Below, piece by piece: positions 1 to 64,000 of a DNA stretch of 64,000 nucleotides. The position numbers were made by a program, and so were the translations under genes. Source of the stretch: Dioscorea cayenensis subsp. rotundata (lineage: Eukaryota > Streptophyta > Magnoliopsida > Dioscoreales > Dioscoreaceae). The notes beneath the pieces were generated by a model. The model was not told the DNA's origin. It made no database searches and saw only the letters and a program-made list of their open reading frames with translations. How positions within the stretch are numbered: position 1 is the first letter of the stretch; each line of letters opens with the position of its first letter. The DNA lies in NCBI RefSeq assembly GCF_009730915.1, contig NC_052472.1, positions 18,382,382 to 18,446,381 on the forward strand. Reading direction: 5' to 3'.

Positions 1-1286
1 CACTCCACAAGACAGTTCCTCAGAATCCTGTCAATGCTACACCTCACCCACACAGGTAACTCAAAAGCTGATATCTAATAGGTAGGTATTGAGGGCAGGA
101 CCGAATTCACCAAGACAATGCATCCCCGGAGAGAGAGATGTCTAGAATTTCAGCACGACAATCATTTACTAATCAAAATGGTGAGGTTAAGCCAATCCTA
201 CTTGCGAGGGCACACCCACCAGAAAGTGAGACACCAAGGTAGATCACTAGAAGGGGATTGGTAGAGCGTGTTAGGCATCATTTTGGGGAGGGGTGGCACC
301 TCGGGAGATAGAGTAAGGATAATTTTTACTAAAATTGATAGCAAGACCAGAGAGCCCCATCGAAAAGAAGGAGAATGAGTTTGAGGATGCGCAAATCTTC
401 CTAAAATTGTTAGACATAAATTAGATACATATCAATATCTTATTAATTTAGACAAATTCAACATAACAATCTTAGTATAGTATTTAATATAATATTAGGG
501 TAAAAATGAAACAAACAAGAGATGTTAAAGTAAAAGGAAAAAGAACATAAATTTATGTATGATAACGATTTTTTAAAATTAATCGTGGTGAGATTGTTAT
601 AATCTCCAAGATGTCTAGTATGATGTTTTATGACCATGAGACTAGTGAAGAAGGTTAAATAAGTAAATTTTCTTTTACAACAATTTAAAGTTAAAAATCA
701 TATAAACATTAAAGACAAATATAGCACATGAAAGCAAAATCTTAAAGTCAAAAAGTCAAAAAGAGATCAAAAAGTCTACTCATCCTCTTATTACAATGAA
801 CTTTAGTTTATAATTAGTTAATATTAAACATTGCCTAGATTAGTGCTTGTCTAAATTAATCTATATGCTTTTTCTTTTTAACCTTAAGAAAATGCATGGC
901 AGCATGCTTTATATATCTTTTAGTGTTCCATTACTTTGGCATCATGAAGTCTTGTAAGAATTCAACTATGGACCATCTTAAGTTATTGGCCAAGTTGTTT
1001 CCTTTAACTTTTATTAGACAACTACTTAGATCTTGTCACATGCCTCTTTCTCTCTTTCTCTTTCATATATATGTTACCTTGCTATTCTTCTTTTTGAATG
1101 TGGGACAATAAGATTATGAACTTGGATGGAAGTTCCTCTATTCCTAATAAGATCAGTGTGGCCATCCTCATCAAAGTATCAAACTTTGATGCCTTGAAAT
1201 TAACTTTTGTTCATGTGATTGTCTCCTTTAAAGTTTATGGATAAGGGTGGTCACCAATGGACAAAGCATGCATGAACCATTTCTAC

Positions 1287-1321
<35 letters not shown>

Positions 1322-3030
1322 TTTGACGTATATATAAGTTACATGTCCTTTACTTTTTGTATTGGCACTTCTTTGATGTTTCAAAATTTTTTTTTCTCAT
1401 AATTATATTATTATTAATACAAATTTATTTGTCTACTAACCGTCCAAATAAACTTGATTGTATCTTTTATTTCTACGAATAACTATTTATTTTTTTATAT
1501 TTTTTTATAAAATATATCAAGTGATACTAACCACGTAATTTTTTAGTAACTTATCTATGAGTAAACTAAAAGCAGTGAAATAACTTTGATATTTTTAGTG
1601 AGACGGAAATTAAATATAATAGTTTTTAAGAGTTTATATGAAATATTGATAAGTAATTAGATTTTACTTTTAATTTATGTTGTAGGAAAAAAAATTGAAA
1701 AGTATTTTAGAAATTTTTATGATTTTGTTAGTTTTTATTCTTATTCTAACATGGGAATGAGTAGAATATTTACTTGAAGCTACATAGATATGAAGACAAG
1801 AATTGTTTGGAAATTAAATAGACAATTAGGTTTTACTAAAAAAAGCTTTAAAATATGTTTTTTATTTAGTAGCTCATCATTACGTTAAATCCAAAGTTGA
1901 ATAAGGATACTATAAAATTTAGGTTAAATTCGACTTCAAGAATAAGAGAATTATTATTATTTTTATTTGTGTCTAAACATGAAATCGAATAAAGGAAGTA
2001 ATCCTTTGATCATTTGGTTAGTCCCAAAGTCTCCATCAAATTTATATATATGTTGAGAATGTTTGCTAGTCTTGTTCAAGTGATTATTGTGAAAGCAAAG
2101 GTTATCAGTATACATAAACATTAGATATTAAATTTCAATATGGTAATTAAACATAATCTTTACTAATAATTAACAACTTGTGATTAATCATGATTGAAAT
2201 TTTGTTTCTCCTTCCTTTTCAAGCATTCTCCAACAACTCATTAGCTCATAATTATTTTTAAAAATTTAATCAAATATTAATTAAACTAAATCCATCAATC
2301 AAGTTATTCCAATTAATCCCTTTTAATAAATATTCAAACTATTTCTTCATGACAAAGGCATTCATTTAATTCTCCTTTGTCCCCATTGAACCAGCCAATG
2401 AATTATAAGCAAATTAAAAACTATCAGTATTTTATTTTATTTTTATTTTTTTAAAAAGGCACAATATTATAAATATTAACCAAATAAATAATTATTTATT
2501 TATTTCTAGGTGCGAGGCTAGCATAAATATCCAAAGAAAAATTAGGTCAGGAGGGGAACTGACACGTGTCAATGTTAGAGCAGGCCGTTAGCCTTCTACC
2601 GGATCTACCAACTACCATCCGATTGGTGGAAGATTGGATCCGCTTTTGTCGGTGGATGTCTTAGATTCCCAAAGTGCCCTTATACTTTATGCAAATTCCA
2701 AACCTTTTCCCTACCCTTCTATTAACTTCATAATTAGTGACTAATTTTCAATGAATTATATTACATACCCTATAAAGGTAGTTGGTTCCGAAATGCATCT
2801 AGAAATTCATATTTGTTTATATCTTATGAATCACTATTTATATTAATCTCATTATTTGACCATAACTCAGATTCAAAATTTTTGGTATAAAAAAAAACCA
2901 AAATTATACCACCACAACTCAAAAATTAGAAATGGCATATTTTTTTATTTTATTTATTTTTATGATTGTAGGCAAACTGCTTGGCAGGGGCTCATATAGG
3001 TGTTTGAGGTAGGCATGGAGTTATTACTCA
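1..3030. other. AT-rich intergenic DNA without a recognisable gene
   Basis: No open reading frame here has a recognisable domain or plausible splice structure. The only one of note, at 896-1111, encodes a low-complexity hydrophobic peptide and looks like chance. A pure TA microsatellite lies at about 1284-1312 and runs into a short CA tract. The first 400 bases are less AT-rich than the rest and could be an old retroelement remnant, but I recognise nothing in them. Confidence 0.6.
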
Positions 3031-3039
3031 CACCTTTTA

Positions 3040-3285
3040 CTTTGTGTGAGTTGAGATTTGAACATATTTCCTCAATAAGACATAAATATTTTAATTTACA
3101 CTGGGGATTTAGTGTCAATAAATCAACTAAAAGGTAATTACCGTTGCTTATCCATATGTGCCTTCATTTTGCATGACTTGAGATTCAAACTTACTTTCTC
3201 AGTAGAACACGAACACTCTACACAAAGAACTAAGTATCAATAGACCAATTAAAAGTTATTGCCGTCACTTATCAATATTATTAAA
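3040..3285. repeat. Diverged tandem repeat, two units of about 120 bp
   Basis: Two neighbouring segments (about 3040-3155 and 3170-3285) align in the same order: 'gagttgagatttgaac' against 'gacttgagattcaaac', then 'tagtgtcaataaatcaact' against 'aagtatcaatagaccaat', then 'ggtaattaccgttgctta' against 'agttattgccgtcactta'. This shows an old tandem duplication. No coding function is visible. Confidence 0.6.
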
Positions 3286-3514
3286 AAACAAATTGCTTTT
3301 ACTCTTTTCTTTATTTTCGATCATAAAGAAAAAAAATCATAAATACCAAGCGTTAATTTAAATTTTTATATATTTTTTCTTTATTTAACAATAGTGGTAT
3401 ATTACTAAAATAAATTTGTTATTTTAATATGTAATGAAAGCATATATTTAGCCTTACTAGTAGTTAGAAATATTGCATAATTTATATAATTAAAAGTTTA
3501 ATTTGGGATGAGAG

Positions 3515-3835
3515 TAAAACATACTTTTCCGTTCTATTTTACTTGTCACATTTACCTAATTTATACCGATTAAGAAAAAATAGTTAAAATTAGTTAATTA
3601 CCTATATTTTATAAAAAAAATTCATTACTTTTCAAAATTACCCCTATTTAAAACTTCACTAAGTGGAGTATATGATTTAATGCTTAGTTGATTATGACTT
3701 ATTAAAAATTATACAAGTATATTCAATTAAAGAGTAAATTTTAAAAAAATGTTTAATGCTGCACAAAATTTTTAATGTGACAAGTAAAAAGAAACAAAAA
3801 AAACTCAAAATATGACAAGTAAAAATAAAAAGAGA
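3515..3835. mobile_element. Degenerate MITE-like inverted repeat
   Basis: The left side reads 'tccgttctattttacttgtc' and the right side carries two copies of 'gacaagtaaaaa', which is the inverted form. This arrangement, a 'ccgttc..ttacttgtc' end with its inverse, is typical of plant Stowaway-like MITEs. The outer ends are eroded and I could not fix a TA target duplication, so the family assignment is tentative. Confidence 0.35.
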
Positions 3836-4309
3836 AAAAAAAAGAAGCATGATTTGAGTTTAATATTGTAAGTCCAAAACAGATAATGTTTATTTATTTA
3901 TTTATTTATTTGTTTTTACATGTAATAAATGGGCAAGAAAGTCAAAATAAGGACAAAATGGTCAAAACAAAGTTAGGCAAGAGATAAGTACTGTCAACCA
4001 AAAACGCTTAACAAAGCTCATTTAGTTCCCTTGCTGTGAGTATTACGCAAGTCAGTCACACCAACAGACACTTTCCATCACTCTTCTTCCACCATCCTTC
4101 CTTCAAACATTTCTTGCCCTGAGAGAAAGTAAAAAAATTAAAATAAAAAATAAAAAAATCATCATCTTTCCCTTTTCCTTATTCTATTCTTATTCAAGAG
4201 AGTAAGTCAGATCTTTACTCTTTTATTATTTTCTTATTCATGTGCACAACTAAACCATAATTCTACTTAAAAAATAATTACTTACTACATTGAAATGTGA
4301 TTATGTTTC

Positions 4310-4310
<1 letters not shown>

Positions 4311-4344
<34 letters not shown>
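4311..4344. repeat. (TA)n microsatellite
   Basis: This is an uninterrupted TA run in the leader or promoter region of the NT-C2 gene, about 360 bp before its start codon. Confidence 0.9.
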
Positions 4345-4348
<4 letters not shown>

Positions 4349-4395
4349 GTAAACCATACAGCATTCCAAGGTCATTACTGCAGAAGCTTCTTAAT

Positions 4396-4398
<3 letters not shown>

Positions 4399-4427
<29 letters not shown>
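4399..4427 (+). promoter_or_regulatory. (GA)n tract in the leader of the NT-C2 gene
   Basis: A pure GA run of about 29 bp sits 277 bp before the ATG at 4704. GA/CT runs are common in plant core promoters and 5' leaders and can bind BPC/GAGA-type factors. That is family knowledge; nothing here proves function. The transcription start is not determined. A possible leader intron donor ('gagagtaagt') lies near 4200. Confidence 0.4.
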
Positions 4428-4429
<2 letters not shown>

Positions 4430-4703
4430 TGAGTTACTTGTTGGATCTGCTGCTGCTGCTGCTACCTTGCTCTTTTTCCAGGCACACTCCAGCCTTTGTT
4501 CTCACATTCCATTATCACATCCATCTCTTGTCATTGTCTTACAAACTCATCCTCTTTTTCAATCTTGTTTGTATTGCTTGCCAGAAAATCTGTGCAATGC
4601 ATTGTCTTTCTTGTTCTGCAATTTGTAGTTCACTGTTTGGTATATTCCATTTGAAATGGTGAAGAACTGAAGGGAAAACTCAGAGATAATAATAATAATA
4701 ATA

Positions 4704-7700
4704 ATGTTCAAGTCTGCAAGATGGAGGAATGAGAAGAACAGAGTCAAAGCTGTTTTCAAGTTCCAGTTCCATGTCACCCAGGTATTGTTTCTAATCAATC
4801 AAAATCCAATCTTTCATCTTCTCTCATGTTGTTTTTTTGTTGCTTTTTGTTTTGTTTTTAGGTGCCATTGGTGGGATGGGAAACAATGGTTGTGTCTCTT
4901 GTTCCTTTGGATGTTGGAAAACCAAGTCTGAAATCAGACAAGGCTGAAGTGGTGAATGGAGAATGTCAATGGTTGAAGCCAGTTTTTGAAACTGCAAGAC
5001 TTGTTCAGGATCCAAAATCTATGAAATTCAATGAAAAGTTTTACCAATTTCTAGTTTCATCACCTGTAAGAAGAGATTCACATTGTGTTTTCCAAGCATT
5101 AATCTTTAAATTTATCATTGATTTGATTCAAATTTTCATTTAGGGATCAACAAAAGCTGGACTTTTGGGAGAGACCTCTATTAATCTTGCAGATTATGCC
5201 CAGATTTTCAAACCCTATTCTGTTTCATTACCTCTCAAGGGATCAAACAGTGGAGCAATCCTTCATGTGAGCATTTTTCTTCATTTTTTTTTTTTATTTT
5301 TATTTTTGGTTTTGTTATAAATTTGAATACCTAGAAATCACAAGCTTCCCATCCCTGCTTTAAATAAGGAACCAGAGTTTTTCTGATTAACATTTACTTT
5401 TCTGAACAGATATGTTGAGTTTCAGATATTTCATGTGATCCTGACTTTTGTATTTATGTTTGGTTGATTTCTGTCATTCAAAAAATTTACTAGCTTACAG
5501 TACAGAGAATTGAAGGTGAAGATGTTGAAAGAAGAAGGTAATAATATCTTGATTAATTACCACAAGCTGTTTATCTTGAAAATTTAGTTTTTGTTTACAT
5601 TTGTTAGTCTAATTCTTCAGAGAAACCGAAGAAAATGGAGATACAATTATTAAACAGCCTCGCAAAACATTGCAGAGCCAATTGAGCAATGGCGAAATTG
5701 ACGGCACTAGTTCTGTGAAAGTAAGACTATAAACATGCATAACATGAATAAATGAATTTTAGATTTACCGAAAAGAAATTAATGATTCATATTTTTTTAC
5801 ACTGGTGTATTGTCAGGAAAATTTGTTTACCAATGGTGAACTTCGAAAATCTAGCAGCTTTGAATCGGCATCAGGTTCAGATAGTAGTTCTGGACAGTAT
5901 ACACCGAAAGGGAATGGAACCGGCAATGGCATTTCCTTAGCACCACTCAATCCGATAAATAGTTCGGCAGAGTGGTCTCTAAATTCAGCTCTTGATGGAA
6001 ATATGGATGAGTTAGCACACACTTCTGGGGATAATAGTTGGAGAGAAAGATTGCATGATCCTAATGTTGATCTTGAAAAACTAAGAAGTGATGCAATTGC
6101 ACTTGTGAGACAATTAGATGTATCGGAATTGGAGTTGCAGACTCTCCGTAAACAAGTTGTGAAGGAGAGCAAGCGTGGTCAAGAACTTTCATTTGAGATC
6201 GGTGGTCTTAAAGACGAAAGAGATGCTGCTCGAAGAGAATGTGAAGAATTTAAAGCCTCCCTGAAGAGACTCAGCTTCATGAACACGCCGAAAGTATCAA
6301 AGGTCGATGATGAGGACTTAAGATCAGTGCTTGAAGAAATTAAAGAAGAACTTAGTCATGAGAAGAGTTTGAATGCGAATCTTCGGTTTCAGTTAGAAAA
6401 GACACAAGAATCTAATTCTGAGTTGATTCTTGCTGTTAGAGAATTGGATGAATTATTGGAACAAAAGGAAAAGGAGATCGGCGGTGATAACAGCATTGAA
6501 GTAGTTCACATTGCGCGTGCCGATGAGGATTTCAGTGAAAATGGGAATATAGTTCTGCATTCGAAGAGTTACAAACACAAGAAAGAGTTACCGAAAACCA
6601 TGTCTCAGCATGATGATGAAGATCAGTATGCATTGGAAGTATTGGTGAAGGGTGATGCAGGAGTTACTATTTCACTTGAGCAGCAGATAATTGACTTGAA
6701 AAGTGAGTTAGAGCTGTATGCAAAGGAACGCGAAGAAATGGAGATGCAGATGGAACAAATAGCTCTCGATTACGAGATTATGAAGCAGGAAAACCATGAC
6801 CTCTCATCAAAACTTGAACAAATACAATTGCGCGAACAACTCAGGATGCAATATGAATGCTCGGCGCATTTAGCAATTATCAATGATCTTGAGTCTCATG
6901 TTGCAGGTTTAGAGAAAGAGCTGGCAAAGCAGGCAGAGCAATTCAGAGCTGATCTTGAAACAGTAACACAGGCAAAGATCAAGCAGGAGCAGAGGGCAAT
7001 ACAAGCGGAAGAGGCGATGAGGAAAATAAGATGGAGAAATGCTAACACTGCCGAACGGCTTCAAGAGGAGTTCAGAGTACTTTCCTCACAGTTATCATCT
7101 ACGTTTGATGCGAATGAGAAATTAGCAACGAAAGCAATGAAGGAAGCTAGTGAGTTGCAGTTGGAGAAATGTCATCTTGAAGAACTGCTTGAGAAAGCCA
7201 ATGATGAGCTTGAATTAGTGCATGAACAACACCGTGCCGAACTTGAAGAGCAGTCGAAATTGTTAGATATGAAGACAAATGAAGCAAATGAGTTGCTCTC
7301 TGAACTTGAAAATAAGTCTGCAGCATTGGAGAATCAGAAAAAGCTGATTGAAGAAATGCGAAAGGCTTACTCGGAGGAAATTGAAAGGCTTTTGGAAGAG
7401 AAGAATGATCTTGCTGAACAGGTACAACAGAAAGAAGACCTTGTGGCTGAGATTGAAAGATTAACGTTGGCAGTTGAGGAAAGTGAGAGGATGTTGAAGG
7501 ACAGAAAATTGGAAAAAGAAGAGCTTGAGCGAGAAATATCTTCGGTTAGAGAAGAAATGAATAAATCATTGGAAGAGCTTAGTAATTTGAGAAGTTTAAG
7601 TGATGAAAAGGAAACGATGATCCAAACTCTGAACTGTGAAGTGGAGACACTTCAAGTGAACTCCTCAGGCATGAAGCATTCTTTGTTAGAAGATGAGCTG

Positions 7701-8580
7701 GAAAAGGAGAAACTAAGGAAACAAATATCTCATCTAGTCGATGATCTTCAGAAAAAGGACGACATGATTGCTCGGTTTGAGAAGAAGCTAAAAGAAAACA
7801 ATGCAAGACATGCAGTGACAGATGCAGCTGCAAAGACCTCAATTAGAAACAAGAACAGTAGATCTAATATGACGCCACAGAGCTCTAAGGAAGTTTCTGC
7901 ATTGCGTGAAAAAGTCCGAATTCTTCAGGTAAACTCAGGTTGATAATGCAGTAATTAACTAATTTGGCTTATGGCAATAACTATTTATTTGTTTGGCAGG
8001 AAGAAATGAAGTTGAAGAATGCTGAACTTGAGGAAACAAAGAATTTGTTCATAAAAAAGGAGAAGGATCTCAATGATAAAATTGAGGAACTGGGAAGAAA
8101 CAGAGAGGGAAGCAATTGTGAAGGCATGATAAATAAGGTTAGTGATAAATACAATTTCCTCTTCTTATCAAGTAATTCTATTATTTTCGAAGAAATGTTT
8201 TGATCTTTGAATAGCAGGACAATCTCAATGATGAACAAGAGGAATGCATCTGTGAAGATAAAGAGAATGCATTGAAATTTGAACAGGTAAGCAGCCAAAA
8301 ACACCGGTAATTCTATTGAATATTTAATTAACTTGAGTTCACATACAAACTGCAGGAAAACAAGGCTGATGGTGAGAAGTTGAAGATTGAACAAGGTTAC
8401 ATTGCTGAGATTTTAAGTGAAGTGGCAGCATTGAAACAAAGGAATGAATCCATGGAAGCAGAGCTGAAAGAAATGCAAGAAAGATATTCAGATATAAGCC
8501 TCAAGTTTGCAGAGGTTGAAGGTGAGAGACAGCAACTAGTGATGAGAATCAGAAGTCTTAAAAATTCCATGAAGAATTAG
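4704..8580 (+). CDS. NT-C2 domain, long coiled-coil protein (EEIG1/EHBP1-type C2)
   Basis: I read nine coding exons: 4704-4781, 4862-5065, 5144-5266, 5494-5537, 5621-5720, 5817-7928, 8000-8137, 8218-8286 (or from 8215) and 8356-8580. All introns are GT-AG and the phases agree, giving 1,030 residues. Residues ~1-150 form an NT-C2 domain (start MFKSARWRNEKNRVKAVFKF, then VPLVGWETM, a GETSINLADYA core, and a last strand LTVQRIEG). Residues ~250-1030 are almost entirely acidic/basic heptad coiled coil. In plants this architecture is described as 'myosin heavy chain-related' proteins. The C2 is thought to bind membranes and the coil to tether organelles or cytoskeleton; that role is inferred for this gene. 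The start is chosen because it lies directly before the conserved NT-C2 motif and follows a leader with in-frame stops. The gene appears intact. Confidence 0.9.
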
Positions 8581-9180
8581 TTTTGTTCTTGTTCATATGA
8601 TAGCTAATGATGTCTGTATAGGCTGCACATTTGAGGTAGCAAATTCAGAGCTTGCAAGTTCATCAAGATTTGCAGAAAAAAAAAAAGATAAAAATATTAT
8701 ATTGTGCATATTCAAAATGTATTTTTTTTTTCTTTTTCTCTTTTTCCTTCTGAGGTCGTATCTTGCTTTTCCATTGGGAAGAGTTGAGAACTGGTGGCCT
8801 TACTGGGTCAAGAGTGATTTAAAGGTTCCAAGAGTAAAAAGTGTATACCATTCTGTGTTTTTTTAATTTGTCAATGAGAATCCTTTTTTCTGCATATAAA
8901 TTGCAGGATTATTTTTTTTCTAATTTCTATATATAATTATATATATATATATATATAATATTAAATATTTTATTATAATTTTACAAATATATTACCTATA
9001 TCACGCTAGAGGATCTTCTGCACCTGAAAAATCAATATCTTCAACTAGCTGATCTGAAATAAATGACAAAATTCTCATTTTAATAATATGTTAAAGAAAA
9101 GATGTAATAGGCACCCCATTATAAAATGTGTTTTGTTATCACACTGTTTTCAGAATGACAGATTTTCTATATATTATTGT
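8581..9180. other. 3' flank of the NT-C2 gene, AT-rich spacer
   Basis: This contains the probable 3' untranslated region with poly-T and poly-A tracts and an AT-dinucleotide run near 8935-8957. No further gene is seen. A small ORF at 8597-8866 has no domain and overlaps this untranslated region. Confidence 0.6.
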
Positions 9181-9184
9181 AATT

Positions 9185-9355
9185 TATTTATTTATTTTTG
9201 ATAAAAGTAGATAAATCACAAATTTATTGAAAAAAAAACACATCATACAAGCACAGTATAGGTAGATTAGAAAGAACAGAAACTCTCACCAGAGGTGAGG
9301 CACAAGTGCTTCTAGAAACATAAGCAGCAGAAAAAACAACGAGAAGATAGTAATT
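9185..9355 (-). mobile_element. Probable LINE 3' tail fragment
   Basis: A T-rich start followed by 'gataaaagtagataaatcac' and an A-rich, low-coding stretch resembles the reverse complement of plant L1 3' ends, such as the better preserved tail at about 9500. No coding domain is present, so this rests on appearance only. Confidence 0.3.
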
Positions 9356-11387
9356 TATTTTTGTATTGCTCAAATTCAGAATTATTTGTCACAATTTTTT
9401 TTGTCTCATATGATACTTAACTTCAACAGCAATTAGTAGATAGCTAATTCTTCTGAAAGCTCACCTTTGATCTTAGTAATTGGGACACATAAGACCATTT
9501 TTTTTTTAAAAAATAAAGGTGGATGAACAACTTCAATTAATGAAAAATAAGTACAACAGAGTCCATAACCCCTATTAACTAACAGAGAAGAACAACAACC
9601 ACTAGATGTGGTAAAGTACAACAGACACAGAAAAGAGCAAAAAGGATAGAAAAAAAAGCAGGGCGAGGAAGACAAGCTATACTCTGGGTCACTGCAGAAT
9701 CCTAGCCGGTACTCTGATCATGAACCTCCTCAGCCGGCAGAGTCACACCGACAACCTCCACTCAAGGGCCTAAGAACTCCAGGCTCCTTTTGATAATAGA
9801 TAAATCATCGCCACACCTCTCCCTAGGGTCCTCCGCAATTGAAGAGAACCAAGATAAGATCAATCTGTCAATTTTCAATATAATGCAATGCGCAGGCAAA
9901 GTATTGTCATTAAAAATGCAATCATTTTCAGCAAGCCAAATATTCCTGACAATCACTTTCACAAGAAGGTCTCCAAAGACCCTCCTAGCTAGAAGCCAAC
10001 ATAGCCTCCAATGTCCCCAAAGTTGGGCCATGGAAGAAGGTAGATCAGGGAGTTGAAAAAGCCTAATAAAGTAATTCCACACATGTTTGGCAAAAGGGCA
10101 CTGAAAGAAGAAATAATCGACAGATTCGATCCCAGTATAGCACAGAACACAAGTTGCAGTCAGTAGCCTATTGCACCTTCTGTATGCTAGGTTCTCCAAC
10201 GCATGAATTTTGTTTTCCCACGCAAGCCAATTGAAGAGGCTGATTTTCTTTGGGCACTAGCTGTGTAAAAAGAACTTCGCCACTTGGCATCTCAGACCCC
10301 CATCGATTAAGAAATTATAAAAACATTTTACTGAGAAGATCCTGTTCCCGTAAGACTCCACCGCATAATGTCCTTTGTCGCCCCATCTGACACCCATAGA
10401 TGCTCTCTGCAACGTAGAACACCCTCATTCTCCGAAAATGGAGGCCTATCACAGAGATGGAGAAGCTCATGGACCGTGCCGTTGGGTTGTAGACTGCCTC
10501 TAAAATCGTCCTGCCACAAGTACATGGGTGCCTTACTGTCAAGCCAACAGTCTTTCCAAAAAAGTGTTTCTTTTCTAGTTTTAATTTCGTGTGAGATGCA
10601 ACCCCTAAGAGCTGGCAGGCAACTTAACACCCCTTTTATAAAAAAAGATATCATGCCTGACTGAGTAGGGTCCAACCTTGACCGAGTCGGGCCATAATTG
10701 AATTGCACACCATCGCACCACTCCAAGATGGGTCAGATACAAACTTCCACCACCACTTCCCTAATAGAGCTTGGTTGAAGATAACAAGATCTAGAATTCC
10801 CCAACCCCCTTGGGCACGTGGTCGACACAGATTCTTCCAACCTACCAAATGACACCTAGGGTAATCAATATCTGGTCCCGACCATAAGAAGTCTTTATGA
10901 ATTCTGTCGATCTCTTTAATAACCCAACAGGGCAGCCGAAAGATAGGCATCTAGTATGTTGGTATAGCTGATAGAACAGAGTTCACCAGAGTGAGACGCT
11001 GGCCTAAAGAGAGGTGTTGCACTTTTCATGAAGATAGTCTCCTTCTAACCTTGAGAATAAGCCCTTCCCAATCCTGCCTATGAGGCTGCCTACCAGATAT
11101 CGGGATACCCAGGTAATTAACTGGAAGAAACACCACAGTGCAATTTAATGTGGCAGTAGCTGCCGAATCGGGAAGCTCCCCAGTCTACATGAGTAGAGCC
11201 ACGTTTTTGAAAAATTAGTTTCTAACCCAGTCATACCTTCAAAAAGGTATAAAATCAGTTATATGATCCAGATATCCTCAAGCCCTCCCGTAGTCAAAAC
11301 CAAAATATCATCAGCGTAGTGGAGATTGCACTTAATTCCAAACTCAGCCCAAAGGCTCGATTAAGATCTTAGAATTGAGAGCATGGG

Positions 11388-11640
11388 CTAAATTTTTTGG
11401 ATAGTCACTTAACTTTACTAGTATATCAAATCAGTCATCGAATTTTAATTTGAATCAATTTGATCATCGTCCTTTCATTTCATCTCACCGGCAAGTCACT
11501 ATCCATTTTCTGGTTGCCCTTTACTTATGTGGCACCAGGCATGTTTAGTTGACTAGTCCACATCAGCAGCTTAACTTAAATGACTGCCATGTCAACATCT
11601 TCTTCCTCATTTTGCTTCAAACATTAAGAGAAAACAATGG
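11388..11640 (+). repeat. Left terminal inverted repeat of the Pack-type element
   Basis: It is matched by the inverted copy at about 12618-12870, with shared blocks such as 'cgaattttaatttgaatcaa' and 'gactagtccacatcagca'. The match continues to about 'gagaaaacaatgg', after which the two sides diverge into different captured sequence. Confidence 0.85.
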
Positions 11641-11682
11641 CGTTCCATTTGTTATTTTTCAGATTCCATTTGTTCTTAATCT

Positions 11683-11988
11683 GTGATTTTCTTTATTGCC
11701 AATGGCTCTAGAGTTCCTCGTGAGCAAGCAGAATTGAGTTCTTTTCAAGTGGAGCTAAAGGAGGTGCAACATGAATATGAAGAAGAGGCATTGCCAATGA
11801 CTTGTGAGCCAAAAATTACTGAAGAATATCATGATGAGGATGAAAGAAGGAAGAAATGGAGACATGAAGAAAGGAGAGAAGAGAAAGAGAGAAAACGTGA
11901 GAAGCATGAGAAGAAACACTCTCGGGATTTAGATGAGAAGCGGAGGCACTGCAAGGACAAGGAGAGGAGACGCCATGACTCTGACTGA
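11683..11988 (+). pseudogene. Captured fragment: charged Lys/Glu/Arg-rich protein C-terminus
   Basis: This open stretch inside the Pack-type element encodes a highly charged region (EDERRKKWRHEERREEKERK, then HEKKHSRDLDEK) ending at a natural-looking stop after RRRHDSD. Such tails occur in splicing-related proteins, but no diagnostic domain is present and I do not name a parent. It lies in the opposite orientation to the PP2C piece in the same element. An upstream 'tttcag' at ~11660 could be a retained splice acceptor. It might be expressed as a chimeric transcript, but nothing shows that. Confidence 0.5.
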
Positions 11989-12051
11989 TCTAATGCGTTC
12001 CAAACCCTGTAGTTAATTCTCTGTAAACCCATTACCACTTGGATTCTATCT

Positions 12052-12178
12052 CAACTGAATTTTCGACGCTAAATTTGTCCTCAACCAAACCATCATCTTC
12101 CTCATTAGCAAGTGGGTGGGAACTGCTATCATTAATGCTTCCCTCATACCGATGCATGAACCAATCTTTAGTGTTATA
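12052..12178 (-). pseudogene. Captured fragment of unknown origin in the Pack-type element
   Basis: On the minus strand, one frame stays open for about 42 codons (YNTKDWFMHRYEGSIND, then an acidic stretch NEEDDGLVEDKF). It abuts the end of the PP2C piece, yet PP2Cs do not continue with this sequence, so it is likely a second captured piece in the same orientation. I do not recognise its parent. Confidence 0.35.
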
Positions 12179-12182
12179 CCTA

Positions 12183-12608
12183 TTTGAGAAAACCAACACC
12201 AAAAGCTCTGGTGATCTTCAATGAGCCCTTTACTCTATCATTCACTATTGCTAAACAATCATCAGGATGCCCATTTCTTATTCTATGCACCTCCTGAATC
12301 ACACATAACAATGCAATCAAAACTATTAAAATTCCATATTATATATATATATATATATATAAACAGAGAAAAAAGATCATCAAAGAAATCATCTTTATCT
12401 TAATCACCTCTTGAACAGAAGCACTGTGATCCAAGGTTAATTGCAGGGCAGATAAACAGTGATTACCATTATCATCCACCTCTTTGACTATGGCCTCCTC
12501 ACTGATCATTCCAAGCTCCCACCTTTCCTCATTCTTATGCGTCAGAACAGCATGACTATCCCCAACACTCATGAGGTAAACATCCTCGCCCTTCATCCAA
12601 GCTCCCAT
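12183..12608 (-). pseudogene. Captured PP2C phosphatase fragment with retained intron
   Basis: Two exon pieces are readable on the minus strand: 12608-12408 (KGEDVYLMSVGDSHAVLTHK, later LSALQLTLDHSASVQE) and 12293-12183 ([20 protein letters not shown], then [16 protein letters not shown]). They are separated by an intron with GT at 12407-12406 and AG at 12295-12294. The motifs GDSxAVL, LTxDHS, HPDD and VTRAFGxGFLK are those of plant clade-D-type protein phosphatase 2C. The retained intron shows capture from genomic DNA, not from mRNA. It lacks the N-terminal metal-binding DGHGG region and the C-terminal SDGLW region, and ends at a stop just after FLK. It cannot be an active phosphatase. Confidence 0.85.
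12339..12362. repeat. (AT)n microsatellite in the captured PP2C intron
   Basis: A pure AT run lies within the intron between the two PP2C pieces. Its presence supports a genomic rather than cDNA origin of the captured segment. Confidence 0.85.
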
Positions 12609-12617
12609 TCCAAGCTC

Positions 12618-12870
12618 CCATTATTTTCTCTCAAAGTTTGAAACAAAATGGGGAAGAAGATGCTGACATGGTGGTCATTTAAGTTAAGTTGCTGATGTGG
12701 ACTAGTAAACTGAACATGTCCGGTGCCACATAAGCAAAGGGCTACTGAAAAATGGGCAGTGACTAGCCGGTGAAATGAAATGAAAGGATGGTGACCAAAT
12801 TGATTCAAATTAAAATTCGGTGACCAATTTGATCTAATAGTAAAGTTAAGTGACTACCCAAAGAATTTAG
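12618..12870 (-). repeat. Right terminal inverted repeat of the Pack-type element
   Basis: This is the inverted partner of 11388-11640. Differences are scattered substitutions, so the two arms have aged since insertion or were not identical when mobilised. Confidence 0.85.
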
Positions 12871-14781
12871 CATGGGTAAACATTGAACTTAGGATATCTG
12901 TAACAAGAACAAACAGTAATGGAGACAGAGGATCACCCTACTTTCAATCCTCTCTGGTAGCGGATATACCCATTCGGAGAACAATTAACCAGAAAGTCCT
13001 AATCATCCAAATCAAATGCCTTGGCATAGTCAACTTTCAAAATATGCCCAGGGAGCCTATGCTTGTGCAGGCTAAAAATCAGTTCTTCAGCAGTGGCAAT
13101 ATTATCCAGGATACAATGACCTTTCAGGAAAGTTGATTGATCTAAATCAACTAATGAGTTTATGACCATACTCAAACGTGTTGCCAAGAGCTTCGACAGA
13201 ATTTTCAAGAAAGAGTTAATTAGGCTAATGGGGCGATAATCTCCCGGCAATTCCGGTGTAACGACCTTGGGACTGAGCTCAATACTAGCTCAGTTAATCT
13301 TTTCTAGGTTAGCTCTCCCAAAAAAGAAGACCTCACAAAGTTTCAGAAGGTCAAGCTTAATAATATCCCAGAACTATCTGAAGAACTGCAAAGGGAAACT
13401 GTTAAGTCTAGGAGCTTTATTCCCTCCCAACTCAAAAACCGCACCTTTGATTTTCTCCAAAGAGAAAGGGCGTTCCAGCTGGGATAAGTCCACCTGCATC
13501 TTGTTGGCTAGCAACTTTCGGAGATCAACCCTGAATCTGGAAGACCGATGGAGCCAAAACTGCTGGTTAAAATGATAAGAGAAAATTTTACAATCTCCCG
13601 TGGATCATTAAAAGTAGCCCCATTGATACATAAAGTAGGGATGAAATTCTGATGTTTACGCCCATTGGCGACCGCATGGAAAAAAACGGTTGTTATCATC
13701 TCCTTCCTTCAACCATTGGAGTCTTGATCTTTGTTTCTAGTATACTTACTCTTGTTTCCGAATCTCACTTAAATTCAATAGAAGGTCCTCTTCCTATTTC
13801 TATTCCAATGGTGATAATAGTCGGGTCTCTTTCGCGATGACAATTTTTTTAAGATCATGCAATAAGGCCAGCTTCTTAAGTTTAATGGACCCGAAAGAGA
13901 ATTTCGCCCAGTGCCGCATTTGTCTCCTAAGTCCTGCCACTTTTTTAGCCAAAATAAAAGCACCGTAGCCCTCAGGAGATAAATCAAACCACCACTATTC
14001 AACTAATTCGTGGAAGCCATCCACAGAGGACCAAATCAACTTGTAACTGAAAGGTTGCTGGTTTAAAGTATGAATACCTACCTCAAGTCGAATAGGCACA
14101 TGATTTGACCCTAATCTCGGAAGACTATTCTAGATCATCTTAGGGAAGGTGTTCACACAAACACTGTTTACAAGAAAGTAATCCAACTTAACCCATATCG
14201 GGCTGGCTTGTCCATTAGTCCAAGAGAATCTTTTACCAAAAGAAGGTGGCTCCTGCAACACCAGGTCTTGCAGGAAAGCATTAGCGTTTGTAATGTCCTC
14301 TAAATTAGGAGGACCCGAGATTTTATCCCCCACATCAAAAGTTGCATTGAAGTCCCTGCAAATAATGCCGGGAATACCAGATATCCCTACGCAATCCTTT
14401 AGCTCCTCCCAAAAGACATGCTTCAATGCCCTGGCATTTGGCCCATAAACCATAGTACACTGCTACATCAAATTCTCATATTTTAAATAGAATTCTACTG
14501 TTAGACTGAAGGAGCCCACCTTCAGCAGTTTGCTAGTCAAAATCCCACTATTCCAAACCATGATAATCCCATCCTCTGAGCCATGCGTTGGCACAGAGAA
14601 GAATGATCCAGTCTACTCCCACCAATTTTGCGCCAAAGAGCAGGGGGAATCTCCTCCATTTTAGACTCTTGAAGATAACATATGTCAGCAAAGTGCAAAT
14701 TTAAAAAGTCCTTAACAAGAAACCGCTTCGCCGGTCTCCCTAAACCCTTAACATTCCAGGTAATAATATTCATAACACACA

Positions 14782-17084
14782 TCAAGCAACGTGACCCTCA
14801 GAGGAGGTCGCCACTGGCTCCCGGGACAGGGGCGCCCTTGACTGTTCTAACAAGCGGAGGTGATTAATACATTCAGGTGCAGAATCAACAAAATAGATAC
14901 CACAAGCATCACAATAATCAGATAGAAGAAGTGGTTTAGAAGTCGTACCTTTCCTAATGTCACCTCGCAACACCTTCTTCTTGGCGGATCGCTGTGGCTC
15001 AGCAACATACCCGGCATCCTCATTGCAATGTGAGGATGGCTTTTTTGGTCTCTCACTTCTACGTGTCCCCATTGGTTGCTTCGTGGAATTCAAATCAAAA
15101 CCTCCTCGCAAATCTCGCAATAACTTCGTGAGATTCCTCTTAAATTCACTACTCGAATCGTCTGAATCAGAAATGCGATCAGGTGACTCAAGAACATCAG
15201 AAGGAGAATGCAAATCATCTATTTTCGAAATTCGTATTGGCAAAATCAAGACACCCCAATTTTGGAGGTTCAACTGAAGTTTCCTTCCCAACACAGAGCC
15301 TCGGCTTAATAACATCCAGCACATGATCTGGCCCAAGAACAGGCCCACCATCCGGCCCACTTCACAGAGCAATAACGGGTCTCCCACATCAAAACCAGAA
15401 TTGTTGGGTAAAGAGTGGGCCAAACCCCAGTCTGGCCCATTAACCGCAATAGGATCCACCTCTTCACGAGCATCACACAAGGGAGCAAGCTTCGGATGTG
15501 TCTCCACGCATGAAGCACTGGTACGTCGCCCATCAATCCCAGTCAAGACAACCTTGGACATGCGCTACCCGACACCTATCCCATGCTGATTTTGGATCTC
15601 GCACCACCCAATGCACGACATGTCGAGTTCTCGAGCCAAGCGACCTCACCTCGTCAAGCTGATCTGACCTGCGGCGCTCGGAGAATCACGCTCCTCCAAG
15701 ACCAACAGTCCGATCCCCATCATCAATTGGACAGGCAGGTCATCTCCTCGATGACCGATGATGTAACGAAGCGTCACCGCCGTAGGAGCAGACTCAACCA
15801 CGGTCACCAACTTCACTCCACCGGTTACTAACGCCTCCCCTATCACCGGCCCTCGATATGTACCTCCGACCGGGGACTTGCTGCCTCCTGCGTCAACTAG
15901 GTGGAAGCAGCGCTCCACCGACCCTAAATCAGCTAATAAGGCCACTGACGAAAAGGGTTGCTTCCCTTTCTCTGCCCTAGAGATTTCATGCGTACCTCGG
16001 CGATCCATCAGCCGCCCACCTACCCCCATAACCATCACCTTACTACTATATGGATATATATACCTTCCTAGTTCCCGTATGAACATCGTAAATTCCCCGT
16101 GATCCAAGGTAATCAGCATCGAATACTTCCACATACCTCAACTAAGCTCTAGCTTGAAAGGTAGCGAGACCCCCCTCTTAGCGGCGCATCAGCACAGAGA
16201 TGAATCATTTATGAGGCAGGAATGATTACGATAGGGCAATCAACTCTCCCACTGGCCGCATCACCTCACAAATGATGTTCCATCACCAGCCATGAAGGGG
16301 CAGGTTCCAAATAAGGATCCATTACCCCTCCCCAGAAGCCTTGCCCTCCGCCACAATCTCTGCCAACCAAGGAGAAATCTTCAAGGTACAGGGACCATCT
16401 TTGGTGGCCACCTTGAAACTACCAAGTTTGTACACTTCTTTAACATCCTCCCGGCATGCCAACAGAATAAGGAAGGCAACCTCATTTAACAGAGTGATCA
16501 GGCCTGCAAGAGACTTGTTGATGACAGAGGGAGCCACTTCGAGATACTAGATTCATTGACAAAGCCCTCCCCGAGGTAAGAACCGCCACCTTAGTGAGCT
16601 TCTCCCTTAATTCTATAATCTCCTGTGTGAGTGAAAGTGAAAGTGCCGCACGATTTGGCCAAGGTGTAGACGAGGCCACCACCTCTGGAAAAACGATAAC
16701 ACTAATTGCACCCAGTTGCTCATTCGTACTCACTCATTTAGAGCACACAGAATCATCACGAGGCCCCTCCCGTTGATTGCCTGAAGCCACACGTTTTGTA
16801 CTCACATGCATCCTCTTACAACGAGGACTTCGCACCACTGGGCATCACGCAACCATGTGGCCGACGCCGACACATCTCAGACAAATGACCTGATGTCGGC
16901 ACTCCGCCGTCTTATGCGAAGAGCGGAAACATCGCCTACATGTTGCCTCTGTGGGAGAGCGCGGACTCTTAGCACCGGTTAGACATGAGCCACCCTGCTG
17001 CTGGTCAGAAGTCACACTCACCAAACTCATTCTGGCTATGCCCTTCGCCGACTGACACCCATCGGAGGATGACGAGCTAACCAC
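14782..17084 (-). pseudogene. LINE ORF1 (gag-like nucleic-acid-binding protein)
   Basis: The longest open piece is 15561-14782, with others at 16537-16322, 16134-15646 and 17084-16845. The piece near the 5' end carries a CCHC zinc knuckle: CRRCFRSSHKTAEC followed by a second CLRC...GH motif. The 16537-16322 piece (CREDVKEVYKLGSFKVAT) resembles the DUF4283-type N-terminal region of plant LINE ORF1 proteins, but with low certainty. The C-terminal piece is serine-rich and charged and ends directly before ORF2. Frame changes between the pieces show it is not functional. The order knuckle-then-conserved-piece is unusual, so the exact ORF1 model is uncertain. Confidence 0.65.
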
Positions 17085-17220
17085 CTAAGATAGGACTGCT
17101 TGCCTCATTTAAGACTGCTATTGCCGCCCTTACCTCCTCCGACATTATCACAATCATCCCCGTCTGCACCGTCGACCTCGCTGGCAACCTCCTAGAGGTC
17201 ACATAGGAGATTCATCGTTC

Positions 17221-17539
17221 ACCTATAGTGAAATTTTATCTTGTGGTAGATGTTAAATTCATCGTTCACATAAGACCTTTCGATTTGACATGTATCCCTC
17301 TATTTTTTTAACATTTTTTATTTATATCCATAATAACTATATTTTTAATTTTTTATTTATCCATTTTTCACAAATAAATATATATGAATTTTATTAATAT
17401 TTTTTATTAAAATAAATAATTAAACTATTTAAACAAATAAAGCATGTTCTTTGCATGAGCACATGCAGGCTCTGAGAAGGTAGTATCCCAAACCACTTGT
17501 TTCTCTTGATGCAAAAGCTAATAATATCGTAGTATTGAA
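17221..17539. other. AT-rich spacer
   Basis: No gene or clear repeat is seen between the LINE 5' end and the SINE. Confidence 0.5.
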
Positions 17540-17733
17540 CCAACGACTAAATGGTTTATTAGTAGTCGGGTCTCCAATAGAATCCTTCATAAGTGGTAAG
17601 AGTTTGAATCTTGGGTGAGATATATTTTTGGGAGTGTGAATAGTAGTTGTGTGCGGGTGGTCTCAGCACCCATGTGTACATGAGCTCCCTCACACTTGCT
17701 CCGCCGAAATTTATGCATGCCCTTGTTTTTTTT
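17540..17733 (+). mobile_element. SINE copy A (tRNA-derived, Au-like)
   Basis: It starts 'ccaacgactaaatggttta', has a pol III box-B-like 'gtttgaatc' at 17602-17610, and ends in a short T-run. It is a diverged copy of the elements at 53555-53754 and 56050-56250, sharing 'gaaatttatgcat' just before the T-run. A box-B core plus a T-tail is the hallmark of plant Au-type SINEs. The target duplication is not clear for this copy. Confidence 0.6.
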
Positions 17734-17939
17734 AACGGCTAGGTCACTCAACTTGGCAAAAACAAAAAACAATATCATGATACTGATTATATTAAGAAAA
17801 AATATATATAAGTGAGATGGAAGTCAATGCACAATCACGGTTCACAATTCACAAAATGTATCTTCATCCGTGAAGAGGTATCTTTGCTAATAGTATTTTT
17901 TCCCCCAGAAAATGAATCTTGATCACCAACTACAAAGAG

Positions 17940-18060
17940 AACATACGCGTGTCCTCGTTATGCATGCTCTAATAATACGAGGGTGCCACGTATCACCAGC
18001 GCTCCACGTACATCCATAAGCTGCCACACCGCACTCTGTTTTATTTATCTCCTTTCTCCT
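17940..18060 (+). promoter_or_regulatory. ABRE/CE3/RY promoter cluster of the LTI65-like gene
   Basis: Within 95-160 bp before the ATG lie a perfect coupling element CE3 (ACGCGTGTCCTC, 17945-17956), an RY-type TGCATG (17961-17966), and two ACGT cores: gccACGTat at 17988-17991 and ccACGTac at 18006-18009. CE3 beside ABREs is the known ABA-response unit of LEA-type genes, and RY boxes bind ABI3/VP1-type factors. A TATA-like 'ttttatttat' follows near 18040. The site calls are by eye. The expected behaviour, induction by ABA, drought or in seeds, is inferred from these motifs and the gene family. Confidence 0.65.
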
Positions 18061-18103
18061 TCTCTCAATCTCCCCACCTAGACAAATCAAGCCACTTCAT
18101 CCC

Positions 18104-19184
18104 ATGGAGATACATCCCTGTCCTCCTCACGGGGTTACTTATGAAGATGATCATCAAGGAGCCATCCATGCCAGTAATAGAATCACCTTTACCTATGTAT
18201 AATTAATTATATGTAAATGTATTATTAATTATTTTCATATAATGTTCTTGTTGTTCGTCTATGGAAACATGTTTAGGTATTGAGGGAGTAGATGAAGCAC
18301 CTCATGAGAAGAAACCAGTGATGAAGAAAGTGAAGGACAAAGTGAAGAAGATCAAGAACACACTTGAGAAGAAGATGCATGGAGAGGACCAATACCACCA
18401 CCATGAGCTTGATGTAGAAGAAGATGATGATGATGATAATGATGGCTATGAAGAGGATGATGAAGAACAAAAGACTGATCCTGATGTTCATGGTGTTGGT
18501 CATCATGAGCCACTTGATGAAGTTGAGATAAAAGACCGTGTGGTTGTTGGAGAATCCATTGCACCTCTTGAAGTTGATCCTGATGCACCAGCAATGGAAA
18601 CAAAGGCTCATAGAGATGGTGGTGAGGAGGTGGATTTGTCTCAGCCTCTTCTAACTAAACTAGAAGAAATGACTATTTCCAGCCAACATAAAAAAGAAGG
18701 AGAACGAGAAGCAACAAGACCACATGAGGAAACTTCAGCCATGGAGTATGGGAAGAAGGTGGCAAACATGGTGTTGGAGAAGGTGAAGCCCAGAGGGAGG
18801 GTTGAGGAAGGGGAGAAGGTGGCTGATAAAGGAGTGTCTGTGAGAGAGTACTTGGTGGAAAAGTTGAGGCCTGGAGAGGATGACAAAGCTCTCAGTGAGG
18901 TTATTTCAGAGATGGTGCATGGGACTAAGGAGGAAGAGGAGGAGAAGAAGATAATGAAGGGGGAGAGAAAGATGGTGGAGAGGATAAGACAGACAATGGC
19001 TTCGTTGCTTGGTGCTTCTCCTGAACATGATAAGCAACAAGAAGGTGTGGGAAATTATTAATTATTTTGAGAATTTTTATAAGTTGGTTGATTAATTGGG
19101 ATTTTTTTTATATTTTGTGATGCAGTCGTGATGCAAAGGGAGGCAGAGAGGGAGAGGAAGGTGCAGGAAGAGGACTTGCAGTGA
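18104..19184 (+). CDS. LTI65/CAP160-like stress-induced hydrophilic protein
   Basis: Three exons are proposed: 18104-18173, 18277-19044 and 19126-19184, all GT-AG with matching phase 1 joins, giving about 298 residues. The diagnostic part is GVSVREYLVEKLRPGEDDKA followed by LSEVISEMVHG, the repeated motif of the RD29B/LTI65/CAP160 family. Before it are a basic N-terminal block (MKKVKDKVKKIKN), an acidic Asp/Glu run and YGKKVANMVLEKVKPRG. The protein is very hydrophilic, as expected for proteins that accumulate under cold, drought and ABA; molecular action is unknown in the family. The first exon start MEIHPCPPHG is chosen because it joins in frame and follows the ABRE promoter. Without the last intron spliced, the second exon would simply end GVGNY at 19061, so two C-termini are possible. 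Confidence 0.85.
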
Positions 19185-19620
19185 TGCTGAGAAGTAGAGA
19201 GTACTTGTGTTGTGAAATGTTATGCTTTGTATCTTTTGTTGGGGTTTTTTTTTATTAATATATAGTCATTGTGATATGAAGCTCATGACATATAAATAAA
19301 GATATATGCTGTTTTTTTTAAACAAAATGTGCTGTATTTTTTACCCTGAAAAATGGGAAATTATATATATATATATATATATATTCAAGAATTTTCTCAT
19401 GACAATTTAGGAAAATTTAAAAGAAATCATTGGTTTCGTGTATTCGCAATTTAAGGCATGTATTTTTTTTTATATTAATGTACCATATGATTTTTCGATT
19501 TTGGTAAAGTAAAACTATCAACTCCTTCGAATTTTACTTATGTGACAGAATAAAATTGACATTTCATTTTAAAAACTTTTCTCGTATGAGCTGGCTCCAA
19601 TTCAGACTAGTTAGTTAATT
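19185..19620. other. 3' flank of the LTI65-like gene
   Basis: This is the probable 3' untranslated region, with an 'aataaag' poly-A-like signal near 19296 and an AT run at ~19362-19383. No gene is seen. Confidence 0.55.
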
Positions 19621-19621
19621 T

Positions 19622-20834
19622 AAGTAGTGTTTGGTTAGATGTAGTTGAAATTGCAGTGGATTTCAAATTACAATGTAGTTGTAATTACTGTATTTAAAAA
19701 TACAAGGAGTGTTAAATCTGGTGTTTGGTTTGATGTAATTGGAATGCTGGATTATAAAATTTTGTGTTTGATTGGAGGGATTTGTAAATCTGGATTTTGA
19801 AAATATTATTAAGTTGGATATATTTCTAAGATATAAACATCTTTGTTTGTGAGGTTACCCCACCTTGGTTCAATATTAATTTTAATTAATTATAAATACA
19901 CAATTAAATATTATTAATAATAACAAAAAATAATTATGCAAATAATTATTTTTTTTTAATATATAATTATGTTTTCATTACAATTTATTATTAATTTTAA
20001 TAATTATATTAAATATACTACACAATTTATGATTTTTTATAGCAAAGTATTGATAAAAATATAATAATAAGCCTTTATTATTAATAATTATATTATATTT
20101 ATTATATTTAATTTTTTTCATTTTATATTAATATAAAATATAATAATATACTATTTTTATTTTACATGATGAAAGATCTTAGCCTACCAAATACCCTATT
20201 TAATCCATGTATTTTACACAATTTTCTGTTTTAGTCCCTATCTTTTAATTTGTCTTCATTAGGTCCCTATATTGTCAAAATAGGGTAAATTAGGTCCAGC
20301 CCTCACAGTTGTTCCCCTAATTACTCCATGTGTTTTACTCAATTTGGATTTAATTTGTCCAATTTTGACAATATAGGGATCTATTGAGAACAAATTAAAA
20401 GATAGGGATTAAAAAGACAAATTGAGTAAAATACAGGGACTCAATAGGATATTCAATCAATAAAAAATTAAAGATAAAATTTTGTAAAATAATAAAAAGA
20501 TTTTAAAAAAAAGAAACTTACAAATAAAAAAAAACAAAGATAAAAGATGAATCTAGATTTTTTGTTATCCTGCCAAGACATTGGTCTGAAAAATAATAAA
20601 AAGATAAAAATTCGGTGTCACGTGACACCACATGCAAAACTTGCTTTAAATTCTAAAGTGCAGGAGTTTGAACTACGCACGATTTGGGCGTAGTTACAAA
20701 TCCAACAAAATCCCTTACCATTGTAGTTGCAACTACTTTGAATTCCTCAAATTCAGTCAAATAAATATTAGATTTTAAAAGATCATGTATTTCCAATTAC
20801 ATGTACTTTTAAATACCGCCAAACAAACACACTC
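19622..20834. mobile_element. TIR element of ~1.2 kb, hAT-like, non-coding
   Basis: The left side ('gtgtttggttagatgtagtt', then 'aaattacaatgtagttgtaa') is matched in inverted form by the right side (20690-20834: 'ccattgtagttgcaactact', ending 'ccaaacaaacacactc'). The arms are diverged. Ends of the 'gtgtttggtt' type are common in plant hAT MITEs. No transposase is present, the interior is AT-rich, and a separate foldback element has inserted at ~20186-20455. Confidence 0.5.
20186..20455. mobile_element. Foldback MITE (nested)
   Basis: The left arm contains 'ttttagtccctatcttttaa' and 'taggtccctatattgtcaaa'. The right arm has the inverted forms 'ttaaaagatagggattaaaa' and 'ttttgacaatatagggatct'. 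The two arms make up almost all of the element, so it can fold on itself. It is related in style to the foldback unit at 57935-58206. Confidence 0.7.
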
Positions 20835-22240
20835 TTGATTATTTTATTAAGTTAGAATAATAATGGATTTAGCTTAATGAGAAAGTTATTTAATGAGAGG
20901 GTTAACACCTCTCTTCTTCTTCAGGACCACCTCGATTATCACCCAACTTTCAGACATCAGTGGAGAAAGGGAAAGTTATCTTTTAGACAAGATTTCTAGG
21001 GTTAAAAAAATGATGACGTTCTCCTCCAGATAGGAAATAAAAGAGAGGCGAAAGGAAATTAGGAGAAGCTTAATTTGAAAATCTTCATGGCTGTCCCGAT
21101 TGAGAGCTTCTCCTTTGTTCACTGTTGATTTAATTATGGATGATAAATGAGTTGGCGCCAGCTCGGACAAGAAAAGGTTTTTTAAAGTTAAATGTTGGTT
21201 TTACCTAGCCACGTCAGTAAAATTTGACAGGGTCAACAGTTTTTCTTTGATTTGCCAAAACCGGAAAACCACAAGGTACATTAATAAAAAAAAAACACAT
21301 GCCTTAAATTATAAAAACACCAAACCACATGGTTTTTTTTTTTTTGAAATTTTTCCTAACAATTTTAATAAGCCTTTTCCTCATGCAAGACTCAATTATT
21401 TTATGGTTTTCTCCACTTTTTTTTATGCAACAGGGAAGCAGTGGTATTTATGGCAAAACTTATTGGTAAAAGGACTTGGCAGTGTATAAGTAAAGGTGGC
21501 AATTTACATATTGTTCGATATATGAGTCTAAAAATTTAGAAGAATCATATTTTTTCCCCTCTAGCATTGTATGTATGTAGTAGGGGTATTTATTAGTTTA
21601 TTTTTTTAACATATACATAGAAGATTTTCATTAATCTTCTGCACATATACATGACAGATTTTCGTGTCCCACCTGAGTTAAATGTTTTTTTTTTTAGATT
21701 TTTATTGTCCTGAGTTAATAAGTGTTTTAGAGGATCGATAAGTCATCGTAATTGGTGTATTTTTATCATGTCTATCCCTTGAAGACATTTAAGGTGTTTG
21801 TCATCATTTGTGAAAAACTAAAAATAAAAAACTCAGGGGCACTCATCCTCGGATAAACTAGAGAATAAACTCATTTTTGTGTGATCAGATCTAGAAATTC
21901 AAGTCTTAAAATTTTGTAGAAATCCAAGTCTTTTTAGGAAGATTTACTTTATTAATTTAATTTTCATATTCATTTTGTATTTATTTTTTAATAAATATGA
22001 CAAGTGAATAGTTAAGATGTTTACACAAATTGAACATCTATTCTATTTTACTAGATATACATTTTTTTTTATTGGTTATTCATTTTTAAACTCTTTATTT
22101 GGATTTCTAAATCTATCAATTGAATCTACATCAAGAGACTTTTTTTTCTTCCTAACATTGATGAGCTTAGGTGTTGGTTGGTAAGCTAAAATTACATTTG
22201 CAAAGCTAGCTAGGGAGTAAGGAAGTTGGGGCATCCTGAA
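20835..22240. other. Intergenic spacer without a recognised feature
   Basis: Small ORFs at 20976-21170 (-) and 21247-21489 (+) have no domains, and homopolymer tracts are frequent. I see no gene. Confidence 0.55.
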
Positions 22241-23345
22241 TCTTGTGTATTTCAACGCGTTTCTTAGTAAATACCGGTAGAAGATTGCATCCAGTGATAA
22301 TTGGTGTGGGTTTCAAGTTAATTAATACAACTACTTTCAAAATAGTTCAAATAGAATTTGTTGTATCACTAGTCTACAAGAAAGTCTTCTTGGAATTGAA
22401 TCTAGAGTTGTCTTGCTGTCAGGACTTGTTATTCCTATCATCAAAGATGGTGCCTCTATCCTCTTTTCGGTTCGATCGCTGGGTTAATGGGTGTTTGCCA
22501 ATATACCTTTGGTCTGAGGCTTTCAGGTTTGCTCATCATCCAATCGGTACCATTAGAGATTTGCTCCCCATTTTTCTCTCTACATTGTCCATTGTTGATC
22601 CCCTCCTTAATGTATTTTTGATAACTTTAGAGCCTCCTACTAATAATAAGGACACCAAACTATGAAGGCTAATTCCTAGTGAAGGCTTTCTAAATCTTTC
22701 TATGGTTTTTTCCATGATGGCGGCACTCGGCTGTTAGATGACTCCACATTTTGGAAGGGTTATACCTCCAGAAAATAAATATCTTTACCTAGACAAAAAA
22801 AATCCTCATACTTGAGAACCTCGAGTCAAGGAGACGCAAGAAACTCTTCACCGCCACTTGTGTATTTTGCCACACGGCGATTGAAATTTTTTCTTTCTCC
22901 TATGTTCTCTTACTATACGCATATAGAACCATTTTGGTTTCCTACTCTGGCTCTCACAACTCCCCAGATCCCTTGGTGATTTGTGAGGCTTTTAGACACT
23001 TAATCATCATAACTTGCTCAAAGAAATGTGGCACATTTTATTTAGATGGAGGTAAATGATTGTATTTCAAGCTTACTTCTCTTTTGCAAACTAAGGCCAT
23101 TTTCAAAGTTGGTTATATATGTTCCTTATTAATTTGGGTGTCTATAGACGGATTTGGGTTAGTTTTGTAAAGATAAGTTTTGAGCTTTTGGGGTTAATGA
23201 CTAATTTGGGTTTTGGTTAATCTTGAAGTTATACTTAGTTTGTGTCATCCTTTAGGAAGAGATGCTGCTTTAATCTACTTTCAGAATTTTACAGAATGTC
23301 TTCCTCTAACTAATTTATTATTGCATTTTTTCTCTTGTTTTTAAT
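22240..23345 (+). pseudogene. LINE fragment, 3' part of ORF2 (RT tail and zf-RVT)
   Basis: The open piece at 22243-22665 contains FRFDRWVNGCLPIYLWSEAF and HHPIGTIRDLLP, which align with the LINE at 10328-10726 (FWKDCWLDSKAPMYLWQDDF, NGTVHELL). Downstream, at about 22846, 'accgccacttgtgtattttg' gives TATCVFCHTAIE, the zinc-binding motif of the same protein. The 5' part is absent and stops follow, so this is a dead, truncated copy on the plus strand. Confidence 0.7.
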
Positions 23346-23424
23346 AATTTATAATTCTCTTTTATTTTAATAAATATGATTTATTTATTTTTTTTAAAAT
23401 TTTACTCATAAGTATTAAACATTG

Positions 23425-24499
23425 TGTTAGTTCCGCCGGTGTGGTTTGTGGGTTTTAGAGAACACTCAAGCACTCATAGAAATCTCACACAAACTAACAA
23501 AGAAAAAAAAAACACACAATGTTGGTAACCCAGTTCAGCGTCCACTCGCCTATGTCTGGAGGGACCAAGTCCGGAGATAAACAATCCACTAAAAGAGGTG
23601 AAAATACATGAGTACAAACACTTATCACTCACACTCTCAAACAATAAAGATCACTACCCCTCTCTGGATTGTCTACTGCTCACCCTCTCTCCTCCACAAG
23701 TGACACACACAATCTTCGAGCAAGGTTGCTTATATAGACGCCTCAACGCCCCAAATATAGCACATATCTCTTTTAGAATCTCCGCGGCTACTAATTTAAA
23801 AACCTTCCGAAATTAGCTGTTGAAACTCCTGTTGTAACATAAGTTGCAACATGGCCCTGACTGCTGACTTGACTGAGTTCTGGTTACGTTGCAAACGACC
23901 TCAAGACCCATCAACCTCCCGATCATGCTTAGTCCGAGTCGGTGAAGCCAAATTTCCCGATCCCGACTGCCGGCAACTAGCCTAACTCCTCAGTTTCTCA
24001 TCACACAGTCCTCTCGCAAGGGGCGCACGTCCTTGTGCATCTTCATGAAACTTACCAAACTTGATCTTCAATTCACCCAAGTTTGGCCTTTAAAATTTCC
24101 CAAGAAAGATCTTCAATCAATCAATTAAATCATGCCAACAATAGACATGTCTTCAAATCTTGCCTTTAATAGTTCTTAATCATCCTCATTAAAGTATCTT
24201 CAAATCATACCATTAATAGTTCTTCAATCATACCATTGATAGGTATTTCTTCAATTAAGCTCCATCCATATTTAGTCTTCAATCAAATCACCTAAATATG
24301 GTCTTGATATGATCTTGTCTTCAAGTTGAATACATTACCAAAAATAACTCCACCAAGATCTTCAAGATATTTTCCTCCAAGTCAAGACTCCTTGCCATGT
24401 CACCATGCCATATCACCATGCTTTGGCATGTCATCAATTATGCCATGTCACCTTGACTATGTGTCAAATCATGCCAATTATAGTGCGCTTGCACTAATA
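23425..24499. mobile_element. Solo LTR, 1,075 bp
   Basis: It starts TGTTAG (23425) and ends CTAATA (24499), an inverted pair with one C-to-T change from the canonical CA end. It is flanked by CATTG on both sides (23420-23424 and 24500-24504). No internal retroelement genes are present, so it probably arose by recombination between two LTRs of one element. Sequence such as 'ggtaacccagttcagcgtcc' near the start is typical of Copia LTRs. Confidence 0.65.
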
Positions 24500-24504
24500 C
24501 ATTG

Positions 24505-24991
24505 TTTTATATTTTTTCCATTCAGAGTTGCTGAGAAATATGGTTTTATTACCCAGTTAAAAGGTGGCCCTGGAGATGAAGTTTATAAGGGTGAAGACAA
24601 CTATGTATTGATGAAGGACATTACCCGGTCAAAGGAGGGATACTAGGCAGATCATCTTCGAAGGAAGCACTCCATTCTCGTGTAAAAGAAGATGATGAGA
24701 TTAATGATAGACATGTGGCAGAGTTTGAACTGCTAATAAATGTAGCATCCAATCATAAAGGACATGTGTCCTCGAGGCATAGGTAGACGAATCACGTATA
24801 AAAGGATATCGTTAAGGCGTAATGATTCGCGGAAGAAATGATATAAAAGAAAGAATGATCCGGAAGGAGGAACGTATGGAATCTTGGAAATAGTTGTGGC
24901 ATAGCTTTCAGTTGGGAAAGGAGTACTCTCATTAGAGGGGATTTCTTATGGAGTTCTCTATCTTCTAAAGTGGTTTGTACGTTATTGTTGA
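24505..24991. other. Unidentified sequence between two solo LTRs
   Basis: A short open stretch ends at 24646 (VAEKYGFITQLKGGPGDEVY, then KGEDNYVLMKDITRSKEGY) and is preceded by an acceptor-like 'ttttccattcag'. It looks like an exon or retroelement piece, but I do not recognise it. The rest resembles degraded LTR sequence (for example 'tcctcgaggcata'). Confidence 0.4.
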
Positions 24992-25409
24992 TGTTAGAAA
25001 AATAGAGGATCCGCAAGAGAAATTAAGAGAGCAATAAGACAATCACAAACACACAAGATTTACGAGGTTCGGCAATGTGCTTACGTCCTTGGGAGTGGAG
25101 CAGCGGTATTCCTCTTATTCATTTATTTCGTCTCACTGACAAAAGACGAGGGTTACATGAATTTATAGGTAAAACCTATGCATATCCAGATAGAAATCTA
25201 ATCCGGATCCTAACCCTATCTTGATCCTAAACTTATCTAGATCCTAAACCTATCAGGATACAATTTATAAAATTACTAAATCATAATCCTAACCAGATAC
25301 AAATTACCCCAACCGATCAAACCGATGCTCACCCAATAGGACAGATGTTGTCACTCCACTCCACTTCGTTCCCGCATCTGTTAGTTTACTATATGAGCCA
25401 TACACAACA
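24992..25409. mobile_element. Solo LTR, 418 bp, Copia-type ends
   Basis: It begins TGTTAGAAAA and ends CACAACA. A perfect 5-bp duplication GTTGA flanks it (24987-24991 and 25410-25414). It contains the segment 'acgaggttcggcaatgtg' seen in many plant Copia LTRs. No internal domain is present. Because the two flanks are contiguous host sequence, it is a true solo LTR rather than a truncated element. Confidence 0.8.
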
Positions 25410-25582
25410 GTTGATTTGGATTGGTGAATCGTTATTTTCCTTGATTGTTGGTAACTGTGGATGAATTGTTGTTTAGCTAATTTATTGATGCCTTTCTGGA
25501 TGTTTGCTTGCTATTTGATGCTTGAATGCATAGTATGATTAGCTATATTTCAGCAGAGTTGATTGATATGTGAGTAAAATTC

Positions 25583-26125
25583 CATTACAACAAAAAACGC
25601 AATTTGCGACACATTTTTGCGACACAAAAGATCAAAAATGTGTCGCAGATCGCAATTTGCAACATAATCTGCGACAAAATTAAATGTGTCGCGTTTCAGA
25701 TGTCGCAAATATTTGCGACATAAAATGAAAACGTTGCAAATTTCATCTCAATTCATGGATCTTCTGAAACAATATTTGCCATTCAATTTGCAATGATATG
25801 CGACAATTTATTGCAACACAATTTCTGTGTCGCAATAAATGTTGCAATTATTTGAGACTTTTTGCAACATTCTTTGCGACTTATTTTAATTGTCACAAAA
25901 CTTTACGCGTCGCAAATTGTGTTGTAAATATTGAGTCTTTTTACAACAAATTTTTGTTACTCATTTTTGTTTGTCATAAAAACTTTTTTTGTGTCATAAA
26001 TTGTGTTGCAAATATGTGCGATGTTTTGCAACAAAATTTGAGACACATTTTCGATTGTTGCAAATTGTGTTGCATCTCAGTGAAATATTATGCGACACAA
26101 TTTTTATTATCGCAAATTATGTCGC
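25583..26125 (+). repeat. CACTA left subterminal repeat array
   Basis: Many direct and inverted copies of a core resembling TTTGCGACAC / GTGTCGCAAA occur between 25600 and 26125, with variants such as 'tttgcaaca' and 'tgtgtcataaa'. In En/Spm such subterminal motifs bind the TNPA protein. That function is inferred here from position and repetition. Confidence 0.8.
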
Positions 26126-27322
26126 AAATTAATTATTCATAACCATGATTATTTATAATAATTTTTTAATTATTTCACAAACCTGTTTTAAAGCCTAATT
26201 TACAATCCTGAACAATAACTTTTATAATATTTTTTTCAAAAATAACCATTCATCGTAGAATAACAATGCATTACAAAAATATAATAGTTCAAACATCTAA
26301 TACAACAAACAAATACAAAAATGTAATAGTCCAAAAATGTAATAATCCAAGTATCTAATGTAATAATCCAAAAACACCACATTCATTTTGTTGCAATATC
26401 ATCGATAGGTGAGGTCTATTCAACATCCTCTCGAAGTGTGAGGGGCATGGGAAGCAGACTCTCCGGTCTGGCGGGGAGCATGAGAAAGTACGAGGAGTTT
26501 TTCTCAAAGTTTACCTGAATACCTCGAGATTCTAATAGAGAAATGATGTATTGGTTCTGCTGCTTCTGCTCCTCGTATGCTTTCTCTAAAAATTCCAACT
26601 TACTCATAACCTCTGGAGGCATAGAAGGCATAGATTGTTGAGTTCACAAAGTAGACTGCTGCGATTGCAAATGAGAATAATCAGAAGCTACCTCCTCAAC
26701 AAGGTTTCCTATGCTATAACATCGATTTTTTGCAACGCCGAATATGTCCCACCATAGTTTATCATCATCAATTTGTACCCTCTGGCCTTCTCTAGCCAAT
26801 ACGTCATGGCGAGCTTTGACAAATTTCTCCTACATAATATAAAGTTAGTCATTATTTATATGTTATGATAAACAAAGTATTAAGTAATTAAGAATAAAAT
26901 TTAATTTTACACATACATGTGCTAATTGGGCCCCCTGCTCATTCCAACTCCCATCATCCTTTTGATAAACTTCTTTAAAAGCTTCCACCATGGATACCTT
27001 GCGGCCTAATTTGGCTTCCTAAAATATATATATATATATATACATGTGTAAATAGTTAGCTAGTAGAAAAATTTTAAATGTATATATTAAGAAAAAAATG
27101 AAAATTTATTGAGCAAAAATTGTGAAACCAAGGGACACCATGGTGGTTCCATCTAAATGAAAAAAATTTTTAAATTCATTATCATGTGCACCCTTTCAAT
27201 TTTTTTCTATCAAACAGTATATATATAATAAAAATTAGTTTTTTTAATAAAAATAATTAAAATCCTTGCATACGCTATCACATGAGCATTTGGAACCTCT
27301 CAATTCATTCATGCACTCAATT

Positions 27323-27324
27323 TC

Positions 27325-27369
<45 letters not shown>

Positions 27370-27392
27370 ACTCACTCACTCACTCACTCATT
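27323..27392. repeat. (CT)n-(ACTC)n compound microsatellite
   Basis: A long CT run passes directly into 'actcactcactc' units inside the CACTA element, in what would be an intron of its second gene. Confidence 0.9.
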
Positions 27393-28097
27393 CCATTCTC
27401 TCTATCTAATTTTTAGTACTCAATGTCTAGTGGCAAAGAATTCATTCCATTCTCTCTATCTTTTAATTTTTAGTTTTAGTGTTTCATTTATAGGAATTAT
27501 AGCTTAGGGACAATTCCCTACAGGCACTAGTTTTGATCTTATGTGCTCTTACTTGTGCTTTAGAAAAGGCTAGGAGGAGATGCACAATGAGCTCATATGG
27601 TCCCTACCAAGAGAAAAACAAAAAATACCAAAAAAAGAGCCACACTTATGACTCATATCCCACTCATCATGCATCAACTTTTAAGCTCACATTGTCTTTC
27701 AGAATCAAAAAAATATCTTTCACATAATTAACAATCCCAAAAAAATAAAAATAAATAAATAAATAAAAAAAGACACAGGAATGGAAAGCATTAGGCAACA
27801 ACTCTTGTTGTTTGTTTGGACTTTAAGAGAGCTAAATAATGATAGAACATGTTTTTTTTTGTACGGTCTTAATGTGAGCAACATGGGACAAGAGTCATAC
27901 ATTAAATCAAACAGTTAATAGATTGCTGAATTATTTGTTTTGCTAAACCATGCACTGTTTTGAGCACCTACTTCTTTGTTTATACTTCATAATGCATTCA
28001 ATGAAACTTCTAATTAAACATGCTAAAGAATTAATTCATCAAGGCATCAATTCAGGAAACAGAATAGCGAGGAAATATATATCATATTATTATCATT

Positions 28098-28207
28098 CTA
28101 GTCTATCTCTATGTTCAATCATAGAGAGCAAAAAAATGAAAAATTCTCGAGCAAAAATTTTTTTAATAAAAAAACTTACTAGTCTATCTCTATGTTCAAT
28201 CATAGAG
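28098..28207. repeat. Short direct repeat inside the CACTA element
   Basis: The block 'tagtctatctctatgttcaa' followed by 'tcatagaga' occurs at about 28099 and again at about 28181, marking a local duplication of ~82 bp with intervening divergence. Confidence 0.6.
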
Positions 28208-29746
28208 ATGGAACCACCATGATAAATTGTTGTAGATCCCTCAGTTTTTGACTGCCGGCTCTTTTTTTATTCTTCTCACAGTATTTTTTTATATTTTTGC
28301 ATCATTCCAAATCAATAACAAGCTGCTCCCGGACATTGTGCCTAATCCATTACTGGTCTTTTTCGCTTCTCCCAGAGCACGACCTAGATTTCTCCACAAC
28401 CACTCAGTAGCCTTCTTGTTAAACATTTTTTCCACTTCTCGAACATCATGCGGTTGCCAAGTAAAATGGGACTACAATAGATAATTAAACTGATAAGAAA
28501 TTAATAAATTAAAAAAAACTAATTAAAAAATACTTAAAAAAAGATATACCTGAAACTGTTGCCAATAACATAGGTAGCCATCATTGGACACTTCTTTCCA
28601 TGTGTTCCAAGGTGCGGTGTAGTACTTCTTTATAATTCTTTTTCAAGATATCAAGCACGATTTCTTACTACAAAAAAGAAAAAAATTATAAGGTTTAAAT
28701 ATATCAATAAAGCCTATATAATAATAAAAATAATAAATAAGTAATCTTCTTTGTAGGCTTGACGGGATGATGAAAGTTTTTACGCATCGTGCCACCATCA
28801 TGTGCCTCTGTACCCTCCTCGAGGGATTCATCCGTTTCGAGTCGGGAATCATCTTGAGATTCATTTGAACATCATCGGGGGCCTCGTCGATGGGGTGGGA
28901 CCTCATTGTTTGGGAGGTGGGACATATTTTGGAATATAGGCTCGTGTATCAACATGTTGCGAGGAGCCTCGAGAACCTGTACGCCCATGAGTAGCTGAAG
29001 AATGAGATCCTAAGCTCGTAGTTCGCCGAGGATTTAAAGGTACTTTCCCAGTAGATGGACGAGAAGATGGAGTCGGAGAAGTATTTTGCTTAGAATTAGA
29101 ATGAAAATATGATGCAACACGCTTTCGTCCCATTTCCCTATAAATAAACATAATCTAGTCCAAATGAAGATAATATATACAGGAACTTGGGAAAGTAGTA
29201 CCGCTTTACCATGCAACAGACCTTGATTAATATAATTATTGCTCATATCATTTCCCATTGTTTTCAATAATAAAAGATAAACAATATGAACACAATGCAA
29301 GATTGTTTGAAAAGATGCCACTACTATTATTTTCAATAAACTAATGAAGCAATATGAACACAATGCAGATAACCAATTTTCAAACAAAAAAGAAAAAAAA
29401 GTTAACAAAAATATACAACATTACCATGAAAAGTCTTTTTTTTCAGTTATAAATATATATAAATAAACAAAGTGTTTGACTAATATTGATGCTAGTGATA
29501 TCATCATGACATTAAGCTCAAAACCCAATTGAGTGGAAATATCAATCAGTTTTGTTTTATATAAAGATTATATAAAACCACTAGTACTTCAAACTCTTCA
29601 ACATTTTTCTTTATTTTAACAACTAATTTCTTTTAATCAAACAATTCTTTTTTTTTTTTACAATTATTAATATGTTTTAACAACATTTTTCTGTATTGTT
29701 GGTATATCTTGAAAGCAACCAGACCTACAAAAAAAATATATCTATG

Positions 29747-32700
29747 TCAATACACATAGATATTGCGCTTTGTATTGAAAGCAACCAGACCTACAACAAA
29801 TTTTGGTGTGCTACTTGGAAACTCCAGCTGAATTATTTCTTCCAATAAGCCATAAAAATCACCACTAGAACTTTGGACGCATACACCACTATTCATAGTT
29901 GACTTATTTTCACCATGTCCAAGAGTGTGGAAGTTATAACCATTTATAAAGCAACCTGACCAAGTTTTGACTTGACCAGCTGGACCCCATGCAAGAGTCA
30001 GCAACAATTGATCAGTAACTTGATTATCTGGGTTTTGAACCTAAAGTGATACTACCAAAATTAGTCAAAGTTAAGAATATCAATATATTTCGTTATTGAA
30101 TAAGGAAGTATGCAATAAGAAAAATATATCTAAGAAACTCACATAACCAATAAACCATTCGGTAAAATGTAGATCAACCATTTTTTCAATGAGTGTGGCA
30201 TCTAAGTGTTGAAGGTGTGTGACAAACATCCTACAAAATAAAAAACAGTATTAGTTATGATATTTAATTAACATGCATATTCATTTGAACTCATAAAGTC
30301 ACATATGATACTAAACATACTGGTAAATTGGTTGAGCTTCTTCACAATTTTGTAATATGTATGTATGTGCTGCATGTAACTCTTCTTGAGATAGCCATCT
30401 TTCTGTCATTCGGCCTTGACCTCGAATTGGATAGTTGAAGATAGAGCAAGGTAGAATGTTCCTATCGACACCCTCTTCATTTCTTCCAACTCTCATTCTC
30501 TTGTAAGGTGGAACATCTTTTTCAAAGAAATGGTTTGCAAAGAATGACATCTCTTCAACAATGTAAGCTTCACATATTGAACCTTCCACATGAGCTTTAT
30601 TCTTCACTTTTTTCTTTAGACCATGAAGGAACCTAATATATGTGTATATATATAATTTGAATTAATCTATGAGCTTGAATAATTAAATTGATAACATAAC
30701 ACATACATTAACTCTAGAAAATATGAGAAAAATATTACCTTTCAAAAGGATACATCCATCTATATTGAACAGGGCCCCCAATTATAGCCTCATATGGCAA
30801 GTGAATAAGTAGATGTTCCATGGAATCAAAGAACGCTGGAGGAAAATTTTTTTCCAAGTTGCATAACAATATAGCCACATTTTTCTCCAATTCCTCAAGC
30901 TTTTGCAAATCAAGCAGTGCAGAGCATATGATCTGAAAGAGCAAAGTCACTTCAGTCAATGTGTACTTTGCCTTTGGCTTACGAGGCACTGTATTGTCAA
31001 TAGGAACATCAAGTTCAGGACGATCACAGAGAATATGAAGATCTTTCCGTGCATTCAAATTATCCTTAGTTTTTCCAGGTACATCAAATATTGTGTCCAT
31101 GATATTATCAAACACATTTTTTTCAATGTGCATAACATTAAGATTGTGTCGAATCATGTTAGCCCTCCAATATGGTAATTCCCAAAAAATTCTTTTTTTA
31201 TTCCATTTGTGATTGTTGCCATAGTGAAGGGTCTTACCTCGAGAATCCTCAATGACAGTTTTATATTGTGACACGGTTCCAAATCTCATCTCCTGTCAAT
31301 CTTGGAGGTGGACGACTCATCTCTGCTCTACCTCGAATGAAAGCTGACTTATCCCTTCTATATGAATGATTCATTGGTAAAAATTGCCTGTGACAATCGA
31401 AGTAGCTGACTTTTTTACCATGATGTAGATAGAAAGCTTTAGACTTCTCCATGCATATCGGGCACCCAAGCAAACCAGAGGTACTCCATCCAGAAAGCAT
31501 TCCATAAGCAGGAAAATCATTAATGGTCCACAAAAGTGCAGCTCTCATGTTAAACTTTTTACCTAAGTTGATATCACAAGTTTCAACACCAACCTCCCAC
31601 AAATGCTTCAACTCCTCAATCAAGAGGCGTAAAAAAGACATCTATATTCTTCTTCGGATTTTTTTAGGCCCCGGGACAGATTAAAAGATAAAAAAACATA
31701 TAAGGGTTCTTCATGCACATCCACGGAGGAAGATTGTAAGGTGTAGTAATAAGCGGCCAACATGAATAAGCTTGCCCATATTGATCGTGAGGGAAAAACC
31801 CATCGAGCACAAAGGCCTAACCGAATGTTACAAGGTTCGAAGCAAATAGGGGATGAGTTCTATCAAAAATGTTTCCATGCCTCCGCATCGGAAGGATGAC
31901 ACATGACCCCTTGATTTGTTTCATGAGTAGCATGCCATGTCATATGCGGTGCCGTTACCTTTGAAGCATATAACCTCTGCAACCTTGGAGTTAATGGCAA
32001 ATACCTCACTATAGCATATGCAACCCTTTTATGCATAGGGTTATTAAGTGTCCCTTCCCTTTGCTTATACCTTGGCAACTTACAAAACTTACAAAATTGC
32101 TCATGTTCATCACTTTTCCAAAACAACATGCATCCATCTCTACAAGCATCAATTTTTACCACAGGCATACCCAAGTCACGTAGTAACCTTTTATAACCAT
32201 AAAAATCCTCAGGCAATGTGTTTTCACGAGGCAGTGAGTTCTTAAACACTCTAGCATTCTCATTAAAGTGATTCACAGATTGGTTGTATTCAAACTTCAT
32301 GCTTAGCATTTTAGCAACCAGAGATAACTGCGTATAAGTTTCACATCCATCATATAGAGGTTTATCAACATCTTTTAGCAAACCAATGAAATTGTCACAC
32401 AAATCTGTTGTATCATCACATTGAGGACTACGAACTACCTCATCAACATATGGTTTTTGCATCTTCACGTGGTTCTTGTATACTTGGGGCCAGCTTCATC
32501 ATGCAGTAGAGATGGATTTTCATGACAATAATTACTAGCATCATCATCAAAGTCCGAATGTGCAGCAAAGCTACAACTCGTGTCTTCAAAAATTTCTAAA
32601 TCCTTGATCCCACCAATTAGTTTGTTGTGGCAATTGATTAACCACAAATTGTTCTTCTTCATGCCACATTTTCTCTCCATGACATGTCCGAGTTGAAATA

Positions 32701-32872
32701 ATTGGTGCATGAATCCTTTGCGACAAAGGTGAAGCATCACTTCATCCGGGCTAAAAAATTTCAAATTATCACACTTCTTACATGGGCACCTTATTAACGA
32801 CCCATCCATTTGCTCGAGTTGTGAACTTGCATATTTAATGAATTCGATTACACCCTGCAATAAATTCATCAT
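29747..32872 (-). pseudogene. CACTA tnp2-type transposase (TNPD-like), broken
   Basis: Minus-strand pieces follow in order. The transposase-associated domain is at 32872-32465 (GSLIRCPCKKCDNLKFFSPD). The N-terminal part of tnp2 is at 32468-31863. At 31641-31261 is WTINDFPAYGMLSGWSTSG, with CPICM and FDCHRQFLP. At 31289-30735 is HNLNVMHIEKNVFDNIMDT. A DUF4218-like part is at 30607-30311 (YIVEEMSFFANHFF), and a final piece at 30007-29747 matches the DUF4216-type region. These are the signature parts of plant En/Spm transposases, which cut and rejoin CACTA ends. Stops and frame changes between 31863 and 31641 and elsewhere show the gene is no longer intact, although some gaps are ordinary introns. 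Confidence 0.85.
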
Positions 32873-33494
32873 TTAGGGAACCATAACCGGGCAAATTCTT
32901 GTTATACATCCATTTCCTTGATTCTCTTAAAGACATTGTTCCTGAAATCAAAAAAATATTTTTTTCAAATATAACTAAGTAGGGTAATATGCGAGCAGAA
33001 AAATTTTTGCGACACATTTTCTGTGAATTTTGTGACACAAAAAAGCGATCTTGTCGCAAAAATATTGCAAAAAACCGTCAGCAAACTTCAGCCCAGTTTT
33101 CCAACTCTTGTAAAATCGACAAATGATCCAAACTAAAACAGTAATACTATAATCATCACTAATTTGAAACAATAATATATAACATAAGTTGATTAATAGA
33201 ACATTCATAACTCAAATCATCACAAATTTACTATATACACTAAATGAAACCCTAAAAGCAAATTCAAAAGAGAAAGGGGAGGAGAGAGAAAGAGAAAGAG
33301 ATAGAGAGATAGAGAGACATACCAACTTAAATCACCAAGAATAAGGTTTTGGAGGCTCTAATACCTCAAGAAATCTAAAAACTTGTGAAGAAAATGAAGA
33401 AGAGTAAAGGTTAAGGGCTTGGAGGACTTCTCTTGCATTTTCCCATAAACCAAAACTTACCTTTTTGAATGGGAGAAATATTTTTTTTATTTTT

Positions 33495-33935
33495 AAAATT
33501 TGCGACGCATTTTGCGACAATAATTTATCGTTGCAACTGATGTGTCGCAAACCAATTTCATATGCGACAAATTTGGCGACACAGTTTGCGATGCCAAAAA
33601 ATCGTTGCAAATAATGTGTCGCAATTTATGTCGCAAACCAATTGCATGCTAAGTGTCAACATTTGCGATAACGTTTGCGACACCAATAGATCGTTGCAAA
33701 TAATGTGTTGCAACCGGTGTCGCAACCTGTGTCTTAAACCATTACATGGTAGGTACAAAACTTTTGCGACAAAATTGGCGACATTTTTGCATGGTCATTT
33801 TTTTGCGACGTAATTTGGTTGAATTTGCAACGTTTTATTTTTTTGTCACAAATGGTTGCAATTTGTGTCGCAAATCTGCGACACATTTATGTGTCGCAAA
33901 TATATGTGTCGCAAATACCATTTTTTCTTGTAGTG
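33495..33935 (-). repeat. CACTA right subterminal repeat array
   Basis: The same core as at the left end is repeated in both orientations ('tgcgacgcattttgcgac', 'gtgtcgcaaatatatgtg') up to the terminal repeat at 33918-33935. Copies nearest the terminus are the best preserved. Confidence 0.8.
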
Positions 33936-33938
33936 TTC

Positions 33939-34390
33939 AGCGATTAAGTCTGTACATAAATCATGAAATAAATTCAGATCTGTTGATTAATTTGAGTGAA
34001 AAGTGAAAACTCTCTTAGATCTCTAGATCTATTATGCAGTGTTATATATTTTATAAAGACGTGTTAAAGGGGTAAGCGTTCAAATTTATCCAAAGGTTGG
34101 CCAAGCATTCTCAAGCAAACTATTTTTGCATCCACAGAGATTATATGATTTGCCCAATCTTTATCATTTCCTATTTTATTTTGTCAATTTTTTCTTTTTT
34201 TTTTTAATATGCACCGTAAAAGTTGCTTTCTATCATTTTTTTTCAAATAAATAATTTGGATAATTTTGTTTAGTAAATAAAAAAAATAGATTTATCTGAA
34301 TTTATATTTCACAAAAATCAATAATCATAATTTTGCTAAGAATCAATTTATGGATCAAATATAGTTAACATAACTTTAAATTTTGTACAG
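33939..34390. other. AT-rich spacer right of the CACTA element
   Basis: No gene or clear repeat is visible in this stretch. Confidence 0.5.
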
Positions 34391-34760
34391 AATTTTTTTT
34401 TTTATATATAAAATCGTTAAACCACAAATGCATTAAAGAAAAACGACATAGTACAAATCAACAACACACAAGACAAAGCAAACAACAGTAAACAACAAGA
34501 ACAAAATAAAACCATTGCGGCGTCCATTAAAATGTAATACAGACAAAATAGAAACAACACCACGAATCGTGGCCTGAAGATAGAAGAAGACAAAAAAGTG
34601 AAAAAACCTAAGCCGAGGAAAGAGCGGGTGAAAACTGTTAGAAAAAGGCCTCTTACTTAGCAAAAGAGTAACAAAAGGTAGAAAGAACTAGTCGGTGGCA
34701 TGATCGTAGTTATCAACAGGGTTGCGCTTTTCGCTTTGGCCCTGAGAATAAGATATAACA
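34391..34760 (-). mobile_element. Probable LINE 3' tail fragment
   Basis: A T-run at 34391-34402 is followed by 'aaaccacaaatgcattaaag' and an A/C-rich stretch, the usual look of a plant L1 3' end in reverse. No LINE protein domain can be read, so only the tail seems to be present. Confidence 0.35.
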
Positions 34761-35065
34761 TCTAACTATAGTAACTGCAGCAGAAGGCTCCTCGAGTTTT
34801 TGCCTCTTCGTAATAGGAACTGGATCCATCAATAAAAGAAACATATGGTAAATTTTAAGAAGCACTGAAAGATAATGACAAAGAAACGGAATTGAAAATA
34901 CATTCATTTCTTCCCACTAAATTAACCAAATAATTGCCCACGGATTTTTAAGCCCTGCTTTGTTGATATTAAGTTCAAAAAGGTCAAACGTCAACCCTCT
35001 ACAAACCAAACCCAAACCCAACTCCAGCGTTCCAAGATTCCCCAAAACCCACCCGAACCAAACCC

Positions 35066-36429
35066 ATGCTTCTTCTCCGCTTCTCTCCTCGATCCATCCT
35101 CACACCTCGCCGGCGCCGTCTCCTCTCCTCCTCCGGCCACCGTCCCCCACCTCCCACCGAAGAAGACGAAGACGAAGACGAAGACGATCCCCACCCCTCC
35201 TCCCGTCGCCGTCAATCCCTCCTCTCCGATGCCGATCAAATCATCTCCATCCTCAAACAAGACGGTCTCGGCTTCGAAGCCCGCACCGCCCTCAACGATC
35301 TCCATCCAAATCTCACCGCCGCCCTCGTTCACCTCGTCCTCCGCCGCATCCACTCCTCCATGACCACCGCCAACAAATCCCGATCCGCCAAACTCGCCTT
35401 CAAATTCTTCGCTTGGGCTTCCGATCAACCCCACTACTCCCACCCCACCCACATCTACAATCTCACCATGAAGATCTTCTCCGACGCCGACGAGCTCAAG
35501 AACATGTTCAAACTCCTCAACGAGATGACCATCAGAGGCCTCCCCATCACCGCTCACACTCTCCAAATCATCATCTGCTCTTGCGGCCAAGCCGGCCTCG
35601 CCCGCAACGTCGTCGAGCGTTTCATCCGTTCCAATAACTTCAATTTCCGGCCTTTCAAGTCCTCCTTTCAACGCCATCCTCCATTCCCTTCTCACCATCG
35701 ATCAATTCCGTTTGATCGAATGGGTTCACCAGCAAATGCTCGCCGCCGACCACTCCCCGGACACTCTCACCTACAACATCCTCATGTTCGCCAAGCTAAA
35801 GCTCGGAAAACCCACCGAATTCTACAACCTCATTACCGAGATGGCTCACCGTGGCATCCCTCCCGACCTCCACACCTACAACCTCATCCTCCACGTCCTC
35901 GGCAAAGGCGACAATCCCGCAGGCGCAACCAAAGCTCCTGAACAACATGGAAGCAGACGGTTGCCGTCCCAGTGTCCTCCACTTCACCAACCTCATCGAC
36001 GGCCTCAGCCGCGCCGGAAATTTACGAGCTTGTGAGCACTTCTTCGACGAGATGAAGAAGAACCACTGCGAACCAGATGTAGTTTGCTACACAGTGATGA
36101 TCAATGGGTACCTCGTCGCCGGCGAGTTTGGGAAAGCACAGGAGTTGTTCGATGAAATGCTTGTGAGAGGGCATTTGCCGAATGTTTTCACTTATAATTC
36201 GATGATTCGTGGGCTTTGTGTTGCCGAGAAGTTTGATGAAGCTTGTGCGATGCTTAAAGAGATGGATGCGCGAGGATGCACTCCGAATTTCTCGGTTTAT
36301 AGTACTTTGGTTGGGAGATTGAGGCGTGCTGGCAGGGTTGCTCAGGCTCGTGCTGTCATTGGGTATATGGTTGATAAGGGACATTATTTGCACCTTGTTT
36401 CCAAGTTTAAGGGATACAGGAGATGCTAG
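35066..36429 (+). pseudogene. P-class PPR protein gene with two +1 frameshifts
   Basis: An intronless gene begins MLLLRFSPRSILTPRRRR, an Arg/Ser-rich N-terminus fitting an organelle transit peptide. It reads through an acidic run into PPR repeats (THIYNLTMKIF, TAHTLQIIICSCGQAG). At 35666-35668 (TTT) the frame moves +1 and continues (NAILHSLL, DTLTYNILMFAKLKLG, LHTYNLILHVLGKG). At 35931-35933 (AAA) it moves +1 again into LLNNMEADGCRPSVLHFTNL, DVVCYTVMINGYLVAGE, VFTYNSMIRGLCVAEKF and a final VYSTLVGRLRRAG..., ending at TAG 36427-36429. About eight PPR units are visible. PPR proteins bind organelle RNA. The repeats resemble the At1g55630/At3g60050-type P-class proteins, from memory. Without the two shifts it would be ~453 residues and complete, so this is a very young pseudogene or contains sequence errors. 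Confidence 0.8.
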
Positions 36430-36855
36430 CGTGCACGGGCCGAAAACTAATCACTCTAGCTCGTGCGTTTTCACCTGATGACATAGAGTTAGGGTTGTAG
36501 GACTGTAAACTTATACTCACAACTGAGTATTTTTTATTATCACTGTGTCTTATAGGATTTGAACTTGGAGTTTTTAAATCCTCACATATGTCGCAGTGGG
36601 GTTAATACTGTTATTCAGGCTCGAGCTGTCATTGGGTATATGGGTTGATCAGGGATATTATTTGCACCTTGTTTCTAAGTTTAAGGGATACACTAGATGT
36701 TAGCATGCAGAGCCTAAAAATTGATCGTCTAGTGACACAGTGTTCAGATTGTAGGATTGTAAACTTACATTTGAAAACTGAGAATTTTTTACTATCATAT
36801 TACTTGAATTCTGAGTTTTTAAATCAACACATTTCACGCTGGGATTAATACGGTT
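36330..36855 (+). repeat. Tandem duplication of the PPR gene 3' end
   Basis: The last ~90 coding bases plus the downstream flank (36340-36614) are repeated at about 36617-36855: 'gctgtcattgggtatatgg' and 'tttgcaccttgtttc' recur, followed by matching 3' flank ('gtaggattgtaaacttaca'). The second copy has a G insertion ('atgggttgatcaggg') and is not part of the gene. Confidence 0.85.
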
Positions 36856-37373
36856 GGATTATGAACAATTTCATAACATTATTAATTTTAACTTTATTAT
36901 CATTTATTTTGTTGAGAGTTGCTAAAAATATCTCATATTACATATTTTTCTCGTTGCCGAGATAGAAGCTTTTCATTGGTTTGTTAGTCTTGTGTAGGAC
37001 TGGGAACGGTTGAGCTGAATAGTTGATATGACCCTAAAAATAGGGTGAGGTCAAATGGGGAATAAGTTCCATTTTCAAGAAATAAACAGTTTGGATCACT
37101 AATTAAAGCTGTTAAATATTCTCTCAATGGTAAAAATGGTAGCGGAGTAGAAACAGTCAAGAGGTCTGCTTAGATGCAGTCACTCCTGAAAGAGTGCATT
37201 ATAGCTTGTGAGCGCAGAACTCTAGTTGTTTTACGAATGGTGGTGGTTCAAGGTGATTAAAGCCTAAAGAAAATTTTCAAAATAAAACTTCTATTTTATC
37301 TAAATTTGTTATGGAAATCCATATGAAATGTTTGTTAACATTTCTATAAGCTAATAGAGGCTCATCACTAGAC
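36856..37373. other. Intergenic spacer
   Basis: No gene or clear repeat is visible. Confidence 0.5.
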
Positions 37374-38262
<889 letters not shown>

Positions 38263-38273
38263 TATCATATTTT

Positions 38274-38956
38274 GGGCTTGTTTGGATTAGCTTGTAGAAA
38301 AAATGCTTTTGTTTTAATTTATAAAAGCACTTTTTTTACAAGTGCTTCCTTGAGTGCTTTTCAATATTTTTATGTTTGGATAGGTTAATAAAAAATTACT
38401 TTTGTATGTATGAAGTTGTTTGGATGTGAATTTTCTAAAAGGTTTTTAGAGGTGGTAAATTATTAAAATGGACATTCATTTTGTTTTCATTGATTTACTA
38501 TTATACATTCAATTAATGATGATGAAAACATTAGTGATAATAATAATAATAACTTAATGTGATATTATTATAATTATAATTATAATTATAACAATTATTA
38601 TTACTGTTATTATTATTATTGCAATTATTAATAATATTAATATTAATATTAATATTATTAAGTAAAATTAGATGCAGGATGAGAGATGGAGAAGAAAGTT
38701 AGGAGTGAGTGTATTAATTTATGAATTTGTTGAGTGTATAATGGTAATTAGACAACTCTTAAAATAGCTTCCCTAAAGTGCTTTTTTGGGAAGCACCACT
38801 TGAGTAGCTTCTCAAAAAAGCTGAAATTCAACATTTTTTTAACAGCTTTAGCTTTTGCCTAAAAGCAAATACAAACATGAATTTTAAAACCTAGAAATAC
38901 TTAACTTATAAAAAAACACTTCTGGACTTTAAAAAAGCCAATCCAAACATGGCCTT
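38274..38956. mobile_element. hAT-like MITE, second copy
   Basis: The left end 'gggcttgtttggattagctt' is matched by the inverted right end, 'agccaatccaaacatggcc'. The interior is AT-rich with TAA/TTA runs and non-coding. It lies 11 bp from the ARF1-carrying element and is similar at the ends. Confidence 0.6.
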
Positions 38957-39750
38957 TAACTCATAAATGAAGAACTCAAAAATAAAAAGTTTAAAAAAAA
39001 AAAAAATAAATTAAAAATTTTAATATTTATAATAAAAAATTAATATGAAATTATCCGTGATTATAAATCTTAAATTAACTATAGAAAGTAGACGGTGAGG
39101 TTTTAAAATTTTAACACTAGGTCTTCCAAAAATAGAAGGCTTAAAATCATTGCTTCGGTTGAGCCCGCCACGCCTAAAATTTAGTATGGATATATTTATT
39201 TATTTTTATTTTACGGCTACAAGCACTTCATATTTAAGAGATTGTTAAAGACAGACAGACAGCTACACATCAGTTATGGTGGTTTACAGATTTTTAGAAA
39301 AAGTTTTTTACTTTACAACACTTGAGGGGTGAAACCATTGTTTATCTCATAGAGGACCAACACCCAGACCCCCTTGAATAGTATTGATTTATTAGTATTG
39401 AGTCTAAATATACAGTGCATGAACAATATAAAACAGTACTGTTAGAAAAAAATTCAAACCCTTATCCTCCTCTTTGCACTCTTATGTCATACCATTGAGA
39501 CCTTAGTATGGATTTACACAATATACTTATTAGGATTTTTTTTTGTTGACAAGAAAATTACTTGTCATTACTTGCAAAGATAAGCAGCCGCTTAGAAAGG
39601 TAAAGGCATGCACAAATTTCGACGAAGCAAGTGGGGGCGAGACCCACGCATACATGGTGTTTGGACCACCCATACACAATCACACTTCAAAAAATGTGTC
39701 CTTACCCATGATTCGAATCATCACTACTTATGAAAAGTTCTAATAAAGAC
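38957..39750. other. Repeat-rich spacer before the serpin cluster
   Basis: About 39200-39500 is a diverged copy of the spacer sequence found at 47770-48000 and 61310-61550 ('ggtgaaaccattgttt', 'gtgaatagta', 'tttgaaccc'-like stretches). No gene is seen. A 66-codon ORF at 39543-39743 has no domain. Confidence 0.5.
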
Positions 39751-39754
39751 CCGA

Positions 39755-41456
39755 TTACCGATATATCGTTCGTCTGCTTGAAAAGGTACGTTTAAACGGT
39801 ACGTTTATGGCTTATTCATATTTTTTTTTATTATGAGAGTGGCATTTGATTTACCCATCAAAGTCAAAAATTAAGGATTAAGTTTATGGCTTGTTGATAT
39901 TTATTTAAAATAAATTTAATATTTTTATTAACATAATTAAAAAAATTTTCAATTATTATTAATTGTGTTTAATGGGTTATATATATATGACAAAAGGGAT
40001 AAACTCAAGTGACGAGTTAATGCGGTGCCACCTTTATAGTGGGCCATTAAACTCCATATGGAGTTCAAATTCATAGTGATGAGTTAATGTGGTGCGAACT
40101 TTTATAGTGGGCCATTAAGCTCCACATGGGGTTTAAATTTTTACAAAATTGATTTTTTTTATTTTTATGTAGGATTCGAACTCATGCCATCTTTTATTTC
40201 TCCTAAAAAGCTTGAAATTAATATAGCTAACAACTTTAACCAAGTAGTTTTGGCATAAAATTATTTTAATTAATATCCACTCAAACATATAAAAACCAAA
40301 TTTCTAAATAGCAAGCATGAAATTTATTATTATAAAGTGAACATAGCAATGGCCAAGATTGTGAAGGGAGCTCAAACTTTCATTTGGGAAGAGAAATAGC
40401 TACCATCTTTTTAACTTGAAAATGCTAGGAAAATTTTAAATTTTTTGTTACAGAAAAAACTTATTATTATTATTTATGGTTAAATTATATGTTTTCCACT
40501 AATATATATTTGTGAAAATCATATATATCTTCATATATTTAATTTTTTTTATGTACAAATGTTTTTTTAAAAAATTGAGAATGCATGAAATTTCTAGGTT
40601 TTAAAGGGTATATATCAGCATGGGTTGATGTATTGATTTTGTGAATTTGCTTTAACTTCAAATAAAAAGGCTCTTGAAGTGGCAAAGGAGGTGAATGGTT
40701 GGGTGGAGAAAGAGACTAATGGTTTGATCAAAGATCTCCTTCCTTATGGCTCAGTGAACAGCATGACAAAGATTAATCATAGCCAATGCACTCTACTTCA
40801 AAGGACTATGGGAACACAAGTTTGATATTTCTAAAACAAGAGAAAAAGAATTCCATCTTCTTGATAGCACCATCATCAAAGCACCATTCATGACCAGCAA
40901 AGAAGACCAGTTCATCACCTCCTTTGATGGCTTCCAAGTTCTCCGTCTTCCTTATCGAAAACACCAAAATACGAAGAGCTTTTCGATGTATATATACCTC
41001 CCTGATGATCTTTTTGGCCTTCATCGCTTTCTGGAAAAAATAGCTAATGAACCAGGCTTTGTAAGCAACCACATTCCTCTCAGGAGAGTAGAAGTTGGCC
41101 GGTTCATGATACCAAAGTTTAAGTTCTCATATGGTTTTGAGGTGTCTAAAGTTTTGAAGAGTTTGGGATTGGAACTTCCCTTCAGTGAAAATGCTGACTT
41201 TTCTGGCATGATTTTGAGTTCATCTTCTGCTGACAAGTTGTTCATATCCAGTGTGCATCACAAGGCTACAATTGAAGTGGAAGAGGAAGGAACTGTGGCT
41301 GTTGCTGCAACTGGTTTGGTTTTTACACAAAGGTGTTATGTTCCTCCTGTGAACTTTGTTGCAGATCATCCTTTCATGTTTGTCATTAGAGAGGATGTTA
41401 CTGGGGCACTGCTCTTCTTTGGGGTTGTTGTTAATCCTTTACTTTCCGCTGATTAG
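39755..41456 (+). pseudogene. Serpin pseudogene psi-1 (exon 1 lost, exon 2 frameshifted)
   Basis: Only ~45 bp of exon 1 remains (39760-39805, 'cgtctgcttgaaaaggtacg' against 'cgcctgcttggaacggtacg' of the intact gene). It joins directly to intron sequence. Exon 2 (40670-41456) is 787 bp, one base longer than the intact 786-bp exon, because of an extra base at 'gacaaagatta' near 40765. After that shift the serpin reads cleanly to the natural stop (DKLFISSVHHKATIEVEEEG, then VADHPFMFVI). The hinge is GTVAVAAT and the predicted P4-P1 is FTQR (41323-41334), giving P1 Arg. Elsewhere it is nearly identical to the gene at 58687. It cannot make a serpin. Confidence 0.9.
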
Positions 41457-41987
41457 ATTAAAACAAAAATTAAGGAAATAAATAGTTTATGTTTGAGTTT
41501 GATGAGGAGACTTACACTCAATATTCTCCTATGTTGTTATGAATTAGTAAATTATATGTAGCAACAAGTTTATGTAGTCACTTGTACTTGTTTTTTTTTT
41601 TGGTAGAAGAGCTGAAAGCTACAAAACAGAGAAAAAACAACACAAAAAAATTTAGAAGAAGAGGTTGTGACTGGCACAAAGCCCATCAAGCCAACTGGCA
41701 CAAAGCTCATCAAGCCAGAATGGTCGGTTAAGTCCTTTGAAAAAGAGGGATAAGGCAGGATTGAGAAGCCCAAAGGCGGCCAATTCATCGGCGATAGACT
41801 TCGTTTCCCTTGGAATCGTGGAGAAGGAGATGTCAGGGAAATCCTTCATTAGTTGATTCAGTTTATTGAGCAGGTTACTTGCGCGCCAGGATATGTAGGG
41901 GTGAAAATTTCGCTTAGTTGCTCGACCCCTGGGCAATCACAGCAAATGATGGTAGGTTTCCAGTTGAAATCTTTACAATGTTGAAGG

Positions 41988-42300
41988 TGTTGTGGAAAAA
42001 CAAATAGAAATATGCAAAAAAAATAAAATGAAAATGCATAAGAACACAGGAATTTAACGTGGTTCGGCTTTCAATCAAGCCTACATCCACGGAGCAGCAA
42101 GAAAACCCTCTTAATTCTCAATGACGAGCAATACACACATACTAAGGGGGAAAAACAAAGAAAGTTTCATATAACCCCCTAAGTTATTCCAAAATTGGCC
42201 AATGGGTTCACAAATAAGTAAAATGACAAATCAACCCATATAAAATAGTATAGGGTTGAAAATGCAAAACGAGTCATCCAACTTAAGCCCCAAATCAACA
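41988..42300 (-). repeat. Copia 3' LTR (313 bp)
   Basis: This is the longer LTR copy. It holds 35 bp ('tattccaaaattggcc' onward) that the other LTR lacks. The missing block is bordered by short 'taag' repeats. Confidence 0.95.
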
Positions 42301-42845
42301 ATCTCCACCTTGGCGAGATTTGCAAGCCACATCACAAACCATCTCATCATTGACATCCACCTTAGTATGAAATCTCACACCAATCTCACAAGTTCCTTGC
42401 TGCATCTCCAACAATTCAAACAATCACAATGTTGACCAAGTTCAAGCAATGATTGAACTTGGCACCACTAATGACCTTAGTCATCATATCGCGAGGATTA
42501 TCCCTTGTATGAATTTTTTCGAAGCAAAAATAACCCCACCATTCACAATATCACGAACAAAATGAAAAGCGAATATCTATATGTTTAGTCCGAGCATGGT
42601 GAACTCGGTTCTTTGCTAAGTGAATAGCACTCTGGCTATCACTAAATACCTCCACCTGTTTTTGGTTAAACCCCAAGTCTGCAATCAGTCCATGTATCCA
42701 AATGGCCTCCTTCAAAGCTTCGTTGTTGCCATATACTCGCTTACGTAGTAGATAATGCTACGATGAGACGCAATGTAGACTTCAACCGATAGGCCCACTA
42801 GCCAAAGTAAACAAATACCTCGTAGTAGACCTCCTATTGTCCGGA

Positions 42846-45747
42846 TCACCGAGAAAAATCTGAATCCACATAGCCAATGAGAAATCTGTCATCATTCTCA
42901 TGATTTCTCTCAAATTTTAGACCAACCTCCATAGTGCCTTTAATGTACCTCACTACCCACTTTGCAGCTTCCCAGTGTTTTTTTCCTGGATCATGCATAT
43001 ATCTACACACCATACTAACAGCCTGGGAAATATCAAGTCTTGTACATACCATAGCATACATAAGACATCCAATTAAACTAGCATAAGGTACCTTCTTCAT
43101 ATAATCTCTTTCGACATCAGATTTTGGGGATTGATCAGCACTAAATTTAAAATGAGGAGCAAGAGGGGTACTAACTGGTTTAGTGTGTTCATCCATGCCA
43201 AACCGCTGTACTATATTCTTCAAGTATTGGTTTTGACTCAGATGCACTGTGCCCTTTACTTTGTCTCTACTAATCTCCATGCCCAATATCTTCTTAATTC
43301 CTTCATTTCAAATTCTGAGTTCAACTGGTTCTTCAACTTATCAACCTTAGCAATATTTCTTGCAGCAATTAACATGTCATCCACATATAACAATAAGTAA
43401 ATGAAAGTCCCATCCAACAACTTCTTAAAGTAAACACAAGGATCATAAAGACTTCTTGTGAATTTCTAAACTTTCATAAATTGATCAAACCTCTTGTACC
43501 ATTGCCTTGGAGACTGTTTCAAACCATATAATGACCTGTTCAACCTGCAAACCAAGTCTTCCTTGCCAACTGCCTTGAAACCTTCTGGTTGTGACATGTA
43601 AATCTCCTCTTCTAAGTCCCCATGCAGAAATGCAGTCTTCACATCAAATTGTACCAAATTCAAGTCAAATTGAGCAACCAAAGCCAAAAGAATCCGAATA
43701 GATGAATGCTTTACTACTGGAGAAAAAACCTCATTGTAGTCAAGTCCTTCTCTCTGTGTATAACCTTTGGCCACCAATCTTGCCTTGAACCTCACACTAT
43801 CTTTTCCCTGAGTACCTTCCTTTTTTGCGTACACCCATTTGCAACCAATCTCTTTTCTTCCCTTTGGTAGCTTCACAAGCTCCCAAGTGTTATTCTTCTG
43901 AAGAGATTGCATTTCTTCATCCATAGCCTTATTCCAATCTATTTTTTTCTCGAACTTCTAATGGCTTCTTTATAGGTGGTTGGAATGTCATCTTCTAAAA
44001 CAGCAACGCATAAGCAACCATGTCGACCAAAATCGGGGTGGCTTTCTCGATTTCTCTCCTTGTCCTAGTTGCGACTATGCTATTATCATCGTCGTTGTTT
44101 AGGTTCATGCTGAGAACCTCCATCAATATTATCTGTAAAATCATTTGTAGGTGTACGGCTTGCATCCATCTGGGAACTAGATGCATTATGCTCAAACTCC
44201 ACCTGTTGCACATTCCTGCTTTGCACAATTTTCTTACTAGGTTGTATTTCACTTTTGAGAAATCTGCCTCCATCAAATGTAACATCTCTGCTTAATATCA
44301 ACTTCTTCAACTCTGGGCATCATAACCTGTATCCTTTGACACCACTGCAAAGACCCAAAAATACACCTTTTTTTGCTCTCGGATCAAGTTTACTTTCTGT
44401 GACATGAAAGTAAGCAGTACAACCAAAAATATGCAAAGAATCATAATCAGTAGCAGGTTTTCCGGTCCACACCTCATAAGATGTTTTACCTTCAAGTGCA
44501 GCTGATGGTAATCTATTGATGAGGTGGCATGCATATGCAACTGCCTCTGCCCAAAACATCTTGCCCAAAGCAGCGTTGGACAACATACACCTCACCTTTT
44601 CCAACAAGGTCCTGTTCATCCTCTCTGCTACCCCATTTTGTTGTGGATTTCCCCTCACTGTGAAATGCCTCATAATACCTTCATCTTCACAAAATTTCTG
44701 GAAAGAATTAGACTTGTACTCACCTCCGTTGTCAGACCTCAAGCACTTTATTTTAATTCCAGTCTGATTCTCAACCATTTTCTTCCAAACCAAAAAAAAT
44801 GTTGAAAACCTCATCTTTAGTCTTCATTGTGTAGACCCAAACTCTTCTGAAAAAGTCATCTACAAATGTAACAAACCAAAACTTTCCTCCTAAAGATGCA
44901 ACCTCGTGTTGGCCCCCAAACATCTCAGTATGCACATAATCAAGAATTCCTTCGATCGATGTACTCGAGGTTCCAAATTTCACCTTGGTCTGCTTTTTCC
45001 CAATACACAATGCTCACAAAAAAATCAATCTTGCATGTCTTTGCACCCTTTAACAAGCCTTGCTTGACCAGACTCCCTTTGTAGTGCCTTCTCACCAAAG
45101 CATGTCCAAGCCTCATATGCCACAACCTAGAAGCATCGAAAACACCTTCACTCGCTTGGCAACAATCGTAGCAGACTCCACCTACAATTGTTTTTTTCCT
45201 TGTAGAAAAATACAAATTCTTCCTGTCTGGCTCCTCTCATCACAACCATAGCACCCTTGGACACTTTCAGCTCACATGCCTCCATTGTGACTTTGAAACC
45301 TCTAGATTCCGAAGCACCCAAAGATATCAAATTTTTCTTCAGATCTGGTACATACCAAACATTTGTCAACTCTCTGATAGTTCCATTATGAAGTTTCAAA
45401 CAGATTGAGCCTACTCCTTTCTTTTCACATGCATAATCATTTCCCATGAGGACTGTCCCATTATCAGATAACTCCAAACTGGTAAAATGATCCTTATTCG
45501 AACACATATGGTATGAGCAACCAGAATCCATGATCCAACTATTTGAAATACTATCAGAAGTGGATACCAAAGCAAACTTAGAGTCATCATCCCCCTGGGC
45601 CACATTAGCATTCTCAGTTTTCTTCTCTTTTCCCTTCTCCTTTTGCTTCAATTTTGGACAGTCTTTCTTCCAATGGCCTTTATTATGGCAGAATGAACAC
45701 TCATCTTTTGCTGGAATTTTTCTACCATCTGCTGAAGTTCCTCTCAA
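42846..45747 (-). pseudogene. Copia pol: zinc knuckle, protease, integrase, RT, RNase H
   Basis: In order on the minus strand: knuckle CSFCHNKGHWKKDC and protease core WIMDSGCSYHMC (45747-45148), pre-integrase LWHMRLGH (45215-44940), integrase SDNGGEY and PQQNGVAERMNRT (44814-44320), RT ERKVRWVYAKKEG-like start with VKTAFLHGDLEEEIYM (43924-43466), and RNase H region (43286-42846). It is broken by several frameshifts, most at homopolymers: 45191-45197, 45018-45024, 44792-44799 and 42854-42858. There is also an amber codon at 43468-43466 and a small deletion near 43300. As read it is not functional. Confidence 0.85.
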
Positions 45748-45825
45748 AGCTCCTCTAGACTTGGACCAAAACTTGTTCTTCTTATCTGATTGTCATTGCT
45801 CTGTTCGTCCCCTTACTGCTAATGC

Positions 45826-46434
45826 TTATGAATTCTCAAACTGGGCCTGCTTATCTCTCCTACGAAACTCATTATTCATCAAAGCATCAGAAACATCTTT
45901 AAATGTTATTGAATCTTTACCATAAATTAGTGTGGTGGCAAAATGATCAAACGAATCAGGTAATGAACTCAATAACAATAAGGCTTTATCTTCATCTTCA
46001 GCTTCTTCATCCAGATTTAACAAATCAGCAATCAATTTATTGAAAGAGTGAATATGCTCCATCATTGGCGTACCTTCTTTGTATGAAAAACAGAAAACTT
46101 GCCTTTTCAAATACAAACGATTTTGAATGCTCTTTATCATGTATTTATCTTCCAGTGTCTGCCACAAATCCTTCGCCATAGTCTCTTTCATCACGAAATA
46201 CTTCACCTCCTTTGCAAGACAGAGACGAATGGTGCCACACGCCAATCTATTCATCTTCACCCACTCATTCTGTTCCATATCATCCGGTTTATCTTCTAGG
46301 GTTACATCTAACCCTTGTTGCACAAGAACATCCAACACTTCACACTGCCACATCCCAAAATTCGTGTTCCCATCGAATTTTTTAATTTCAAATTTTAGCA
46401 TTTGAAACAGCCATCCGTGCCGTGGGAGATCCAA
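45826..46434 (-). CDS. Copia gag (UBN2-type)
   Basis: This open frame of 202 codons includes KFDGNTNFGMWQCEVLDVLV, then DLWQTLEDKYMIKSIQNRLY and LLLLSSLPDSFDHF, the usual gag core of plant Copia elements that packages the RNA. It stops at 45826 and the zinc-knuckle part follows in a piece starting at 45747. The split suggests one stop or frameshift between gag core and knuckle. Confidence 0.8.
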   Translation of the reverse strand: MDLPRHGWLFQMLKFEIKKFDGNTNFGMWQCEVLDVLVQQGLDVTLEDKPDDMEQNEWVKMNRLACGTIRLCLAKEVKYFVMKETMAKDLWQTLEDKYMIKSIQNRLYLKRQVFCFSYKEGTPMMEHIHSFNKLIADLLNLDEEAEDEDKALLLLSSLPDSFDHFATTLIYGKDSITFKDVSDALMNNEFRRRDKQAQFENS

Positions 46435-46486
46435 TTGCTACCTGTGTTCCAGATCCAGATCCGGGCATTCTCTCACAGGATCGAAT

Positions 46487-46499
46487 CTCTCTGATACCA
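46487..46499 (-). other. Copia primer-binding site
   Basis: TGGTATCAGAGAG on the minus strand, three bases after the 5' LTR, is complementary to the 3' end of initiator methionine tRNA, the usual primer of plant Copia elements. Confidence 0.85.
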
Positions 46500-46502
46500 C
46501 TT

Positions 46503-46779
46503 TGTTGTGGAAAAACAAATAGAAATATACAAAAAAATAAAATGAAAATGCATAAGAACACAGGAATTTAACGTGGTTCGGCTTTCAATCAAGCCTACAT
46601 CCATGGAGCAGCAAGAAAACCCTCTTAATTCTCAATGACGAGCAATACACACATACTAAGGGGGAAAAACAAAGAAAGTTTCATATAACCCCCTAAGTAA
46701 AATGACAAATCAACCCATATAAAATAGTATAGGGTTGAAAATGCAAAACGAGTCATCCAACTTAAGCCCCAAATCAACA
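46503..46779 (-). repeat. Copia 5' LTR (277 bp)
   Basis: This LTR adjoins the primer-binding site, so it is the 5' LTR on the minus strand. Besides the 35-bp deletion it differs from its partner by only a few bases. Confidence 0.95.
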
Positions 46780-47466
46780 GAAGGGCCAGGCAAATAGCAT
46801 CAATCTCATCATCTAAGGGTGAAGAGTGAAATGTGCCAGAGGCACCTGCAAGTAAAACCAGGCCCGGGTTAGCAACAATGATAAAACCAAGACCAGCACA
46901 CTTAGAGACTGAGCTCCAAGAGGCATCAGCATAGATAAATATGGGTTTAGGAGAAAGAGTAGGACCAGAAAACTCCCTGATATTGTTGTCCCTGAAAAAA
47001 TTGTTACAGTGGTTGGAAGCCCTGGCGGGAATAGAAACCAGATTAAGATTGTTATTTTGAAAAATATGATTGCATCTCTCTTTCCATATGAGCCAAGCCA
47101 TCGAGGCAATCAAGGCTTTAACCTGATCAGACCCCCATCTATTCCCGCCAAAATACTCCAGCCAACGGCCGGAACACAAGAAATTTAAATCCAAAGGGTC
47201 TCTGTTCATCCTGATGAGAATTGGGGTCCAACAATGCTGAACTTTTGAATACCACCAAATGAGATAGGAAGCAGAGTCATCATATGATCCACAGAAAGGA
47301 CAACTAACAAAAGGTCCAATGTTAAGATTGTAAAGATAGGCACCCGTCGTTAGTTTATCATGAGCAAGTTTGCAAATAAAAGTTTTAATACGGGGGACAA
47401 CAGATAATTTCCAAATAAGATCCCACCCCTTCCAATTATCAGTATCAGCACAAGATGAGTTGATAT

Positions 47467-49000
47467 GCGGAAATTCGCATATGAACATATATTATTAGTC
47501 AACCCTCCTCCTTAATACCAACAGAAGTTAATTCAAACAGTAGAAACTTGAATTTAAGCTGTTTTGAATCCACTTCTTTGTATATACACAAAATATATAC
47601 TGAGAAATATCTTCTTCCCATTAAAAACTAATTTAAAACTTATAATAGCTTTTAGAATAGTAGTTCAAGGAATACCACTTTAGATATGATTTACCACAAT
47701 CTTAATACTAAACCTTATATTAATTAATTAATTAATTACTAATAGGTGACAAAGGATTGTTAAGGGACAAATATATACGGAAGTACGCCAGTTACGATGG
47801 CTTACAGACATTCTAAAAAATCCCTCTGCCCTGGAACCATAGAGGAGTGAAACCATTGTTTCTCCTACAGGCGACCCAAACCAATGCCTGTGAATAGTAC
47901 AAAAATAATACTTGACTCAAGTGTAAAATGCATGAACAGTACATAAACAATACTGCTGGGAGAAGGATTTGAACCCATGCCCTCCTCTCGCACTTTTGGG
48001 GTCATTTGGTTCACAATAATGATATATTACTATGGTAATGAGATTACCATGATAATGAAATCGGGAATGTTATAAGCCTAGCTATGAATGTTGTGGTAAT
48101 GTAGAATTACTATGTTTGGTTGAGAACTTATATTACTGGTAATCTTTTGGTACGATGTTTGGGTAGTCATGGTAATTATCTCAGTAATATGTCAAATTTT
48201 CCTAAATACCCTACTTTTGAAAATTTTAATTTAAAGTATTTAAATAAATACACAAATAAATTTTAATATCAAAAATTATTTTGCATATTTTTTAAATACA
48301 TATGTATTTAAAATTTTGAGTAATAATGCTCTAAATTTCTTAAAATATCCAGTAGCTAAAATTTTGACAAAAAATTAAATTTATAGTAAATTTAAGTTTT
48401 AGATAAAAATAATTAAATTATAATACCAAAAATTAATTTTTGAAACATTTTTCCAAAATACCTTATATCTAAAATCTTAAGCAAATTTAAAGTTAAAATC
48501 AAATAAAAATTTCACGTGAAAAATAATTATTTATAATACAATATATTATTTTTTTTATATTCCTAAAATACTCTTGTATTTTTAAAATTTTTGAAGAAAG
48601 ATTGAAAAGAACTAAATTGAAAAGGTTATGGCAAATTTTTTTAAAAAAATTATGTTGGATTACCACCAATTTTGTAATATTAATTGACACCTATTTTGAT
48701 GGTAATATTATTACCGACCTATTTGTTAATATTTCACTGTTGGTAATTTCATATTACCATTAACATTACCACTGCTATGGTAACCAACAATATTAATATA
48801 TTCAGATTACTGTTGGATTTCTCGTAATTTCACATTACTACAAACTAAACGATTTCTTTGTGTCATACTATTGGACTATTCAAAGGCATTGACTATTAAT
48901 TAATTTTAAATGAGTACCATTACAAAAGAAGTATTTCCCAAACTTAAGCCCTAAGGAATCCATACTTTATTTGTATGACTTAAAAAAGAGAAGACTTCCA
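47467..49000 (+). repeat. Serpin spacer, copy of 61010-62100
   Basis: The stretch from 'atgcggaaattc' to 'gagaagacttccatg' repeats the sequence between the intact serpin and the next one. Shared stretches include 'ccaacagaagttaattcaaa' and 'tatttgtatgacttaaaaaa'. This is the spacer that followed psi-1 before the LINE and Copia insertions. It is evidence that psi-1 and its spacer arose by segmental duplication of a serpin unit. Confidence 0.85.
47998..48870. mobile_element. TIR element of ~870 bp in the serpin spacer
   Basis: The left end 'ggtcatttggttcacaataa' has an inverted, diverged partner near 48840-48870 ('acaaactaaacgatttc'). Runs of 'ggtaat' and 'attacc' recur in both arms. No coding is present. 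A copy with a ~480-bp internal deletion lies at the equivalent place, 61551-61945, so the element was present before the duplication. Confidence 0.5.
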
Positions 49001-51873
49001 TGGGTACATTTTGCTCTGTCCCAAGACCAGTCCGTTTTGAACTGGCTTGGGCCACTACAGATGGTTTCCTGGAGCTTGTATCTCATTGGTGGATGGAACC
49101 AACAATGAGAGGTTGCGGTGCTTTTATTTTTCGCCAAAAAAGTGGTGTGCCTTAGGGGTCATCTGCGACACTGGGCTAAATTTAATTTTGGTTCAATCAA
49201 ACTAAAGAAGTTGGCTTTACTGCATGAGATCGATGCGTTAGATATTTCTAAGGAGACAAGCTGTTTATCAGCGTTGGAATCTAGATAGGAGCATATTCTC
49301 TTAGATAGACTTGAGGAGATCCGTAAATAAGAAGAAATTTATTGGAGACAAAGATCGAGGCTTCAATGGCTTAAGGAGGGTGATGAAAATACAAAAATTT
49401 TTCATGCTGTGGTGAATGGGCGAAAAAATATAACTTCATTCCTTGTATTCAACATGAGGGTGCTTGCTTGTCTAATCCTAAGAAAATCGGTAAAGTTTTC
49501 ACTGCCTGTTTTCAATAGCAGTTTGGTATAAAGCGGGCTTCAAAATTTAAGGTAGACCTTCTGAAATTTTTGGAACATAAAAGACATGTCGACCTTCTGC
49601 ATCTGGAGCAGCCATTTCTGTTAGAGAAAATCAAGGGGGCGGTATTTGACTTAGGTGGGGATAAAGCTTCGGGTCTTGATGGCTTTCCCATGTAATTTTT
49701 TAAGATATTCTAGGAAACAATCAAGTTGGACCTGCTAAGGATGTGCGAGGATTTCTATTTTGGTAGGGCCAACTTAGAGCGAATCAACTGGCTAATATTG
49801 CTATCATTCCTAAGATTGATTCTCCAGAGTCTCCAAGGGACTACCGGCCCATCAGTGTAATAAATTTTTCTCTAAAAATTTCTAGCAAACTGTCTAAGCA
49901 AGGTTATGAATAAACTTGTTGATTCTGACCATTCTATGTTCTTGAAAGGACGGTGCATCTTGGATAACATTGCCATTGCTGAAGAGCTGCTCTTCAATAT
50001 TCATAAGCGAAGATTACTGGGTCATATCTTGAAGGTTGACTTTGCTAAGGCCTTTGATCTGGTGGATTGGGACTTCCTCTTTGATCTTCTGGCAGCCAGG
50101 GGATTTGGTGGCAGATGGATTGGTTGGATTCAGAAGATTCTGCTCTCCTCTAAGGCAAACATTCTGGTAAATGGATCCCCTAATGGCTACATTCGATATC
50201 ATCGAGGATTGCGACAATGAGACCAACTCTCCCTTTTGCTTTTTGTCTTAATCACGGATGTGCTAAGCACAATATTCTCTCACGTGCTGAGGTCCAAAGT
50301 TTTAGTCGGTGTCCCATTGGGAGAATTCAGGAGCAAGTAGAATCTACACTATGCGGATGATTTACTGGTGTTTACCATGGGAGGTCTCGAGGACCTTAGG
50401 ATTGTTAAGCTGAACTTATTTCAAGTGTGATGAGCACTTTACCAGAGGATAGGGCAACAAAAACCCTTAACTGCGGTGTGGGGTTGCTGCCTGTCACCTA
50501 TATGGGGATTCCAGTTTCTGGGAAAAGACCCCGACATCAAGATTGGGAAGGTCTAATTCTAAAAGTTAGAAGGCGTCTCTCTTCCTGGAAAGTGCAACAC
50601 TTGTCTCTTGGTGGTCGACTTACCTTGGTGAACTCGGTTCTCTCTGTGCTCCCTACATACTGGATGTCTATTTTCAAATTACCGAGTTGAGTCATCAAGG
50701 AAATTGACCAGATTAGGAGAGATTTTCTTTAGTTGGGTCCTGATATTGACAACCCAGGGTGTCGGTTGGTTAGTTAGAAGAATCTTTGTCGTTCGCGGGA
50801 ACAAGGGGGATGGGGAATTTTTTTGTTACACAATTTCAATCAGACGCTCCTGGGAAAATGGTGGTGTAAATTTGTCACTGACTCCAATTGGTGTGGTGCG
50901 CGCGTCATCAAATTCAATTATGGTTTGTTGCGTTGGAATTTATTTCCTAATCTTTTGGGCTGAATCTCCTATTTCTAGAAATGGGTATCAAGCTGCTTGC
51001 CGGCTATTAGAGGACGTATATTGCATGATCTTAACTCAGGAGAGGAGACGCTGAGTACGAATGCTAGGAGAGTGGAGGGCTCGAAAAGATGGATGCTTAC
51101 AGGAAATGGTTTATTTACAATGAAATCTTTTTATAATTTTCTAAATGATGATGGGCTGCGAAGTCCGATAACGAAGTCCTTCTCGCGCAACACTTACCCT
51201 CGAAAAATCAACCTGTTCAATTGGCTTGTGTGGAATAATAGGATTCTATCACTTGAGAATTTGGCAAAAAGAAAATGCAACGAGCTCCCAACCGCGACAT
51301 GTGTTTTGTGTCACTCAGCAACGGAGACAATTGATCATCTTTTCCTTCAGTGCCCTTTCGCAAAACTCCTTTGGGATTCATGGAGGGCGTCGATGTGTCC
51401 TTCATGCATTAAGGATCTTGGGAGACTTAGTCATAAAAGCGCTTGTGTGGAATGTCTGGCTTGGTAAAAATGATTGTATTTTTAACACCAATTTCTTGCC
51501 TGCTCATGTGATTATTCTGAAAGTTGACCGCATGCTGCTTTCCTGGTTCTCATCTATTACAGAGGGTAACAAAGAGAAGATGGAAGACTCCATGACGACC
51601 ATTCATAGAAGCCTAGAGTTTCTTGGATCTCGTGTTGCGAAATCCTGAGGTGGCTAAAACATCTGAGGAGACACCATGTCTAGGCACGGGCTAGAGTTTT
51701 ATCGAGGAATTGGAGGGAGTTCTGCTTCCTCAACTGGTTTTTGGTCACTATTTTTTTTTGGCGTTGTTGTATCACATCTAATGGTCTGTTGTTCCCTTCA
51801 CTAATAGTTATGTGAAGCTGTCTTGTACCGTTTTATTTTTAATTAATGTGGTTTATCCATTTTTCAAAAAAAA
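49001..51873 (+). mobile_element. LINE fragment, plus strand, with poly-A tail
   Basis: It reads EN-RT linker WLKEGDENTKFFHAVVNGRK (~49365), RT from DYRPI near 49840, FLKGRCILDNIAIAEELLF (49906-50220), KVDFAKAFDLVDWDFLF, YADD at 50350-50361, and zinc-binding TATCVLCHSATETIDHLFLQ (~51291-51350). It ends in an A-run at 51865-51873 followed by TAA repeats. The 5' end, including the endonuclease, is missing. Several stops are present. Its left flank matches the spacer before the third serpin (62081-62101) but its right flank matches the first intron of a serpin (59300), so sequence in between was deleted. Confidence 0.85.
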
Positions 51874-51884
51874 ATAATAATAAC

Positions 51885-52140
51885 CTCTGGGCAAGTGACG
51901 TACACTGAGTTAATACCTTGCGCACCCTTATAGTGGGTTATTAAGGTCCACATGGGGTTCAAACTCTTACAAAGTTAATTTTTTACGTGGGATTCAAACT
52001 CTTGCCATTTTTCATTTCTCCCAAAAAGCCTGGAGTTAGTATAGCTAACAACTCCAACTAGGTGGTTTTGGCATAAAGTTATTTTAATTAATATCCACTC
52101 TCAAACATAAAAAAAACCAAATTCTAATAGCGAGCTGAGG

Positions 52141-52203
<63 letters not shown>

Positions 52204-52671
52204 AAGTGAACATAGCGATGACCAAGATTGTGAAGGGAGCTCAAACTTTCATTTGGGAAGAGAAATAGCTACCATCTTTTTAACTTGAAAATGCTAAGAA
52301 TTTTTTTTTTTTTTTACAAAAAAAACTTATTATTATTTATGGTTAAATTATATGTTTTCCACTTATATATATTTGTGAAAATCATATGTATCTTCATATA
52401 TATATAATTTTTATACATACAAATCTTTTTTAAAAAAAATTGAGAATGCATGAAATTTCTAGGTGGTAAAGGGTATCAGCATGGGTTGATGTATTGATTT
52501 TGTGAATTTGCTTTAACTTTAAATAAAAAGACTCTTGAAGTGGCAAAGGAGGTTAATGGTTGGGTGGAGAAAGAGACTAATGGTTTGATCAAATATCTCC
52601 TTCCTGACGGCTCTGTGGACAGCATGACAAGATTAATCATAGCCAATGCACTCTACTTCAAAGGACTATAG
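51885..52671 (+). pseudogene. Serpin pseudogene psi-2 (intron and start of exon 2 only)
   Basis: 51885-52530 is serpin intron 1 (matching 59300-60055), including a (TTA)n run at 52143-52201. Exon 2 begins at 52531 ([20 protein letters not shown], then [15 protein letters not shown]) and stops at TAG 52669-52671, where the intact gene has the Trp codon TGG. After that the serpin sequence breaks off into MITE-like sequence ('agagggaccaaaaggg'). Exon 1 was removed by the LINE on its left. Only 46 codons of exon 2 survive. Confidence 0.9.
52143..52201. repeat. (TTA)n microsatellite in the psi-2 intron
   Basis: About 20 TTA units lie where the corresponding introns of psi-1 and the intact serpin have only short T/A tracts. 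This shows local expansion after duplication. Confidence 0.9.
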
Positions 52672-52986
52672 GAGCATTTCCGAGTAGAGGGACCAAAAGG
52701 GAAAAGAGAAAAAAGTAGAGGGACCAATTAGGGTATTATACCATTCTCCAACACACTCTTTTAATTCAAAGTTGCAAAATTTCATAGAACTTCAAACTTG
52801 AAACATTACGGAGCACTTCTCTCCATACCTCTAATATTGGTGAAGTACTTCTCTTCACTATCGATGCACTTTTCACCAACCTGCAATTATTAGAACATAT
52901 ATTTTCAAAAAACCTCTTGGTGCATTTCTCACAAATTAATTTTTAAAAAAAATTATTTCTTCTTCATCCACTTATACTAAATTTGC
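52672..52986. other. Junction between psi-2 and the tandem repeat
   Basis: The first ~70 bp ('gtagagggaccaattagggt') resemble one arm of the foldback MITE at 57935-58206. The rest is unrecognised AT-rich DNA. Confidence 0.5.
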
Positions 52987-53201
52987 ACATTCTTTTGCAA
53001 TTTTTTTTTATAGATGCTCGAATTTTTTTTTTTTTTTGCATTTGAAACATTGAGGTTTCTCCTTTTTGGCCAACATTCCTTCTCTTCACCACGGTCGGGA
53101 GTCGACATATTGCTACTGACCATCTTGATCATCCACATTCCTCTAAAAATCCATAAAGCTCGAAAATCATGTGGCAATTTTTAGGAAAAGAAGAAATATA
53201 A

Positions 53202-53203
<2 letters not shown>

Positions 53204-53263
<60 letters not shown>
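53204..53263. repeat. (AAT)n microsatellite, unit 1
   Basis: About 19-20 AAT units. The counterpart in unit 2 (55730-55763) has about 11. Confidence 0.9.
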
Positions 53264-53554
53264 GAAAATTTTTTATTATCTCATTGCCCTTATACAAATA
53301 TCAAAACATCACTCGTTATATAGGCTAAAACAAATTAATAAGGCTCCACAATTTTATTGAACTAAATAACAAATAAAGATATTGACTAACAACTTTGAAT
53401 TATTCTTTAACAAAATTATATAGTCTCTTGTACTTGTTGAAAGCCTTATATGCTTTATGTTTACAAAGTGCTGAAATTCTCATTTATATAAACATCATTA
53501 GTCAAACCTCCTCCTCAATACCAACAAAAGTTAGTTCAAACAACAAAAACTTGA

Positions 53555-53754
53555 CCAACGATCAAGTGGTCTATTGGTACTCTAGTCGTCATTAAAACTT
53601 TTCATAAATGGTGAAAGTTCGAATCATGAGTGATGACATATTTCTGGAAATACGAGTAATGGTTGTGTGCAGGTGGTTCCAACATCCATATGTGCGCAAG
53701 CTGACATCGTCCCCACTCGCTCCGCTGAAATTTATGCATACCCCTGTTTTTTTT
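53555..53754 (+). mobile_element. SINE copy B (tRNA-derived, Au-like)
   Basis: It begins 'ccaacgatcaagtggtctat', contains a near-perfect box B GTTCGAATC at 53617-53625, and ends in eight Ts. The spacer without it (61080-61100: 'gtagaaacttgaatttaagc') shows the empty site. The flanking 'aaacttga' and 'aagcttga' look like its target duplication. Confidence 0.75.
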
Positions 53755-55037
53755 CAAGCTTGAAACTTAATTAATTTAAGCGGTTTTAAGTCCACATATT
53801 TGTACATAAACAAAATATTTACTGAGAGATATCTTCTCCTTATAGGACTCTCAAAAGTTCATTAAATGCTAATTTAAAACTTGTAGTTTTAACTAAAATA
53901 GCAGTGGATCAAAGATCTTAAAAAAACAAAAAAACTAATTCCCACACGGCCCAAGAATAGAAACCAAATACACACTTCCCACTTGCAATCAATTGTAAAT
54001 TATGCCCTGTCAAGGAATATCACTTTACATATGATTTACCACATTCTTAATACAAAACCTTAATTATATTAATTAATTTTAAATGACTACTGTTATAAAG
54101 GAAGTATTCCCCAAACTTAATCCCTAAGACCATCTCCAATGCAACTAGATGAATTTATTTTGTTTTATGTTTTATGTAGATGAATTATTAGCAAGTGGAA
54201 CTACTCATGAATTGGAATATAATTGATCTCTATGAAAATGATGATGATGAATGATGGTCATTTGAACCAAAATAAATAAATAAATAAACAAAAAAAAAAT
54301 GCTTTTGGATTGAAATTTTCAATATTTACTCTAACATTATTTTGTAATTTTGAATGTCTATTTACTTTGAATGTCTATTTTTAATTCCTACTTCAAATGT
54401 CCTATAAGTTAGAGTGTGACATTGAGACCATGAAGACATGTCTATTTTGTGTTGTTTTGAATGTCTATTTTCAATTCCTACTCTATGGTGTTCATTCAAA
54501 CAAAAAAAAACTATGATTTAGGTATCTATACCTACTCTATTGTGTTCATTCTAACAATAAAAGTATAGTACTTTTTTTTCTTCGTTGATGATGCTTCTTT
54601 TGATGTATAATTGTTATTCTTTTCGTTTCTTGAGGGATTTGGTTTGGAATATGCTTGGCTTTTGGTGTTTGGAGAGGTATCAATGCTTGCATTTGATGCA
54701 TGATAAGGATGCCATGGTTTTAATTTGGTTTTCTTTTGTTTGTGAGATCCGATTGGTTTTATGGAGTCTTTTTATCATATTTTAAGGTTTTTGAAGTCTC
54801 TTTTGATGAGATCTATTCGCGGTTGTGAGAAGCGGGAGCCTTTGAGAGTTTTGGTCACCGACACTGCAGGCAATGCTAAAATTGATTGAAATCCTGCTTT
54901 ATTTTAATTTTTTTTACTTAGAATGGAATGATGAACTGATTATGTTTGTTTATATCAGTATGTTTAATGTTTTCTTGGATCTTATATGCCTTGTTGAAAG
55001 GAGTCTCTTTTTCTCCTTTTTCCTTCTTGTTGTTGTT

Positions 55038-55190
55038 GTTCTTCTTCTTCTTCTTCTTCTTCTTCTTCTTCTTCTATGGATTTGGATTTGTTAATATTGA
55101 TTATGTTCGTGTATATCAGCGTGGTTTATGTTTTCTTGGGTGTCTTCTTCTTCTTCTTCTTCTTCTTCTTCTTCTTCTTCTTCTATGGAT
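55038..55190. repeat. Duplicated (TTC)n tracts, unit 1
   Basis: Two TTC runs (about 55040-55075 and 55144-55183) are separated by a ~70-bp copy of 'atggatttggatttgtta' sequence. In unit 2 there is one run at 57558-57600. Long poly-Leu and poly-Phe ORFs here are artefacts of these runs. Confidence 0.9.
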
Positions 55191-55520
55191 TTGGATTTGT
55201 TAATATTGATCATGTTTGTGTATATCAATGTGGTTTATGTTTTCTTCGGTGTTATAGATTGATGCTTTCTTACCTTAATATGTTATATATTTTCAATTTT
55301 TTTCACTTGTTTTGTTGTGTATCTCAATACGTTCTTATACCTTTGTATTTTTAATGTTTTTTTGAAAACCCGCACCCGACACAACCGGTTGTCATCCCTA
55401 ATATAGACGTTGACATATGGATAGAAACCATAATTTCATTGAGCATAATTTATACTCTTTATGTAAACAACATGGATATTATAGAGATAATTACTTAACA
55501 TGGGGTAGAAATATTACTTA

Positions 55521-55727
55521 ACATTCTTTTGCAATTTTTTTTTTATAGATGCTCAAATTTTTTTTTGCATTTGAAACATTGAGGTTTCTCCGTTTGGCCA
55601 ACATTCCTTCTCTTCACCCTGGTCAGAGCTGACATATTGCTACTGACCATCTTGATCATCCACATTCCTCTAAAATCCATAAAGCTCGGAAATCATGTGG
55701 CAATTTTTAGGAAAAGAAGAAATATAA

Positions 55728-55764
<37 letters not shown>

Positions 55765-57931
55765 TTTTTTATTATCTCATTGCCCTTATACAAATATCAA
55801 AACATCACTCGTTATATAGGCTAAAACAAATTAATAAGGCTCCACAATTTATTGAACTAAATAACAAATAAAGATATTGACTAACAACTTTGAATTATTC
55901 TTTAACAAAATTATATAGTCTCTTGTACTTGTTGAAAGCCTTATATGCTTTATGTTTACAAAGTGCTGAAATTCTCATTTATATGAACATCATTAGTCAA
56001 ACCTCCTCCTCAATACCAACAAAAGTTAGTTCAAACAACAAAAACTTGACCAATGATCAAGTGGTCTATTGGTACTCTAGTCGTCATTAAAACCTTTCAT
56101 AAATAGTGAAAGTTCGAATCATGAGTGATGACATATTTCTGGAAATACGAGCAATGGTTGTGTGCAGGTGGTTCCAACATCCATATGTGCGCAAGCTGAC
56201 ATCGTCCCCACTCGCTCCGCTGAAATTTATGCATACCCCTGCTTTTTTTTAAGCTTGAAACTTAATTAATTTAAGCGGTTTTAAGTCCACATATTTGTAC
56301 ATAAACAAAATATTTACTGAGAGATATTTTCTCCTTATAGGACTCTCAAAAGTTCATTAAATACTAATTTAAAACTTGTAGTTTTAACTAAAATAACAGT
56401 GGATCAAAGATCTTAAGAAAACAAAAAACTAATTCCCACGCGGCCCAAGAATAGAAACCAAATACACACTTCCCACTTGCAATCAATTGTAAATTATGCC
56501 CTTTCAAGGAATATCACTTTACATATGATTTACCACATTCTTAATACAAAACCTTAATTATATTAATTAATTTTAAATGAGTACTCTTATAAAGGAAGTA
56601 TTCCCCAAACTTAAGCCCTAAGACCATCTCCAATGCAACTAGATGAATTTATTTTGTTTTATGTTTTATGTTTTATGTAGATGAATTATTAGCAAGTGGA
56701 ACTACTCATGAATTGGAATATAATTGATCTCTATGAAAATGATGATGATGAATGATGGTCATTTGAACCAAAAAAAAAAAAATTTAAACAAAAAAAATGC
56801 TTTTGGATTGAAATTTTCAATTTTTACTCTGACATTATTTTGTAATTTTGAATGTCTATTTACTTTGAATGTCTATTTTTAATTCCTACTTCAAATGTTC
56901 TATAAGTTAGAGTGTGACATTGAGACCATGAAGACATGTCTATTTTGTGTTGTTTTGAATGTCTATTTTCAATTCCTACTCTATGGTGTTCATTCAAACA
57001 AAAAAAAAAACTATGATTTAGGTATCTATACCTATTCTATTGTGTTCATTCTAACAATAAAAGTATAGTACTTTTTTTTCTTCATTGATGATGATTCTTT
57101 TGATGTATTATTGTTATTCTTTTCGTTTCTTGAGGGATTTGGTTTGGAATATGCTTGGCTTTTGGTGTTTGGAGAGGTATCAATGCTTGCATTTGATGCA
57201 TGATAAGGATGCCATGGTTTTAATTTGGTTTTCTTTTGTTTGTGAGATCCGATTGGTTTTATGGAGTCTTTTTATCATATTTTAAGGTTTTTGAAGTCTC
57301 TTTTGATGAGATCTATTCACGGTTGTGAGAAGCGGGAGCCTTTGAGAGTTTTGGTCACCGGACACTGCAGGCAATGCTGAAATTGATTGAAATCCTGCTT
57401 TATTTTAATTTTTTTACTTAGAATGGAATGATGAACTGATTATGTTTGTTTATATCAGTATGTTTAATGTTTTCTTGGATCTTATAGGTTGATGCTTATA
57501 TGCCTTGTTGAAAGGAGTCTCTTTTTCTGCTTTTCCTTCTTCTTCTTCTTGTTGTTGTTGTTGTTCTTCTTCTTCTTCTTCTTCTTCTTCTTCTTCTTCT
57601 ATGGATTTGGATTTGTTAATATTGATCATGTTTGTGTATATCAATGTGGTTTATGTTTTCTTCGGTGTTATAGATTGATGCTTTCTTACCTTAATATGTT
57701 ATATATTTTCCATTTTTTTCACTTGTTTTGTTGTGTATCTCAATACGTTCTTATACCTTTGTATTTTTAATGTTTTTTTGAAAACCCGCACCCGACACGA
57801 CCGGTTGTCATCCCTAATATAGACGTTGACAAATGGATAGAAACCATAATTTCATTGAGCATAATTTATACTCTTCATGTAAACAACATGGATATTATAG
57901 AGATAATTACTTAACATGGGGTAGAAATATT
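55521..57931 (+). repeat. Tandem duplication, unit 2 (2,411 bp)
   Basis: This is a direct copy of unit 1, offset by about 2.5 kb, with few substitutions. The AAT run is shorter (55730-55763 against 53204-53263) and the TTC block is single. Confidence 0.9.
56050..56250 (+). mobile_element. SINE copy C, duplicate of copy B
   Basis: It sits at the same position within unit 2 as copy B in unit 1 and is nearly identical. It was therefore copied by the tandem duplication rather than by a new insertion. Confidence 0.75.
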
Positions 57932-57934
57932 TAA

Positions 57935-58206
57935 GGTAGAATACCCTATTTAGTCCATTAAATATAGTCAATCTGCCCTTTTGGTCCCTCTAATATAATT
58001 TGTTCGTAGGAAGTCCCTTATATTTTAATTTTTGAGAAATGTAAGTCCTCATAGAAACTTCCTAGGGACAAATTATATTAAAAAAATGGACTTATATTTT
58101 CTAAAAATTAAAATACAGGGACCTTTTAGGGATAAGTCATATTAGAGAGACCAAAGGGGTAGATTAACTATATTAGAGGGACTAAACATGGGTATTATGC
58201 TAAATA
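57935..58206. mobile_element. Foldback MITE before the intact serpin
   Basis: The left arm ('cccttttggtccctctaata') and right arm (inverted: 'ccccttttggtctctctaat') pair along most of the length, with outer ends 'gtagaataccctatttagtc' and, inverted, 'cataatacccatgtttagtc'. It is similar in style to the element at 20186-20455 and to the fragment at ~52690. It lies about 480 bp before the serpin start, so it may form part of the promoter region. Confidence 0.7.
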
Positions 58207-58289
58207 TTTAATGTAAAAAAGTAATTAATATATTTTCAATTTGTACTTGAATGCAATTATTATTTTTTTAAACTACAAATAATTTATTC

Positions 58290-58290
<1 letters not shown>

Positions 58291-58329
<39 letters not shown>
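58291..58329. repeat. (AAT)n microsatellite upstream of the serpin
   Basis: About 13 units. A TA run follows at 58519-58543. Confidence 0.85.
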
Positions 58330-58686
58330 GTTTTTTTAAAAATAAATGTGGTTCAATATATATTTACTCTTGTAAAAAAAAATAATAACTTATAAAATTT
58401 TTATGAGATAATTTTGCTAATTAACGAAAACAACAGAGTGTTAGATCTGAATGTTTAGCAAGATTTTTTTTTTTTTTTTGTTGAAAAAGAGTTAACAAGA
58501 AAATTGCTTATCTCTGTTATATATATATATATATATATATATATCATTTTCAAGTATATCATTGCTGGCACTACTTCTATGGTTGACTTGAGTATTATAT
58601 TTTTATCCTTTAAAAAAAAGGATTATATTTTTATTGATATAAATATTGGTATTACAGATACAGAGACAGAGACAGAGAGAGCTAAA

Positions 58687-60841
58687 ATGTTTTTCATCAA
58701 AGAGAGCAAAGATTCATGCCTCAGTTTGGCGGAACGGGTCGGATCCGAGGCCATCACTAACGGATCCAACTTCGTCTTCTCACCGCTGTCGATCCGAGTG
58801 GCGCTTAGCTTGGCAGCCGTTGGATCGAAAGCAGCGACGTCGGATCGGATGCTTTCTTTCCTCGGATCCGGATCCGTTGAGGAGCTCAACGCCGTTTCCG
58901 TTCGCCTGCTTGGAACGGTACGGTTAAACGGGACGGATGAACCCGGTTCGATCTCGTTTGTGAACGGGATTTGGGTGGACCGATCGGTTGATATGAACCC
59001 GGTTTTTGAGGTGCTCGCCCGATCGGTCTATGGAGCTGCTGCCGAGTCAGTAGATTTTCAGACCAAGGTCAGTTTCGGAATTTCATTTTGTTTTTTTATC
59101 AATATTATTATCATGTTTTTTTTTATTATGAGAGTGGTATGTAATTTTCTTTTCATATAAAAGATTAAGGATTAAGTCCGTGGCTTGTCAATAGTTTTTA
59201 AAAAAATAAATCTAATATGTTTATTATCATAATTAAATTTGTCAATTATTATCAATAGTTTATATGACAAAGGGGTTGACAAAGGGGAAAAACCCCTGAG
59301 TTAGTCAAGTGACATGCACTGAGTTAATGCTTTGCGTACCCTTACATTAGGTTATTGGGGTTCACATGTGGTCCAAATTTCTGTGATGTTAATTATTTTT
59401 ATGTAGGACTGGAACTCTCTCAATTTTTTCTTTTCCCCGAGAAGGGCCAAGAGTCAATATGACTTTGGCATAAAAACTATTTTAATTAATATCCACTATA
59501 AAACATATAAAAAAAATTCTAAGAGCAAGGTGAGATTTTATTTTTTTTATTATTTTTTTTATTACATAGGATTACCAAGATTGTGAAGGGAGTTAATCCC
59601 TCAAGCTCTCGTTTGGTACAAAAAAAAAAGAATTACTTTTTATTTTTTTTAAAAGGGAGATAAAAGTCTATGTCTATGACGCATGAGTGTCACTTATAAA
59701 TTAATTCATCCCTTATTAATTACCATCTTTTTAACTTAGAAATGCTAGAAAAAAAAAAAATCTTGTTTACAAATATAGCTTCAACCGATGGCTTTGATAG
59801 ATTTGATTAACCAAACAAACTTCTTTCACAGAACTCCACAAATAATATTCTATGGCTTTGATTTGTATAAATAATATTTTCAATTTTATGTTTTTCACTT
59901 ATATTTCTGAAATTCATATGTATCTTCATATATATATACATACAAAATTTTTAGGAAAAAATAGAGATTACATGAAATTTCTAGGTTTTAAAGGGTATAT
60001 ATCAGCATGGGTTGATGTATTAATTTGAGAATTTGTTTTAATTTCAAATAAAAAGTCTATTGAAGTAGCAAAGGGGGTGAATGGTTGGGTGGAGAAAGAG
60101 ACTAATGGTTTGATCAAGAATCTCCTTCCTGATGACTCAGTGGACAGTATGACAAGGTTAATCATAACCAATGCACTCTACTTCAAAGGACTATGGAAAC
60201 ATAGGTTTGATATTTCTAAAACAAGAGAAAAAGAATTCCATCTTCTTGATAGCACCATCATCAAAGCACCATTCATGACCAGCAAAGAAGACCAGTTCAT
60301 CACCTCCTTTGATGGCTTCCAAGTTCTTCGTCTTCCTTATCAAAAACACGAAGATACAAAGAGCTTTTCGATGTATATATATCTCCCTGATGATCTTTTC
60401 GGCCTTCATCGACTTCTGGAAAAAGTAGCTAATGAACCAGGCTTTGTAAGCAACCACATTCCTCTCAGGAGAGTAGAAGTTGGCAGGTTCATGATACCAA
60501 AGTTTAAGTTCTCATATGGTTTTGAGGTGTCTAAAGTTTTGAAGAGTTTGGGATTGGAACTTCCCTTCAGTGAAAATGCTGACTTTTCTGGCATGATTTT
60601 GAGTTCATCTTCTGCTGACAAGTTGTTTATATCCAGTGTGTATCACAAGGCTACAATTGAAGTGGAAGAGGAAGGAACTGTGGCTGCTGCTGCAACTGGT
60701 TTGGTTGCTAAACTAATGTGTTATGTTCCTCCTGTGAACTTTGTTGCAGATCATCCTTTCATGTTTGTCATTAGAGAGGATGTTACTGGGGCACTGCTCT
60801 TCTTTGGGGTTGTTGTTAATCCTTTACTTTCTGCTGATTAG
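58687..60841 (+). CDS. Serpin (plant clade, Z-type), intact, two exons
   Basis: Exon 1 is 58687-59067 and exon 2 is 60056-60841, with a phase-0 GT-AG intron after VDFQTK, the usual plant serpin position; total 388 residues, normal for the family. Exon 1 has NGSNFVFSPLSIRVALSLAA and SFVNGIWVD. Exon 2 has [56 protein letters not shown] and VADHPFMFVIREDVTGALLF. The hinge EEGTVAAAAT is small-residue rich, as inhibitory serpins require, though P13 is Val where Glu is usual. Counting from the hinge, P4-P1 is AKLM (60717-60728) with Cys at P1', so cleavage after Met (or Leu at P2) is predicted. Serpins trap proteases irreversibly; plant ones often act on papain-like or chymotrypsin-like enzymes. 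There is no signal peptide, so it should be cytosolic. Confidence 0.93.
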
Positions 60842-62207
60842 ATTAAAACAAAAATTAAGGAAATAAATAGTTTATGTTTGAGTTTGATGAGGAGACTTAC
60901 ACTCAATATTCTCCTATGTTGTTATGAATCAGTAAATTATATGTAGCAACAAGTATATGTAGTCACTTGTACTTGTTGAAAGCCTTATAATATGCATTAT
61001 GTTTATGAAATGCGGAAATTCTCATATGAACATTATTAGTCAAACCCTCCTCCTTAATACCAACAGAAGTTAGTTCAAACAGTAGAAACTTGAATTTAAG
61101 CTGTTTTGAATCCACTTCTTTGTATATACACAAAATATATACTGAGAAATATCTTCTTCCCATTAAAAACTAATTTAAAACTTATAATAGCTTTTAGAAT
61201 AGTAGTTCAAGGAATACCACTTTACATATGATTTACCACAATCTTAATACTAAACCTTATATTAATTAATTAATTAATTTAATTAATTAGGCGACAATGT
61301 ATTGTCAAGGGACAGTCATGTACGGAAGTGTGCTAGTTACGATGGCTTCTAGACATCCTAAAAAAAATCCCTCTGCCCTGCAATCCTAGAGAGGTGAAAC
61401 CATTGTTTCTCCTACATGCAACCCAAACCACTGTCTGTGAATAGTAGTACAAAAACAATACTTGACCCAAGTGTCTAGTGCGTGAATAGTACATGAACAG
61501 TACTACTGGGAGAAGGATTTGAACCCTTGCCCTCCTCTCACATTTTTGGGTCATTTGGTTCGCAGTAATGATATATTACCACTGTAATGAGATTACCATA
61601 ATAATGAGATCAGAAATGTTATATGCCTAGGAATTTTTTAGTAATGTAGGATTACTATGTTTGGTTGAGAACTTATATTACTAGTAATCTTTTAGTACCA
61701 TATGTGGTTAGTTATAGTAATTACTTTTGTAATATGTCAAATTTTCCCAAATATCCCTATTTTTAAAAATTCTAATTTAAAGTAATTAAATAAATACACA
61801 AATAAATCTTAATATCAAAAATTATTTTTTACATATTTTTTTAAATACCTATGTATTTAAAATTTTGAGTAATAATGCTCTAAATTCCTGTAATATTTTC
61901 ATATTACTACAAACTAAACAATCTCTTTGTATCATACCAATGGACTATCCAATGTTATTGATTATTAATTAATTTTAAATGAGTACTGTTCCAAAAGAAG
62001 TATTTCCCAAACTTGAGCCCCAAGGAAGCCATACTAAACTTAAGCCCTAAGGAATTCATACTTTATTTGTATGATTTAAAAAAGAGAAGACTTCCATGTT
62101 GACTTTGTCATAGCAAACTTTTCACTACAAATATGCACATGTATACGCATTACTCGCCTCACTCATTGCTCATTTGCTCATAGAAACACAAGACTAAAAA
62201 GAAGGAT
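60842..62207. other. Spacer between the two serpins
   Basis: It contains the 3' untranslated region of the first serpin, the repeated spacer also seen at 47467-49000, and a shortened TIR element at 61551-61945. The last ~100 bp before 62208 ('cactacaaatatgcacatg') are the promoter-proximal region of the next serpin. No gene is seen. Confidence 0.65.
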
Positions 62208-64000
62208 ATGGCTGACCAATGCATGCTTGTTGGGGAGAAGGAGGGAATGAAAGCAGCTACAAATGAATCAAACTTCATATATTCACCCATGTCCATTAGG
62301 GCAGCCCTTAGTCTAGCCGCACTTGGAGCCAAGCGAGAGACCCTAAATCAGATGCTATCTTTCTTGGGATATGATACTATTGCTAATCTTAAAGCAGCCT
62401 CTGCTCGTCTTGTCCACGTCATCAAGACTTCTGACAGTGATCATGACAGTGGGCCCGAGCTTTCCTTTGTCAATGGGATTTGGTTTGATCAGTCAAAGTT
62501 TTTGATGCCAGAGTTTCTTCAAGTCGCAGCGTCCGTTTATAAAGCATTCACGGAATGTGTTGACTTTAACCAGGTTTGCATTTTATTTATTTACTTATTT
62601 TTTTAAAAAAAAATTATTTATTTTATTATAAATATATTATATTTTAATAATAATAACAAGTTGTTACTTCCAGATATTTGAGATTTGTTATATATATATA
62701 TATATAGAGGATCGATCCTCTATGCACGTTCACAGATTTTTTAATCTGTAAACGTTGCTTTGGACCGTTGGATTTTGATCCAACGATCAGACACTATTTA
62801 ATGAACAGTATTACTGTGCTTATGAACAGTAACACAGTAAAAAAGTAGGATGCACAATAAAAACAAAATTAAAACTAATAAACTCACTAATTTAGGATTA
62901 GCTCTCACTGTAGCCACAGGTTAGTATTACTGTAGCTCTCTGTGGACGTCTATGCACGTCCACAGAGAACCTTTTCTCATATATATATATATATATATAT
63001 ATATGAATTCTTCTCTTCTATATTGGTCCAAAGCAAGAGTTACTAAGCTAGATAAATCAAATCCAGGTATATTATTTCATAAAAGGTTTGCTAAATATTT
63101 TTTCAATTTTAATTTATTCTTTTAATACATTCCAGGTATATTATTTCATAAAATTTTTGCTAAATATTTTTTCAATTTTAATTTATTCTTTTAATACATT
63201 TTATTTGAAAAAATTTTATTTTAATTTTGTTATTAGAAAATCTCCCAATAGTTTTAAAGACATATCTATAATATTTTAATTGATTTTTTCTTAATTTATC
63301 ATGGTGTGATTTTCAGACTAGTGCAGGTAAATTTATTCTTTAATTGTTTTTATTTAATAATATTTAATATTATTTCAAAAATTTTATTAGCCATGCCTAT
63401 CTTCTTAACATGTCGAGAGATTTTCTACAATTACATAAAATTTCAAAAACTCCCCCCATCATTTTACCGGACCTGTCTATTAAAAACTTCTGGTGTATAA
63501 GTAAATTGTTTTTGAAAATTTAATGATATTGTTACTATTTATTTATATTCTTTACATAAACTTTATTTTTTATGTAATTTATATAATGGTTGGCAAATGA
63601 CACAGCCTAACAAGGTAACAAAAGAGGTGAATGACTGGGTGGAGAAAGAGACCAATGGCAAAATCAAAGATCTCATACCAATCAACTCTATGAGTCCTTT
63701 AGACCAAGTCATCCTCTGCAATGCACTCCATTTCAAGGGAGCATGGCAGCACAAGTTTAATAAATCCCAAACAAGAGACAAAACCTTCCACCTTCTCAAT
63801 GGCAACACCATCCAAACTCCCTTCATGACCAGCAAACAAGACCAGTTCATAACTTCCTTCTCTGGCTTCTCGGTCCTCCGATTACCTTTCCGACAAACCA
63901 GAGACTTCTCAAGGAGTTTTTCCATGAATATAATCCTCCCAAATGACACAACTGGCTTCATTCCTCTCATGCAAAGAATTTCCAATGAACCCAACTTCAT
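62208..64000 (+). CDS. Serpin, second gene, cut by the window edge
   Basis: Exon 1 (62208-62573) encodes 122 residues, MADQCMLVGEKEGMKAATNE, then SNFIYSPMSIRAALSLAALG and SFVNGIWFDQSKF, ending VDFNQ at a GT donor. Exon 2 begins after 'gacacag' at 63606 ([20 protein letters not shown], then VILCNALHFKGAW and TPFMTSKQDQFITSF) and is open to the last base. The intron position and phase match the first serpin. The reactive loop lies beyond the window, so specificity cannot be read. No defect is visible. It is clearly more diverged from the 58687 gene than psi-1 is. Confidence 0.9.
62690..63004. mobile_element. Possible (TA)n-inserted MITE in the serpin intron
   Basis: A ~280-bp segment between two TA runs starts 'gaggatcgatcctctatgca' and ends with 'tctatgcacgtccacagaga'. 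The two sides carry related 'ctatgcacgt(t/c)cacaga' blocks. Short palindromes ('ccgttggattttgatccaac') are inside. Insertion into TA microsatellites is known for some plant MITEs. The arms do not form one clean inverted repeat, so the call is tentative. Confidence 0.4.

Follow-up and report, generated by a model that had tools for sequence, protein, structure and literature searches.

The reactive site of serpins is described as hypervariable in the murine Spi-2 (SERPINA3) and alpha-1-proteinase inhibitor families (Hill & Hastie 1987; Inglis & Hill 1991; Barbour 2002; cited in PMC3966226, PMC2373789, and PMC12646145). A protease reads the serpin loop near P1, cleaves it there, and is trapped, and the residues from P6 to P3' are reported to affect specificity (PMC3534287, PMC9917288). 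Among vertebrate SERPINA1- and SERPINA3-like genes, sites under positive selection are reported to be enriched in this loop (PMC12646145). Ohta is credited with the view that gene conversion with subsequent selection at reactive centers can be recognized by an elevation of silent change alongside that of replacement change (PMC3966226).

Related observations come from plants. In wheat, Zx serpins are described with the reactive center LRS and the neighboring Zy serpins with LMS or LES (PMC9917288). For Brachypodium and barley serpins, pair-wide Ka/Ks values are given as mostly below 1 (PMC7692276). A pair-wide ratio can hide a signal of this kind, because the loop accounts for only about 14 of some 260 exon 2 codons. 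Within one open-access library, no paper on plant serpins was found by the words hypervariable reactive center and gene conversion.

The locus described here is a plant case of this known serpin phenomenon and is not new in principle. Two clusters in one plant genome contain serpin genes with a fast-evolving loop, and in one of them the loop differences lie within a tract of low divergence. The reading best suited to these observations, with a probability of roughly 70%, is that conversion keeps the scaffolds alike and selection drives the reactive centers apart.

Serpin loci of the window and their P4–P1 residues

The window is the whole stretch of 64,000 nucleotides analyzed here (contig C2, 18382382-18446381, of a 584-Mb genome), and all comparisons are made within this one genome. 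Its serpins are of plant type and comprise an intact gene, the pseudogene psi-1, the stub psi-2, and gene 4, which runs past the window edge (see the table). The intact serpin has two exons separated by an intron with GT/AG ends and encodes 388 amino acids in total, with the hinge and the reactive loop encoded by exon 2. With both exons taken together, its best solved relative is 3le2 (Serpin-ZX; E 9.8e-116), which we take to be AtSerpin1. Against the Pfam PF00079 cut-off of 27 bits, exon 2 scores 246 bits, the open part of psi-1 203.5 bits, and exon 1 66.6 bits. Relative to the intact gene, psi-1 has a frameshift near 40.77 kb, beyond which the frame stays open from 40767 until the stop codon, and nothing of its exon 1 was detected beyond the 37-base remnant at 39767-39803. 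The loop of gene 4, read from the 10 kb following the window, is AATAVVFQMQQCSIRPVN. Between psi-2 and the intact gene lies a near-tandem duplication (52987-57931), in which 53223-55143 pairs with 55721-57668 (95.9%) and 55145-55515 with 57561-57931 (98.7%).

Features of the serpin loci in the window (positions are those of the window)
Feature	Position	Strand	Description
psi-1 exon 1 remnant	39767..39803	+	37 bases, 86%
psi-1	40670..41456	+	exon-2-like; Pfam Serpin E 7.6e-60 for 40770-41453
psi-1 P4-P1 codons	41322..41333	+	TTT ACA CAA AGG (F T Q R)
Low-divergence tract, psi-1 side, left part	40820..41592	+	
Insertion splitting the tract in psi-1	41593..47460	-	LINE-like with nested copia-like; types by eye from translations
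Low-divergence tract, psi-1 side, right part	47461..47735	+	beyond transposons; right edge approximate
psi-2	52531..52677	+	exon 2 stub; in-frame stop; ends before loop
Intact serpin exon 1	58687..59067	+	127 aa; GT donor next; Pfam Serpin E 3.1e-18
Intact serpin exon 2	60056..60841	+	261 aa plus stop; AG acceptor upstream; Pfam Serpin E 9.4e-73
Low-divergence tract, intact side	60205..61279	+	about 1.07 kb, 2.0% without loop
Intact serpin P4-P1 codons	60707..60718	+	GCT AAA CTA ATG (A K L M)
Gene 4 exon 1	62208..62573	+	ends set by eye at ATG and GT
Gene 4 exon 2, start only in window	63606..64000	+	continues to position 64391

P1 was assigned by counting from the hinge (Glu at P17, Gly at P15) and by alignment to 3le2. 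Inhibitory plant serpins are described as having Glu at P17 and a loop of 17, rarely 16, residues to P1 (PMC9917288). Both the intact serpin (EEGTVAAAATGLVAKLM) and psi-1 (EEGTVAVAATGLVFTQR) count 17 from Glu to P1, and by this loop count the intact serpin appears to fit the inhibitory type. Neither is an LR serpin of the AtSerpin1/Zx type, which has Leu-Arg-small at P2-P1': the intact serpin reads Leu-Met-Cys and psi-1 Gln-Arg-Cys.

The sequence-only reading had compared the last 188 codons of psi-1 and the intact serpin and counted 11 differing residues, four of them consecutive at P4-P1 (FTQR against AKLM) and seven among the other 184, and the counts were reproduced. At P4-P1, 5 of the 12 bases differ, four at second codon positions, one at a first, and none at a third, and each changes the amino acid; a single difference (60832) lies in the 123 bases that run from the loop to the end of the stop codon, again as had been described. 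The positions first assigned to these codons were off by 1 base in psi-1 (41323-41334 in place of 41322-41333) and by 10 in the intact serpin (60717-60728 in place of 60707-60718). Outside the loop, the two copies show 20 differences in the 214 codons compared, divided equally between replacement and silent (10 each), which suggests constraint in the past.

How exceptional the cluster appears depends on what is taken in advance. With P4-P1 taken in advance, the hypergeometric P for 5 of 12 rises from 1.4e-6 (551-base 3' part) through 2.2e-5 (last 188 codons) to 8.3e-5 (exon 2). When any 12-base window is allowed, the scan P becomes 0.00027 in the 545-base 3' part, 0.0048 in the last 188 codons, 0.023 in exon 2, and 0.078 across all 1092 aligned bases. 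Replacement sites from P6 to P3' differ more than replacement sites of the body (Fisher P = 9.8e-5) and, weakly, more than its silent sites (P = 0.028); the corresponding comparison of P4-P1 with body silent sites gives P 0.0012, with P4-P1 chosen after the fact.

Gene 4 has Phe at P4 and a CAA codon in common with psi-1. AtSerpin1 (3le2), with IKLR at P4-P1 by hinge count, has Lys-Leu at P3-P2 as in the intact serpin and Arg at P1 as in psi-1. Loop variability of this order prevents a firm polarization of the five changes.

The low-divergence tract around the loop

The description of the two copies as otherwise almost identical holds locally, inside the tract, and does not reflect the normal distance between these paralogues, whose flanks are 11-13% apart. 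Without the loop, 17 of 760 bases differ in 60205-60976 and 4 of 273 in 61006-61279; a segmentation that includes the loop counts 22 of 773 in 60205-60977. The left flank (59879-60204) differs at 36 of 326 bases (11.0%) and the right flank (61283-61889) at 77 of 598 (12.9%). The left change point at 60205, an edge that could lie up to 60327, was reached in none of 500 permutations. At the right edge, 4/273 gives way to 77/598 (Fisher P 2e-9), and the 3' UTR, with 2/135, is set apart both from the downstream DNA (81/871, P 6.5e-4) and from its far part (77/598, P 1.9e-5). The longest run identical between psi-1 and the intact serpin is 142 bases (P 0.014).

Inter-locus gene conversion is recognized by a low-divergence tract with edges inside more divergent paralogous DNA, and divergence here runs from 11.0% through 2.0% to 12.9%. 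The tract was probably homogenized after the paralogues were 11-13% apart, with inter-locus gene conversion as the simple cause. A homogenized tract between such flanks means that much of the loop contrast is due to events around the loop. Given the paralogue background, the loop excess of the window pair is modest, with P about 0.005-0.03, not 1e-6.

In psi-1, the tract is split by an insertion standing where the intact copy has about 28 bases (60978-61005); its LINE-like element has a T run on the + strand and an RNase-H-type frame at 46625-47491. Because the insertion splits the tract, it is probably the later event, and gene conversion is probably older than the inserted transposon. A conversion tract ending at the LINE insertion was considered and ruled out, as low divergence persists for 273 bases past it.

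The tract is patchy. Inside it and outside the loop, 60328-60425 differs from 40943-41040 at 10 of 98 bases (scan P 0.0004) and carries 10 of the 17 non-loop differences in 60205-60976, which looks as if conversion had spared it. This unconverted-looking patch outside the loop is a counterpoint to the favored reading. The similarity of psi-2 stops (52677) at position 60202 of the intact serpin, adjoining the left edge of the tract, either by coincidence or through a common breakpoint.

Loop divergence in a second cluster

A genome search with PF00079 found at least 12 places (13 candidates, all scored), six on contig C2 and six on contig C24. Contig C24 contains three further serpin genes (a, b, and c), each with both exons; positions on it are local, and 426000 is added for the contig position. 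The bodies of a/b, a/c, and b/c are identical at 215, 211, and 213 of 231 residues (91-93%), and all nine hinge residues are common to each pair. Their loops agree at 4/13, 2/13, and 3/15 residues, and loop length differs by two codons between a and either b or c. In the same order, dN is 0.55, 1.11, and 0.81 in the loop and 0.040, 0.046, and 0.036 elsewhere.

From P6 to P3', replacement change exceeds that at body silent sites in all three pairs (P 0.00018, 6.9e-9, and 8.5e-8 for a/b, a/c, and b/c), and it exceeds that at body replacement sites in all four close pairs (P 9.8e-5 to 1.8e-13). Loop replacement above silent change, the sign of positive selection at a hypervariable site, is strong in the three C24 pairs and weak in the window pair. 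The expectation that a wider alignment would show loop sites changing faster than the body was borne out in the window pair and all three C24 pairs. Among more distant comparisons, intact/C24a has a significant loop excess (P 1.6e-4), and those of gene 4 have none (P 0.13 with the intact serpin and 0.49 with psi-1). The second cluster makes the case more convincing than the window pair alone. The idea of diversifying selection on the loop gains from faster loop sites in both clusters, and it loses from the near-identity of the flanks in the window, which belongs to a homogenized tract.

Unguided segmentation isolated 20834-20864 in a/c (20/31 bases differ, 65%), starting at the P8 codon (20834), and 25630-25646 in b/c (14/17, 82%), starting in P7, with the P8 codon beginning at 25626. 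In a/b the loop was not isolated, and a stretch of 0/272 is followed by a block of 46/269 (17%) that holds it; in the psi-1/intact pair by itself, segmentation did not set the 12-base loop apart.

None of the six loops found (psi-1, intact, gene 4, and C24a-c) has the canonical Leu-Arg-small center, of which at least one example is said to be present in all plant species examined (PMC9917288). A Leu-Arg-Tyr center in C24a requires a 16-residue loop. C24a may be the diverged LR orthologue, or the assembly or the search may lack an LR gene. Exons 1 and 2 of C24c are about 10 kb apart (local 28366-39535), and its first in-frame ATG is seemingly downstream of the C24a/b position, so that C24c may or may not work.

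Explanations and comparison with described families

If scaffold conversion and loop selection act together, duplication would have come first and produced a tandem set of plant serpin genes whose reactive center is hypervariable. Ectopic gene conversion would then have copied the scaffold between neighbors, leaving in the window pair the near-identical tract of ~1.07 kb. The residues read by the protease, from about P8 to P3', would escape or outrun this copying, and the loop would diversify under selection for different protease targets. In the window pair, the outcome would be P1 Met (AKLM) against P1 Arg (FTQR), with psi-1 left as a pseudogene only. Judging from the P1 residues, Met and Arg should direct inhibition at different protease classes. 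What is observed are the sequence differences, the tract, and a fast loop in both clusters; that conversion made the tract, that selection for protease specificity sped up the loop, and that events followed this order is inferred.

A tentative further reading treats the bait loop as a module that evolves on its own and is sharply bounded at ~P8. Scaffolds would be overwritten again and again by their neighbors, loops would persist or be exchanged in short pieces, and the ages of loop and scaffold would be uncoupled. Around the C24 loops, silent sites seem older than in the bodies: silent changes there are raised in two pairs (6/21 against 13/203, P 0.004; 6/20 against 12/197, P 0.003), and the third pair has 3/20 against 11/201 (P 0.12). 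If true, this module would be a plant counterpart of rodent Spi-2, with pathogen or herbivore proteases as a possible driving force.

Import of a short loop segment from another serpin, by a micro-conversion ending at the loop, is unlikely. It would suit five changes within 11 bases between near-identical flanks, as well as C24 loops that are very divergent, differ in length by two codons, and, in two of the three pairs, show a surplus of silent change. However, the import raised in the sequence-only reading found no donor among the best candidates of a genome search with the psi-1 tract or in 144 kb of both clusters. The four places among those best candidates are psi-1 itself, the intact serpin (98%), gene 4 (72%), and C24c (70%), and the loops of gene 4 and C24a-c differ. 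For two 18-base loop stretches, the other matches, at five places in 84 kb of C2 (including 1000 N) and 60 kb of C24, all have 4 mismatches. A donor should also tend to differ at third codon positions, and all four are the same (chance 0.07). Around the loop of the window pair, silent change shows no excess (0/26 against 10/182), and stepwise loop replacement is therefore at least as good an account there as loop exchange.

It is improbable that the loop is a relic formed without selection, in which conversion covered the flanks and passed over the loop, and neutral paralogue divergence persisted in a psi-1 that was already dead. Flanking paralogous DNA 11-13% apart and the second unconverted-looking patch, at 10%, agree with such a relic. 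Nonetheless, at least 5 differences in 12 bases exceed a background of 10.5-12.9% (P = 0.005-0.013), and all five loop changes are replacements. In addition, the C24 loop blocks, at 65% and 82%, lie far above the noncoding 3' flank of a/c at 19% (P 5e-8 and 4e-8).

Clustered substitutions are a usual sign of template switching, and the changes here are clustered, but a single multi-base mutation of this kind, using a nearby inverted copy, has very little probability. No reverse-complement match longer than 11 bases in the window covers two or more changed sites, and none of those listed covers all five. AtSerpin1 resembles the intact serpin at P3-P2 and psi-1 at P1, a hint that both lineages have changed. 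An assembly or sequencing error in one copy is hardly credible, as the frame and conserved flanks are intact, the changes fall at first and second codon positions only, and three genes on another contig (C24) show similar loop divergence.

Scaffold homogenization and loop diversification are separable here in one plant genome, in two independent clusters. For near-identical plant serpins, the same protease target cannot be assumed. If the pattern is confirmed across accessions, loop-by-loop arms-race tests for plant serpins would become possible.

Several described families allow comparison, as far as the cited accounts of them go. As in the Ohta model, the scaffold here appears homogenized, loop replacement is raised, and silent change is raised in two of three C24 pairs; in contrast to that model, the loop of the window pair has no silent excess (0/26). 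Like the wheat Zy serpins, which are near relatives of an LR serpin with P1 Arg changed to Met or Glu, the window copies differ at P1, but here all four residues of P4-P1 differ and Leu-Arg is in neither copy. Rice serpins are likewise reported as recent tandem duplicates with a hypervariable loop and varied P1, although the two closest rice pairs (86-87% neighbors) are described with similar reactive centers, whereas the closest pairs here differ (PMC3534287). Bovine SERPINA3 also forms a tandem cluster of very similar serpins, but as a counter-example: six members are reported to conserve the loop at >82% identity, and a hypervariable loop is thus not universal in tandem serpin families (PMC2373789). 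The murine Spi-2 and alpha-1-proteinase inhibitor families share with this locus tandem serpins whose loops are far more different than their scaffolds; here, in contrast, the genes are those of a plant, the loop lies in the second of two exons, one copy is a pseudogene, and the copies are fewer.
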